Origin: Ectocarpus siliculosus
Taxonomy: Eukaryota > Sar > Phaeophyceae > Ectocarpales > Ectocarpaceae
Direction of reading: 5' to 3'
DNA: 64,000 nucleotides
Assembly (NCBI GenBank): GCA_000310025.1
Contig: FN649755.1
Coordinates: 260,295 to 324,294 of the forward strand
The notes below the pieces were generated by a model that ran no database searches, was not told where the DNA came from, and was given only the letters and a program-made list of their open reading frames with translations. Both the position numbers and the translations under genes were made by a program. Positions 1 through 64,000 of this stretch are shown here, in pieces; positions within the stretch are counted from its first letter, which is position 1, and the number at the start of each line of letters is the position of its first letter.

Positions 1-145
1 CATGGTAATACGTGGAGGGAAAACCCGGCGTCCGGGCAAAACCCCTCGAAAGAAACCCTAACACCACAAAGAAAAACTGTCGCTATCACAGCGAATCACA
101 ACGGCCGCACTTATCAGAAAATCCAATGCAAGTTCTAAAAAACAG

Positions 146-3100
146 CTACAGCTTCTCCGGCAAATTCATCAACTTGCGCCGGTGGTACTGCAGACTGGCC
201 CTGCTAAGGGCCTTGGTTAGGAGGTCCGCGTGTTGCTCCGTTGTCGGAACGAACTTGACCGAAATATCCCCCGACCTAAACAATCCGCGGATAAAATGAA
301 ACCTCACGTCGATGTGTTTCGTGCGGCCTGAGCTGAGGGGGTTCTGCACCAACGCTATGGCCCCCAGGTTGTCCTCAAGGACCTGAATGCTGCTACCACT
401 GGTCTCTGGGGCAACAAACGAAAGCACAGCACGCACAAACAACGCTTCCTTGACGCCCTCCCCGGCAGCAATGTACTCGGCTTCCGTCGAAGACAAAGAC
501 ACGATGCTCTGTGTCTTGCTACCATGGCTGACTACGGTACCTCCAACCGTTGCTGCCAACCCTGATACCGAACGCCTATCCTCCGTGTCGGCGTAGCTAG
601 CGTCTACGTACACGGCAAGCCCTAACCCCGATCCCCGTTGGTAGGTGATGCCGAGGTCCCTCGTCTGTTTTAGGTAGCCGAGGATCTTCTGTATCGCGTC
701 CCAGTGCCTCTTCGCCGGGGCGTGGGCGTGGCGCGCTACCGCACGCACGGCGAACGATACGTCTGGACGCGAGAACGTCGACACCCACATCATGCTGCCG
801 ATGGCCTCCCTCACCGGCCACTCCCCTCCCTTCTCATCATCTCGCTTCGGTCCTAGGTCGGCACCGGGGGTAGCGGGGATGTGGGAGGTCGATTGCACAT
901 CAAAGCGTTTCACCATGCTGTCAATGTACGCGGTTTGGGAGATTCTAAGAGTCCCAGCCTCTACATCTCTCTCGATGGCACACCCGTCAAACCATTCACA
1001 CTCTCCAAGGTTTTTGGTGGGAAATTTCTTGTTGAGAGAAGCAAGCAACTCCTCACAATCCTCGTCAGACCCAGCCACCAAAATGTCATCCACATAGATC
1101 ACGATAATCATCACCACGACTTTGTCTACCATCTTGCGGAAAACACACGGGTCCGCTTTGCACTGTTCGAACCCGTTCTCGACTAGCGTATCAGCAGCGT
1201 GGCACCCCCACTGCCTACCGCTCTGCTTCAGACCGTAAATCGCACGCTCAGCCTTAACAATTTTATGCGATTTGTCCCCGCACCCAGCGGGGAGCTTCAG
1301 AAAAACCTCCTCGTCTAGCGTGGCGTGTGTGTACGCCTGTTTCACGTCCCAGTGATTGAGGTTCATGCCCTTCTCGTTTGCTACCGCAAGCATCAGCTTA
1401 ATGGATGCGGATGAGGGGCAAGGGGAAGACGAATGGAAAAAATCGACGTTCGGGATTTGCGAAAACCCCCTAGCAACCAGACGCGCTTTGAACTTGTCTA
1501 TCTTCCCTTCCTTGTTGGTCTTCCAACTAAAACACCACTTTGAGCTCACAGGCCTGCGCCCCTCTGGCGTGCCGTCTACGAATGAAAACGTCCCCGTGCC
1601 CAAGTGCCCTTCAAATTCTTCCCTCATGGCCTGTTCCCATCCCTCTCTGTACACAGACTTGGCAACACCGGCTACGGTCATGGGGGGGGGTTCTACATCA
1701 CTCGGACGCTTGCCTATGGGGGATTCGCTTAGCTCGTGGGACGCCAGAGCCGTCTCGAAGGCGTCTGGCGAGTTGAGCATGAGGACCACCGCGCCCAGCA
1801 GGAAGTCCTCCGCTTCTTGGCGCGCAGCGTGGGCCTCCTCGGCGCGCTCGAACAGCAACTCTCGCACCACCCTCGCCTCTAACCCCTCCGCCACGTGGAG
1901 GACCGCCGAGAGCACCCAGCGGGTAAACTCCTCCGTGCTGCTGACCGGAAGGCTCGCCACCGAGGCGAGCAGGGCTTCGGCACTTGTCGGCGACGGGGGC
2001 GACTCGTACCTCGGGTTTCTGCGGGGGTTCTCTCTGGTGCGGCGGCTGGTGAGTTCCGCCGGCTTGTCGAAGCGGGCGAGCCGCCGAGCCTCTGGCCCGC
2101 GGAGCGCCAGGAGATCCGTCTCGCTGTCGCTGTCGCTATCGCTGCCGCTGCCGCTGCCGCTGCCGCTGCCGCTGTTGAAGCCGCTGTTGAAGCCGCTGTC
2201 GCGGCCGCGGTTGCTGCCTCTGTCGCTGCCGCTGCCGCTGCCGCTACCGCTGCCTCCGCTACCGCGGCTGCTGCTGCTGCGGCGGTCGTCCTCGCCGCCG
2301 CCCACATCGGCCATGCCGGTCGACGTCGTAGATGGGGCGACGCTCGCGCCTTCCCTGCTCGAGGGGGCGCCATCGCCAGCGTCGCCTGCGCCCGACTCCT
2401 GGGGCGCGGGCGGCCCCGCGGGCCCCGGGGCTGCCGTCGTGCCAAGGTTGAAGCCTGGTCCTCCATCCACAGGTTCTCCCTCCGCCCTCCCTCCACCTTG
2501 GCTCGACGCGCCCTCCCCAACCTCGTCCTTCTCAGTCGCGAATTCCTCTTCCTCCTCTGCGATGGGAGGCAGCGACTGGGGCAGGGCGGTGGGGGCGGCG
2601 GGTACGGATTGCCAGGTGAAGTTGCGAGTTGTTATCGCTTGGCGTTTTTCGTTCAGGATGCGCACGCAATCACGGTTGGTGTTAATTCCCGAGCCGAGGT
2701 AAAAACACTTTTGGGCTTTCGGCTCGGACTTGTGTGTGCGCTTGACCTTGTATACGGCAGGTTTGAGGAACGGGTACGTCGCCCCCGGCGGGGGAGGGTG
2801 CCCGTGCCACATCTCGTACGGCGATTTCTTCTCTGGGTTGGATGTGGTGGAGGTGCAGTTCAGGGCGTTGCATGCCCAAGCTATGGCCTCGGCCAAAAGG
2901 GAGGGGTAGTTCGGTGCTCCGGGGTAAAGAGTTGGCGCTTGGATACGGGCGGCTAGTGCTGCATCCTTGATCAGACGCAGTGCTCTCTCAGCTACACCGT
3001 TGTATTCTGGGCTGTGTGCGGGGGTGAACTCCTGTTTGATGCAGTACTTCCGGCACACCTTGCCGAACTCTCCCTCAAAAAATTCTCCTCCATTGTCGGA

Positions 3101-4957
3101 TCTCACGACCATGACATCGGACGGGGCACCGTCTGCCCGGTTTTCTGCAAGATACCTCTCGAATGCCTCAGCGGCGTCTGATTTGTGCTTCAGGAAATAG
3201 ACACGGTTCCACCTTGTGTAATCATTCTTGACAATGAGAGTGTACCACTTCCCCCCCAAGCTCTGCACCCTAGCTTTTCCACTCAAATCCACGAAAACTC
3301 GCTGCAGTTTCTTAACTGCTCGGGTCGACGTCTTGTTGGGGATGGGCTTGGAAAGCCCCTTCGCCGTCGAGCACCCCAGGCACTCCCGGAGCTCGCCCAC
3401 CAGCGTCGTTCCCTGCTGCTTCGCCGTGGTCCTCAGCAGCACCTCGTGGGAGTGGCCGTGCGCGCAGTGGAAGTCGTTGATGTCAACGGGGGTGTTGGGC
3501 GCTTTCGCGCTACCAGGAGCAATTGCGGCATAGGCTTGTTCGGAGTGTTTGCGGAAACCGTTCTGAACGTACAGGTTACCGCATCGGGGGAAGTACACCG
3601 ACTTCCCCCCCCCTCTCTCCAATTCCAACTCGTGCTTATTGAGGGTTTTGGTTTCGAACCCGTCGTCGAAGAGGGAAGTGAGAGATACTAGGTTGTAATC
3701 TAGTCGGGGAACGTGTGCAACCCGTTTCAACAACAGGTCGGTTGTACCGTCGCGCGAGCTAAGGGTTACCGTCACGTCGCCATACCCTACAATAGGGAAG
3801 GTTTCTCCTGCGGCGACGCGCACACGTCGATCACACTCTTCGTAACGAACGAACCCATCTGAGTTCGCGAAAATGTGGGTGGTAGCGCCGGTATCGGCAA
3901 CATACCTCCCCCGCCTAGCCTGCTCTACACCCCCTCGACCAACGACTCTGTGACACTCGCCTGAGATGTCACGGACCACCAGCGCCCCTTCTGCCACGTC
4001 CAGTGCTATGGCGTCCGCAGACGCCCCCCCCGCCGGCACTCCCACGACGAGCACTGCCTCCTCGGTCGGGCACTTGCTCTTGTCGTGCCCGTAGCCTTTG
4101 CATGTCTCACATCGCACGGGCTTGCTCTCGGGGCAGTTGGCCACCTGGTGGCCCTTCTTGCCGCACCGGAAACAGCGACCGCGCATGCTACCCGCATCGT
4201 CGTCGCCGCCTCCGCCGCCGCCACCAGCCTTCGCGCCACCCCCTCTCCCCTTCTGGTTGCCGCCGCCGCCGCCGACGCCCTTGCGGCGGCCGCTGTTGCC
4301 GCGACCCGGCGCTCCTCCCCCGCCGCTACCATCGCTCGCGAGGAGAGCATGCTCCGCCCTACGCTGACCCTTCACAGCCTTCCTCCCCTCCGGGAGGCTC
4401 GCGTGCACCGTGCTCACGATCCCGACGATCTCGGCTCTATCCAGCGCCGTCGCTGTCTCCAACAGGAACTTCGCTTGTTGGTACTCGGGTGGGAGGGAAC
4501 CAACAAAGTGGGCGAGAACGAAGGGTTGTTCAGCATTGAGCCCCTTTTCGCGCAGGCGGGCATACAGCAGCTCGAGTGAGTAGAGGTGCTCGATGGGGTT
4601 GCTGTTGCTGTGTGTGGGGATTGCAAAGTCGAACATCTTCCGCATCAAGGCCTGTTTTGACCCCTGTGACTCTGGATCGTAGACCTTTTCCAGTTCCGCG
4701 AGGACCTCTTTCGCTGACGTACAGTTACTGATGATTGCTTTGTCAGCTTCTTTCACCACAGCAGTAGTGATAAAGTGGAACGCCTGAAGCCCTAGTTGGA
4801 CTTCTGCTCTCGTGTGCCCCCTACGGAGCAGTTCGGGGGTCGGCAAGTTTGGGTCGCCCACGGGGATACTGCTCTCTGCATCCCCTATAAACTGCCCGTC
4901 CAAGTCGATGGTCTTCGCAGCTTGGATGAACGATTTTCGCCACGAATCAAACCGTGG
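146..4957 (-). CDS. Copia Gag-Pol polyprotein (main part)
   Basis: Polyprotein of the retrotransposon, about 1585 residues counted from the TTG at 4903; the frame is open back to a TAG at 4958-4960. Numbering from 4903: Gag (UBN2-like) in the first ~170; two CCHC zinc knuckles at ~244-257 (CFRCGKKGHQVANC) and ~265-278; protease DTGATTH at ~337; GAG-pre-integrase His/Cys motif ~480-511; integrase acidic residues in VDLSG (~539), RSDNG (~603) and NGVAERA (~633-639); a Ser/Gly/Asp-rich linker ~870-930 coded by a CCGCTG hexamer-like repeat at 2120-2290; reverse transcriptase ~1080-1330 with YVDDILVAG near 1270; RNase H with VYVDASYAD, SSTEAEY and a final D in LEDN. It supplies reverse transcription and cDNA integration for the element. 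All catalytic motifs are present; the N-terminus is in another frame. Confidence 0.93.
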   Translation of the reverse strand, partial: PRFDSWRKSFIQAAKTIDLDGQFIGDAESSIPVGDPNLPTPELLRRGHTRAEVQLGLQAFHFITTAVVKEADKAIISNCTSAKEVLAELEKVYDPESQGSKQALMRKMFDFAIPTHSNSNPIEHLYSLELLYARLREKGLNAEQPFVLAHFVGSLPPEYQQAKFLLETATALDRAEIVGIVSTVHASLPEGRKAVKGQRRAEHALLASDGSGGGGAPGRGNSGRRKGVGGGGGNQKGRGGGAKAGGGGGGGDDDAGSMRGRCFRCGKKGHQVANCPESKPVRCETCKGYGHDKSKCPTEEAVLVVGVPAGGASADAIALDVAEGALVVRDISGECHRVVGRGGVEQARRGRYVADTGATTHIFANSDGFVRYEECDRRVRVAAGETFPIVGYGDVTVTLSSRDGTTDLLLKRVAHVPRLDYNLVSLTSLFDDGFETKTLNKHELELERGGGKSVYFPRCGNLYVQNGFRKHSEQAYAAIAPGSAKAPNTPVDINDFHCAHGHSHEVLLRTTAKQQGTTLVGELRECLGCSTAKGLSKPIPNKTSTRAVKKLQRVFVDLSGKARVQSLGGKWYTLIVKNDYTRWNRVYFLKHKSDAAEAFERYLAENRADGAPSDVMVVRSDNGGEFFEGEFGKVCRKYCIKQEFTPAHSPEYNGVAERALRLIKDAALAARIQAPTLYPGAPNYPSLLAEAIAWACNALNCTSTTSNPEKKSPYEMWHGHPPPPGATYPFLKPAVYKVKRTHKSEPKAQKCFYLGSGINTNRDCVRILNEKRQAITTRNFTWQSVPAAPTALPQSLPPIAEEEEEFATEKDEVGEGASSQGGGRAEGEPVDGGPGFNLGTTAAPGPAGPPAPQESGAGDAGDGAPSSREGASVAPSTTSTGMADVGGGEDDRRSSSSRGSGGSGSGSGSGSDRGSNRGRDSGFNSGFNSGSGSGSGSGSDSDSDSETDLLALRGPEARRLARFDKPAELTSRRTRENPRRNPRYESPPSPTSAEALLASVASLPVSSTEEFTRWVLSAVLHVAEGLEARVVRELLFERAEEAHAARQEAEDFLLGAVVLMLNSPDAFETALASHELSESPIGKRPSDVEPPPMTVAGVAKSVYREGWEQAMREEFEGHLGTGTFSFVDGTPEGRRPVSSKWCFSWKTNKEGKIDKFKARLVARGFSQIPNVDFFHSSSPCPSSASIKLMLAVANEKGMNLNHWDVKQAYTHATLDEEVFLKLPAGCGDKSHKIVKAERAIYGLKQSGRQWGCHAADTLVENGFEQCKADPCVFRKMVDKVVVMIIVIYVDDILVAGSDEDCEELLASLNKKFPTKNLGECEWFDGCAIERDVEAGTLRISQTAYIDSMVKRFDVQSTSHIPATPGADLGPKRDDEKGGEWPVREAIGSMMWVSTFSRPDVSFAVRAVARHAHAPAKRHWDAIQKILGYLKQTRDLGITYQRGSGLGLAVYVDASYADTEDRRSVSGLAATVGGTVVSHGSKTQSIVSLSSTEAEYIAAGEGVKEALFVRAVLSFVAPETSGSSIQVLEDNLGAIALVQNPLSSGRTKHIDVRFHFIRGLFRSGDISVKFVPTTEQHADLLTKALSRASLQYHRRKLMNLPEKL

Positions 4958-5502
4958 CTACGGCTTTTTCCGTCTAGAAGCGGGGCATTGACCGTCACTC
5001 TTTTCTGGTGGCTACTGCTGTAGCCGTCGAGGTATTCTCCATTTCCTCGAATCACGGGTATCTCACCTGGGGGGTTTAACACCCTCGCTTCCCCGTACTC
5101 CGGTCCTATGCCCGGGCCCAATCCGGCTGGTCTCGCAGGGTTCGCTCCCGATCTGCTGGCCCAGCCGCCTTCCAGCAGCTGCCGTGGTCCTTGCCCACCA
5201 TCTCTCGCTTGCTGCTGGAGAAATCCCCCGCCTCCGCCGTGCGGCTGCAGGGGCTGATCTTGGCCTCCGGTGGCGGCAACCCAGCCGCCACTACTGGCTG
5301 CATCCGCCACGACGCTGCCAGGCTCCTTCTTCTTCATCGACTCCTCCACCAGGGCCGCTAATTGCGAAGTCTGCTGTTGCAGACTTGCAAGCTCTGCATC
5401 GCGGCCCTCCTCCACCGGCGGGCGGATCTGTTCTCCGCTCGCAGCAGTGGGCATCTCGTCTCCGGTAGAGCTCATCCCGATGTGGCTTCCCTCGAGGGGC
5501 AA
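4885..5502 (-). CDS. Copia Gag N-terminal segment (out of frame with the rest)
   Basis: Open frame of about 205 residues upstream of the main polyprotein frame. It is Gln/Gly/Pro-rich, with an early stretch LASLQQQTSQLAAL that could form a short coiled coil, and ends near 4960 with residues that look like normal Gag (GEYLDGYSSSHQKRV). The main frame resumes at about 4957 with an equally Gag-like stretch (RFDSWRKSFIQAAK). The natural reading is therefore one Gag protein cut by a single small indel around 4950-4965. The frame overlap down to 4885 is a shadow. Programmed frameshifting is possible but I see no slippery heptamer and copia elements normally use one frame. A sequencing error is the other option. 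Confidence 0.6.
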   Translation of the reverse strand: MPLEGSHIGMSSTGDEMPTAASGEQIRPPVEEGRDAELASLQQQTSQLAALVEESMKKKEPGSVVADAASSGGWVAATGGQDQPLQPHGGGGGFLQQQARDGGQGPRQLLEGGWASRSGANPARPAGLGPGIGPEYGEARVLNPPGEIPVIRGNGEYLDGYSSSHQKRVTVNAPLLDGKSRSHGLIRGENRSSKLRRPSTWTGSL

Positions 5503-5708
5503 AAACTCTAGAGTGTTTGAGTGTTTGCGGCCTACGCCACTTATTTATCGAGTGAGACTGTTTCGGTGATGTATTAACTTCACGAGAGGTAGGCGACCGT
5601 CCTTCACACGGACGAAAGAGGGAGTGCTCCACACAGAGCAGCTCCAACGCTCCAACAGCAAGGAGGGGCCCCGTGACACATCACGGTGCCCCCTACCAAA
5701 CGGCAATC

Positions 5709-6359
5709 TTACCAATCTGCGTGACACCAAATCATACAGCACGTGTATCCAACACCAGTGTTTGCAGACTCTCGAACATTGCCCGAGCGCGTGGCAGGGT
5801 CCCAGCTCCTGTCTTTTCCCAACTGTTCTTGCATCGCCATCTTCAGCTTGGACACGATCCCTTTCTGCATGGACGCGACGGCATACCGCTTAGCACATGG
5901 CGAGTTTGGAAGACAATCGCGGCCGTGAGTCGTGCCGACACCCGGGCATGCCCTGTCGTGCACCCACTTGGTACCACTACCTTGTGTGTCCAAGAAGCAG
6001 AGATAGTCAAACACGTCTCGGTCCGACGCCTGCTTCCAACCCCGACGTTGTTCAGTCGCCGAAAGTATGAAAGCGTCGAACCCGTCCGCTACGGCGCACT
6101 TGCGCTGTTGAGCACGACGGTTAGACGCGGCCGAGAGGACCTGATCACCACGAGCGCGCAGCGCGTCGAAATCGATCGACACCCGAGCCGCTTGAGGGTC
6201 ACGCGGTACCGGACGCCCGCGGGCAGGCTGAACACCGCAGGACCAACAGTAGTTGTAATGTCCCACGTTTTCCGTTTGACACGACGAACACGCGACAAAC
6301 TGGACACAGCCGCCCGGAGGCAGGGTGGGGACCTGTGATACGAAGCACAAGCCATCCAC
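5709..6359 (-). CDS. Zinc-ribbon / tyrosine-recombinase-like N-terminal fragment
   Basis: Open frame of 216 residues. It begins with a zinc-ribbon pattern, CSSC...CWSC, about residues 24-41. An Arg-rich helix follows, then a conserved-looking block (RRGWKQASDRDVFDYLCFLD, then GSGTKWVH, a Cys-rich patch and SKLKMAM). This recalls the N-terminal SAM-like core-binding region of tyrosine recombinases carried by mobile elements in algae and oomycetes; the match is from memory and not firm. The frame ends at a TGG TAA that contains a good splice donor (G|GTAAGA), so the ORF may be the first exon of a longer gene now cut off by the neighbouring copia insertion. No catalytic R-H-R-Y part is visible in the window. 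Confidence 0.35.
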   Translation of the reverse strand: MDGLCFVSQVPTLPPGGCVQFVACSSCQTENVGHYNYCWSCGVQPARGRPVPRDPQAARVSIDFDALRARGDQVLSAASNRRAQQRKCAVADGFDAFILSATEQRRGWKQASDRDVFDYLCFLDTQGSGTKWVHDRACPGVGTTHGRDCLPNSPCAKRYAVASMQKGIVSKLKMAMQEQLGKDRSWDPATRSGNVRESANTGVGYTCCMIWCHADW

Positions 6360-6424
6360 AAGCCAAAGGGAGGGAACTGGGCAAGATGGACGACAATGGT
6401 AGAAGAGTTAAGGAAGAATAATGT

Positions 6425-7160
6425 TTGCGGGGTTTCCACATAACGCCTCGTGAACCGACGGTTTCGGTTTCAGCTTGCGGTGGCATACGTTACACACGTG
6501 TTTTCAGCTTGTTTGCACGAATGACATGGGAGGCGCACTGCCGTAGAGTACGCAAGGCGATCGTACACGCTCCACTCACATTTCCAAAGCCAAGCCAAAA
6601 TGGACTCCGATCAAAACATGGTGGTGGATTTTCCTGACCCCGTCGACCTCCCTCGGTGTACATCTGTAAAGCAGTACGAATCGCTACAGCACCGGAGCGA
6701 ATATGTATGTATGCGGTTTCGCGGGGACGCGTTATAACAATCGTAGCTTGCGGACCAAGTAACTGCAACGCTTTGATCAGTTGCAAGGCTGTTGGTGTAC
6801 CCGTGTCGGTCAACCTAGAATGTAACGGGGTAAAATGACTTGACTGTATATTGTCGTCTTATATATTTAGTTGACTGTCACCTTTCCGGCGAGGATGGTG
6901 AAAGCGGACGAAGAGACGATAATTCTCGGATAGCCCACCATTCAAACGTACGAAATCGTTACTTTGGAGAGGCACCATCGACAAAGGCTTTCCAAGATGA
7001 AATGCCGAGTTACCGCGTAACCGACCAGCTTCTCGAAAACCTTGGACAGTCGACAGACCAGTCGACCATGTAGGGCGGCACGGGTAAGCCGGGGGAAGGA
7101 GTTCACCCGAGCCACACTCGAGCAGCGCGAGTCACAGACAGTGTTGCCGGCAATATGCTT
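6425..7160. repeat. Dispersed repeat family, copy A
   Basis: Diverged relative of 26640-27190. Shared landmarks in the same order are GCGGGGTTTCC then an ACGCCTCG stretch; a block near 6525-6560 with GCCGTAG; CATGGTGGTGGA followed by a GACC...CGACC stretch near 6617; GGCTTTCCAAGA near 6979; CTTGGACAGT near 7040; and CAGTGTTG near 7138. No reading frame spans it. Copy A starts just past the end of the recombinase-like frame, so the family may be part of that element. Confidence 0.65.
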
Positions 7161-8420
7161 TTATCATCATGTTACCGAAAAAAAACGTTTCGTATTATCG
7201 CTGAATGCAGGCCTTGCTTGGCGCACAACAGGTCAAATCGACTATGCTCACCATAGAGCGGTGGTACAAGCACAAAAATGAACACAGCCACAGAGGGCAA
7301 CACACTTGTAAACACCCTGTCCACCCGGCCAGCTGTTTTCAGCACCGGGGGCAGGGAGCAGTGTCGCAAACTTGGTGTTGTTTGCGATTTCCTCAAGTCC
7401 TCCCGCTCATTTAGCCCGTGGTGACCCACGTGTGACATCCTTTTTTTCCCACTCACTGTCGAAAGGTAGGCGACCTTAACAATCATAGAGCGGCGGCGGC
7501 ACTGAGAGCCAGTATCATATACATGACCAATCCGAAAGAAGTAGCATGTCGGAGGCCCTATTGCTCCGCTGCTGTGTGGTGCCGTGGATTTGTGTTGCTG
7601 TGTCCGACCAAAAACCGGTCATCATCTCCCCGCATCTTTTCAAACGGCAGTTTGGCGATGTGGCACACATCGCTCACACACCTTTTTGAGCAGCACCCGA
7701 GGCCTCAATACCCACGAAGCAACACGGCGCCGGGAGTGAGGATCATATAAACAGCCGAACCGAAGGAATCAGCGCGTTGGAGGCCTCGGCGGTGCTGCTG
7801 TGCTCATTCTGCTGTGTCCGTGTTTGCCGTGTGTGACAGAAAAAAATCCCCGCTCGTTAACAGCGGCAGTTGAAGAAGACGAGAGCACCATGCAATGACT
7901 CGGTTTGGACAAACAACGACCTGAACGGGGCTTCTGCCTCTTTTCTACCTTTGCAATAGGCCTGGACATAATTCTGGCAGCCTTGCTAGAGCTCTAAGTA
8001 GTGCTATTTAGCGCCCGCGGTGAGCCTGCCCGGTCCGTCAGTCAAAGTCCCCGGATTTTTTCACGTTTCCGTGAATGGAGCAAGCACGGAAATAAAAACC
8101 TGCTTGCTCTTTTTCACGGAAACGTGAAAAAAATCGTCGGCATGCCTCTTTGTAAAGGACCGATTTGGAACCTTTTCCGGGACTTTTTCTTCCGATAGGA
8201 ATGAGCCTTATGCCAGGGAGGTGCGAGAACCCGGAAAACAGAGCAGCAGCAGTCGAGGCAGCTCTTGCCGAGAGACGGAAGACAATCCCAGAGGTGAGAA
8301 AGCCGACCGGAACCAGCAGAAGTATTCCGGTTGTTCTTGTATTGTATCGCGGTTTATTGTCGGGAGGTGTGGTTGTGCCCACGCAGGGCGTGAGCTCGCT
8401 ATGAAAAACAAAACAAACTG
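7161..8420. other. Non-coding stretch with a local duplication and a perfect-looking hairpin
   Basis: No supported gene. Two imperfect copies of a ~70-bp segment lie at 7507-7580 and 7735-7806 (shared core ATCATATA then GGAGGCC then GCTGCTGTG). A strong inverted repeat at about 8055-8133 has ~30-bp arms (TTTTTTCACGTTTCCGTGAA and its complement) around a ~14-base loop. A shorter relative of the TTTCACG/CGTGAAA hairpin is at 31855-31905. Confidence 0.6.
8240..8312 (+). repeat. Conserved exon-like block with splice donor, copy 1
   Basis: About 70 bases nearly identical to 27251-27321. On the plus strand both copies read the same peptide, AAAVEAALAERRKT, and both end in a splice-donor consensus (AG|GTGAGAA). 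The flanking sequence is less alike. It looks like the end of an exon carried by a dispersed element or an old duplicated gene. The gene family is not recognised. Confidence 0.55.
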
Positions 8421-8425
8421 CGATA

Positions 8426-10639
8426 CAGAACGCGCCACTACTTAAGAACTTAGCAGTTAAGAACTTGAGCCTCAGACAATCCAAAATCTAAGAACTTGGC
8501 CATAAGAACATATGCTCAGTTCCGACGTTGTATTAAGAACAAGAACCCGCCCGGTGTACCAATGCGCATAGAGATAAGAACGGAGCCCCAAAACGCGGCG
8601 GCTGCAAGATAAGAATTCAGGAGGCTGGGGGTGACCCAAACAGCAGTTAGTTTCTGATTCGAGGCGGGGGGGGGGGGAGAGAGAGGACCTCGTGATGAAT
8701 TCTTGTACGCGCGGAGGGGGAGAACGTACTCTCTCTCATGTTTCGCATGCCTTAGCGGTAGGACAATTGACCAACGTCTTCGAGAGGACGAATCCATGTT
8801 CCAACAGGATCACTGATGCCAATCGTTCCTTCCCACTTCGAAGTACTTTGTCAAACGTGGCCAAACCATGTTCTCCCTAGCCGATCTACCCTATATCGAT
8901 ATCACTTCCCGCCTTTTCAACCCACTTCCTGTACAGCTACCACCGTTTTCTCCTGGCTATTCCATGCCTCAAACACCTCCCTGTACCTTTTCTTCTACAT
9001 GTCCAACTCAATCATGTACATTTCTCTGTCCTTGTCGCCCAACACGGACGTTTCGCAACGACATGAACCCGGTCTTCACTCTCGGAGTCGCATTCACATT
9101 TAACTCGTCTTCATCGTCTACCTTCCTGAATCTTCGTCAATGTTCTCGAAGGCCGTTTTCCCCACTCCAAAATTTGACCTTCGGCTTTCTCCCTGCATCA
9201 ATTGGTCCATGTAGTAGGTACCTATACCTTCTTTCAACATCCGTACACATGGAGACCCTCCTTATCCTTGGATCCCTTTGTTATATGGTGTTCTCTCTCG
9301 GCGAAAGAAGCAGATTCCTTGTTCTCGAACCCCTCTAGATCTACACCGTTCGTTTCCAATGTACCAACCTAATCGATTTTGAACTCTTCCTACGCCGTCT
9401 ACAACCTTAATCCACTCCCTCCGGGTTGGTACCTCCATTTTTCTTGTTTGTCCACTTCGCCTCCCAGGCTTCTCTCGGCAATCTCTCCTCTCCCACATCG
9501 TACAACATACGGCCTACCTGCCATTTTAACCTACTTACGCCTCTTCCCGATCGTAGGAGTTGGATCCGAAGGGGGGTGTAGTCTCTCTCATGTTTTGGCA
9601 GCCTTACTTAGCGGTTAGACCGTTGACCACGCGTCCTCGACAGGACGGAGCATTGTTCCCACAGGTTCGATCACCGATGGCCAATCTTTCCTTCCTACGT
9701 TGTCTAACAGGTCGCTCAAACATGTTTTCCCATCGGTATCACTTTCCGCCTTATTTCAACCCATTTCCTATGCCCCAGTACACCTACCGTCTTCTCCTGG
9801 CTATTTACATTCGTCAATTGTCTTTCTTTCTGTACTTTTTCCTTCTACTTTTTCCCCAGCTAGCTCAGTCATGTACATTTCCCTCTCCTTCTTGTACCAC
9901 GGGCATTCCACAAGTACATGAAGATGATCTTCGCCCTCGGAGCCGATCACACCTGGGTTTGTCGTCTTCATCGTCTACCTTCCTCAATCTTCGTCTACGT
10001 TCTCAAAGGCCAACATCCCCAGTCCTAGGTTTGACCTTCAGCTTTGTCCCTGCATCCATTGGCCCTCCATGTAGGTAATCTTTAAATATATTCCTTCTTT
10101 GATATTCCGTACACATCGAGACCCTCCGTGTCCTTGGTTTCTTTGGTTTGATCCTGTCCTTCTCTCTCGCCAAAGCAACAACAGATATCTTCTCCTTGAA
10201 CCCCTCTTGACCTCCCCTCTCGAGTGTTTCGCCTTTGTCAAGTTGGACCCCCTTCCATGCGTCATCTACAACATTAACTCACTCCGTAGGTTGGTACACC
10301 AATTCTTCTTGTTTGTCCACTTCGCCTCCTAAGCCTTTCTCGGCAACCTCTCCTCTCCCATACCGTACATGCGGCACTGCCACCTAGGGGACGATTTTAC
10401 GGCTACATTGTACTCTTACAGCAGTAGTGTCTCGTGATGAAATCCACGCAGAAAGACCTGTCTGTGTCCTCTGCATACGGCAATCGGTATAGAAATAAGA
10501 ACAAGAACCTCGTTTACCATAGGTGGATACCTGCTCCAAATAAGAACTTGGAAAATAAGAACATGTGCACGGTTGGAGGTAACCAATAAGCGTCGAGCCT
10601 CAAGCTAAATAAGCGGTTCTTAAGTGGTGGCGCGTTCTG
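8426..10639. mobile_element. TA-flanked terminal-inverted-repeat element, ~2.2 kb
   Basis: The left end reads TA then CAGAACGCGCCACTACTTAA; the right end is its complement followed by TA, with one mismatch in the 24-26-bp terminal repeat. Both ends have subterminal clusters of the motif TAAGAAC (8441-8570 and 10490-10620). The TA duplication and CAG...CTG termini are typical of the Tc1/mariner-pogo group, but no transposase frame is visible, so it is non-autonomous. The interior is a tandem duplication. Confidence 0.75.
8711..10405 (-). repeat. Two tandem ~850-bp copies of a decayed retroelement-like tail
   Basis: Copy 1 (about 8711-9540) and copy 2 (about 9566-10405) run parallel throughout and are diverged. 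The plus strand is unusually pyrimidine-rich. On the minus strand both copies preserve traces of a zinc-knuckle tail: copy 2 near 9880-9950 reads GSEGEDHLHVLVECPWY, and copy 1 near 9020-9100 reads CECDSESEDRVHVV. This is the Cys/His pattern seen at the C-terminus of non-LTR reverse transcriptases. Both copies have stops and frame shifts, so neither codes for a protein. The assignment rests on this short motif only. Confidence 0.5.
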
Positions 10640-10641
10640 TA

Positions 10642-11540
10642 GAAGCTACAAGTACCTGTTTTGTTTGAGCTATTATCCACTACTCACCACGTGACGCTTC
10701 GCAGAGAGGCCAACCACCCATGCATGCAACCTATTCCGGCGATAGGCAGCAGCTTGAACAGAGGGAGGGGCCAAATACCCTTGATGTTACGAACATCCTC
10801 TCCATATCCAACACTACAGAAGCTTCTTGACAATCTTCGCCAATCATACAGGCTCCAGGCTACGTATTGTACGCTTGACTCCTGGTGCAGATTCCTACAT
10901 AAATAGCATTCTATAATAGTGGGCAATTCTGTCCTGCCCCATCATACATTGATTGGTACATAAATGGTACGAGAACAAACCGCCAGCCCCTCGGTAAGTC
11001 AAGATCAACATAGAATGGCCAACTAACCCAAGCGGCTCGTAATCACCCAGAACCGGAACATATGTAGGCAAGCGTGACTGACTGTGTAGTAATCAGCACC
11101 TTGCCTCACGGTTACAAGACACGTCGTCCACCCTTTCCACGGGAAGGAAAGGTGGTCAACTTTCGTACATGCCTATCCTCTGTAGGCAACAAACTACGAC
11201 ACTTGTAGCCCAAACGCTTCATCAGCGGTCAGTCCAATGGCGTACCAACAGGATATGCAAGATTATCACCACCGCTAATATCCGTGGGCATACGGACAGG
11301 ATAATGATATAAGATATCCTATTTAGCTGTCTCGCTACAACGAGCGATAGCTGATAGATGTAACTGTCGTCAGACGTGTGCGTCCACGGGCGGAAACAGA
11401 GTGCAAACATCACACACGTATCACCTACCTGCTGTGTTGGTGTGAGAGCTGTGGTAACGTTAACTTTCACTTACCGGTTACCCCCCCCCCCGTCCACATC
11501 CCGCTTTCGTGGTCATACATACCCCCCCGCATACGACCCT
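10642..11540. other. Non-coding stretch, nothing recognised
   Basis: No gene, repeat of note or RNA that I can support. It has a C homopolymer near 11485 and only short shadow frames. Confidence 0.5.
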
Positions 11541-11544
11541 GTTC

Positions 11545-11985
11545 CCTCTTTTTTGTTCGGTGTTTCTCCAACTGCCAGCGAAACAGTGGACACAAGTCGG
11601 TTCTCGCCACCTAACGCACCAATCGTCATGGCACCACTTCGAGCGTGTGCTCCATTGCGATATCTCGGGGCGTGACAGTTGTGTTAGGCATGGGTGCTGT
11701 GTGTGGGAAGACCTTCGTGGCGGCGTGTAATCCAAATCGTTTCTTGTGGCCCGGGCAATCGGGCCGCATCGCAAGGCGAAAAAGCCAAACCGGATTTCAC
11801 ATCGCCACGATGCTCTCGCCACATACAGCACCCATGCCCAACACAACTATCACGCCCTGAGACACCGCAATGGAGCACACGCTCGAAGTGGTGCGATGGC
11901 GATCGGCGTGTTAGGTTTCGAGAACTAATGTGCTGCTGTGCTCACATTGCTGGCAGTTGCTCGCGGCGGTTAAAAAAAACACATG
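11545..11985. repeat. Long inverted repeat (foldback/MITE-like), ~440 bp
   Basis: The left arm (about 11560-11740) and the right arm (about 11785-11975) are reverse complements over roughly 165-190 bases. The best part is a ~75-bp core at 11631-11709 against 11818-11899. The spacer is only ~40 bases and holds a CCCGGGCAATCGGGC sub-hairpin. Outer matches include CAACTGCCAGC near 11570 and its complement near 11962. The transcript would form a long near-perfect hairpin. No protein is coded; no clear target-site duplication was found. Confidence 0.7.
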
Positions 11986-12526
11986 GGCGACAGAGCAATA
12001 CATAGTCCCATCACACCACAGATAGTCCAGCGGCATCGAGCCCAGATGCGGTCGCCCGCTGTGCGTGTGTGTCGCCTGTTATGCGTGCGCTGTCTGCTGT
12101 GCGTGTGTTGTCTGCTGTGTGGTGTCGCCCGCATGTGTTCTCTGCTGCAATCCGCTGACAGTGTGCTCCGAAAAAAAAAAAGTGCATCTGCTGACCCCTG
12201 TAGTCTAAAATCAAGTCATGTACTCTAAAACTTAGATTAAGCGAACAAACTGTGCAAGCTCTTTTTTCTGGATAGAGCCTATATTGCGCTGTCTCCTCAG
12301 CCAAGATCAGAAATCTCGCTTCGCTCGAATAACGTCTCGCTACACTGGATGGCAATTTCCTTTTGCCTCTTGGGAGCGTCCCCCTTGCAGTAACCGCTAC
12401 GGTAGGCAGCTTCTTCCATCTCGTCTACACACATGCCACATGGACCACACAACTTTCAGTGAGCGCCATCAGGCCTTCTCGTCATCAATGCGTTGTGCAC
12501 GAGGCTTCTGGCTACCAGACGGCCCC

Positions 12527-12661
12527 TTATGCACGAACCTCTTTTCGCAGAAGTTCCAGGTTGTTTCGAGTCTCAACCGTGTGTGGGTGGTTTTCCCCAA
12601 AGCGCTTCGTACGGATTGACAGGGCCCTCTCCAATAGTGGCAATGCCTCGGTGTACTTCTC
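12527..12661 (-). CDS. Terminal TPR exon with stop codon
   Basis: Starts [14 protein letters not shown] after GTCGACAG|, contains [20 protein letters not shown] and ends EVRA-stop (TAA, 12527-12529). This is the usual C-terminal repeat form of kinesin-light-chain-like proteins (HPxTxxTRNNLA). It fixes the 3' end and strand of the gene. The 3' UTR would fall in 11990-12526, which otherwise shows nothing. Confidence 0.75.
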   Translation of the reverse strand, partial: EKYTEALPLLERALSIRTKRFGENHPHTVETRNNLELLRKEVRA

Positions 12662-15600
12662 CTGTCGACGGTTGACATGCAGGAACGAGCAACAAAATCA
12701 AGTCGGCAACCCACATGCGCATGCGAAGACGTGGGCGGTGAAAATGCAGATCGATTGGTCCCAGCTTCGCAGTACATGCCATAGGTTGCGGCGACACCCA
12801 GAGCCAAGACCCCTATCGTCTATCGCAACACCCTTGGTATCCAGTCGAATGGTACAAACCTTAGCATCCTGTCGTGCAATGAGGCAGAATGGCCAGTTCG
12901 GTAAAAGTGGGAAATACAACCACTAGCCCAGTGCCTCATTTTGTACAGCTTGTGGCCGCTCGTAGAATGTCCCAGCTTCAGCGTATTGGTCGTGCATGGC
13001 TAGCAGTGGGCTACCTGAATTCTGCTCAACATGGACTACGAGAATTCCGGAAAAATCGAACGACTCTCGCTCAACAACCCCGCCCGGATGTTTAAGGGCA
13101 TTGCCACATTCTGGCGTTTGAACCCAACAACCTGGCACTGCGCATAATGTGGCTCAGCCTCAGTGTACTTGCCCCGGCCTGCAGTCGTTCACGGCGTGCC
13201 AGAGTTGGATGCAGACGTCACTCCAAGGGGGGTCTTATATCTGCGCAATACGATATCTGACCGGTTGTTGAGCGCCTGGGCGACATTTCAGGTGCTACAG
13301 ACACACACCGTTCCCTCGCCATGGCCTATAATCGCTCATGGAGTGGCTCGGTCTCGGCATACGTGTCATACTATGTAGTGAACACCCCGGCCAAGCGTTG
13401 ATGTTTAGTCAAAACGAGATCTCGACCTACAGCGGGAATGCCTCTTTTCAGGGCATCTAGACTCATTGCTTCGTTCTTACCTGCCGGTAGAACAACGCCG
13501 CCTGGTTGTTGAGGCCTGCAGCGACTTCCGGGTGGTCAGGGCCGTAAGCATTCTCATCAATAGCCAGTGACCGAATGTACAGAGGCTCCGCCTCCTCATA
13601 CTTCCCCTGGAATGTGACGGCAAACGAAAGAACGAAATCCATTTGGCTACGCTAAATGTGGGCAGAAACCGTAGACAACAACGCCGCCCAGTTGCTGGGC
13701 CGTGCTGCAAGATGTGGGTGGTCGGGCGTACTCTGCCCAATCACAATAGCTCGCAGTTAGAAACGGTGCGTCTTTTATAATCTGCCCTGCAAAGCAAGAC
13801 GTTGTTGCTTTTGAGGAAGGAGTTCCACCGACATCCAACACAAGTGAGCATCAACATGAGCTCTATTACGAGTGCCCAATAAATTTTGATGCTCCCTCAC
13901 CTGATTCTTCAACACCCCCGCCCGGTTGTTCAAAATTGTCGCAACGTTTGGATGATCCCTCCCCAACGATTTCTCCATGGTCTCCTGTGCCCTCTGGTAA
14001 AGCGGCTCAGCCTGGTCGTACTTGCCCTGTTTCGGTAACAGAGATAGGGTGCAAGTGGGTGGTCCACCAAAAACAAAAATCAGCACCGACCAATCGTGGA
14101 CCCTCGAAACTCACATGGATTCTGCGGACACAAAGGGCTTCTCTCCAATACGTAGCCTGTGACTGCCAATCAAGAAGCTTCGCTATAGACTAACGATTCA
14201 CCAACATATGTGGCCTTATCAAAGTTGCTGGGAATTTCAAATTATTGTTATGGCTCTCACCGTATCTCTCAACAATCCCGCCCAGTTGTTGAGGGCAGTA
14301 GCGACTTCCGGGTGGCCAGGACCGTAAACCTTCTCATGGATAGCCAGCGACCGAGTGTACACAGGCACAGCCTCCTCATACTTGCCCTAGGATGTGACGG
14401 GAAGGAGGCGAGATTCAATCCGTGACGCTATATGCAAAAGAGCTGGGTTGTCAAAGATGGTGTTGTCAAGGCGGAAAACATAATTGCGGACACACATACG
14501 TTCAGCAACCCCGCCCGGTTGTTGGTCGACTGGGCCATATTCGGGTGCTACGGCCCTGGCCCCTTCTCTCATGTTGACTCAGGACCGTTTAGGACGTGGC
14601 CCCGCCCCGTCGTGCCTACTCTGTTGCGATCACTAGAGAGTGGTTGTGAGGGAGTGGTCCACCAAAAAGCGAAATTTCTTTACCTACCATTGTTGGACCC
14701 CAGAATATCTCATTCCTGGGTGCTCCAAACGCAAGGCCTTCTTTCCGACAAGTGGCAAGTGACTGCTAAGAAAGTGAATTCGCCATGAACAATGGCTTGT
14801 CCAACAAGCGTAAACCGTACAACGGTTTCGCCTAAATTCAAGATTCATGATACGCATACCTCTCACCTGATCTCTCAAGAACTCCGCCCAGTTGTTGAGA
14901 CCTGAAGCGACTGCGGGGTGGTCAGCACCGTACACCTTCTCTTGGATAGCCAGCGACCGACCGTACAGAGGCTCCGCCTCCTCATACTTGCCCTGGAAAG
15001 AAAGAGCAAAGATTAATGTGATGACGTTGCAAGTCCGAAAAACCCAAGACACGCCCCTGCAGGGCTAGTCGAGCCGTGTGGCGGGGCCTGGGTGATCAAG
15101 GCCCAACGTGGAGCTCGAAGGTACAGAGGTCTTCATTGCTTCTCCCGTCAGGGGAACGAACACCGTCAAGGCAGTGTTGTCAAGGCAGAAAATAACATTG
15201 CGGACACACACGCTCAATAAGAGCTTTCCCCGGTTGTTGAGCGACTGGGCCATATTCGGGTGCTCCTGTCCCGGCGCCTTCTCTCTGTTGACCTTGGACT
15301 GTTCATAACGTGGCCCAGTCACGTCGTGCCAACTGTGTTCACGATCATCCGAGAGTTAGTGTGAGGGAGTGGTCCACCACAACGCGAAATTTCTTCACCG
15401 GCCATCGATAGACCCTAGAGTATCTCATATCTGAGTACTCCGAACGCAAGGCCTTTTGTCTGGCAAGTGGCCTGTGACTGCTCATAGACTGACTTCGCCA
15501 TGAACCATCGCTTCACCAACTAGTGTGAACGACAACATTTTCGGTGAATTTCAAAATTTGTGATGGTACTCACCTGATGTCTCAAGAACTGCGCCCAGTT

Positions 15601-18600
15601 ATTGAGACCTGTAGCGACGTCGGGGTGGTCAGGACCACAATTCTTCTCAAGGATAGTCAGCGACCGAACGTACAGAGACCCCGCCTCGTCATACTTGCCC
15701 TGGAATGTGACGGAAAGGAAAGAGCAGAGATTCATTTGATGACATTGCAAATGCGAAGAACCCAAGACACACCCCTGCTGGCTAGTCGAGCCGTGTGGCG
15801 CCCGCTGGGTGGTCAAGGCCCAACGTGTAGCTCGAAGGTACAGAAGATGTTCTCTGGAATGCTTCCCCCGTCAGGGGAACGAACGCCGTCAAGGCAGTCT
15901 TGTCAACGCGGAAAATGATATTGCGGATAACAACTAACAGCCCCACCGGGTTGTTGATCTACTGGGCCATATTCGGGTGCTCGTGCCCTGGCGCCTTCTC
16001 TCATGTCGACGTGGGACCGCTCATAGCGTGGCCCGGCCTTGCCGTACGCATGCTGTTGACGCTTATCCGAGAGTTAGTGTGAGGGAGTGGTCCACCACAA
16101 AGCGAAATTTCTTCACCGACCATTGTGGGACTACTCCGAACGCAAGGCCTTCGTTCCGACAAGAACCCTGTGACAGCTCATAGACTGACTTCGCCAAAAA
16201 CCATCGCTTAACGAACAAGTGTGAACCATACAACGTCTCCAGGGAAATTGACAAAATTGTGATGGCTCTCACCTGCCGGCACAACAACGCCGCCAAGTTG
16301 TTGAGGCATACAGCGACTACCCGGTGGTCAGGACCATACACCTTCTCACTGATGGCCAGCGACCGGACGTACAGCGGCTCTGCCTTGTCATACTCGCCCT
16401 GGAGAAAGTGACGAGAAAGGAAAAAGAGCAAAGGTTCATTTGATGACATGGTTAGTATGGACAACAACCCTGCCGGGCTAGTTTCGCCGTGTGGCGGGAG
16501 CTGGGTGGTCAAGGCCCAACGTGTAGCTCGAAGATACAAAGGATCTTCTCTGGAATGCTTCCCCCGTCACCGGAACAAAAACCGCCAAGGCAGAGTCAAG
16601 ACGGAAAATTATCTTACAGACGCACACACCCTCAACAACCACGCCCGGGTACTGAGCGACTGATCCACATGTCGGTGCTACTGCCGTAGAGCCTTCTACC
16701 ATATTGCCTGTGATGCTCGGCCAGGTCATACTTAACGTGTGAATCATCATAGAGCTGGTGGAACGGAGGATTCCCCCGATATGGAAAATTCTCTACCGAC
16801 CAAATGTCGATCCCAGAAATACTCACATCTGGGTACTCCGGACGCACGGTCTTCTCTTCTAGACGTAGTCTGTAACTACTTATACAGTAGTTTCGCTTTG
16901 AACCAACGATTCCCCCAACAAGTGTGGATGCTACGGAATTTCTCATGGCTCAAGTTAAAAATTCCTCATGGCTCTTACCTGACTGTTCAAGAACTCTGCC
17001 CAGTTGTTGAGGCCGACAACGACGTCCGGGTGGTCAGGACCGTAAACCTTCTCACGGAGAGCCAGCGACCGAACGTACAGAGGCTCGGCCTCCTCATACC
17101 TGCCCTGAATGCGGCAGGAATGGCAAGAGCGAGATTCATTCGGTGGCGATGTAAATGCGACGAAACCCACAGCCAACACCCCCGTCGGGTTGGCGAGCCG
17201 AGCGTCAATAGGTGGGTCGTCGGGGCGCCACGCTGTTGTCTGCAATCTCAATGGCTCAACGGTAATGATGAACGCCTCGGCATAATACCTCTGGACGCGG
17301 AAAGAACAGCGTCTTGGCAGTGTCGGTAAAGGCCAGAAACGCTCATAGTAGATTAATACACCTCATCAACCCCGCCCGGCTGTTGAGCGACTGGGCCAAA
17401 TCGGCGTGCGCCTGACCTTTTGTAGCGACTTCTATCATATTGACTAAGACTGGGGGAAAAACTTGGCCTCGTCGTACCTACCTTGGTATTAATTCTCAGG
17501 TAGTGGGTGCAACGGAGTGGTCCACCATGATCGAAAGGTTCTTCACTGACCGAACGTGGACCCTAGAAATTCTCGGATCTGGGTTATCCGGACGCAGGGG
17601 GTACGCTGGTATACCCATCCCTTGACTGCTCATAGAGTACCTTCGCCATGAGCTTACGATTCTCCAACAAGTGTTCACCCCACAAGAAAAATTATGACAA
17701 ATTCGAAAAATTCGATCGCGTTCACCTGACTCCTCAACAACTCCGCCCAGTTGTTGAGGCCTATAGCGACCTCCGGGTGGTCAGGACCTAATAACTTCTC
17801 ACACATGGCCATCGACCGAACGTGCAGAGGCTCGGCCTTCCGATACTCTCCCTGGAATGTGACAGGAAAGAAAAGCACGAAATTCGTTTTGGTGACGCTG
17901 TATGTGCGAAGACGCCATAAGACAACAACCCCGTCGGGCTAATTGAGCCGTGTGGCGCGAGCTGGGTGGTCAGGGCACAACGCCCCCTCTCCAATTTCAA
18001 TAGCTCCAAGTTACAAAGGATCCCCGTCTTGCCCTGGATGGGGAAATAAATGCCAGAGTGATCATTCGGCAAAACCTCATTGCTGACGACCACACGCTCA
18101 ACAAACCGCGCCCGGTGGTTGAGCGACTGGACCACACACGGGTGCTCCCGCCCGAAGCTCTCATCCATAATTAGTGTGACCGTTCTGTAAGTATTACGGC
18201 CTTGCACAACCCTGCTTACAATCACCAGGGAGTGGTCCAACAAAAAGCGAAAGTTCTTCACCCATTTGTTGACTCATATTTGGGTTCTCTACACGCAGGG
18301 TCTTCTCTCCTATACATGTACACGCCACATGCGACCGCTCATAGGTACCTTCGCCATGACTAACCATTCACCAACACATGTAGACAATGCAAAAGAAAAT
18401 GCTGGGACATTCAACTGTTCTGATGCCTCTCACTTGACTCTCCAAGACAAGCGCCAAGTTGTTGAGGCTTGTAGCGATTTCCGGATGGTCAGCACCGTAC
18501 GCTTTCTCACGGATAGCCAGCGACCGAACGTACAGAGGCTCGGCCTCCTCATACTTGCCCTGGAATGTGACGCGAAAGGTGAGAAAGAAATTTTTGTGGT

Positions 18601-21600
18601 GACGCTGTATGTGCGAAGGAACTATGGCCAATATCCCTGCCCGGTAGTTGAGCCGTGTTGCACGAGCTGGGTGGTCAGGTCCCAACGTGTTTCTCTCCAA
18701 TCTCAATAATTCGAAGGTACAGAGGATCAGCCTTGGGATGAGTGCCCTGGAAGGGGAAAGATAAGCGCCATGGAAGCGTGGTCAAGGCGAGAAACGTTCA
18801 CTGCAGACGCGCGCACGCTGAGCAACCCCACCTGGTTGTTGAGCGATTGGGTAACGTCGTGGTCCTCCTGACCTATTACAGCGCCTTTTGCCATTGACTT
18901 GTGACGGAATTCAAAGCGCGTCGTCATCATCGCATCATGTTAGTAATCATCAGAGAATTGGCGTGGAATGGTCCACCAAAAAGCGATTTGTCACCGACCG
19001 TTTGTGGATCCCCGAAATACGCATATCTGGGTTCTCCGGACGCAGAGCCTTCCTTCATACACATGCCTGTGACTGTTTATAGATCGGCTATGCCATGTGG
19101 TATCGATTGACACACGAGTGGGACCTACGAATGGTGCACGAAGATAACAAAAAAAAAGTGATGGCTCTTGCCTGACTCCTCAAGAACCCCGCCCTGTTGT
19201 TGAGGCCTATAGCGACTTTCGGGTGGTCAGGACCGTACACTTTCTCATCGATAGCCAGCGAGCGAACGCACAGAGTCTCTGCCTCCTCATACTTGCCCTG
19301 GAACGTCGCGGGAAAGAACAGAGAACAATATTTCGGTGACGCGGATCATATGCTCGAAGAGGCCGTCGACCACAACCCCGACGAGTTGGTGAGCCGTGTG
19401 GGAAGAGCGGGATGGTCGTGGTCGAAAGCGGGTTATTTCCAGTTTCACTAGTTCAACGGTACAGGGGATCCGACTCGGCATGCCTGCCTGTTTTCCGGGG
19501 GGGCTTGTGAAGCCACCCAAAAAATTGTGAATGGAGGTTTCGGCCGAACCCAATCGAGGCTTGGTGTCTAGCACTCACTCCCCGATGTGGTATTGGGGCC
19601 GAAACAGCGAGGACAAGCACAAGCTTGCTTTCCGAGGAAGCACTGTAACGTATGGCGGTAAGGCGCATGTGCTTAGTTGGGTCTAGATCGGGTCGTGGGC
19701 AAATTTAGAGATGCGTGAGAGGAGAGGTTTGGTGCGGCACGCTCATAAAGCATGAAGGGCGAGCAGCACCTTACACCACAGGAGCGGTAGACAGGCACCA
19801 GCAATAGCGCATGGTTCACATGCATACGATGTAGTTGCCTCAAACCCAACCCAATTAACACGCGAGAGCAGAATTGGGCGGAAGAGACAACGTTACATTA
19901 TGATGTGCCTTTCTCAGCGAGTATGAAGAAGGAGAGAGGAAGCAGACGATGCGTACACGTGGTGGATGAGAGGTAGAGCGAGACGGCTCGAGATGGTCAG
20001 GCCTGAGAGAGGCCTAAGCCCTGGAGCTAAATGAGAGGCGGTGCTGGCGAAATCGTGTTGGCTTGTACGTCATGCTGCTAGACTCTTCCGCAAACCGTAC
20101 GTGAGGTGTCCCTGCTCGTCCCGGTTGGGCATCCCCGCCGCAGAATTGTTGGCCAACTCCTGAGCTTTTGAGAATACCTTGATCGTCCGGACGCCGCGAT
20201 TAGTCGGCGGGTGCGTGCTACCAGTTCAAGGTTGCGCTGGAAGTATGCCGAGTTCCGTATATTCTGATAAATGATCATAGCAACAACCAATACCTCCAAA
20301 AGGGTCCTTACAACCGAGTTTACTGTTGGCAGCATGCTGGTATTTTGCTCATCTGCAAGAGGTTGGGTTAGTTTTAGGCTCTGACAGTAAAAAAGCATCA
20401 CCCACGACTGCGGTATGCTCCTCGGCAACAACAAATGACTATTGATCTGGCCCTGATCATAAACCAGATATTGACCACAGCAACGAATGCCGCCGTCTCC
20501 AGGCCAAGACTCACAAGATGATTCCCCGCCAAGCAAAATGTTTCGGCGAATTCTGAAACGTGTAGCGGTTGAATCGAAACGCGTACGCCTCACCTGTTTA
20601 TCCAGAACAGTGGCGAGTCTTGACCTGGCCTCGTTTTCGCGGTCCAATGCCCATCTCGATTCCTTGCTGTCGTGGTCCTCAACCTCCCGTACTTCGTTCT
20701 CAGCATCCGTAAGTGCCTGGAAGGTGAACGGACCACAAACCGTAACCACGTTATACGACACGGAAATATGAATGTAATTATTGTTGCTTCGTTGAGGGTC
20801 GCTGGGTTCTTCAAGTAAAACACGTCGGCTGTGTGCGCTGCTGGGCTTGGGAATCGTCGCAGTTTGCAGCTGGCCGCCAGCTGTGGGCTGATCCTGTTGC
20901 CTGTATTTTTATGATAAGCTTGAATCGCTCTTTGATGACGCCGTGTTTCACTGAGCCCACTCCACAAGAATCACTTCCATGTTGTGGATGTACGACTATT
21001 GAAGACTGCTCCAACACAAACCAATGTGCAAGCACACGACAAGACCTCAACTGCATCCCCCACAGCTGTACCTGTCTCTGGCTCTTCTCGGCCAGATCGT
21101 ACTCTCCAGCAGCTAGCTGTAGGTCCGGTAGAACGTACCCAGTTCCACGCCAGTTCTCCCCAGCAAGGTGCAGCATCTCCTTCGTAACCTTGGCGGACAA
21201 AGTCTCGAACAGGTCTTCACAGCGCATATCCGTAGTGACGTTGAGATCCCGCGCCCACTCGTACACTGCGTGTTGGCCGCCCTTCAATGCAAAGAACTCG
21301 CGGAGGTGCAGTTGAATTTCGCATAGGTGCTCGTTCACGACGGGGTTCAGCTTCACATCCCGATACCCGCTAGGCATCCAGTCAGACTTGAAGCCGTTCT
21401 TAATCAGCAGAACCTGTTGCTGCATGACACAAGGGTAGCAGAAAATAGGATGCACCATGGATTGAACGTCGTGGACACGTTTCAAGGAATGATCGCTTGC
21501 TGATCTTCGCAAATATCAAGTCTTGTTCCGTGCTCGGGGAAGAACGCAATGGTAGTAAGGGGATCAAGCTGCTAATCTCTCATCGTTCTCGGGGAAGAAC

Positions 21601-23285
21601 GCAAAGGGAGTGTGGGGATCAAGCTGCTAATCTCTCATCTATGGGAGGTGACCAAGAAATATAGTGTCGATCTCCAACGACATGTGGCGTTGTTGAGCTG
21701 ATGCTTTGGGTGCAATATCCCGCCGCGACTTTGTCTGAAAAATGATCATCTTTCACGCAGGTGCATGTGGATGGGAACCGCCTGGTAGATCCCGCCGCGA
21801 TGTGTGTGGTGTAAATGGAGCGAGAGCAGCCACTCCTCGAGGATCGGAGTGGATTTGTAACGGTAGTCCTATCGGGCATCGAGGAAAATATAGGTCAATT
21901 CTTGCCAACTGAACGGGAGAACTTTACCTCTGCCATTGGTAAAAAGATCAGGGTAGAACAAGAAAATCAAAATCACGAGCAACCCAAAGAGATGTCGAGT
22001 AACCCTAAGCGTCACGGTGCATGTCAACGATCGCTACTATTGTGCACACAACGAAGCAACACAAAGAGGCCCTCGGGGGTTTCCGAAGTATTCTCAAGTT
22101 GTTATTGTTGTCACAAAAAAAGCCGTTCAGAGTTCTCTGCCCAGTGTCTTCATCGGTCCGTACTGATCAAACGCTTGATCGCTCGATTTTCGTGGTCACC
22201 GACCAATTAACCCAAAAATATATTTATTCAAAAACAATGGGCCACAAGGGCCCGGGTGCCATTGCAAACAACGACGGATAGCCTCGGGGCCCCCGCTCCC
22301 TTCTACACGCTATGTGGGGGAGAAATGAAACTGGAAGGCAGCATCACGGGCCAGAGAGAGAGAGAGAGAGGTACATCCCCTAGTTCAATCTTGGTACGCC
22401 ACAGAGAAAGAGAAAGGACCACCCGGGAAAGAAACGAAAAAGACAAAAGCAATAGAAGTAGACGAAAAAGCAAATGAGAGAAAGGGCGCTAGCGAACAAA
22501 CACAATCAGGACCACCAGCGACGAGCAAAGGCATGCCATCACTCGCGAGGGGTTGATTCAATGGTGCCATCACGGCGGGGAGGGGGGGGGGACTAGGCAA
22601 GGAGTTGAACTCGGGCAATATCGCTTCACTCGGTCTGCCTGTTCATTTAGTTTCAAATCAAAGAGCGAGCAAACATGTACGGCACGACTTCCAGAACAAT
22701 TGCGGGTTTCCGCCAAAATCTCCATGTCCTACTCACCGTGGGCAACTCCATGATAGCCAAGTACGCCTCTTTCAGGGCCTCCGGTGTGGTGCAGATCACA
22801 GTCACTCTAGCTATGTCAGCAACCTTTCGGACGTCCCCATCACAGAACCTGCTAGCCTTCCGTCGCGTGCTTTCCCGTGACTTGACGTCCACGAATTGAA
22901 CCTCGTATTTGCTCATGTCATGCGCAACGTTCATGACGAGCTCGTCCAAATGCGCCTTTGCAAGCTCAGCGTCCGCAAGATAGAACTGTAGCTGATTCTC
23001 AAGCTGCTCGTCCTCACCGCAGTCCTGTGGATCAAATACCTTGGGCTGGAAGACGCCCGTCGACGGAACCGGGGCGATGGTGCGAAGGCAATCAAGCCCT
23101 CCAGTCTTGCTGAGCTCGTAGTACAAATCGTCGTACGCTGCTTGAAACTGAAGTACCGTCTGGACTTGAAGGTACTTGAGGAGATTCACTTTGGCGTCTA
23201 GACTAGTAGACGATGTTTCACGTTCACGTGAAGTCTTCAGCTCCGCCTCCAGACGGAGAAGATCATTGATATCCACGGCGACCAT
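12527..23285 (-). CDS. RelA/SpoT-like domain + TPR array protein (14 exons, reconstructed)
   Basis: Exons in transcript order: 22737-23285, 21072-21413, 20594-20716, 19172-19297, 18434-18559, 17726-17851, 16979-17104, 16273-16398, 15574-15699, 14867-14992, 14261-14386, 13901-14026, 13481-13606, 12527-12661. Every junction is phase 0, acceptors end in AG, donors are GTGAG-like (one GC), and the joined frame of about 802 residues has no stop before the TAA at 12527-12529. Residues 1-297 contain a RelA/SpoT-like nucleotidyltransferase fold; the rest is about a dozen TPRs of kinesin-light-chain type (DHPDVATxLNN pattern), ending in a repeat with [15 protein letters not shown] chose the ATG at 23285; an upstream exon cannot be excluded because a CAG precedes it. 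TPRs bind proteins; the N-domain family makes or breaks alarmone-like nucleotides. A sensor-effector role is inferred. No NB-ARC domain is visible. Confidence 0.72.
12690..13400 (-). pseudogene. Decayed TPR exons between the last two live exons
   Basis: Three relics on the minus strand. About 13060-13173 reads [14 protein letters not shown] then [12 protein letters not shown], with the acceptor AG changed to GG and a few codons lost. About 13240-13370 reads [10 protein letters not shown], then a stop and a frame shift. About 12700-12860 keeps only a faint TPR outline ending in HVLRSW. They are probably exons that dropped out of the gene. Confidence 0.6.
13481..19297 (-). repeat. Array of ten intact 126-bp TPR exons
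   Basis: Each exon encodes exactly 42 residues ([10 protein letters not shown]...RSLAI.EK.YGPDHP... LNN...). Coordinates are in the gene entry. Nine exons are one subtype, spaced 606-780 bp apart (mostly near 700-745). The tenth (13901-14026, with [17 protein letters not shown]) is a second subtype. Typical acceptor is CACATTCCAG|GGCAAG and donor CAG|GTGAG. Variation between copies clusters at the solvent-facing positions around residues 20-24 and 33-41. The exon unit equals one TPR and is phase-symmetric, so exons can be added or lost without a frame change. Confidence 0.85.
13660..13786 (-). pseudogene. Dead TPR exon with stops but intact acceptor
   Basis: It keeps the acceptor TTTGCAG|GGC, the overall length and the DHPHLAA and NWAALLS parts of a TPR, but has two in-frame stops. 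It lies in the intron between the live exons 13481-13606 and 13901-14026. Confidence 0.6.
14500..19480 (-). pseudogene. Relic TPR exons of three further subtypes in the introns
   Basis: Between successive live exons the same set of decayed TPR-like exons recurs in the same order. Subtype B is at about 14500-14621, 15215-15333, 15930-16052, 16640-16760, 17365-17490, 18090-18215, 18805-18930 (remnants such as [11 protein letters not shown]). Subtype C is at about 14660-14790, 15370-15510, 16085-16200, 16775-16890, 17518-17650, 18236-18360, 18970-19090 (remnant [13 protein letters not shown]). Subtype D is at about 15070-15150, 15780-15850, 16470-16560, 17180-17300, 17940-18035, 18650-18750, 19380-19480 (remnant [14 protein letters not shown]). 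Each has stops or shifts. Together with the live exon they outline an ancestral four-exon cassette of ~700 bp in tandem. Confidence 0.65.
20594..20716 (-). CDS. Exon 3: atypical helical (TPR-like) exon
   Basis: A 123-bp exon (41 residues, [15 protein letters not shown]...), one codon shorter than the TPR exons and flanked by TTCCAG|G and CAG|GTGAGG. It ends in LATVLDKQ like the TPR exons end in ...SQ, so it is probably a diverged TPR. It is strongly charged and could form a coiled coil linking the enzyme-like domain to the array. Confidence 0.6.
20815..20915. repeat. Dispersed ~100-bp repeat, copy 1 (in an intron)
   Basis: Matches 40635-40735: both hold ACGTC-GCTGTGTG, GAGCTTGGGAA-like sequence, a CAGCTG..CCAGCTGTGGG pair and a TTTTAT end. 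Copy 2 lies just past the stop of the glycosyltransferase gene. No coding capacity. Confidence 0.55.
21072..21413 (-). CDS. Exon 2: second half of the RelA/SpoT-like domain
   Basis: The 114 residues begin VLLIKNGFK. Key family signatures are SGYRDVKLN (equivalent to the GYxSLH region of RelA, ~198-206 of the whole protein) and [10 protein letters not shown] (~214-223), where the Glu matches the conserved catalytic E of the E-I-Q motif, followed by [10 protein letters not shown]. The acceptor is CAACAG|GTT after a pyrimidine-rich tract; the donor is GACAG|GTACAG. The exon ends with [12 protein letters not shown], the first helix of a TPR-like unit, so domain and array are fused inside one exon. 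Confidence 0.72.
22737..23285 (-). CDS. Exon 1: first half of the RelA/SpoT-like domain
   Basis: The 183 residues begin [11 protein letters not shown] helical region (~10-130) precedes a stretch [12 protein letters not shown] (~134-145) resembling the R-x-K-x3-S-x3-K substrate-binding pattern of RelA synthetase domains. Then comes [11 protein letters not shown] (~155-165), whose Asp matches the metal-binding D of the family (D-I-x-x-R-V). The exon ends ...MELPT with donor ACG|GTGAGTAGG, phase 0. The following intron (21414-22736) carries GA-rich repeats near 22360-22470 and no other exon I can support. Confidence 0.68.
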
Positions 23286-23312
23286 CTGCGGTGCAGTACA
23301 AAGCCATGGCAA

Positions 23313-25560
23313 GCACAGGGGTCTTGGCGGCTAAGTGGACCCGACCACGGTCAACAATGCAATCAATCTCCAGGGAATCGTAAAACGGCAGCCCATGTTG
23401 TATTTCGTGCGTGTAAAACTAGGGAAGATTCCCAGTGACGATAGTCAACCGGTTGTGTGCCGTAGGGAGATATTTAGTCCCAACAAGAGTGGAGTTGAAG
23501 GCGATAGCTGCAAGTACGTGAGGAAAGCTGTTCTTCCTGCGACGCTAGGACCGGGAAAAAACACCGGTATTCGACCGTGTATGACGGCGTCCCTTCCTCC
23601 GGGTACATGTCAAAATGATGGTTGTTCGCCGGGAGGCTTTCGCAAACGAAAGTGAGAAGTTCTCATCTCGCGCGCGCCAAATGCAGACGCAGAAACGCAG
23701 AAACCGGCCGGGAACGGTCCACTTGCAAGAAAAAACGAAAATATGAATTGCGCTCAAAAGACAGAGGAAAACCGTGCAGAAAAGGAAACCAGGAAAAATC
23801 TTCACTCGGAAAGGGTACGAGACAACGACAACATCACGATTCGCCATGGCTTACCGGCAAGACAGAGGAAACCTCTCAGCTGAGAATAGAAACATTGATT
23901 CGTCGCACGCACACGAAACTCAACCAGTTGACACAAATCACGCGGATGACTGCGGACTGTACGTATCGTCCTTGCGAACAGTTAGACGGCTAAGGGTGTG
24001 AAGTAGGAGAGAGGTGGGGAGAGCCCTACCGTAGATCTTACGGGTGACTGCGCGCGGACGGGTGTTGGACGTGGTGAATGGTGTGGTGAAATTGAGCACG
24101 ATCGTTGCACACGGCCAGTGTGATTGGAGCACTTGAGTGCGCTCGCGCTCTTTCTAAAACAGAGTCTGTCTAAAGGTGCCCTGCGTTTGTTATGCATATG
24201 ATTATGTTGAGATTCGAAATCTCGCACACGGTACACGTGAAGACAGCACGTACACAACGAGCGCAGAGGAGCAAGCGGAGATAGCAAGCTGTGGGGGAGC
24301 GTCAGATTGGCGTAAGCGATAATGCCGTTAGCCGTACTGTGAAAAACCAAAACCGAAGACGCGAACGCATCGCATGGGACGGCGATGGTTCATACGCGGG
24401 CGGCGTTCCCTATTGAGATTGTGCGGAAATCATTTGTTGGGCCTGCTAAAGGATGTGGCCACCATATTCAGCATGTCTCATGCGTACGGTGTACAAAGAT
24501 GCCACAAGACCAGCATATGTAAGAAAACCTTCTGTTTTAGACTGAAAAGGTCTGCGATAATGATTTTTGGGAGGCGCTGTTGGCGCGTTTCACTTGGGTT
24601 TAGACTGGGCCATGTTCTTCTCTATACTCACGTCATGTTGCTGGGGATACGTTTCTAAGATATTCCTACGGGTTTTGCGTAGAATTATAAGAGCGCAGAT
24701 GCCGTAAGCGTTCATCCCTACGTGCAGGACTGCTCCCGACATCACCTGGTGCATTTCGAGAAAACCGTCGTTTCTTCGTCGGGCTCTAGGGGGAACTAGG
24801 GGCAACCAAACCATTTCTCCCGTTTTCGACCTCGTACCCCTGCCAATGACACACCGGAGCCCCGAAAACCGCCGAACACCCCATGCTGAAATCTCGTCAA
24901 AACATGCCTTCGGCAGTATTTCATCGGGTAAAAATGGAAAGACGCATGCTGCGAGTCGACGGGGTATATCCAGGCTTTTTGCAACCCTAAATGCGTGGTG
25001 GTGGTGGGGGGGGGCGTCTGGTGAGCTGGGGCGTTGTGCGTTTCTTTTGTTCGTCACTCTCGCATCATTCAGGGCACCTTCAAGAGACAACCTCCGCCGT
25101 GAACTTGAGTCCAAAGCGTGCAGGGTGCCAAATGTCGTGTGCGGGAGGCCCCTGTGAACCTCCGCTTCCGTTCAGAGTACGCTCTACAGAGCACGGATTG
25201 ACAATGTCGGCTTCTGGGGAAGAAGAAAGGTAGGACAATAAATGGTGGTTTGGTGGTGCTCCAACAAGAGAATGGCCGTGCTACATTTCAGACGTACGGG
25301 GCGGACCGAAAATATAAAAATTGCTCCGCCTTTTCCTCGTCGTGCCGGGCATGTATGCACAAGCACCTCCTCGCCTCGCAATTGAAGGGTTGGTGCGCGC
25401 GACAGTTCAGGATCTGCAGTACATAAAGAGTGCTGAGGCAGGAAGAAAATGTCGGTACAACATGGAAGTATTTTCGACGACATCCCTGTATGTGCGACAG
25501 GCGTGTCGCGAGCATGTCTACCCACGCCCACGCTAGACCTTCACTAATCTCGATCCATTT
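23313..25560. other. No supported gene
   Basis: This holds the presumed promoter side of the RelA/SpoT-TPR gene. A 174-residue minus frame (24590-25114) has no recognisable domain and is not called. A G-rich run lies near 24995-25015. Confidence 0.4.
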
Positions 25561-25611
25561 CGTACTCTGTTAGCCCCGGAAAGTGTGAGCGCCACACCAT
25601 GAAATCAAACA

Positions 25612-25778
25612 TCTCCTCAATAGTGCAGGACCTGCACTATTGAGGGATATTCAAAACCTCAATAGTGCCGAAGAGGCACTCTATTGAGGCACTCTTCTGG
25701 TTACAGTGAAGGTGCCCGCTATGGTTCAGGTTAAATCTCTGGCACATCCCTGCACTATAGCGGGCCACCTACTGTACT
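25612..25778. repeat. Cluster of small palindromic elements
   Basis: 25617-25645 is a near-perfect palindrome, CTCAATAGTGCAGG around one A. 25663-25694 is a second inverted pair (CCTCAATAGTGCC with its complement). 25704-25777 has TA-flanked termini, CAGTGAAGGTGCCCGCTAT and the complement of CAGTAGGTGGCCCGCTAT. The last looks like a ~70-bp foldback of the TA-inserting (pogo/mariner) type; the first two share its CACTAT...CAGG core. Confidence 0.6.
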
Positions 25779-25779
25779 G

Positions 25780-26639
25780 CAAGGCATCGTCGTATGTACG
25801 TACGTCCGCGATCCCATTGCCCCTCGCCATTACTGCTGTGTACGCGTAGTACAGGTGTAGCCAAACATTTACCGCGAAAAAACAGAAGTCTTGCCTGGCG
25901 CGCGCACAAACGGGACAAACACACACAAATTAAGACACAGCCGGTTATATGCGCGGTGGAAGCTATACAGTAGTCCTGCTGCAGCTCTCCTGAAAGAGCA
26001 GGACCGAGACTGGACCCAATTCCCGTTATCATGACGGCTGTAGACTAGTACGTAGGATATTGCTTGCTCCACACGGTTCTTGCACCCTCCCTCGTGGATG
26101 TGGAGCACTTGGGCCATGGGAGGAGTAGGGTCGATCGCGGTGTTCAATTACACTTTCTTTTCCGGTTGTGGGTAGAAAATAATACCCTTCGGAACACGAA
26201 AGGAGCTCTCCGTCTGTCCGCTGTGCGTGCTGCCCTCTTCCTTGTCAATCAAAGCCGGTCTGAGAGGTCCGCCCTCCCCGCAAGAAAGCGCACCTGTTTA
26301 ACCAGCGCCCTCGATGAGCTGGCAAGGTTGTAGTAGCGTACGATGACCAGCGCGCGAAAGACCGTCCTTTGCACTGGAAATTTGGTGGGGAAGTGTGGGA
26401 CAGAGTGGTGTACCCGTGTACATCGGGCGCCAGCGCGGGAGCCTTGGTTACACTTTGATAGTAACTCTTTCGGACTAACCGATGTTGTATGTCGCAAGGC
26501 TAGATTCTTCACGCCAGCAAGGCTAGGTTGCTCAGAACGCGTTAGTCCTATAAAGATCTACTATCAATGTGTAAACGTGTAAACACTACCAGGTACTCCA
26601 CGATGGCGCCTGCGCCTGGAGCGGCCTGCGGAATGCGGG
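25780..26639. other. No supported gene
   Basis: Only short frames without recognisable domains; no repeat noted. Confidence 0.4.
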
Positions 26640-27190
26640 TGAATAGGGTCCGCGGGGTTTCCATAAACGCCTCGAAAACCGACCGTTTTGGTTTCAGCAT
26701 CTGACATATTTATATTGCTGATGAAACGGAATCTTCGTACAGGTGCTACACTGCTGTGAATGCATACATGATGACACGGCAGGAACACACCGCCGTAGGG
26801 TACGGTACGCAATGTCGTCGTTTAACCCTAACTCAAACACCTCTGCCCGCTGAACCAAACTAAGGTCACAACATGGTGGAGGTGGATGTATACATGTATA
26901 CTGTTGACCCCCTCGCTCGACCACCTCCGTGTAATAATAAATAAAGAAGCGGTAAATATGACGAATCGCCAAAGATCGTACCGCGCGGACCAAGCCCAGA
27001 ATCCGTCCGTTCAGTTGAGAGGCTTTCCAAGAAGAAATGTCGAGATGCTAGGTGGCCGGCCAGCTCCTCCAAAGCTTGGACAGTTTGACGGGCCAGTCGA
27101 ACGGGGCGCCACCGATAAGATGCACGAGGGCGTTCACCCAAGCTCCCTTTCTTGCAGCACGGCGCAAGTCAGTGTTGCAGGTAAATACCC
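26640..27190. repeat. Dispersed repeat family, copy B
   Basis: Partner of 6425-7160 with the same landmarks in order (GCGGGGTTTCC, CATGGTGGAGGTGGA, GGCTTTCCAAGA, CTTGGACAGT, CAGTGTTG). Unlike copy A, it is followed at once by the exon-like block. Confidence 0.65.
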
Positions 27191-27250
27191 GAAATCTATA
27201 GTCCACTAGTTGCGCCGTAGAGCTACGTACTCGAATGAATGCCCGGAAGG

Positions 27251-27321
27251 TGGAGCAGCAGCAGTCGAGGCAGCTCTTGCCGAGAGACGGAAGACACCCC
27301 AGGAGGTGAGAAAACCGACCG
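27251..27321 (+). repeat. Conserved exon-like block with splice donor, copy 2
   Basis: Pair of 8240-8312, again coding AAAVEAALAERRKT and ending in GGTGAGAA. Here the block follows repeat copy B by about 60 bases; at copy A the distance is about 1.1 kb, suggesting an insertion there. Confidence 0.55.
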
Positions 27322-27329
27322 GACACAAG

Positions 27330-30300
27330 CGCGTTGTCAAAAATCAGGGGCGCGCGTACAACAACACAAGAGTGCGTTCAACAAACAGACAGCAGTCAGT
27401 CGATGACACACCTCTACAGCAGTATATGCCCACGTGTACAAGAAGTACGTGGCAAGGATAATGGGGACGGTCGTCGCGTGGAGAGGGGCATGCAAGAAAT
27501 CATAAGCTCGGTAAACCTTCACGGGAGGAAGGAAGGGGGAAGCAGTTTTCGTCAAAGATGATGTTGTTGTTGGTGTCCTCCTGCTGAGGAACTATGTATG
27601 TAAGCAACAAAGGGAGGGAGGCATTGTCCGACCGTGGGTGAGGTTTGTCCGGCTCTGTCCTCAACGATAAGCTAGGTCTCCCACGTTCATAAACTAGTTC
27701 TAGCATTCCCCACTCCCCACATTGACCGATCAGCCACTGCCCTCTACTGCGGTGCGAAGTCGGGTTATTTCAGGGGCTGTGTGGGCTGTGTCCCCGGTTT
27801 GCGGCGCAATTGGCATGTTTGGTCTTGGACGTCGGGGGTAGCCGCGCTGCCGCGCACGAGTTCAGAAGAGAGAGTCAACCAGGGCAAGGAGCAGAAGGCG
27901 AGCTTGAGCGTCCGGTTACCAGTGCGTTGTCAGAGTTCGAAGCGGTGGTTGGTTCCAGCAAGTGAGTTCAGGAGTTCGGTTGAGCAGCAGCAGTGTTGGA
28001 CGACCTGACTTTTCCTCATTCATCCATCACGGTCTTTTCCTGTAGTCTATGTATGCATACAAGCCTCGGCGACATTCGGTCGAGACACAGAACATACCCA
28101 CCGACAAGAACCTCGAACCAGCGTACAGAACCTGTCGGTATAGAGTCACAGTGCTCTGCATTATATTAGTCGATTGGGTCGTCAGTAGAACCCGTTATCC
28201 AAGTATCACATCTCCTTGCCCATCCCCCATCTCCCTTGGCCCTCCCCGACAATGTTCGGAACCGGTTCTCACAATGACAAGTTCTGTCCGGCAGATTATG
28301 CGGCATTCGGCCACGGATCTCCCGACCTCCCTCTTTTAGGGCAACCTGGTGGTGTTGAGCAGCCCTCGCCTGCCTATTCACATCCATATGTGTTTTTAAC
28401 CCTTACGTGACTACAGGCCAATTCAGCTCCGTTCTCTGCTCCGATCACTTTGCGTGCCGAAAGATCGCCGTTGTGCCTCGGCTAAGAGCAAAAACCATAC
28501 ATACATAGAGATCAGCAGGGAGACACAGGCAGCCCACCCCAAAAGCATGCTTATCAGCAGTGCGCACAGGACTCACATAGCTATTCACCCATGCTTAATC
28601 TCTCTGACGTGGGGCAGATATCCTTTCCAGATCCAATCTACTGCCGACCGGTACTGTATGATTAAACGCAAAATACCACCGGAGGGTACATACAGTACCC
28701 TGAACACGTGGTCAGCCCGGTGCCACATCCGTGGGGGAGAGCAGAGAAAGCACACACCGGAGCCGATGCTGACGTACTGCCTCGGTGCTTGATGTTGTTG
28801 TGATTGCGGTGCGTGTGGTTCCCAGTATTGGAAGTGAAGAGTGGTTCGTCTGCTGTGTGCAAAATTTCGCTCAAAGGCAAGGGTTTTCGGGACTACAATG
28901 TACAGCTCCGATCACAGCTCCGATCACAGCTCTTTATTTGTAGTACAGAATAGTAAAATTTATCACGATTGTTATACATTTTGTGCGATAGTGGATGATG
29001 GTCTCGATTCTCTGGTGAGCGGGCCGTGTTTTTCGTCGATCTGGCGCTGCTGTGAGGCGGTTTCCCGTCAGCGTCTTCGCATCTAGCGCCGCTAGTATAT
29101 GCGCTTGCCGTATGCTCTGTCCAAGGATGAGGTGGGGAAGATGTGCCGACAGGTATTGCTTGCACAGGTACATCCTCTCTGCGGACGGTTGCTGTCAGAG
29201 ACAGGCATGCACACCAGCTCAGAAACTGCTGCTGCTGTACAGTCTAGTTCTCTCCGCATAGCTGCTACTGCTGCACAGCATGTACTCCTGTTGATCACCC
29301 TTACATATACCGCGTCCCCATCCCTGTGAGCCCCACACATGGACCCACTCCTGCACCATCCTCGCCGCCGTGATTTATGGGTATACACGCATGCTTGGAA
29401 GATCTTTGACCACAGAGAGCCAGCTGTGGGGAAAAAAACAAAAAAAATCAAATTAGCCCAGTCACGTAAGGGTTAAAAAGACGTGCCAGTGATGGCATTG
29501 ATTCTGCTCATGCTGCTGCTGGTCTTCGTGGTTTACCGACGATTGGTGGGTGTAGCCTCCACAGCTAGTGACGTCACAACGAACCGCCGAAGCGCACCAC
29601 AGTGTGTGTGTGTGACACCGCTGGCTCTCATCTCCCACTCTCTCGTCTCGCCTGTAGATGTATCCTTACAACGAAGGAGCAACCGCTGAAAACGACTGAG
29701 ACAAAGGGTGTGTATCCAAAAATGTCAGAAATAGATTCTCGCAACCTGAATGTTGCGCATGTCTCGGACATCAGTCACTACGGTCATCAATAGAAAAAAA
29801 CCCTCGGGGATAATACCGTATACAGACACGAAAGTTCAACCTTTGAGATAAATCATCGTTATTTGGTTCAATCACCACCGCACCTCCAATCCCCAACGTC
29901 GAGAACAACAGAGGCCACGACCGACAGCACATATACTTCTCCGAACGTGTCCAAGGCCTGCGATATCGTCCGTGCGGAACTACAGAACATTTTCTGCCTA
30001 CTGCGTCACGCCATATATGTAGTCTTCTACACTGGCTACGTCGTCAACAACGAACATCTGGGGACACCTGGCCGGTGAGGTAAGCTACGGGTTGTTCGCA
30101 GAGAAACAACTATGGGTCTGCACCCCACGTACGGTACCACATCCCCTCACGCAAAAATACACACACGCACATACGTTACTACGCATCTATCTTCTGTAAT
30201 AGGTCCATCGTTTCAAACTGGACCATGTTCGTGGGTTTCTGGAGCTCGTGGCATTCATGTAGGATGGAGAACGAACGCGTCACCATCGCCTGTGATCTAG

Positions 30301-33300
30301 GTGGTGAAGACATTGAAGCGAAACGATGATGATGATCCCAAACCCTAGCTGTTCATTTTCCACACACAAACTCGGGCGTCACCCCATGAGCCTTCAACAT
30401 TGAAACATGACACCAGGTACGCACCATTTTACATGCCAGAGTTGTTGCTTCCCGGTGGCCAAGATGTTTTCGCTTCGTGCTAGACAAGCAAACACCTTTT
30501 GTTTTTAGGCGGGCACACCACATAGCTTTGAAGGCAACGCACCAAACCAACACGAACAGTCTACGTTTTTGGAAGCCCCAACACGCCGTTGTATCACATG
30601 GTTTGTATCATGGACTACAATGTAGCATACGCATATCTTAACCTACTTCATGTGCTGTGCTCACCACATTGTCTTCTTGTGCCGGCGGCTCCAACTCACA
30701 CCAGCGGAGTGAATGAGATATAATTTGGTCACGCGCCGCCTGCTGCTGCTGCTGTGGTGGTAAGACGATTTTTATTTCAGTACGCGTCGATCCCCGAACC
30801 AATCACAGGTCGTCGTAGAGGCGTCACTGAACACCCGTTCTACAATTTTGGGACTGACCATTCATCGTGCATTGCTCATTCTGATACGGAGGCTTTTGAT
30901 CTTTACACAACGCGCGCGCACAATAGTTGCGCCGCATTCCGAGCGCAATTTTCACACCCACACTCGTTCACACCCCAGAACACACTCCTCCCCAGAGGCA
31001 ACGTACTTCGGTCTGCAACATATAGCACAGAAAACCCACCCGCGACACTCTGTCGTGCCCTCAACTTCTTCGTGCGTCGAACAAAAGCTTCGTGGCAACA
31101 GTGGCAGGGAAAGGGCTCGTCATCATCGTTGAGAACGACTTGAGCGTCAAGAGCTTTCTGAAGCAAAAACCCCATGGAGTGTCATCCGTCGCGGTGATCA
31201 TCGATTGAAGATCTGCCGTCTCCCTCTCTCTCCTTGTCGCGCGAGTCTTCTTCTTGGCGTTGTTCACCACCAGAGGACTTGGAGCAAGGCATACTCACCA
31301 AGCCTTGCTCGAAACTATTCCTTTCTCCGTATGAAAAACCTTCCCTGTCTGGCGTTAAATTGTTGCGAGTTTGTTTTTTAACCGTTTTTTTTTTTTTTGT
31401 GACGGGAACGACAATATAGTTAAATATGTTTTTTAATACATCCAAGGAACAACGAAAAACAATATTCCAGCCCCACGAGCATCGCCCCACTTGTTTCACT
31501 GGTCAGTGTGGTGGACTGCTGTCCCCTTCGGCACTGTGATGCCCTGTTCATTCCTTCTTCGCCATGCGCAACTGGAGGATCTGAATGTACAATACGCAAC
31601 AGCAGTTCGAAGTTTTGAAGTGGGAAACATTTTTGCTGTTGATGCGGCCCCTGACCGCTCATGACTTACGGTCGTCGCATTCATCGCATGCTGTAGGACT
31701 TTCACCTGTAGACTACAGGTGCGGATCAGCAGCATAGAAGCGTTCGAGGCTCGATTCCTTGTGTCGCAACCACCGTCGAGTACAGGCTGTTGTAAGTACT
31801 TTGAGTGAGAGTGTAGGACGTTCGGCTGAGCTGTGCTCGATACACATACAGTCTTTCACGTTTCGTGAAACATTTACTGTAGCCTTCGCTTCTTCACGAA
31901 ATATTTTTTAACTGCGTACCCGCGCTGTACCCTATTTTGGCTGGCAGGCCATTTGGTAGATCCGACCGACTTCCCACGGGGCTTCCCCGTCTTCTTCTAG
32001 GCCCTCTCAGACCCTCGCAAGCACGCCTGCATTGTTATTGGCGAGCGGCCGTTGCCATGGCTCTTGCCGAAGGTGAGAGGGGTTGGTGAGAGGGGTTGGG
32101 TTGGGTTGAGGCTGCATCGACAGAACTTGGACTACTGTACAATATGAACCAAATATTCAGGGAAGTAGGTTGCGGATATTCCTGCCACCTCGATGGTATT
32201 GAGCCCGGTACATGCACACTTGGCATGCAGCTATAGTCGGAGGTACTGAGCTGAGACCGGTACGTCAACACTAGCAGCAGCAGCAGCAGCAGCAGCCACA
32301 ACAACAACGACGACAACTGCAACAACAATAGATGGGACAACCGTGGATCAAATTCGAAAGGTCGGCTATTCACCGCAAAGGTACAGCCAATGCTCCAAAC
32401 GACCAAATCAGTAACACATCAATCAGCACATGGCCTTTTAGGGCGGCTCGAGGGCGAGGATCATATACAAGTACGGTGCCGGCCCACTGGTACACAGAGG
32501 GTAATGGAAGTTTTTTTTTTTGGAAAGGAGTCGGCATAAACTAAACTACTGGCTGGTAAGATAGAGGTTGGGGAGAAGGACACACTTGTAGATTGTTCAC
32601 TTTCCACCACTAAATAGAAGTTGTGACAGAAGCGTTGCAGCTTCCATTGGGCGGGCCGGCACTACTTGTCGAACCGAGCGCGCAAATAAATGCAAAGACC
32701 TTTCATGCGCAGTAGTCTAGAGCTGCAGATAATAGGGGGTACGGGTCGGCACCTTGCAGTAGTCAATCTGCGCCAGGCGCACACGTGCGACGGGCCGACG
32801 AGTAGATGATGCTTGGGGTGTCGACGTGGGAGGCGGCCGGTTGGTTTGTTGTCCGTTGCCCCCACGCACTGGGGAAAACCGAAAACATTCAGTACGGTAC
32901 GGAGCAGTTTCGCCGTGCACAAACGCAAAGATGTGGACGAAAATCCTAATATCGGGAAGAAGCATGGGATGCGCTGCACGTACCTGACGATGAGCAAATC
33001 AACCCACCGAGAGCATCAGCAGCAGCCTAGATATGTAATCGTGATGTCGTGACAGATACATGCGGAAGTTTCGCAACTTACCCGCCAACACCACACTCAT
33101 ACGTGGTCTAGTAAGGCCGAGGCTTACGTGGTGAATATTTCGGAGATTCGTTTTTGCTCTCGGTCGGGTGGGGGATGGTCTGCACCAGAAAAATGATGCA
33201 GATCCAAACGACCTTCTTAGGGTTCCTCGAGGCATAGTTTTCTCTCAGGGGAAAAAAGGGCCGATTTAAAGGGTCACAACATTCTTCAGTTCGCGGTTTT

Positions 33301-35764
33301 TGCTCGTGTGCGACCAACAAGACACCGAGCGTCCTGTTTTTGGGTCGCCTGCAGAGGGCATGTGTATAATCGCACGCCAGTGGCTGCAGTTTGAGAATGT
33401 CGTCGGCCAAAGGCCTCTCTCTGGCATGCGTTGTGGACTGACCAAGCTCGGCGCAACCAGAAAAAACAAGGCAACGTCCAAACAAAGTCAAAATCTCAAC
33501 ACACTTCCGTTCATGTGTACAGGCCGTGTGCAATCAAAACTGGAGAATACGCTCTGTTTCTGGGACGCGAGCAGAGCATATGTGTATGGTCACACTCCAT
33601 TGGCTGCAGTTTGTGGATGTCATCGGCCTAAAGCCTTCCTCTGGCATGCGGGTTTGACTGGTAGCGGGTGACACACGGAGCAAACACGCGGTGTAACAAG
33701 AAAAAAGTCCAAAAAGTCAACACGAATGGTGGTCGAGAAGATCATGTTGTGCGGGGTCGAGAACCCTCACTCCGCGCAAAGGGGATAATCGCACGTTGTG
33801 TTAAATTGGTCAAGCACCCTCGACGCAGTTCCGCCGTTCTTACAACTGTCTCTGGAAGGGACAGCACCAGAAAATAAATTAAGTCATACGCAGCTGTCAT
33901 CCGTACGCAAGGAAGTAAGCACAAGATGCCGAACACCCTTAGCAGGATGCAGCGCACCCTTCATGCCACTCGCCGAATACCTCACGGCGCTTCGTGCTTG
34001 GTGATGTGAGAGCCTGGTCCGGTGAGAACCTGGCGTGCTCCGTCCCGGCTTTGTAGGGATGCGACGGTCAATGGTCTAACGACTACGGCATGCACGACTA
34101 TGAGTACACCCCCACACACACACACAAATCCAATCCGGAGAAAATCACTGCCCAAGGCTCGGCCAAATTTGTTTTTCCCCAAACAACAGAACAGACCGAC
34201 GACATTCAATTTCATGCGAGAAGTCAACAGCAACACCAGCAGGCAGACGGCCTGCCTCCATTCATGCTTCCCTTTCAAGGCAGCAGTGTGACGTAAGCAA
34301 CCTGTGATGAACCTATCCAGAGCAACCATCCAGAGCAACCATCCCGAGACCTCACACAACCGTAGACGGCGCTCACGCTCTTGGAGGGTTCTCTCAGTGC
34401 CTGAGCGATCGTCAGCACGTTTGGGCGGGAAGACGTGTAGTCCTATTCTTCTTCTCGTTGTTGAGCAGTCAGCTGGACCCGCCCAACCGAAAAAAAAAAC
34501 GCTTGGTTACCCGCGGTGCCGCACGGATGGCTGTCTACCTACGGCGGGCAGGTCGCACAGGCTCGGCCCTTACCGATTTTCATAGCTGACCCCGCGGTGT
34601 GAGTGGCGGTTTTCTTCTGTGCTCCCCCTGCGGGATTGAATCAACGGCGGGCGTGTATACATGTGCGCGCGATCTCCGACTGTTGTGTCTCTCCATTACC
34701 TCGACAACTCCAGGAGTTGGGGTAAAGCATCTCCGATGATGTTCGGGCACAAATTCCTGTGTAGCACGGTCATCTGTTCTCGGAAAACGACCGAACCGGT
34801 GTCATGAAGAGTGTCCTATTTTTTTTCTTCGGCAGAAGGCAACAGATGCTCTATGGGTGCTCTACCGGTCTAGGTTGGGTCGAAAAGGAGGGATAATTTC
34901 GAGGTATTCAGACCATCACTTGGCCCCCCTGTATTGCGTTGGAACAGGCCGATACTGTAGTTCGAGCAATTTTTCCCTCCTGGAAAGAAGGGGAAAGGTC
35001 GTGTTTTGCGAACCGTGGCTCATTTCAATAGCAATTTTGTCGTCTGGAGTCTGTGATAAACTATTGCACGGGCACGCTAGCAAGGGAGGAAGACGTACAT
35101 CAGCAAATATCTCGTCGAAGATGGTACTTTGTTGTGGCCTGCCACGAAATCAAGGCAAGGAATCAGCGTCGGAAAACACAATTCCAGGGAGAAAACGTTT
35201 CAGAGAGGTTAGCGTTCGTCCAGATGTTGCCTGGAGGACATGCGCGTGGACACCAGATAGAACCAGCAACACTTTGGTGTTTGAGACACAGGTAGTCCTT
35301 GACTATACAGCTGGCAAACGAACAACCGGTTTGGGGTTGGATTTCCTACTTTCGCTGGTAGAACTGTGCACACAGCATGGCCGGGAACGTTGGTGACGAG
35401 GGTGATTCGCCAAACTTGTTGTTCGGTTTCATGAGTACGATTCCAATCACGGTTGGTTGCGCCAGATTCAATGGATAAGCAACCAGATGCCTGTTTCTCC
35501 ACGAGTTTTGCGGCGATTCAAGAAGAATTATTTTGGCCAGCGCCTACAGAGTACTGTTCTCGTGTGCTACGAGTGATTCAAGCATCTCCAACCCACTACG
35601 TACAAGGGTATTCTAACAACTATTACTGTGTGACCGACGGGTGGGTGTCCCCGAGAACGAATGGACAAGAGCTGCAATGAATCGCAGGATGTTAGCTAAT
35701 AACGGCTGCGGCTTGCAGTGGTCCGAAGGCTGTGGCCTTGTTGGCATCGACATAGAGCACCCAC
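27330..35764. other. Long gene-poor stretch
   Basis: No gene I can support. Contents noted: CAG repeat at 32276-32300, a T-run at 31388-31402, a GGGTTGG short repeat at 32075-32105, a TTTCACG hairpin-like pair at 31855-31905, and a direct duplication near 33.3-33.7 kb. Frames of 100-180 residues occur at 30754-31143, 33108-33533 and 34857-35396, without domains, and are not called. Confidence 0.4.
33308..33662. repeat. Two direct copies of a ~135-bp segment
   Basis: 33308-33442 and 33526-33662 align along their length (GTGTGC, CTCTGTTT/CCTGTTTTTGGG, GGCTGCAGTTTG, GTCATCGGCC, CTCTGGCATGCG) with about 75-80 percent agreement by eye. Function unknown. Confidence 0.6.
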
Positions 35765-37780
35765 TTGCCCTCCACCCTTGCTTCCCAACCCCCTACTTCA
35801 CCCCCGCCACGTGTATCCCATTGGTCCGCTGTCTCAGGAAGGAGCGAGTGCCTGGACGCCTTCACAGTGGCTTTGAACCAGGTTTGCGATGAACAAGAAC
35901 AGCGGTGGTATGTGTCTACGTTGGAGCTACAGCTTGTGTCGTTGGAGCTCTGTGGGGCGTGCAGAAGTGCCCAGACATTTAATGTGCTCGTCAATCAACG
36001 TACACCACCTAGCTTGTTGTCACCTCGCACATTATGCACCGCGCCCAGCCAGCGCGGCCCAGAGGTTAGCATCTCGAGTCGCGTGCCGGCTGTGAAGGCT
36101 TTTAGCTGGACGTGGGAGCTGAACCCCTTGCCACAGAGAGCTGGACTTGAGCTGCAGCCACCGTTACGATGCTGGTGGGTGGATTGGTCTGGAAGTCTCC
36201 TCGATGTGGTTTGGCCGGCCTCCATGAAGCAGCTATCGTTTGGGAATGAATTCAACCAGCATATTGTCGGGGTTGTGTGGCCGGTCTCACTGCAACGGCT
36301 ATCCTTTGGTTGGTACTTCAACCAGCCCATCGCCGACGTCGTATGGCCAGCCTCCCTGGAGCAGCTATCGTTTGGTTGGTCCTTCAACCAGCCTATCGTC
36401 GGAGCCACGTGGCCGGCCTTCCTGAAGCAGCTATCGTTTGAGGATTCATTCAACCAGCCGATTGTCGGAGCCACGTGGTCGCCCTCCCTGCAGCAGCTAT
36501 CGTTCGGCTATCACTTCAACCAATCCATTGTGGCAGTCATTTGGCCGACCTCCCTTCAGCAGCTATCCTTTGGCAACGACTTCAACCAGCCTATCGTCGG
36601 AGTCACGTGGCCGGCCTCGCTGACACAGCTATCGTTTGGAGATTCATTCAACCGGCCCATCGTGGGAGCCACGTGGTCGCCCTCCCTGCAGCAGCTATCG
36701 TTCGGCTGTCGCTTCAACCAATCCATTGTCACAGTCATGTGGCCGGCATCCCTGCAGCAGCTTTCGCTTGGACATTCTTTTAATCAGCCTATCGCCGACG
36801 TCGAGTGGCCGGCCTCGCTGCGGGAGCTGTCGTTGGGGGGAATATTCAACCAGCCCCTTGCCGATGTTGTGTGGCCATCATCGCTGCAGAAGCTATGGTT
36901 TTGGGATAATTTTAACCAGCCCATTGACGAGGGCGTGTGGCCTGTCTCCCTGCAGCAGCTATCCTTTGGTTGGAACTTCAACCAGCCCATTGTCGACGTC
37001 GCGTGGTCGGCCTCCCTGCAGCAGCTATCGTTTGGTTGGTCCTTCAACCAGCCTATCGTCGGAGCCACGTGGCCGCCCTTCCTGAAGAAGCTATCGTTTG
37101 GGGATTCATTCAACCAGCCCATCGTCGGAGCTTCGTGGCCGGTCTCCCTGCAGCAGCTATCGCTTGGAGATTCCTTCAACCAGTCCGCCATTGACGTCGT
37201 GTGGTCAGCTTCCCTAAAGCAGCTATCGTTTGGTGAAAACTTCGACCAGCCTATCGTTGGAGTCGTATGGACGGCCTCCCTGCAGCAGCTATCCTTTGGT
37301 TGGTACTTCAACCAGCCTATCGCAGACGTCGTGTGGCCGGCCTCCTTGCAGCAGCTATCCTTTTGTTGGTACTTCAACCAGCCTATCGTCGGAGCCACGT
37401 GGCCGACTTCCCTGAATCAGTTATCATTTGGATATTCATTCAACCAGCCCATCGTCGGAGTCACGTGGCCGGCCTCCGTGCAGCAGCTATCGCTTGGAGA
37501 TTCCTTCAACCAACCTATCTTCGGAGCCACGTGGCCGGTCTCCCTGCAGCAGGTATCGCTTGGACATTCCTTTAATCAGTCTATCGCCAATGTCGTGTGG
37601 CCGATCTCTCTGAAAGAGCTATTGTTTGGGCACGAATTCAACCAATCCATTGTCGGAGTCAAGTGGCCGCCCTCCCTGAAGAAGCTATCGTTCGGGCGTG
37701 GTTTCGAGCAATCCCTGGCCGAAGTGGTATGGCCACCTTCCTTAGCACGTGTGACTCATGACGGACGTAATCTGCTATGA
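35765..37780 (+). CDS. FNIP-like 22-residue repeat protein, intronless
   Basis: The ORF has 671 residues. Residues ~1-147 are a non-repetitive, unrecognised leader with several Cys and Trp. Residues 148-653 are 23 consecutive 22-residue repeats of the form WPxSLQQLSFGxxFNQPI, plus a 24th partial copy to the stop. This matches the FNIP repeat (a leucine-rich-repeat relative, L-x-F-G-x-x-F-N-Q-P-I) known from Dictyostelium, giant viruses and abundant in brown algal genomes. Such arrays should form a solenoid for protein binding. No signal peptide or membrane segment is clear. The start is uncertain: the leader could be partly non-coding, or an upstream exon may exist. The repeats are strongly conserved in protein and in length. 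Confidence 0.7.
   Translation: MPSTLASQPPTSPPPRVSHWSAVSGRSECLDAFTVALNQVCDEQEQRWYVSTLELQLVSLELCGACRSAQTFNVLVNQRTPPSLLSPRTLCTAPSQRGPEVSISSRVPAVKAFSWTWELNPLPQRAGLELQPPLRCWWVDWSGSLLDVVWPASMKQLSFGNEFNQHIVGVVWPVSLQRLSFGWYFNQPIADVVWPASLEQLSFGWSFNQPIVGATWPAFLKQLSFEDSFNQPIVGATWSPSLQQLSFGYHFNQSIVAVIWPTSLQQLSFGNDFNQPIVGVTWPASLTQLSFGDSFNRPIVGATWSPSLQQLSFGCRFNQSIVTVMWPASLQQLSLGHSFNQPIADVEWPASLRELSLGGIFNQPLADVVWPSSLQKLWFWDNFNQPIDEGVWPVSLQQLSFGWNFNQPIVDVAWSASLQQLSFGWSFNQPIVGATWPPFLKKLSFGDSFNQPIVGASWPVSLQQLSLGDSFNQSAIDVVWSASLKQLSFGENFDQPIVGVVWTASLQQLSFGWYFNQPIADVVWPASLQQLSFCWYFNQPIVGATWPTSLNQLSFGYSFNQPIVGVTWPASVQQLSLGDSFNQPIFGATWPVSLQQVSLGHSFNQSIANVVWPISLKELLFGHEFNQSIVGVKWPPSLKKLSFGRGFEQSLAEVVWPPSLARVTHDGRNLL
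36206..37777 (+). repeat. 66-bp tandem coding repeat, 23 copies plus a partial
   Basis: The unit starts at the VVWP codons. All copies are exactly 66 bp with no indel. Blocks of neighbouring repeats are more alike at spacings of 3, 5 and 10 units (for example repeats 2-4, 12-14 and 17-19, or 5 and 8), showing segmental duplication inside the array. The minus strand also stays open over parts of the array, but this is a shadow of the repeat. Confidence 0.9.
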
Positions 37781-40634
37781 ACGCTCTCGAAGTATGCCTC
37801 CGGTTGTGCGGGATCTGCTTTCGGGAAAATAGAACTTGTAGGCCGTGTTGCCGTGTGCACAGAAGAATATGTGTTGTGTTGTGGTTCTGAGAGACAAACG
37901 TTTCGGGCGGGGAGCGGTGGGTTGAGGGGGCGTTGGTGTTCAAAGATATGTCACCTCGTCTGTGTGTAGAAGCGTTTCTTGTCGTATGCTTGGACCGAAC
38001 AAACTGACGTGTTCACTCGATCTACGCATTTTGTGTTCCTCGTTAGCCGAAGAAGCTTGCTAGTCCGCCTCTTCCACGGTCAAAGTAGAGACTTTGTGTC
38101 TAGACGTTCCCAATTGGACCGTAGTTAACCCTGTTGGAACTGGCTCGATGACCTTATTATGGTGTAGAACCTTAGAAGCAGGATTTTAACATGTTGGGAT
38201 GCAACCTTGTGATAGGAGTATCCCTCGCGACGGCCGCCGAGTACATATTGTAGTATCAATGTGCAGGAGACTCACAGGGTGACTGTAAAGTACATTTGTG
38301 TTGTAGACCAGACAAAAGATGATGATTTGATGTGGAACTTACTTGGCCGAAGGGTAAAAGCCTCGAAGGGCCTTGAAGATGCCAAGGGCCTTGGTAGATG
38401 TAGGAAGAGCGAGAGAAAGAGATAGAGAGAGAAGGGAGAGAGGGGAGAGAGATAGATAGATAGATAGAGAGAGAGAAAGATATATATATCTATATAAGAG
38501 AGATAGAGAGAGAGAGAAAATGGGGGCGAGCACCACGGGGGGGAGCCATCAATCCTCATCCAGAAGAAGACATATTCGGGCTATTGCAACGTACCGATTA
38601 CGGTATCAGGCGGTTAGGCCGACCTGTAGCCAGGTTTTTAAGAATAGCCTTTAGGACAATGGTTCGATGCAACTACTTGTATGGTCCAAGCTTTAAGTCG
38701 TAGATGTTACAATGATCCGATTACTGAATCAACACACCGAAGACTTTTCCGGTTATACTCCTTAGTTAGGTGGTTACGTACGAACTGTTGTTTGCAGCAG
38801 CAAGTACTAATGACTGAGTATTAAACACCTCCATGATGCCCTCCCTTCACCTGCAGGAATACGTTGTGAACTGAGCGTCCCTTTTGTTGTACCAACAGCC
38901 GTCGGTGGGGGGTGTTTTTTGGTTTCATTCAATCCGCTCTTGCTTTCGTGGATATGTAGCTTCAACGCGTCGAGCGTCGAAATCAATCGTGAGTGAGCGC
39001 AGTTTTGGTTTCAAGCTTGCCGTTTCCTATGGCATACTGCCATTGAGCTTGTGGGTGTTCCGAACTCTGTCTGAGGCAAGGTACAGCCTGGACAGTGTAA
39101 GACAGGGGGGGTGGTTTCTCGCCAACGTTGCGTGGTTGCCGATGTGCTCTTCTTCTACTGTAGAGCTCTCTGGATATCGTGGTGTCGCAAAAGTTCCTCC
39201 CCACGGCCTCAATCTGGATGAACATTTTTTTCCACAGCAGTAGTCTAAATGAGGGCCAACGAGTTGATCTTGGCATTGCATGTATTCGGTGTAGAGGCGC
39301 GCTTGATCGACAATAATGCCTGAAAGAGATAACTTTTTCTTATTTGATGGTTACGATGAGAATCAATCATGTTATCTACAGTTCTCACAGGATGGTCGCG
39401 TGGTGTCGTGACACATTTCTTTACTGCTACACTTGGTTACTTATATTATGGGAAAAAGTAAATAAATGGTACCTCTGTAACATTGAATATTCGGTAGCTC
39501 GAAACTTGTTTTTGGGGTACAGCAGTATGGACCAGACAACGATCACCCATGAACGTTTGCTACCGCGACGACCATGACTGCATGGGGTACCTCTTGCGAC
39601 GACAAATCATCATACACTTGAACGCGTTACGGACTACCTTGCGCGTGTCGTGCACCTGTCACATGATGCTGCCGACCAACAGATGCACGTATTCCTGGTG
39701 TCGCCACGTTGTACCGCCGCGCAAAAAGGAAAAACTCCGGGTGGAGCATCGCACCACTACAGCACATGTACACTCACGCTGTACAAGAAAACGTAACGAT
39801 TGCCCTGACAGATTTGTTCCTATGCTAGAATCAGACCGTAGCGCCTCCTGCCGCTACACACGCTTTTTGCTGTGATGTTGGACATTTCCAAACGACAAAC
39901 AGATGTTGTAGTCCCTAGAGTATACACAACTTCTCTCTACATCATAGCTCATCATTATTGACTCACACAGGGCTTCCCTGTCTGCTTCTTATCAAAGGTG
40001 TCGAGCCTCGTCCGGAACCGTTGTCTCGCACGAGCGGACCGGCACTGTATGTCGATACAACTATTCCAGCGCAAACCAGATGCCATGAGCCTTTCGGGGG
40101 GGCTCTTGAACAGTACTGTCCGGACTCTGTGACACAATATAGCGGCGGCGAGCTACATGGCAAGGGCAGGGGAACATCAGGGTGATCCTTAAGGAAGCAC
40201 ATTCACAAAACACGTGTTGTGTAATGTGGAACTTTGTGGACGCCTGCTACGACATCAAGGCGAGGCGCAATAGTTCCCCACGATAGAGACACAACCGACG
40301 CTTCAAAACTTGGCTCAAGCCCCGAAACCAAACAACGCCCATGCCACGGCGGCAACCGTGACCTTCGTACCGGTCCAATTGGTGCGGACGCCTTCCGGGC
40401 TCATCACTACCCAAATAGAAAAATCTGACGATGGTAAAATCTACCACGTCTAGGTAGGCGTCTAGGTAGGCAAGCTGACTTTTCACAACTCCTGTCCGCA
40501 GCAAAAAACAAATTGTGGACCTTTACATGGTCCTCTACATCTTTCTCTATCGAATACGACTATTAAAAACTTGTACGGTGGTTAACTGTTCTTCTTGGAT
40601 CGTCGAGGGTCGTCGGGATCGTCGAGTCAAAAGC
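37781..40634. other. No supported gene; GA microsatellite
   Basis: A GA/GATA-rich microsatellite lies at 38400-38520 (includes GATAGATAGATAGATAGA and TATATATATCTATATA). The rest shows no domain-bearing frame. Confidence 0.45.
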
Positions 40635-40735
40635 ACGTCAGCTGTGTGGGCTGTTCGAGCTTGGGAAACGACACAGCTGGCAGCAGCCAGCTGTGGGTTA
40701 ATCCCCCTGCTGCTGCTTTGCTTTTATTTCCATCT
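40635..40735. repeat. Dispersed ~100-bp repeat, copy 2
   Basis: Partner of 20815-20915 in the same orientation, about 70 bases downstream of the glycosyltransferase stop, so probably inside its 3' UTR. Confidence 0.55.
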
Positions 40736-40807
40736 GTAGCACCACCCCTCAGCATCACCCCTTCATGACCCGCAGCCCACTCCGGAGGGATCATCAATTG
40801 TGCGGTC

Positions 40808-43800
40808 CTATGGTCTGCTGGCGGTGCACTGCTCGAAGCCACCGACGTCGGCGGTCATCATCTCCGCTATCTGATCGGCCGTGTTGTTCCAGCGCCGGAA
40901 CACGGTATACTCGTGGTCCCACGAAGCCATGCCAAACACCTTCAGCGTTTCAAGGGAGGAAATGATAAACAACAGCACGGGAAGGTATAAAGAACAGCGA
41001 CCACAAGCAAGGTCAGGCCTTCAAGCGCGCGTCAAACCGCAGTCATCAATTTTCTGTCAGGATCAAGGGAAGAGGCAAAACAGCGAGAAAATACCATTTT
41101 TTTTACCTACATGTACAACGGGGTAAAATCGTACATGTAGTAACCTTTTTTACTGTCAGGAAGTTTGTCAAGAAGCACGGATCCGATATTGTACAAGACG
41201 AGCCGAAAGCTTCCGGAAGAACAGAGGGAAAGATAAACGAAACGGTAAGCCCGCGGGGTAAAGAACGAGCGGAGGAGATAATCGGAACAGCACTTTTCCC
41301 CCGCCCTTCTTTGTGCAATCGTCCACCGCAATTCGTCCTTCATTGTTCGAGACACGCAGACACACACGCAGGCAGACAAGACTGGCTGACAGACTGAAAG
41401 ACAACGAGAGAGATACGGCAAGAGTCGGGGTTTTCATCGCCCCCGGGCGCCACACCTACAAGCTCCCTTCGCGCCTACGCCATCCCCACCTCTCCAAAAT
41501 ACATGTGCCGTGGGGGGCCCCGAAAAAGACTGATAAGGCGGCCGCCCAATATAAGGTGGGTGAAATTGGCCGGCTGGCGTTGACTGAATAAGCAGGTTGG
41601 TTTTTACATATTGAACAAGGTGGGTGCCCGATATAAGGCGGTCATGATCAGCTGCCTCACTACCTACCGCCTTTATTGGGGACCCCAACTGTGCGACTAA
41701 CCTGTGTCCCAGGTCCCTCGGTGCCAAGATTCTTGAGCTCTTCGTTACACGACGTGGGAAAGTACATCCGCTTGGCCGAGGAGAGGTGCGAAACGACACG
41801 GCCCAAGGTCGATCTCGCCGCCACGAAACCGTCCGCGCAGATCATGGACAGGAGATCCTCCTCCATCGTGCGGTTCTGGCAGCCGCATTGACACGCCCAA
41901 CACACGGTAAAAACGAAGGTACACCCGAGGTTAAGAAATGTTTCGCTACGAAGCAGAGGCTCAACCTTTCACGAAAAATTTGAAAATTGCGCAAAAAAGA
42001 ACCACACATTTTCCGCCGCCGATCCTCACGCTAAACTCTACAAAAACAACTCTCCTCGACAGCGTTGGCCATCAAATATGAAATTGAGCCTCGACCCGAT
42101 TTCGACGTTTCTTGTCTCCGGGCCTGTTCTGTAGAATGTAGACACGAAGGTGTATCATCAGGCTTAGCAACCTCGACGGTAAGGCAAACAATGTTCTCAT
42201 ACAGTCGGGGCCCGCGTGTAAGAAACGTCGTTTTGGGGTCGAGGCTCAATTTCGTTTTTTGTCCGGTAGGTCACTATTATATGGTCGATTTTAGTGTAGG
42301 ATCCACGGCTGAGGTGTGTTTTTTAGTCCCTTTTCCTGATTTTCGCCGACATGTGGGCCTTTGTTTCTTCAAGGTATATTTCTCAATCGCTGGCGCTAAC
42401 TGCACATGTGGACGGAGGATGCTCTGAGCTGGAAGTGGTACAGCAACACGAAAGGGCATTGACAAGCTGCCCTGAAGCGAATGTGGATCGGTCCAACTGC
42501 AAAGTACCATGGATAGCAATGGCGAGGTCGTCATAGCCGAACAAATCAAGGGGTACGCCTTTCCGCGGTGGAGGGGGGGGGTATGCGTGCACAAGCTACA
42601 CCAATCACGAACACCTGACGAAGAGAGCAAACAGGATGAAGGTACCCCGTAACACGTAGGAAGGACCATTCACTATCGAGACATTCAACGTCAACACCCT
42701 TGTCGTTGGTCAGATCTCCCACGAGTATATAGGCATCATGGCAAAATGATGACTGGGCACACTTCGCCTTCCGCGTGTTTAGCATACATGCAGTAGCCTT
42801 CGAAGGTTTGTCCATTAGAGTAAACATGTCGAATAAAGCATGCAATTGGGGGAAATAGGGCTACGGTTAGGGATAGGGTCTGCGTACCCCCTCCCTGTTC
42901 TTATCTTCTCGCGTAGGCGGTCCTATGCATGCCTTCCGCGTCCTTGTACTCCTGGTAACGGTCGTCCCCGCTTTCAAGGCACTCGTCCAAAGTCAACCCC
43001 CGCTTTAAGGAAACAAGGAAACCGAAAACCTCAGAAGCAGGGTGAGCCGCAGATATACAATGTAGAGGCGCCCCCGGAATCTAACAGACACGTTCAAGCA
43101 AAAATACGCGTATCACTACATCAAGACCCGTCAAACCGCTTGTGCGTCCCTGCCCCTCCTCCTCGCCCTCAAGCACCCAGCCCTCCCTCGGGACCACCAT
43201 CCACTTTCCAAACGTCATTAACAAAACGATGAAGCGGGGTTGACTGTAACCGTCTGGACCCGTCAACGCACCTTGTGGAAGTGGATGTTCCCGGGGAGTT
43301 GACCCTTTGCCACTTTGGCTTCGAGCGCCGGCACGATGGGGTTGATGGCATGGTTTTTATCTTCGATGCCGTTGGTGACGACGTCGACGCGATCCCACTG
43401 CTGGTCTTGTATGGCTTGCACGTAGTACTGCAATGGTGGCTTATGGAGCAGCACGCGAAGGAAGACGGGAAGGATTGCTAAACAAGTAAGGATATCCTGT
43501 ACCTTCGAAGTATGGTGATAGTGAAAACACAAGAGGGAAGATGTGAAAGATGACAGCGGTCCCACTCCTGGTCTTGTATGGCTCGCACGTAGTACAGCAG
43601 TGGTGGCTATAGATCCACATGCAAACGAAGAAGATGGGAAGGACATTGCTCGCACGTAGTACTGCAAGGGCGGCTGTTGGATCAACACGCGAAGGAAGAC
43701 GGGAAGGAATGCACAAAGAAGTACGGATATCCTGTACCATCGAAGTATTGTGATAGCGACAACACAAGAAGGGAGATGGGAAGGATGACACAAAAATGGG

Positions 43801-46800
43801 GATATACCTTCGAAGAAGAGGAATATCATAGAAAACCACAAGAAGGAAGATGTGAAGGATTGTACAAAAAAGGCGGCTTTGGATCAACACGCGAAGGGAG
43901 ATGGAGAGGATTGCACAAAAAAAGCCGGCTTTGGATCAACACGCGAAGGAACATGGGACGGATTGCACAGGAGGATAAGGATATAATATGCTGTGCCTTC
44001 GAAGCACTGAAACAGTAAAGATATAAGAAGGGAGATGGGAAGGACGACACACGCTTCAAATGTATCTATGGGAATTGAATACGTTCTAGACGCTACTCTG
44101 TGGATAGAGATGGGCCCTACTTATCCCTGTTCAACAATGATACTCCAATATTAACGACTCACCACAGCGGAACTCGCGGCATGCTCTATGAGTAGAAATG
44201 AGCCTATGATACTCCAATGTAAGCGACAAATACAGCGGAACTCACCGCCCGAGAGTACACATCGACATCGCATTCACAACAGCGGTCAAGGCCCCCCTAC
44301 AACCATCTATCGAATCCCCTTCTGAGACTATTTAGAACAACCAACCTCCTGTTACCTGGCCGTAGCCCGGATGCGCAGGGCTAACGAAAATGTCTCCCGA
44401 CCTCACGTGCATCACCAAGTTTCCAGCAGATCCTTCCTCTTCCTCCTCCTCCTCCTCCTCCTCCTCCTGTTCTGTAGCCTCCCGCCCGTGCCCACTCTCT
44501 TCCCAATCCAACTGGATCCCGGGCGCATCATCCTTTGGTTTCTCCGATATATCTCTGACGTTTTTGTTGCCTCCTTCGGCCGTTTCGTCCAATGGACACA
44601 TTGGAACGGCCATGTCTGTCGGGAAGAAATAGGCCGCTTCGCACCCTATTATCCAGGGGAGCTCCTTGATGCACGTGAACAGCCCCGGGGTGTAGTACGG
44701 GTGGCCTTCATCGCGTACTGGAACAGAACGAACACGGAGATAATATCAGGTCAATAAATTGCGTCCCCGAAACTGAAAATATAAAAAAAAAGGCAAAACA
44801 CAGACGTTGGAACACTACTGTGTGTTGCGACCATTTCAGCAGCCAATCGGGTCCAGGCTTGAGTTCATTTTTTGTCACCTTTGTCGAGCACAGGTTGTTG
44901 CTATTGTAGAGGTTAGTCTAACTTTTTTTTGTTCGTGATAATCTGAGCGTCTGTTTCTTAGTGAAATATTTCTTGTTAACAACTGTGGGTCCGTTCGGTA
45001 CGCTAAAATCGATGGCATCCAGGGAGGGTGGGCAACAACGAGTTTGGTCGAAACAGCTTCGATTGGCAGCAGGTCGATACGAAAGATGGGCATGCGTTCT
45101 CAATATAGTTGCCGCGAAGTTACAGAATTCGTGAAGCAGAAACCCGTTGCTCCTCGTCCTCCTCTGCTGACGCCGAAGCGAGAGGAGTCACGAATTGGTG
45201 GCGGCGTTCATCGATAAGCGTGACATCCCGCTTCAAATCACGGGCCTTGGTTCACGAGTAAAGGCTTGGTGGCCGCCGCCACGGAGGAACTGCGTGGTCG
45301 GTGTAATATTTCTGACACATGGGGGGTTTCTCGCTGCATGATAGTTCATTTTGGGCGTACAGGAGCACCTAGCGTTTCTCTGCCAGTGTGTTGATACGGC
45401 GGGGAAAGCATGACAAACTCTTCTGAAGCAGGACGCCTGCTCCAGTGTGGAGCGCCCTGCTTGCCGACGATATCATAGCGTTTTGTGTAATTCGGTGGTC
45501 CGCAATCATGCTGGTACGCACCCTCAAGTCCTGCCACCCTCTCGTCTGGTATCATGGATGCATACACCACCGCAGCACCATTCACGATGCCGTGTTTTCG
45601 TGCCTTCCTCCACCACCCGTCATTTATATTGTTTACGTCGCAAGTGCATAAGCCCCGCACGCGAGAAGAACCGAGCTTGTCTCCGAGGAGCACACAAAAA
45701 CTATCCACAGGTAAAACGCGTTGGTCGCCGTGAGGCATACCAAAACCATCTACAGTCGGGGCCCTCTGCAGTGTGGGAAATACAGTTCGGGTGCCCGGTA
45801 GAATGGGGTGAAACAGGCTCCCACAGATGGAACAATCAAGATGATTTACGGGAAATACATTGAATGGTGTGGGTGCCCGCGATTGTGCGGGTAAAGGAGC
45901 TTGGCACATCGATACCCGCACCCTTGAGGGCCCCTGACTGCAGCACACATCTGTCTCCGTGAAGAAAACACACACCAAAACCATCCAGGGGCAGGTTTGG
46001 TAAGGAATGCCCGTACCCTCGGGTAGATTTCACAGGCTAAATATGTTAATGTTACCCAGTTTTGGGTAGGGTATGGAATGTCCTACACTAGAGGTCCCTG
46101 TTTAAGGCCGGAAATTTAAGGCCGGTGGCCCTGTTTAAGGCCGGTGAAATCGCCTGCCCCAAATGCCTTCCTTTTTAAGGCCGCACAGGCCTTAAAAAGG
46201 GATGGTCCCTATTTAAGGCCTGTTGGAACCTCCTCCCACCCTATTTAAGGCCGGTTTTGGGGTGACGCACGCAGGTTCGGCCGCATTATTTTCAAGCCAC
46301 AACACAGCAGCTCTCGACATCTCCACACACACAACACACAACAGCCTAGCGTACCCCTACCGACCCAACCAGTCTTGGACCACGACATATATGTTGACCA
46401 GTTACAGTAATGTACAGTAGGGTAGTCACCAAGAGGGAGGCACTTGGTAATTTCTGTTGTTATTACAGATTGGCGGGTAATAACATTTCGAAACGTGCAA
46501 ACATCATTTGACACGCTGTGTCGTCATTCAGTACATACATACGTAGCAGTGCCATGTGGTGCACATCCAACGCGGCGCTGTGGCACTGTGAGTGAGTGAT
46601 ATACACCCCTGCTGGCTTTCAGACATGTTTGAACCGGCCCGCTTTCCGCATAGCCTTGAGTGCGCTGCACTATTCCTCAATATAGCCGGTTACCGGCCTT
46701 ATTGAGGAATTCATAATCCTGTATAAGGCCTGTACCGGCCTTAAACAAGGGCCGTTTCCAGTAAGGCCGGGTGCCCTGTTTAAGGCCGGTTTGTACCTTC

Positions 46801-49800
46801 CACACTATGCGGCCTTAAACAGGGACCTCTACTGTACCAACGTTGCCCGAGTCTCGGGTACACGGGCAACCCGAGTGCAGTAACCCGATACCCGATTTTT
46901 GCATACCCTACCCACCCCGCCCTTGAAGGCATCCACTAATCAACGGTCCCGTGAAAGCACCCCACAACTCAATTCCTGCTATTGGCTCACAGGTAGAACG
47001 AGGTTTTTCTCTCGTGAAGACAACAAAACCATCCACTACTGTTTTGGGTCACAGATAAAACGCATCTGTCATCTTGAAAGACACCAACACCCATCACAAT
47101 ATCCGTTCTCTCTCGTCCTCGCAGCTGGTAGAACGCGTATTATCTTCGTGGAACACACCAAAACCCATCACTCTAGGCTATCGACTCACATCCTTCTAGG
47201 TGGAATGCCTGTGTTCCGCCCCACTTGATCTCAGGCGGGCAGCTGGAAGAGTCGAAACCTTCCACGTCCGGCGCGCTTGAAAAGTCAAAGTTCCTAGGCC
47301 CAGGAGTGCCGTCGTTGAAACGACCGGGGGCGAGCTGGTCGTCCTTTGGCGGCAGCGACACCTGCGGCGTTTTGATACCATGCGCTCGTGAAAAGCTGAC
47401 AAGGATAGGTATGGTAGGGTACCGCAGTGAAGTCCCCGACATATCGCGGTGAAGTGGCAAACAAAAACAACCGCGGTGAATATCGGGACGCCGCAATAGT
47501 CGGGACCGATGTATGTAGGGACCACCATTGTATGGAAAACCCGGGTATCCGGGTATTGCACTCGGGTGTTGCCCGTCCCCTACCCAAGGGGCTTGGTAAA
47601 TTTTGTACGACACCACATGCCCCAGGGTCGACCGGCCTGCAGACACGCCAAGTGTGATGATGTTGTGAAGTGTGGAGCTGATCCGACCACTGTGTGTAGG
47701 TCAGCTTCTCTGTTTCAGTCCGATTTCTTCCTTGTCCTTCCTTTCTCCCTTGGCCGCTCGCTATATGTCATTCCTAGGCAACGCTGATCAGGAGGGAACG
47801 CATAACCTATTCTACCTCTTAGCCTCGGAATACTAGGGATCTAGGCAGGTCATCGGTGTATTTCTACCACATATGCTCGCCCAGGTGGTATCTTGGCCCA
47901 ACGGTCCAAATCCTGTAACAGACCTGGACTGTATGCAACAGCCGGGTATCCGAGGCTTTCCGAACTTTGGTACGATAATCCATACCCTCACCAAGGTTTG
48001 GGGATTTTTGGCGCAAAATCCCATGCCCTACCCGACAATTGGGTAGCATGTATCGCCTTTTACGGATACCTGACGGTGCGGGTATTCCCTATCAAATACA
48101 TTCTTCAAGCCTCACCGTAGGTTGCACAAGATAACACACACCCTGGGACCGATTTTCAAAGCTCGATGTACTCCACAATGCGGAGCATAAATAAAACAAG
48201 CAATGCGTCTTCGGAAAGCCTCTCCACGAGTCGGTTCCAACGCTGCCATTTTTCGGCACCTTCACTATCTGCGCTCCAAGGCAACCGGGCTGAAAAAGTA
48301 AGCCCACGGGGTGTGGAATCTTATGCAACCTAGTGTATCGGTACTTGCGCCTCCGACTACCCCACACACACGTCAAAGCACGAAGTGTTTTCCTCTGGGA
48401 AAGCTGTGTTTAGGGAAGGGTGACATCTCAACCGGTGCGGTGGTAGGCCGAAAACACCTGCACGTCCGAACCCAGCGTGCTGAGCCCATGAAACATCGGC
48501 CGTTGTTGGCCAACGTAGCAGAAATATCGAGTGTCTTCGTTTTGTTTCCTGTAGCGCGCGGCGTTGTTCGCTCACAGTAGCGTAAACCACCAAGACCAAC
48601 GTGTGCCCGATCTTACCGTCCGTACCAGAAGTCTACAGGAGGACCAAAGCACCTGCCCTACGCACGGAACACGGTGCAGTTCATGGCTAAAAGATGGGCG
48701 ACTTACCAGCCTAGATTTGCAGCAGTACCCTAGACTCAGGCTCCGGCCCATGGAAAGGAAACGGTTGCCCAAGCGGCAGTAGTTGAAGTCCGTGACGACA
48801 ACGACGTTTCCGGGCGCGGAAGTATTCCCGCCGTCACCGCCGCGGTCGCTTCTCTCATGCCCTTCCTCTTCTGCAAGGATGGCGTAAGGGCAGCTGGAGC
48901 TGAAGGGTGCGATGGGTAATCGGCGCTTGCCCCCCCGATCCTCCCCCCTCGTGCCCAAGTTGATCTCGTCGAGTTCCATGAGATCGCGATCGTCTCCTAT
49001 GCCGTGTTCAGCCGTATTTCGTTGGGTTTTCCCGCCACCTGTCGACGACACGGCACCGGTTTCACCGCCAAACCCGAAACATCCGGCAAAACGCATTCAA
49101 TATATCAATTATTTAGCGCCGGCTGCTATGCTCAACTTCTTCGGACATTTTTCCCAAGTTTGTCCAAAATTTGCGCGAGTGTTTGTCGCCTGTCCAAGCA
49201 CTGACACGACTGGCTTACAACCACCTTCTTCTTGGAGTGCATGATGATTGATCGATAAAGGCTAAACCATTAGGTAGGCCTTAGACTATAGTCAGACAAA
49301 ACCATCAGACAACTGACGAACACTAGTCATTTACACCAGGGTAAACCAGTAGACTACTTAAACTGCACCTTCGACCACAAATCCGTGATGAGCAGTCTAG
49401 TGGTTCAGTCTCTATCGATCACATGAATCGGCCCGTAGGAACAGTCGATGAGGATCGCGTCGGGCCGGTACGTGCGCGAGAACGGTATCCTACTTGTTGT
49501 GTTTGCGCGCTTTCTGAAGCCGTTTCACAACATACTTTTGTATCCATCCCCGGTGCACTACATAGCACGTCCTCACCTCCGACCCACGACATGCAGAGCG
49601 CCATGGTGGCAAGGACGACGAGCCCTAGCAGCAGAACCCCCTTGCCCGAGACTCGTGCATCATCTCCACGCCTTCCGTTCTCCTCGAAAAAGCCGTTACT
49701 TCTTGAGGAATATTCCTCATCATGTGCGCCGTTTTCGGCCTCTACTACACCGCTCAGAAAGATATTGCCTCTCTCGGCCACTTTGCGATCCGAAGCGACT

Positions 49801-49865
49801 CTACCGCCGTTGTTTTCATAGTCGTCCGCCCCTTCGCACCCCTCATCCCCGCCGACCTCCTGCAT
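40808..49865 (-). CDS. Putative Golgi glycosyltransferase, fucosyltransferase-like (multi-exon)
   Basis: Exons in transcript order: 49536-49865 (membrane anchor, link to next unresolved), 48707-49096, about 48190-48289 (end unclear), 47190-47395, 44356-44717, 43272-43439, 41702-41875, 40808-40939 with the stop TAG at 40808-40810. The last five boundaries fit in phase (1, then 0) with GT-AG borders. Motifs in order: NYCRLGNRF (as in RLGN of alpha-fucosyltransferases), LVMHVRSGDIF (HxRxGD nucleotide-sugar motif), HPGYGQ joined to PPLQYY across an intron, WDRVDVVTN, IHFHK, EEDLLSMICADGFVAARSTL (the D..M..A...aaSTl pattern near the donor site), and a C-terminal WDHEYTVFRRWNNTADQI. An acidic poly-Glu insert (12-14 E) sits before the HVRSGD motif. 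A GT11-like or related fucosyltransferase role in fucan or glycoprotein synthesis is inferred; the exact family is uncertain. Confidence 0.62.
41505..41695. mobile_element. Possible inverted-repeat element in an intron
   Basis: Ends GTGGGGGGCCCCGAAAAAG and the complement of GGGGTCCCCAATAAAGGC are loosely inverted, with inner AATATAAGGTGGG / CCCGATATAAGGCGG copies. It lies directly next to the splice donor at 41701. Weak call. Confidence 0.35.
42080..42253. mobile_element. 174-bp MITE-like inverted repeat
   Basis: Termini GAAATTGAGCCTCGACCC and its complement at 42236-42253. Arms run about 45 bp (also ACGTTTCTT and GGGCC parts) around an ~80-bp centre. It lies in the intron between two glycosyltransferase exons. 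No clear target duplication. Confidence 0.65.
42383..42845 (-). other. Exon-like open frames of unknown origin inside an intron
   Basis: Two minus frames look protein-like: KCAQSSFCHDAYILVGDLTN near 42670-42780 and PLDLFGYDDLAIAIHGTLQL near 42480-42560. They are offset by frame changes and joined to nothing I recognise. They may be a decayed gene or transposon inserted in the glycosyltransferase intron. Confidence 0.25.
43440..44040. repeat. Intronic minisatellite that includes copies of a splice acceptor and exon start
   Basis: Irregular tandem units around GGATCAACACGCGAAGGAAG and GACGGGAAGGATTGCACAAA repeat 6-8 times. Two units (43573-43610, 43650-43685) also carry a copy of the first ~30 bases of exon 43272-43439 with its acceptor. 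Confidence 0.7.
44430..44470 (-). repeat. Coding GAG microsatellite (poly-Glu)
   Basis: TCC repeats on the plus strand code the Glu run of the glycosyltransferase. Its length probably varies between strains. Confidence 0.8.
46086..46834. mobile_element. TA-flanked pogo/mariner-type MITE, ~750 bp
   Basis: Both ends read TA then CASTAGAGGTCCCTGTTTAA (terminal repeat ~25 bp). Several subterminal copies of TTTAAGGCCGG stand in both orientations on each side (46100-46260 and 46690-46820). No transposase frame. It sits in the 2.5-kb intron 44718-47189 of the glycosyltransferase gene. Confidence 0.8.
48125..48175. mobile_element. Half copy of a short TIR element
   Basis: CACAAGATAACACACACCCT to GATGTACTCCAC matches one arm of 58413-58593. 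It abuts the exon near 48190-48289 and may supply or mask that exon's splice donor. Confidence 0.55.
49536..49865 (-). CDS. Type II membrane-anchor exon (likely exon 1 of the glycosyltransferase)
   Basis: From ATG at 49865, 110 residues: an acidic N-terminal tail (EGADDYENNGG) to ~75, then one hydrophobic helix, GVLLLGLVVLATMALCM (~76-92), and a short lumenal stem with Cys. It ends in a donor, AAAA|GTATGTTGTG, phase 0. This is the layout of Golgi glycosyltransferases, and the next exon of that kind lies 440 bp away on the same strand. A phase-0 acceptor in exon 48707-49096 is not obvious, so the junction is open; the downstream ATG at 49096 is an alternative start. Confidence 0.5.
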
Positions 49866-51355
49866 GGTCCCGCTATAGCTCGCGCGCTCCTCAGGCACTG
49901 TTGTAGACTATCCTGCGATATTTTGCAAGGCCATTCAGGCAGGGGGAGGGTACTGCTTGTCTAGAGAGATCGGAACGGTGTGAAGATAACAACAATCAGT
50001 TGGTTTGATTACGCTTCGACAGTTGGAAAAGCAGAACAGTAATTTTAATGCAAACACGCAGGTTGCACAGAGCTGACCCTTTAGAGTTATTTAAAACTCG
50101 ATTCATGGACCGGCAGGACTTCTTTGGGCCTTTCGCTGCTTTGTACATTTTTGCTGAAAAACTCCCGTGATATAAAACTCGAGAATAGATCTTCACAGGA
50201 TAAAAACACAGGACTGTTAGCCTGCGCCAATACATCCTCGGACAAAGGGTGGTGGGCAAGTGGGCTGCCGTTGTGGTGCAGCCAAATATTTGATCAACCG
50301 CAAACAAGCAACATGCGAAATTAGAGCACCTTTTTTCAAGGTGATACGAACACGCACACCCTAACGTAGTAAACGAATAGCGGACAAGGCGCGATCGTCT
50401 CTGCCAAGAACGCCCCCAACCCACGCTAGCTAGCTGATACTCTGTATGTTGGCACGCGGGCACGTTGATGATGACAAACCGGTGGTCCTTCTTCTCTTTT
50501 TTTTGTCCCAAAGAGAAGAATAGAGAGGGGTTAGAAAAGACAGGCAGACATCAGCAGTTGAAAAAAACAGGCAGACAGGCATATACGTACACCCTGTGCA
50601 TCAACGGCAACAACCTCCAGCCTCCGCGCCATGCCGACTAGGAAGGGCCGCCCTCCCCCCAAAAAATAACGGGGCAGCCTATAAGCTATGCGGCGAGCCT
50701 TGTGGATTGTGTCTGTTCGTTAGTTCGTCTGTGCTTGCGTGCGATGGCGGCACCAGAGAAAAAGAGAGAAAGAAAAAGGAGCACGACGAGAGAGGAGGGC
50801 AGAGGGGAAAAGCGAGGGTGTAGCAGCATGCAGCAACCTCACGTACGCGTTGATACGCACGTAGCACAACAAAAAAATCGTTCGGGCAGTGCCCGAAAGC
50901 TTGGTTGGGGGCTGGCGGTGGTGGCAGCGTTGTTATGACTGTGTGCTGTGTCTTTGCTGTTGTGACGGCGGTGATGTTTGCTGCAAAAGCGAGGAGAGCG
51001 AGGAGAGAGGAGAGGGAGAGAGGGAGATAGAGAGAGCAGTCTGTCGGTCTCGGAACACAAATACTGTAACTAAATAATATCATTCCAGTTGCAGTTGCAC
51101 AAAAATATGTCGAGGCCGCTACATACAGCAGTCCGCAGCACGTCATGGAAGAAATGGTTCGCAAGTTGATCATGTCTGCTGCATGTGAGAGTCAGCCACG
51201 ACAAGCGGTGGTGTAGAGGGCGAACACCACGAGGCGGCCTGCAGTAGTAGCCACGCAGCGTGCCGGTGGGAGAGACACACGCCACACAGCTGTGCGCGAA
51301 TCGATGTCCACACGTCACAGTCCCGCCATTCCATGGACACAGCAAAACAGCGACC
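49866..51355. other. No supported gene
   Basis: Presumed upstream region of the glycosyltransferase. AG-rich runs at 50755-50820 and 50995-51035. No domain-bearing frame. Confidence 0.45.
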
Positions 51356-51359
51356 CAAG

Positions 51360-51605
51360 AAAGAGCTGTTGGGATGTAGACAGGTTAGCTCGAGGCTCAA
51401 CAGGTTAGCTCGAGGCTCTAACCTTCAATCTGTCTACTCAATCCCAACAGGTTAGAGCCTCGAGCTCTACATCCTCTACATCCCCACAGGTTAGAGCCTC
51501 GAGCTCTACATCCTCTTGTAGTCCCAACAGCTCAGAGCCTGAGCTCTACATCCTCTACATCCCAACAGCTCAGAGCCTCGAGCTCTAGTCTACATCCCAA
51601 CAAGA
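51360..51605. repeat. Minisatellite with CTCGAG-centred units
   Basis: Five or six irregular units of ~40-50 bp (AGAGCCTCGAGCTCTACATC then CCCAACAG). The first two are in the opposite orientation (GTTAGCTCGAGGCTC), so the block can fold on itself. Confidence 0.75.
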
Positions 51606-52014
51606 GCCACAAAAAAAGTATAGACCCGCTACAGTATGGCTCTCCCGCTCTCCTATGTGTCGTGCTGGTACCACATGGCGACGGCTGAAGCCCAAAGCTA
51701 CCCTAGAGACCAACACGTACTCCTGGGTACACTCACCCCCGCCACTCCGCACAGCAAAGGCAAGGCCCTTTTACTTGGTTCCGGAATGGCCGCTGCATGC
51801 ACACAACGGTGGAACACAAGTGTGGCTTCCAGCAACCAAGCCGTCCGCCTTGTTATTTACTGATGGCGATTGCGACAGCTTGTTGTGCCGCGCCACCAGC
51901 AGTGCATCGCCCTGTCCATCGAAGTACGCCTCACCTAGTGGTTGTGAGCAGCCTTCCGGAATGCGACGCCACTGAGAGAAGCGCAGCTGCTTGTCGCTTT
52001 ATGCACAGCAGTAA

Positions 52015-52343
52015 GATGTGGTCGCCCCGGTGGTCTAGTTGGTAGCCGCCTCGTAACCTTCTAGAGGTCAGGTCAGGGGTTCGAATCCCGGCGTAGGCGA
52101 GCTTTTCTTGCAAAGTGAGTTTTTCTCTCGCTTCCGCTCCTGGCCAAGTGGATAGCGCTAGTTCGTGTGTACACAGAGGGAAGAGAGTGCTGAACTCTTC
52201 TCGCATTAAAAATTGAAGGCGAAGTACCGCAGGAGGGGAGGGTAGAGAGAGGCTCTTCTGTGTGACCACGGGTTGAAATACACGGCACTAGTAGTGCTGC
52301 TGTGAGAGCTGATTTGAAGTGAAGAACCAAAAAAAAAAAAAAA
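52015..52343 (+). mobile_element. tRNA-derived, dimeric SINE-like element
   Basis: The head has RNA polymerase III boxes: A box TGGTCTAGTTGG (52031-52042) and B box GGTTCGAATCC (52078-52088), 36 bases apart. It does not fold as a working tRNA (acceptor and T stems mismatch). A second A box, TGGCCAAGTGG (52141-52151), and a degraded B box, GGTTGAAATAC (52271-52281), suggest a second tRNA-like unit. The element ends in A15 (52329-52343). Length ~330 bp. No certain target-site duplication. Confidence 0.6.
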
Positions 52344-54544
52344 TGATCTAATCTACAGCAGTGGTTCGTTGTAGCGACGGAAGCCACGTCCTCCCTCACC
52401 CTCGCTATAATTTTCCCCCTTGTTTTCGGCCAACACCAAAGCCGAGTACAACCCCCTGATCTGCTGGCCGGGAAATCTTTGACCACCACAGCAACTCAAG
52501 GGGGCTCGCCCGCGTGCACGGAGACACTTTTGTCTATTGTACGTATAGTCCGGGGTATAGTCCGTGCACAACAATGAATCCATAAATTCCCCCAGCACAA
52601 ATGACAACTTTTCTCTGCACACAGGTGGTTGTTCCGAAATCTGAAAGTACCGGCAAACGCCCTGTTTCCAGGCGCATGGCATGACGAAGAGTTTTTTTTT
52701 TTTTTTCCTTGACTTTTTATCCCCGAAACACCTCTAAAACTTGATTCGTTTACACAGGGTGGTGTTTATTGTTGTTGTTGTTGTTGTTGTCTTCACATTA
52801 TTGCCGATGCCAAAAAACTCAACGGATTTGGACACATGTCGGAATTCTGCGGTTGGGGATTTTTTTTTTGTAATTTTCGAAATTACTGGAGATATCAGAG
52901 AATAACTGAATGTAGAGGATCAACTTGATTCGTTTACAGCGCGACAACCACCCGACCGATTTCAAAATAAACAGTGGAAAACGATCCCTATCGTCGATCT
53001 AAAGTTGGGGGTTTTGGGGTTTTGCTGAGAAAAATCTAGTTTTCGAGATATTCAACATGTTGTGCGGTGGGTGTGCTTTGGCCCGCACCCCCATGGTCTT
53101 ATGGTCTTACCTGATGCCCATAAGGCTAAACCAATCAGAGGCCTGTATTTTGCATCGAGAACCAAAACAATACGGCCTCCGTGTGGGTGTTCCAATAAGG
53201 CTCCCATAATGCTAAGCCAATGAGCAGTGGAACTGGGGGGGCAGATTGGTTCGCAATCGCAGTCGAGGGGGTCGAGGGGGCGCGGCGACGCCCTCGAACC
53301 TCTCGGCTCTCGGCTCTCGGCTACCTGTTACTCGCACCTTGACTTGAACTCCGCTCCATAGAAGTGCTACAGAGCCAAGACAGGACAACCAGGAGACCAA
53401 TGCATACAAGCAGAGAGGGTGCTTGTGGTGTGGTACACGGCGATGGGAGATCAGATACGAGCGTAGGCCGCGGGCGCGTCCATGGGAAGGGGAGTAGACC
53501 GATAGAGAGCACAAACAACTGGGGCGGGGTCGCTCGCACCCGGCCGGAGAGCGCCACCAACAAGCAGCGGCGAGTGGTCTAAGAAAGGGTCAACAGACAA
53601 GCGTGGTCAGGCGCCTGCGGGTGATGGTGGAGCGCGTCCTCGCAACACCCAGCTTCGTCTGGAGGAAGAGGATGGTGGTGACGTGGCCGGCCATCAACAG
53701 GGGCCTGCAGCAGCGGCGGTGCCCGACGTGAGATATCCTTTTCTGCTACAACTGCTGCGTAGACACAGCCAAGGTTGCAGCTCCTGGTACTGGCTTGTTA
53801 GCCGTACTGACTGTCCCCGTGGTGACTGGTACTGCCTTCTTGTACCCATAGATACTGCTGCTGCTGCTGCTGTTTCTTTCCTGCAAAGAAAATTGTTCAT
53901 TATCAGCATACATGTATAATGTACGTACAGCAGTACTGCCGCAGCAGTACTGCCGCCGTACTGCTGCTGGACGTAATATGTACTGCTGCTGTAGACGACG
54001 GTACTGCTGTACACGCATCTCTGCCTTATGAACCGCCGTGCCTGTACTTCAACAAAGATACCAAGGCCGTCTTGCTGCTGTCCTCAATTATGTTGACCGT
54101 CCGACGCTTGTTTCGCTGTCTCTGCTGTGCACTACAATCTGCTGTACATGCACCCGGTGCTGTATTTTCGTAGCGGCAAATATCGTTGCACTATTTTCAG
54201 TGTCGTAGACCGTGCGCAGTACATGGCGCCAAATTCCACACCCCTTTAAGATGATGTGAAGCACCGTTTCTCCGTGATGGAGATGAGTGTTTAGAGACAT
54301 TAGAGACAAGGTTTCTTGTTTAGTCCTCGACAGTCCTCTGCCTTTAGTTTCTATTGTTGCGAAATACCGATACATGATTTATTGTTTAGGAATCGAGCGT
54401 CAAAATGTACGTGACCCATGGAGCAGCAGTTGCAAGCACGCCTCCAGAGATGCATACACATCATGTCCGGCGGCCATAAATGTGTGGCTATGCAGTAAAT
54501 AGTATCATCCGCAACATATGATATACGGTAGCCGCAGCATAACA
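52344..54544. other. No supported gene; microsatellites
   Basis: TTG repeat near 52765-52790, T-runs at 52692-52706 and 52859-52870, CTG repeats near 53848-53870, and CAGTACTG palindromes repeated at 53925-54010. Confidence 0.45.
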
Positions 54545-55326
54545 TCAACTAGTTAGCACCACGGCACAATCTTTGAAATCCGTACGCGCACCGGCCGAGC
54601 ATGCCACGGACTCCGCGCCGAGCCGTTGAACGCCGTCTAGCTCCCGGAATGAAAGGGCTCGGGAGGCGTAACGAAGTTTGCCTCCAAACGGCTCCACTTC
54701 TTGCGCCCTCCTTGCCAACAGAGTGTGGCAACCTTGGATCTCCCTTGGCTCCACCATCTGTCGCGTCGGGCCCGCTCCTTTAGCAAGGCACTGTACGCGT
54801 CTATATATGCCGGTTCTGCTGCCGGTTCTGCTGCCGCTCTGCGACCAACTGATGCTCGAGGCCGTCCAGATGCTCTTGTCGTGCGCCGGTTCCACACCTC
54901 TGCAAGTAGTGGCCGTAGCCGATGAAGGTTTTGTTTCAAGTACTCTCCCCGATGACTTAAGGTTTTTGCACCACCAACACAAAGCCTATCCCGTACGGCC
55001 ACATTATTTTTCACCACAGGAATGACTTCCAAGCTCTACGGCAAGGCGGATGCCAATGGCTGCCAACTGGCGTACGGTGACACGGAGGGGTGGGGTAGGT
55101 TTGTCCTGAGCATTTACCCACCAAACATGATTGGATGGGCAGCGCACTCGGTCGAGGAGATGTTGGGTGGGGCGGAGAGCGGCACCACCCCCTCTCTGCG
55201 GGAGAGGTGGTTCCGGTCCTCGAGCCAACGGGGTCGGCCGCCACCCTAGAAAAAATTCAAGGGCAGGTGCCGCACATGCCGGTGAGCAGTGCCGCTGAAA
55301 AATCAAACTTCGGTGACTGTGGTTGA

Positions 55327-55488
55327 GGTTTTCGATCCGGCGATCCGGCGGGGAGGGAGTATTCGCTAGACTTCGACAGCCTTGCATTGGAATGGAGCAA
55401 GGCCGTGTCGCTCATGGAAGAGAGCAAGAGCAAAGTAATTCCCATCTTCCTGGAGACGGCCAGACTCCAGGGGCAGCGCACTGAAAAC
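55327..55488 (+). CDS. Exon-like open frame, function unknown
   Basis: Open from 55327 with a protein-like stretch (DFDSLALEWSKAVSLMEESK, then VIPIFLETARLQGQ) and a strong donor, GAAAAC|GTGAGTGCC, at 55488. The ...SKSKVIPIFLE... part faintly recalls the betaC strand of TIR domains, but no other TIR motif is seen. An acceptor-led frame at 55021-55249 (after TTTTTCACCACAG) could be an upstream exon. Not assigned to a family. Confidence 0.25.
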
Positions 55489-56906
55489 GTGAGTGCCACC
55501 CCCTTCTTGTCGAATATGTCATCATGTTTTTTGCTTAGATCAGTGAACGCTAGTATTTTCACCATGACCAGCTTGCGAAGTGGGTGTCCCGAAGTAGTCC
55601 CTCTCGAGGTATGCCTCTTGCTTTTGTGGTCATAGATGCCTTCCATGCCCATGTACCGGTGACGTTGACAGGCACCACGAGCACGTGAACACGAGAATCA
55701 CGTCACAACCTGTCCAGGGTCAAGACGCCCCCATCAGGAGGCACCGTCAGAGGCCTTTCTGGTGGTCTTGCTTGACCTTGGGCTCTGGAGGCGTCGGAGG
55801 GATTTCAGTTGCCGGAGCAGCTGCCCTCCACTCCACTATTCGTTCGTGGTTCTGGGGCTCACGGGGGATCAGCGAGAAGTGGCAATGTTGGCACATCCGC
55901 GAAGCACTACCCACAACAGTTTTGGTCGGACAGGGAACCCAAAAAATGTACCGTGCCAGAGCTTGCACCATGTAACTGTGAAACCGTCGCAGCGAAATGC
56001 AGTAAGGAAATCTAGCGGGGGTTGCGAGTGCGAATCGGCAAAGTAGCAGACCAGAGTTGATATTTTTTTTACATCCTTTGCGACGATGCCGATAGACCGA
56101 ACCGACAACCGACGTGTGGGGGGATTAGACAAAGGAGATCATGCGTAGATATATCCGTTCCGAGGACGCGACTGCAGCTGTGGAGAGCAGGACGAGTATG
56201 ACAGAACGTTTTGCGAAATGCGGGGGGGGTTGGATGTGATGGAGGTGGCAGAAATACTTCAATTTTTTGTTGAGCCCCCTTCGTACAGCTGCCCGACGTG
56301 ATGTCTGTCTTAATTACTCGTGATCTTTGATTTCTTTGTTTAAGTGTGTTTGGCATCGCGTGCCGAGCGGAAGACATGAGCTTTGGACCATGCGTTTATT
56401 TGTATGTCTCCTTTATCCCCGTTTGGTCACCAGCGATGGCCGACTAGTGTTTGCCTGGGACGTTTTGGTTTTGATGTCTTCACGCTTTCTTGTGTGCTCT
56501 TTTATTTTCGCTGTTTTTTTTTTGTGATTTCAGGGACCCCTTGTTTTTCTGTTTTCGGTGATTGAGAATTGTGCACCCTTTTTGGGCAGTCGGCTTGTGA
56601 CCACGGAAGGCGTCCGCGTCACTTGGAACTGGTATGGATGGTAGGTGGTACAGGGGTAGTGGTTTACAACGCGAAGAAAAATAAAAACCTCAACAAGTCT
56701 CTTGCCAGGGAGGCGTGAATACTCTTCGAAATTGTATCTAAAACGCCCCGAAATGAACCCAGAGAGATGCCCACAGCAAGTCCTATGCCCTTCGACGAGG
56801 TCGGGCAGCCCAACTGTTGATTTTGCCACCCCAATCGTCGAAAGAATAGCGCCATAAAAGCGCCCTACTGAGGCAAAACATTGCGCGCTTCGCGCGCCGA
56901 AACGCC

Positions 56907-57302
56907 TCATTCCATTTTAATTGCTGGGCCACAGGTAAGACCATGGTTGTGCGGCCTGTGCTTTGGTGGGCGACACAACACGCACAAACAACTCTCGCAC
57001 ACGTTGCAGCCCGAAGAACACAAAATACCCACGCAAGCACCATGGGGAATCCTAGGGGGCGGCCTATGAAGAAGCCTGCTGCGTGTTCCCTTTCTTTTGT
57101 GTTGGGCCTTGTTGTTTTTTCCAGCACTCCCTTGCGGTTGACTGCCTCCGAAAGTTTCACAGCCTCCGAAGGTTGCACAACAGCGAGTCACGTTGGCTGA
57201 CGGGCAGAGGGCGCACTTGCCGATGACCTCACCGAGAGTGTAGTCAGCTGTCTTCCGCTTGGTGCTGGGCGGAGTAGACGCAAAAATGTTGCGCGACGCC
57301 AT
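56907..57302 (-). CDS. Possible first exon of an unknown gene
   Basis: ATG-started frame MASRNIFASTPPSTKRKTAD followed by EVIGKCALC, a Cys pair that could open a zinc finger. After ~45 residues the sequence loses protein character, and a donor may lie near 57195. Weak call. Confidence 0.2.
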   Translation of the reverse strand: MASRNIFASTPPSTKRKTADYTLGEVIGKCALCPSANVTRCCATFGGCETFGGSQPQGSAGKNNKAQHKRKGTRSRLLHRPPPRIPHGACVGILCSSGCNVCESCLCVLCRPPKHRPHNHGLTCGPAIKME

Positions 57303-57559
57303 ACTCGAGTGCGCGAGAGAATGGTGTGGGATGGAGTGGGAGCTTGCGCGGACGGCGCGAGGGCGCGCGTGAGCGGGAGCAAAAACCCTAAGAAGATCTA
57401 CCGAACCTCACCGCCCGTTGACCGAACCCCGATGGATTCCGGCAAAAGATTCCGGACAAAGATATTCATATGAGAAAACATAAAGAAATGTTATTCATAT
57501 GAGAAAAGAGCCGCACACACGTGCAAAATATGTGTGACACACGTGTAAAAATTATAGGT

Positions 57560-58062
57560 ATTATTGTGTGTGTGACAGAGGGAGATAGAGAGAGACAGAA
57601 AAAGAGAGACAGGAAACAAATGAGAGAGGGAGAAGGCAGAGAAAGACACACAGACAGACACAGAGACGGAGAGAGAATCACATATACAGACAGAGAGAGA
57701 AACGGGGAAAAAATAAATATACCTGGTACCATAATAATAAAGTTGTACCGCCCATTCGGACTAATTCCGAGAGAGGAGCGAGAGAAAAAGCGCCGACGAG
57801 AGAGAGAGAGAGAGCGTCTCTCACGACTCGACGGACGGCGAGACAGCGAGACCGGTAGAGAAAAAAGAAGGCAGAGACGAACGGAATGGCAGAGAGAGAG
57901 CGTCTCTCACGACTCGACGGACGGCGAGACAGCGAGACCGGTAGAGAAAAAAGAAGGCAGAGACGAACGGAATGGCAGAGAGAGAGCGTCTCTCACGACT
58001 CGACGGACGGCGAGACAGCGAGACCGGTAGAGAAAAAAGAAGGCAGAGACGAACGGAATGGC
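57560..58062. repeat. GA-rich tract and three 86-bp tandem repeats
   Basis: 57560-57800 is GAGA/GACA-rich. From ~57805 an 86-bp unit with CGTCTCTCACGACTCGACGG repeats three times (starts of that motif at 57815, 57901, 57987), essentially identical. Confidence 0.85.
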
Positions 58063-58412
58063 ATTGGAGAGGACGATAGAGCACATCGGACCGAAGGAAC
58101 TGCGCTCCGAGCGTCAAAATTGCGAAAACTGCAAAAAGCGAAATGCTGGCCTGTCAGCGCTCGAACGGTCCGGACTGCACTCTGAAACCAAGTGAATAAG
58201 CGTGGTGGCCTGAGAGCGCTCGAGAGAGCGTTTCCCGGCCCGGAGAAAATGCTGCGATTCTAGGAAAAAGATAAATGAAATAAATGCCTTGGTTCCTCCA
58301 GCTTCGGAAGTAGAGATGTAGTGCAGCAAGCTTATTTACCCTGTGGTCTTATTGCAGCTTCATGATTTACCAACGTGAGACGGTCTCCAAGGCATACGGC
58401 GTACGTACGGGG

Positions 58413-58593
58413 TGACACAAGATACCACACACCCTGGACCGATTTCAAAAGCTCCACCCATCCACGACGCAGAGGATGTATCAACGCCACCCAACGCCAC
58501 CCAACGCCACCATTTGAGGCACCGCCACAATTACTTCTGTGGAGTACATCCAATCTTTGAAAATCGGTTTGAGTATGTGGTGTCTTGGGACAC
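58413..58593. mobile_element. ~180-bp TIR element (MITE)
   Basis: The left arm at 58413-58457 (ACACAAGATACCACACACCC) and the right arm at 58539-58593 (complement, GTGTCCCAAGACACCACA...) are inverted. The centre carries three CGCCACCCAA copies. Related to 48125-48175. Confidence 0.6.
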
Positions 58594-58599
58594 GATATC

Positions 58600-61263
58600 A
58601 CCCAACGGTCACATTAACATCTCTTACCACGATATCACCCAACGGTCTCTTCCGAACACAGCAGTGCGCTTCATAAACCCTGTCTCTCGGTCTGTCTGTC
58701 CTCTCAGCTTAGCGGCCTTCATTTTTCGTTTTCCTTTTCCCTCGAAGCACTTGGGGTGCTTTTCTCGTGAGCCTTAACTCCTTGTTGGACTACAGTACAA
58801 GCTAGAGATTGTATAACATTTATTGGGCTGGAGCTGCCTGGCTTCATAGTCTACATGTATGTATGTATGTTGTTTACCAACCGACCTTGTTATAGGCCGA
58901 CGTACTGTGCCCTACCCGCCGTCTACTACGTGGCTCCGCGAGAAGAAGAAATAATGAGGGACTGCACGGAGAGGTGGTACAGGTGAACGGTGCACGGAGA
59001 CGTGCAACAAGTGAACCGTGCCTGATTCTGCGACTCGTTTCCTCTCGGTATCACAGTCCAGTCGTGCTACTGCTTGTCACCAGTCATTTTTGTCACTGTT
59101 CTTTGTCACGCCAACAGAAGGCAGGGGAAGAGTTGGGGTGCACCCTGTGGTTGCTGCTGGGTTGTTTGTAGATAAAATATGTTGGCTTGGTCTCAAAACG
59201 TGGAGTAGCGATGCAGATGAGCAAACGGGAGAAAAGCATCAATTGAGTACTACTGACGTATCGATTTTTAGTGGGAAAGAATTGCTGCAAAGCAAAGGTA
59301 GGTGCCAACTGGATCAACAACATATTCATTCGTGAAATTGAGAGCGAAGCATGAAACAACAACTATATGTACGTAGAATATACGTACGTGTTTGCCAACC
59401 AATAGTACTGTAGTACGACAAGTTCTGGTCACGATCAAGGGCAACTTCGGGTCACGATGTAGGGGTATCGATGGCTCTATCACCGTTCTGGTATTACTGT
59501 CTGATACCGCTCTCCTTGTAGAATCTCGTATGTATCCGGTAGACCTCCTGCTAGTGGACAACGAACGCCTATACACCCATCGCGGCTACCTTGATCGACC
59601 GTTCCAGAGGAATACATAAGATTGTTGCCCGACTGTGCTGCCGAGACGATGGCCTTCTTCGTACTCCCTGCATATATAGAAAGGCAGCGACCGATGCCAT
59701 CGTGTTTCAGGATGCACGCCCAAGTCCGTTTTACTTTCACGTAAAAGGCATCCTACGTTTGTGTCCCGGTTTCGGCCAAAACCGGCGGCGGCCGTTGAGA
59801 GGGCAAACCGCAAAGACGTGTAGAAATAATCGTGTTGCTCCAGGTTTTTTGCGTTGCCGAGCTCCATACGTGCCCTGGACGAGTCTAGCGGCCATTCAAT
59901 AGGACCCGGCGTGCCGTTGGGCGGTCCATCTTCGGGGTCGAAAAAAATCGCTCCGTTGTATTTTTTGGGCGGGCGGGGCGGGGGTTGACGAGACCCCTAG
60001 AGGAGGCCATGCTAGTGACAATCGATTTTTTTATTCCTGCAGGAAGTGGTTTCCGGGGCCCTTGGGTACACAACTGTTTATGGAAAAAACGTCAAGCGCG
60101 CCGTGCGCCTCTGAAATGATGCCGTGAGTGCTTTGGAAGGGGCGGGTAATGGCCAAAATGGCGTTACCTGATTTCGGACGCTGGGGGGGAGGGCACGCGT
60201 GAGGGTTTTTCGGGATTGTTTGAGAGACCTTCCGCTGTAGTGGCGTTCCACCACGCTTGATGGGTCCATGCACACATTTGGTGGAGAGTAGCGCAGTCCC
60301 GGAGCACCTGGGCCGTCACGAACACCGTCTACGCACCGAAACAAGGCTTGTCACCGGTACCTTCCTCGCGTAAACCAGCTCTGTAGTTCCCTGCCAAATA
60401 CGTTTTTGCACTGAAAAACGGTGCATGGCCTCCGAGGGCGAAGATATTCGTAGCCCCCATACACATTAAAGAAGACCTTTCGATTACTACGTGAACGAGG
60501 TGTTGACTCATAAAGAGAATCTTTCGTTTTTCTCACGTGCCTAGAACGGGCCTAGCCCCGAGAATACATGCCACGTGATTAGAATCTGTGCACTTGCGCC
60601 AAGTGGCTGTTTACGGTTTCTTGCCGTACGCTCGCGCAAAGTAACAGGGCCAAGAAAAAGCGCTAAAGATCCGTTTTACATCAGATGATTTGCGCTGCCG
60701 ACTTTGCTATGTGCTTGAAGCGACCGGAAAGAGATTCATATACTACCCACCAGGTCTCCTTCTATTCGCCTATGCTGCGCCGGTATATGTAACTTGTTCC
60801 TACCGGGTCCTGCGACAGCGTCGATCGGGTGCACTCATGTAATCCCTTCGCTGTTGCTCGTTTACCATGAGGACGCAAAGTTTTCATTCGATAGTCAAAT
60901 GCCAATTTGCGAAAAGGATATTTTTCCAGACGTTACCCACACCGCTGCGGGTGCCTGGGGCAAGGTATCGAAAAAATCACTCAAATGATCTGAACGGTAC
61001 CTCTCTTTCGAACTCGTACGCACGCGAATCCGAATGGTCCTCGTCTCTACCCTCACCTACTTCTACGCACACGCCTCCTCCTTGGCCTTTGGTTCCTCGG
61101 TTGCGACTCCATAATTCTACAGAAAAAATAGTCGTGCTCGGCCGAACTGATCATACCGCAATTGCAAAGGCTTCTCACAACAGCAACGCCCGGTCAACCA
61201 AATCTCCACCTTACAAACAGCTATTCGACTGCTTCTATGTTGACGTACGGAGTTGACCAACAC
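58600..61263. other. No supported gene
   Basis: Short protein-like frames occur (minus 59586-59867, minus 60078-60344, plus 60794-60988) but none has a recognisable domain or clear splice context. Confidence 0.35.
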
Positions 61264-61690
61264 CTGTAGAGTACGGTGGTTGATGGCCTCATTCTCGATC
61301 TCATTGACGAGCGTTACCATGAAGGAAAACCGGTCAAACCCCATGGTATTGATCATCCCCAAAAACGTCTTCTTCTTCGCGTGATTTTGTTCGTGTACAT
61401 TACAGTTGACTCCTGCCAACTGACTGCAAGTATTAAGCTGGCCGTATTTATCGCGGCAGTCGGAGCCGTGATTAAAGTCGTGAAGGTGATCAGGCGCAAA
61501 ATACGGTCCAGCCTTCTTCACGTTGTGGGGGTGAGGAACACGCTCTTTCGGCGTGTCGTCAGCTTGGATGTTGAAGCAGACAGAAAACCCAGCAACCTTT
61601 CCGTCCTTGTCCGCGCTTTCGCCGGGGTTGCCGTTCGAACACCAAATCTGAATGAACTTCGGACAGTGTACTGCCGCACCAAATGCTGAC
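61264..61690 (-). CDS. Transposon-like coding exon, Cys/His-rich
   Basis: Open minus frame of at least 140 residues, from one of several AG acceptors near 61675-61715 to a donor CAG|GTGTTG at 61264. Protein-like blocks: IWCSNGNPGESADKDGKVAG, GPYFAPDHLHDFNHGSDCRD, YGQLNTCSQLAGVNCNVHEQ, GFDRFSFMVTLVNEIENEA. The Cys/His/Asp-rich layout and NTCSQL...NCxVHEQ...NEIENEAIN pattern look like a transposase-related domain (KDZ-type comes to mind), but this is from memory. It might be the end of a longer minus-strand gene upstream. Confidence 0.35.
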
Positions 61691-62901
61691 CCGGAGCGCA
61701 GAGCTTGAACTGAACAACAAATGGGAGAACAGGAGGTGGGGGGGGGGCGACCTTTTTAGGGTGTTGACGAACTCAACGAAGGGGGAAAACGTTTGAACTT
61801 GTATGCACGCACGAACAAGAAGAAGCGATAAACACATGGTTATGATGCGTTTCTCAGCACAAACTTCCAAACACATTCATGGCCAGTTGTTGGCGGGGCG
61901 TTAGAGTCGGGCGGCATGGCACCGCAAGGAAGGTAGTAAATCGCTTGCCTGCGATATTCTTCTTTTCATCTTCTTCCGGCCCGAGCTTTTCGGCGATGTA
62001 TATCTCCTTCTCCTGCGGGGGAACGCCGACAAGCACCGGGTGATACTAACGGTTTACTCGATCATCATGTACTGGTCATACAGATATCTGACAGGAACAG
62101 GGACGACAGGATTCTAGCAATCTACAACACGGACCCGAGTGCACACACCTCTGAGTACTGCAACATCACCGCGTCCATTTGTGCATCATCTGCCCGGACA
62201 TCAACGTACTGCTGATCCATCTCCGGCACGAAGCGCACGGAAAGGAATTCCCCCATTTGGGGGGGTGGGAGTTTCTGGTAGAACGGAGGCAGTGCTGGTA
62301 CTTGCTCAATATCGAACCCCCCCGCTATCTTGAGCACATGGGCGGAAAAATCTCTGTACCCCCCCAAGAAAAAATGCAGCGACGACGGCCTCCGTCTTTA
62401 CGCATATCCACCATCCCAAGCAGCAGCCTGAAACGGCGGTTGAGAAGTAAGTGATCCTCCCCAACAACACCTTTCTACATGCCTAAAATAAGGGCACCAC
62501 ACACACCTAAATAATAAACGCGGCCACGACGGCCTCCGTCTTTATGTACATCCATCCTCTCAAGGAGCAGCCTGGAACCGACGCGTTAGCCATCCTCCCA
62601 AACGACAGTAAATAGCTTCGAGCGAACGGCTCGTCCGAGAGGCAGTCACGGCACCCCAAGTTTCGCTTCTCCAAAGAGTCCGCCCGGTCTGTGCGTGGTT
62701 GTACCTGTCAACAAAAAAAAATGCCGCGCGTGTGGAAGCAACACCCTTCAGTTCTTGGAGCGTAAATGCTATCCCGGGCCGGCCCGAAACCAAGACGTTT
62801 TGAACCGCCCGTTTCGCGCCGAAACTGTGTGTGTCGAAGGCACCCGGCCCACTACCGTAACGCTGAAGCTTCATCTCGTCGTCGACGGGGGGACTGAACA
62901 A
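61691..62901 (-). other. Possible upstream exons of the transposon-like gene
   Basis: Minus frames with protein-like composition at 61854-62036 (PPQEKEIYIAEKLGPEED), 62122-62367 (FLSVRFVPEMDQQYVDVRAD) and 62560-62901 (ELKGVASTRAAFFFVDRYNH). Order and strand fit the exon at 61264-61690. Splice joins were not resolved. A plus frame at 62695-62922 competes with the last. Confidence 0.2.
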
Positions 62902-63870
62902 CTATCCTCTAGGCACGCTTGAGCCTTCATGTTTGTGGTGTAAGACAACGAAATGCGAGGTCCTACAGCAGTAGATGGCGAGTACTGAATAATGCGGATT
63001 TTTATCTAGCTCGATAGGGAGTAGTAGCGGGGCCGTGCGCCTGTCCGAAGTGCGGGCTTAGCGTTCTCACATCTCATCAGTTAGTTGGTTCTCTGGGAAC
63101 ATTTTTTTTTTCTGTGGCACACACGATCCCGCGACAACTTCTCTCAAGATGCCCTGGGGAAAAGGGGTTTCGCGCAAGCATGATGTCGTACGTTTTGAAC
63201 ACCCCGCTCGGTCGGTTAGATGCACGGTCGGATTGCAGGGAACCTCTTGCAAGCCGCCGACAAAACATGCGAACAGCCGTCATTATGCACCACTTCCTTC
63301 AAAACCAAAGCAATAAGCTTCTTCTCGTAGCTACATACAAATAGGACTTGGGGGCTAGAGTCCACAACCAACCCTGTTGATCTTTCTTGGCCGTTCACCT
63401 TGCTTGCGCGTGTTGGAACGACCTCACGGCCAGCGAACACTCTGCTTCGCCAGTGTCATCCACCAAGCCAACCCGCCGAATGCCCTCGCTTGAAGTTTCG
63501 CCACCGAGATACCATCGCGCGAGCCAATGTCATCTGCCGTCGACACAACAAACAAACGCCGTGGCAGATAACATATTTTCTTTTTAGAATAGGCGCAAAA
63601 AACTGCTGCTGCTGTGCTACTACTGCTGGGTGCCTATATACTCTTTGAACGGTCCCTCCACAGACTGGTGATGACGCACGTGGAACGAGTCAGGGCAAAT
63701 ACGCATTTTTTCCGCGCGCCTTGGTTGTTTTCGTTCGCTGTCGGCGCCCGTGGCGCCGACACAGTGATGCCAGGGTGCGTTAGAGACCCTTGCGAGTGTG
63801 CGACGTGCAGATTTCATGGCGTTATGGACGATTAGGTTGACTGACCTTCGGTGATCGCGCCGCACTGAGG
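62902..63870. other. No supported gene
   Basis: Short frames only; nothing recognised. Confidence 0.4.
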
Positions 63871-63871
63871 C

Positions 63872-64000
63872 AAGATTTGTTACGCCGCCTCAAGATTTGT
63901 CGGAAGGCTCGACTTGACAAATCTTGGGTCAAGATTTGTTCGAAAGGGCAGATTTCGGGCCTCGAGAAATCTTGGCCAAGATATATCGGAAGATTTCGCT
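63872..64000. repeat. CAAGATTTGT repeat cluster running off the window
   Basis: The motif CAAGATTTGT and its complement occur about seven times in 130 bases in both orientations, with CGGAAG/TTCGAA between. It probably is the edge of an inverted-repeat element continuing past 64000. Confidence 0.55.

Follow-up and report, generated by a model that had tools for sequence, protein, structure and literature searches.

A RelA/SpoT-fold domain joined to an array of one-repeat TPR exons: a candidate receptor gene family of brown algae

The window, a 64,000-nucleotide stretch of Ectocarpus siliculosus DNA (contig FN649755.1, positions 260,295 to 324,294), carries on its minus strand, at positions 23285-12527, a gene for which a splice model built from the DNA gives 14 phase-0 exons, 13 junctions and a predicted protein of 804 amino acids. 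From 5' to 3', a RelA/SpoT-fold domain coded by two exons is followed by a 41-codon exon and eleven TPR exons, the one-repeat exons being 126 nt in length and in phase 0. The features are given below in window coordinates; TPR exons 2 to 10 are each given by the exon model and a Pfam TPR match.

22737-23285, minus strand: exon N1 of 183 codons, coding for the N-terminal region and the first half of the RelA/Tas1-like domain (with a 14-residue motif)
21072-21419, minus strand: exon N2 of 116 codons, coding for the second half of the RelA/Tas1-like domain (SGYRDVK, CEIQLHL, QHAVYEW)
20594-20716, minus strand: exon N3, 41 codons, phase-0 linker exon ahead of the TPR array (ALTDAENE...LDKQ)
19172-19297, minus strand: TPR exon 1, 42 codons, GC donor
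18434-18559, minus strand: TPR exon 2
17726-17851, minus strand: TPR exon 3
16979-17104, minus strand: TPR exon 4
16273-16398, minus strand: TPR exon 5
15574-15699, minus strand: TPR exon 6
14867-14992, minus strand: TPR exon 7
14261-14386, minus strand: TPR exon 8
13901-14026, minus strand: TPR exon 9
13481-13606, minus strand: TPR exon 10
12527-12661, minus strand: terminal TPR exon, 44 codons and stop codon, in agreement with gene model P0123
13607-19171, minus strand: tandem array region, live exons included, introns with decayed TPR exon relics
18909-18811, 18740-18623, 18189-18097, 18028-17918, 17453-17361, 15328-15218 and 14568-14497, minus strand: examples of the intronic decayed TPR exon relics

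The initial annotation of this stretch had proposed such a fusion over the same span and strand, and the exon model bears it out: the 14-residue and CEIQLHL motifs lie in exons 1 and 2 as claimed, the junctions are in phase 0, and the eleven TPR exons are all present, with a stop in the last. The 41-codon N3 had been overlooked, so that the count becomes 14 exons and 13 junctions. The direct join of 21072 to 19297, which it had named as the junction to be tested, is probably wrong because N3 (20716-20594) lies between exon 2 and TPR exon 1. This linker exon was recovered by tblastn in 7 of the 16 other loci, one of those partially, and is also present in P0123, a co-linear gene model from another Ectocarpus. 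Exon N1 begins with an ATG immediately behind a CAG, the same start as in P0123. The start of exon N2 had been placed at 21413; position 21419 (QQVLLIK...) is most likely, because it is supported by the paralogs and by P0123 (...KQQVLRVKNG).

A chance open frame was considered and rejected on the strength of the Pfam TPR match (TPR_12 on the spliced protein at E = 1.5e-135, far beyond chance), the TPR exons found at other loci and the fused gene models found in other algae. Judged by its sequence, the gene is real and a member of a family. At least 17 such loci were found in the assembly, 15 of them with both N exons, and TPR exons lay on the same strand at all 16 of the other loci fetched. 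The initial annotation had suggested a search of other brown algal genomes for the same fusion; in a protein search that scored the 8000 candidates sharing most words, fused gene models were found in other Ectocarpus, Pylaiella, Hapterophycus, Laminaria, Ascophyllum and Sphacelaria. By sequence, the main split of the family predates the brown algal orders compared. P0163 and P0029 form long branches in the tree and their joining may be false; a protein search from P0163 recovered itself and one near-copy only. Kinesin light chain, under which the C25 paralog P0156 is publicly named, was rejected as an identity as it covers the TPRs only. Zambounis 2012 and Teng 2023 aside, no description of the brown algal RelA-TPR family was found in the literature searched, and the whole word RelA was not found in the accessible portion of PMC3689799.

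The locus might instead be decaying, its open frame a remnant of recent duplication and the predicted protein not made. The dead TPR exons in the introns, the GC donor of TPR exon 1 and the broken-looking paralogs (C24, C458 and C15) would suit this reading. A single frame is nevertheless open through all 14 exons, exon N2 as a whole has a pN/pS of 0.25-0.45 against five paralogs, and the co-linear P0123 of another Ectocarpus is the sister of this gene in the tree; we therefore regard decay as very unlikely.

The annotation had assigned the N-terminal domain to the RelA/SpoT fold and had proposed a check against PF04607. That family was absent from the spliced protein of this gene in a Pfam scan, whereas profile comparison gives the RelA/SpoT fold. 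An alignment of the N-domains of 13 of the 17 loci matched, as its top three entries in the PDB, Tas1 (9.2e-6), YwaC (0.0013) and YjbM (0.0031), all of RelA/SpoT type, with a tyrosine-tRNA ligase fourth (0.061). Compared by hhalign with a profile of phage RelA-like domains (10 phage-contig loci and P0164, the phage set having been collected by motif starting from relatives of the algal family), the same alignment scored 139.9 (E = 9.4e-22), against 16.5 for the best of 30 column shuffles and 15.8 for the reversed control. The phage profile itself matched Tas1 at 2.8e-18, then GTP pyrophosphokinases; PF04607 passed its cut-off in four of the ten phage loci, matched below it in four and was without a match in two. 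In genome contigs, a pattern search for bacterial relatives yielded 67 matches, with none confirmed as a relative.

None of the algal N-domains scanned reached the Pfam cut-off for PF04607. Matches at E<=5 were obtained for 6 of the 13 aligned members (best 5.6e-4). In a set of seven proteins three matched (best P0046, at 2.7e-4 and 21.6 of the 27 bits required), and P0029, P0161, P0163 and P0164 did not. Pfam, NCBIfam, PADLOC and PHROGs gave weak results on single members, the relation being clear with profiles only; NCBIfam XopAD/skwp matched 8 of the 13 members and PHROG 7625 matched 4. We read the missed cut-off as a limit of sensitivity and rest the predicted fold on the profiles, which we consider decisive for a RelA/SpoT-fold domain.

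The catalytic positions were mapped on the FaRel2 residues named in the available text of PMC11782079, using an alignment of 94 among at least 120 matches listed from a protein search. The G-loop positions equivalent to K66, S70 and K74 are K in 70/75, S in 71/76 and K in 73/76 of the rows, the catalytic D90 is kept in 74/79, the acceptor-stacking Y128 in 54/72, and E145 and Q147 in 49/68 and 48/64. About a quarter of the lettered rows mismatch in the Y, E and Q columns, probably in part from fragments running into introns. Most catalytic positions are thus kept, and Tas1 is the closest PDB entry, in line with the fold that had been proposed. The two arginines of FaRel2 that contact ATP or adenine (R64 and R95) are absent at their usual positions in this alignment, with an arginine at D+3 in 75 of 80 rows in place of D+5. 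Tas1 likewise has an arginine at D+3 and none two residues before the G-loop lysine, and we propose that these two departures define a Tas1-like subclass.

Those missing arginines, together with the failure of any scanned algal member to pass the Pfam cut-off, could mean that the RelA-like domain is catalytically dead and either senses a nucleotide or RNA or gives the TPRs a scaffold for oligomerisation. Such a role seems rather improbable: K135, R142, K143, D157, R160, Y202, R203, K206, E217, Q219 and H233 are invariant across the 13 aligned paralogs, and Tas1, a maker of (pp)pApp (PMC11782079, as far as accessible), shows the same two departures. Pyrophosphotransferase activity is accordingly plausible from the sequence but not given, because the R64 and R95 equivalents are missing, yet Tas1 also lacks them there.

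With regard to the TPR array, variation was enriched at canonical groove positions across 138 exons of 17 loci (P = 0.00125) and in this gene alone (10 exons, P = 0.013), the exons within one locus not being independent. Sites 20, 30, 37, 40 and 41 of this gene showed a pN over overall pS of 1.5-1.8, to be set against the 0.25-0.45 of exon N2 as a whole; such ratios compare repeats and paralogs rather than alleles and carry no per-site test. The non-groove sites 11, 17, 27 and 31 are variable too, with the peak of this gene at site 17, and neither of the groove sites 19 and 33 is variable. L050, a TPR region beside an NB-ARC domain, matched the C24 locus over 668 bp (74%, E = 2e-103) and this gene over 555 bp (67%, E = 4.5e-36), the similarities extending over exon and intron; by sequence, the TPR exon-intron stretches of the family are thus related to the ones found next to an NB-ARC domain. 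No NB-ARC match was found on contig C30, against 27 in the whole assembly, and none among the 25 families listed out of 28 that Pfam gave for the spliced protein. Neither NACHT nor NB-ARC was found between enzyme and repeats, where N3 alone intervenes in this model and in P0123.

Long RSH enzymes (RelA, SpoT and RSH1-4) carry HD hydrolase and/or TGS and ACT domains, RSH4 being a long plastid-type RSH, and TPR scaffolds often act in cellular signalling. The gene could code for an alarmone synthetase with a housekeeping or stress function, whose regulation falls to TPR partners (chaperone, ribosome or cytoskeleton). It would then signal nutrient status or stress and play no part in pathogen recognition, and the growth of the array by tandem duplication would be neutral. 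The array is indeed a tandem duplication with dead exons, the overall pN/pS of the TPR exons is below 1, and green algae have RSH4-TPR proteins (PMC6881373), in which a RelA/SpoT-fold enzyme likewise bears C-terminal TPRs; the accessible part of that source mentions neither a one-repeat exon array nor a gene family. The 17 or more loci with their broken copies, the groove variation and the similarity of the TPR stretch to that of an NB-ARC locus are more in keeping with a receptor family than with a housekeeping enzyme, and HD, TGS and ACT were absent among the same 25 listed Pfam families. Overall, we hold the housekeeping explanation to be unlikely, if the most serious of the alternatives.

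Several known systems share parts of this layout. Tas1 (PDB 6ox6), a type VI effector of P. aeruginosa and a (pp)pApp synthetase (PMC11782079), is the closest solved relative by profile and has the same arginine departures, but it is a secreted bacterial effector, its matched chain has no reported TPR array, and catalysis is established, in the available text, for Tas1 only. In CapRel and other toxSAS proteins the domain is likewise of toxSYNTH type, and in CapRel a sensor controls it in cis, although CapRel is bacterial and has a pseudo-zinc-finger antitoxin domain instead of TPRs (PMC11782079). Fungi have RelA_SpoT-NACHT-WD40 NLRs (PMC4986451, PMC12258605), which also place an N-terminal RelA_SpoT domain on a repeat-bearing eukaryotic receptor candidate; as far as these sources were accessible, the fungal proteins have a NOD domain (Sordariales: 14, 82%, T-NACHT), whereas none was found in the algal gene, which encodes its TPRs one per exon. 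The NB-ARC-TPR receptors share the 42-codon phase-0 TPR exons and, at one NB-ARC locus, related exon-intron stretches, but in the algal gene the RelA-like domain replaces NB-ARC. Alternative splicing of TPR exons is reported for the NB-ARC-TPR and ROCO genes of brown algae. The analogy to these receptors that had initially been drawn holds for the related stretches and the groove variation and not for NB-ARC. The layout that had been called new differs in that the TPR exon array is joined directly to the RelA domain, without NB-ARC or NACHT; because fungal NLRs are already known to include RelA_SpoT domains, it is a variant of known RelA_SpoT receptors (no NOD, TPR exon array) and not categorically new.

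The best reading, to which we give an even chance, is a one-chain receptor in which the TPRs control a Tas1-like pyrophosphotransferase. The eleven 42-residue TPRs at the C-terminus would bind a protein ligand, foreign or damaged-self, via their diversifying groove, and the N-terminal enzyme would be kept silent until they do so. Once released, the enzyme would take its pyrophosphate from ATP and yield either an adenosine- or guanosine-based alarmone, with depletion of ATP as by Tas1, or a pyrophosphorylated tRNA end, the outcome being a growth stop or death of the infected cell. Alternatively, the alarmone could be aimed at bacteria rather than at the host, disturbing prokaryotic neighbours or symbionts, much as Dyrka et al. 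proposed for the RelA_SpoT domain of fungal NLRs (PMC4986451, in the part available). The N-terminus has no evident secretion signal as judged by eye, and the one-repeat-exon TPR array resembles those of candidate intracellular receptors; of all the explanations considered here we find this one the least probable.

Returning to the one-chain receptor, a wider and more tentative proposal, which we put at a little under even, is that a second receptor system, one without a NOD switch, exists in brown algae, in which exon-shuffled TPR sensors sit on a toxin domain of Tas1 type, (pp)pApp-making or tRNA-targeting, and trade TPR exons with NB-ARC-TPR genes. Recognition would then lead, within one protein of a multicellular eukaryote, to death by alarmone or ATP depletion. 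Pathogen recognition in brown algae and the outputs of their candidate receptors are largely unknown, and the authors of a kelp infection study describe how recognition is linked to defence as "virtually unknown" (PMC7317505, accessible part). With the RelA-TPR family a specific enzyme can be named for the output side, one with bacterial relatives that make toxic alarmones or disable tRNA, in a small assayable domain with point-mutant controls and with a natural comparison between RelA-TPR and NB-ARC-TPR genes with related TPR exons. A bacterial-type enzyme domain, of the alarmone-making RelA/Tas1-like kind, joined to repeats that vary fast suggests an immune sensor of a little-known type. If true, the range of toxSAS-type effectors, which are known in bacterial conflict and suspected in the NLRs of fungi, would come to include a multicellular alga.

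The window spans C30:260295-324294 in an assembly of 189 Mb in 492 contigs, and its RelA-TPR gene consists of 14 exons on the minus strand, every one in phase 0:

23285-22737, minus strand, phase 0: N1, first exon of the RelA/Tas1-like N-domain
21419-21072, minus strand, phase 0: N2, second exon of the N-domain
20716-20594, minus strand, phase 0: N3, a 41-codon linker exon
19297 to 13481, minus strand, phase 0: ten 126-nt TPR exons
12661-12527, minus strand, phase 0: terminal TPR exon with the stop codon

The first TPR exon is closed by a GC donor. The gene picture of the initial annotation stands overall, except that N3 had been missed, that N2 most likely starts at 21419 rather than 21413, and that the proposed direct junction of N2 to 19297 probably does not hold. 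An independent 894-aa model from another Ectocarpus (P0123, a predicted gene model and not a transcript) proved co-linear with the window gene from N1 through N3 and over the first TPR exons, and closes with the same terminal exon; it departs by insertions (90 gap positions) that resemble introns or dead exons absorbed into the model. The ATG of N1 (23285 in the window gene) stands directly 3' of CAG or TAG in 12 of the 16 N1-bearing loci, a context resembling an intron end placed right at the start codon. Since the paralogous C10 locus and proteins P0014/P0015 read VYGGF at the N1 start and have no ATG there, an additional exon 5' of N1 is possible.

Searched alone, the N-domain of the window gene gave no match to PF04607, and its best PDB match was Tas1, a (pp)pApp synthetase, at E=0.9. 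A profile was built from 13 of the 17 family loci (A1; omitted were C24, C458 and C15, which are broken or partial, and C29, judged by eye to resemble C33) and compared with 177,635 PDB sequences; it ranked Tas1 first (9.2e-6), followed by RelP/YwaC (0.0013), RelQ/YjbM (0.0031) and, fourth, a tyrosine-tRNA ligase (0.061). PF04607 was touched by six of the 13 A1 members (best 5.6e-4) and by three of seven further proteins (best 21.6 bits against the 27 bits required). Via homologs, RelA-like domains were reached in phage-type proteins, namely P0164, one locus found straight from A1 and 11 more loci, one of these 11 being on the same contig as the former. Ten of the 11 and P0164 were aligned as A6, in which four of the ten loci pass the PF04607 cut-off, four match below it and two give no match; the A6 profile matches Tas1 (2.8e-18), then GTP pyrophosphokinases. 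Comparison of A1 with A6 by hhalign gave a probability of 99.4%, E=9.4e-22 and a score of 139.9, against a maximum of 16.5 for 30 column-shuffled controls and 15.8 for the reversed one. The RelA/SpoT fold claimed for the N-domain, which the single-sequence HMM search missed, is taken as established at the level of profile comparison through A6 and PDB.

The phage-type proteins (L049 and L051-L061 from IMG/VR viral contigs, and P0164, which also bears a GH108 domain) are the nearest profile relatives of the algal N-domain found outside algae. The NCBIfam XopAD/skwp model was matched by eight of the 13 A1 members (best 4.5e-6) and by the window gene at 0.0098, close to the model's end, which suggests that the XopAD type III effector family may also have a RelA-like domain.

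The active site was mapped on the residues named for FaRel2 in PMC11782079. Equivalents of K66, S70, K74, D90, Y128, E145 and Q147 are invariant or almost so in A1 and predominate in a 94-row alignment of hand-picked matches. The R64 equivalent is missing and that of R95 is shifted from D+5 to D+3; Tas1 likewise lacks R64 and has the same change at R95. These common departures point to a Tas1-like subclass rather than a RelA- or CapRel-like one. Tas1 is described as making (pp)pApp and depleting ATP (PMC11782079), and the algal domain may putatively do the same.

At least 17 loci in the assembly, counted on the best candidates of the search, match N1 and/or N2 (16 with N1, 15 with both), and TPR exons lie 3' of the N exons on the same strand in all 16 fetched loci besides the window's own. 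Over the genome the PF04607 model reaches just two other places, so Pfam annotation overlooks the family; a public E. siliculosus protein named "kinesin light chain-like" (P0156) opens with the N1 sequence of the C25 locus. A search for the same fusion in other brown algae returned, among the best 120 of 131 matches plus 52 of 52, fused gene models in several other Ectocarpus and in Pylaiella, Hapterophycus, Laminaria, Ascophyllum and Sphacelaria. In a tree of 36 hand-picked rows, the window gene neighbours P0123 and an Ectocarpus sp. 4 row; one clade holds the C16 locus, another Ectocarpus row, Ascophyllum and Sphacelaria, and the second the remaining rows including Laminaria. The main split of the family is judged from the tree to predate the orders compared. 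Protein P0163, a relative of the N-domain (E=2.7e-17, 29%) that continues into TPR_12 and gave no match in a PF04607 scan, hints at a layout older still; its branch in the tree is long. In a Pylaiella littoralis model (P0135), sequence resembling IMP dehydrogenase (precomputed PF00478), an enzyme of purine metabolism, precedes RelA-TPR. This is perhaps a merged gene model, of interest for the enzyme class that it sets beside a RelA-like domain.

The first six distances between successive live TPR exons of the window gene measure 699-747 bp, and the later ones 606, 360, 420 and 945 bp. Intron identity is 61-83% in 18 pairs of units starting from 19297 to 14386 and 39-48% in six pairs involving the last two units. 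Decayed TPR exons lie between the live ones, a few at E <1e-8 and several with stops or frame breaks, in a list extending to E=1 whose weak rows are chance. Variation was analysed in 138 strict 42-codon exons from 17 RelA-TPR loci, fetched as 10-kb pieces and hence holding part of the exons. At the canonical groove positions, which we take to be TPR consensus 2, 5, 9, 12, 13, 33 and 34, mean entropy was 2.82 versus 1.80 over all sites (P=0.00125 by permutation; P=0.013 within the window gene alone). Groove sites 41, 40, 37 and 30 (exon numbering) rank 1, 2, 4 and 6 in variability, groove sites 20, 19 and 33 rank lower (12, 19 and 20), and variability is also high at non-groove sites 17, 27, 31 and 11. 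In the window gene, pN over overall pS was 1.2-2.0 at sites 17, 40, 20, 30, 11, 41, 37, 27 and 31, with a whole-exon pN/pS of 0.64; across all loci the latter was 0.50 and the best sites reached about 1, all these ratios comparing paralogs and repeats, not alleles. Against five paralogs pN/pS was 0.25-0.45 for N2 and 0.42-0.64 for N1 (0.37 and 0.53 over all pairs of 14 loci), and N1 is therefore under no more constraint than the TPR exons.

None of the assembly's 27 NB-ARC matches lies on the contig of the window. In L050, one of them that was read over 6 kb, four strict TPR exons lie 3' of an NB-ARC frame on its strand and share size and phase with those of RelA-TPR genes; we take frame and exons to be one gene. 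Its TPR region matched the broken C24 locus (blastn, 668 bp, 73.8%, E=2e-103) and the window gene (555 bp, 67%, E=4.5e-36) over exons and introns, so the two receptor-like families draw on a related exon stock; this is seen at one NB-ARC locus, from which the frequency of trading is not deducible.

Two further open frames were identified in the window by domain matches:

149-4957, minus strand: 1603-aa frame with RVT_2, Pol_BBD, rve and Retrotran_gag_2 matches
35756-37777, plus strand: 674-aa frame with FNIP repeats (13 stretches, E=3.5e-98)

The former is a copia-type LTR retrotransposon; the latter is a second repeat protein in the same window as the RelA-TPR gene.

Related architectures are described in fungal NLRs, with N-terminal RelA_SpoT beside NACHT and WD40 (PMC4986451, PMC12258605), and as RSH4-TPR in green algae (PMC6881373). 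In brown algae, one-repeat exons are described for ROCO genes, and exon shuffling for both ROCO and NB-TPR genes (PMC11378527, citing Zambounis 2012 and Teng 2023). Our literature search, conducted without these two cited works, found no account of RelA-TPR in brown algae. What the initial annotation observed was largely confirmed and its interpretation borne out in part: the RelA-TPR family is real and multi-copy, a new combination of two known kinds, and a one-chain receptor in which the TPRs would control a putative Tas1-like pyrophosphotransferase is a plausible and directly testable mechanism.
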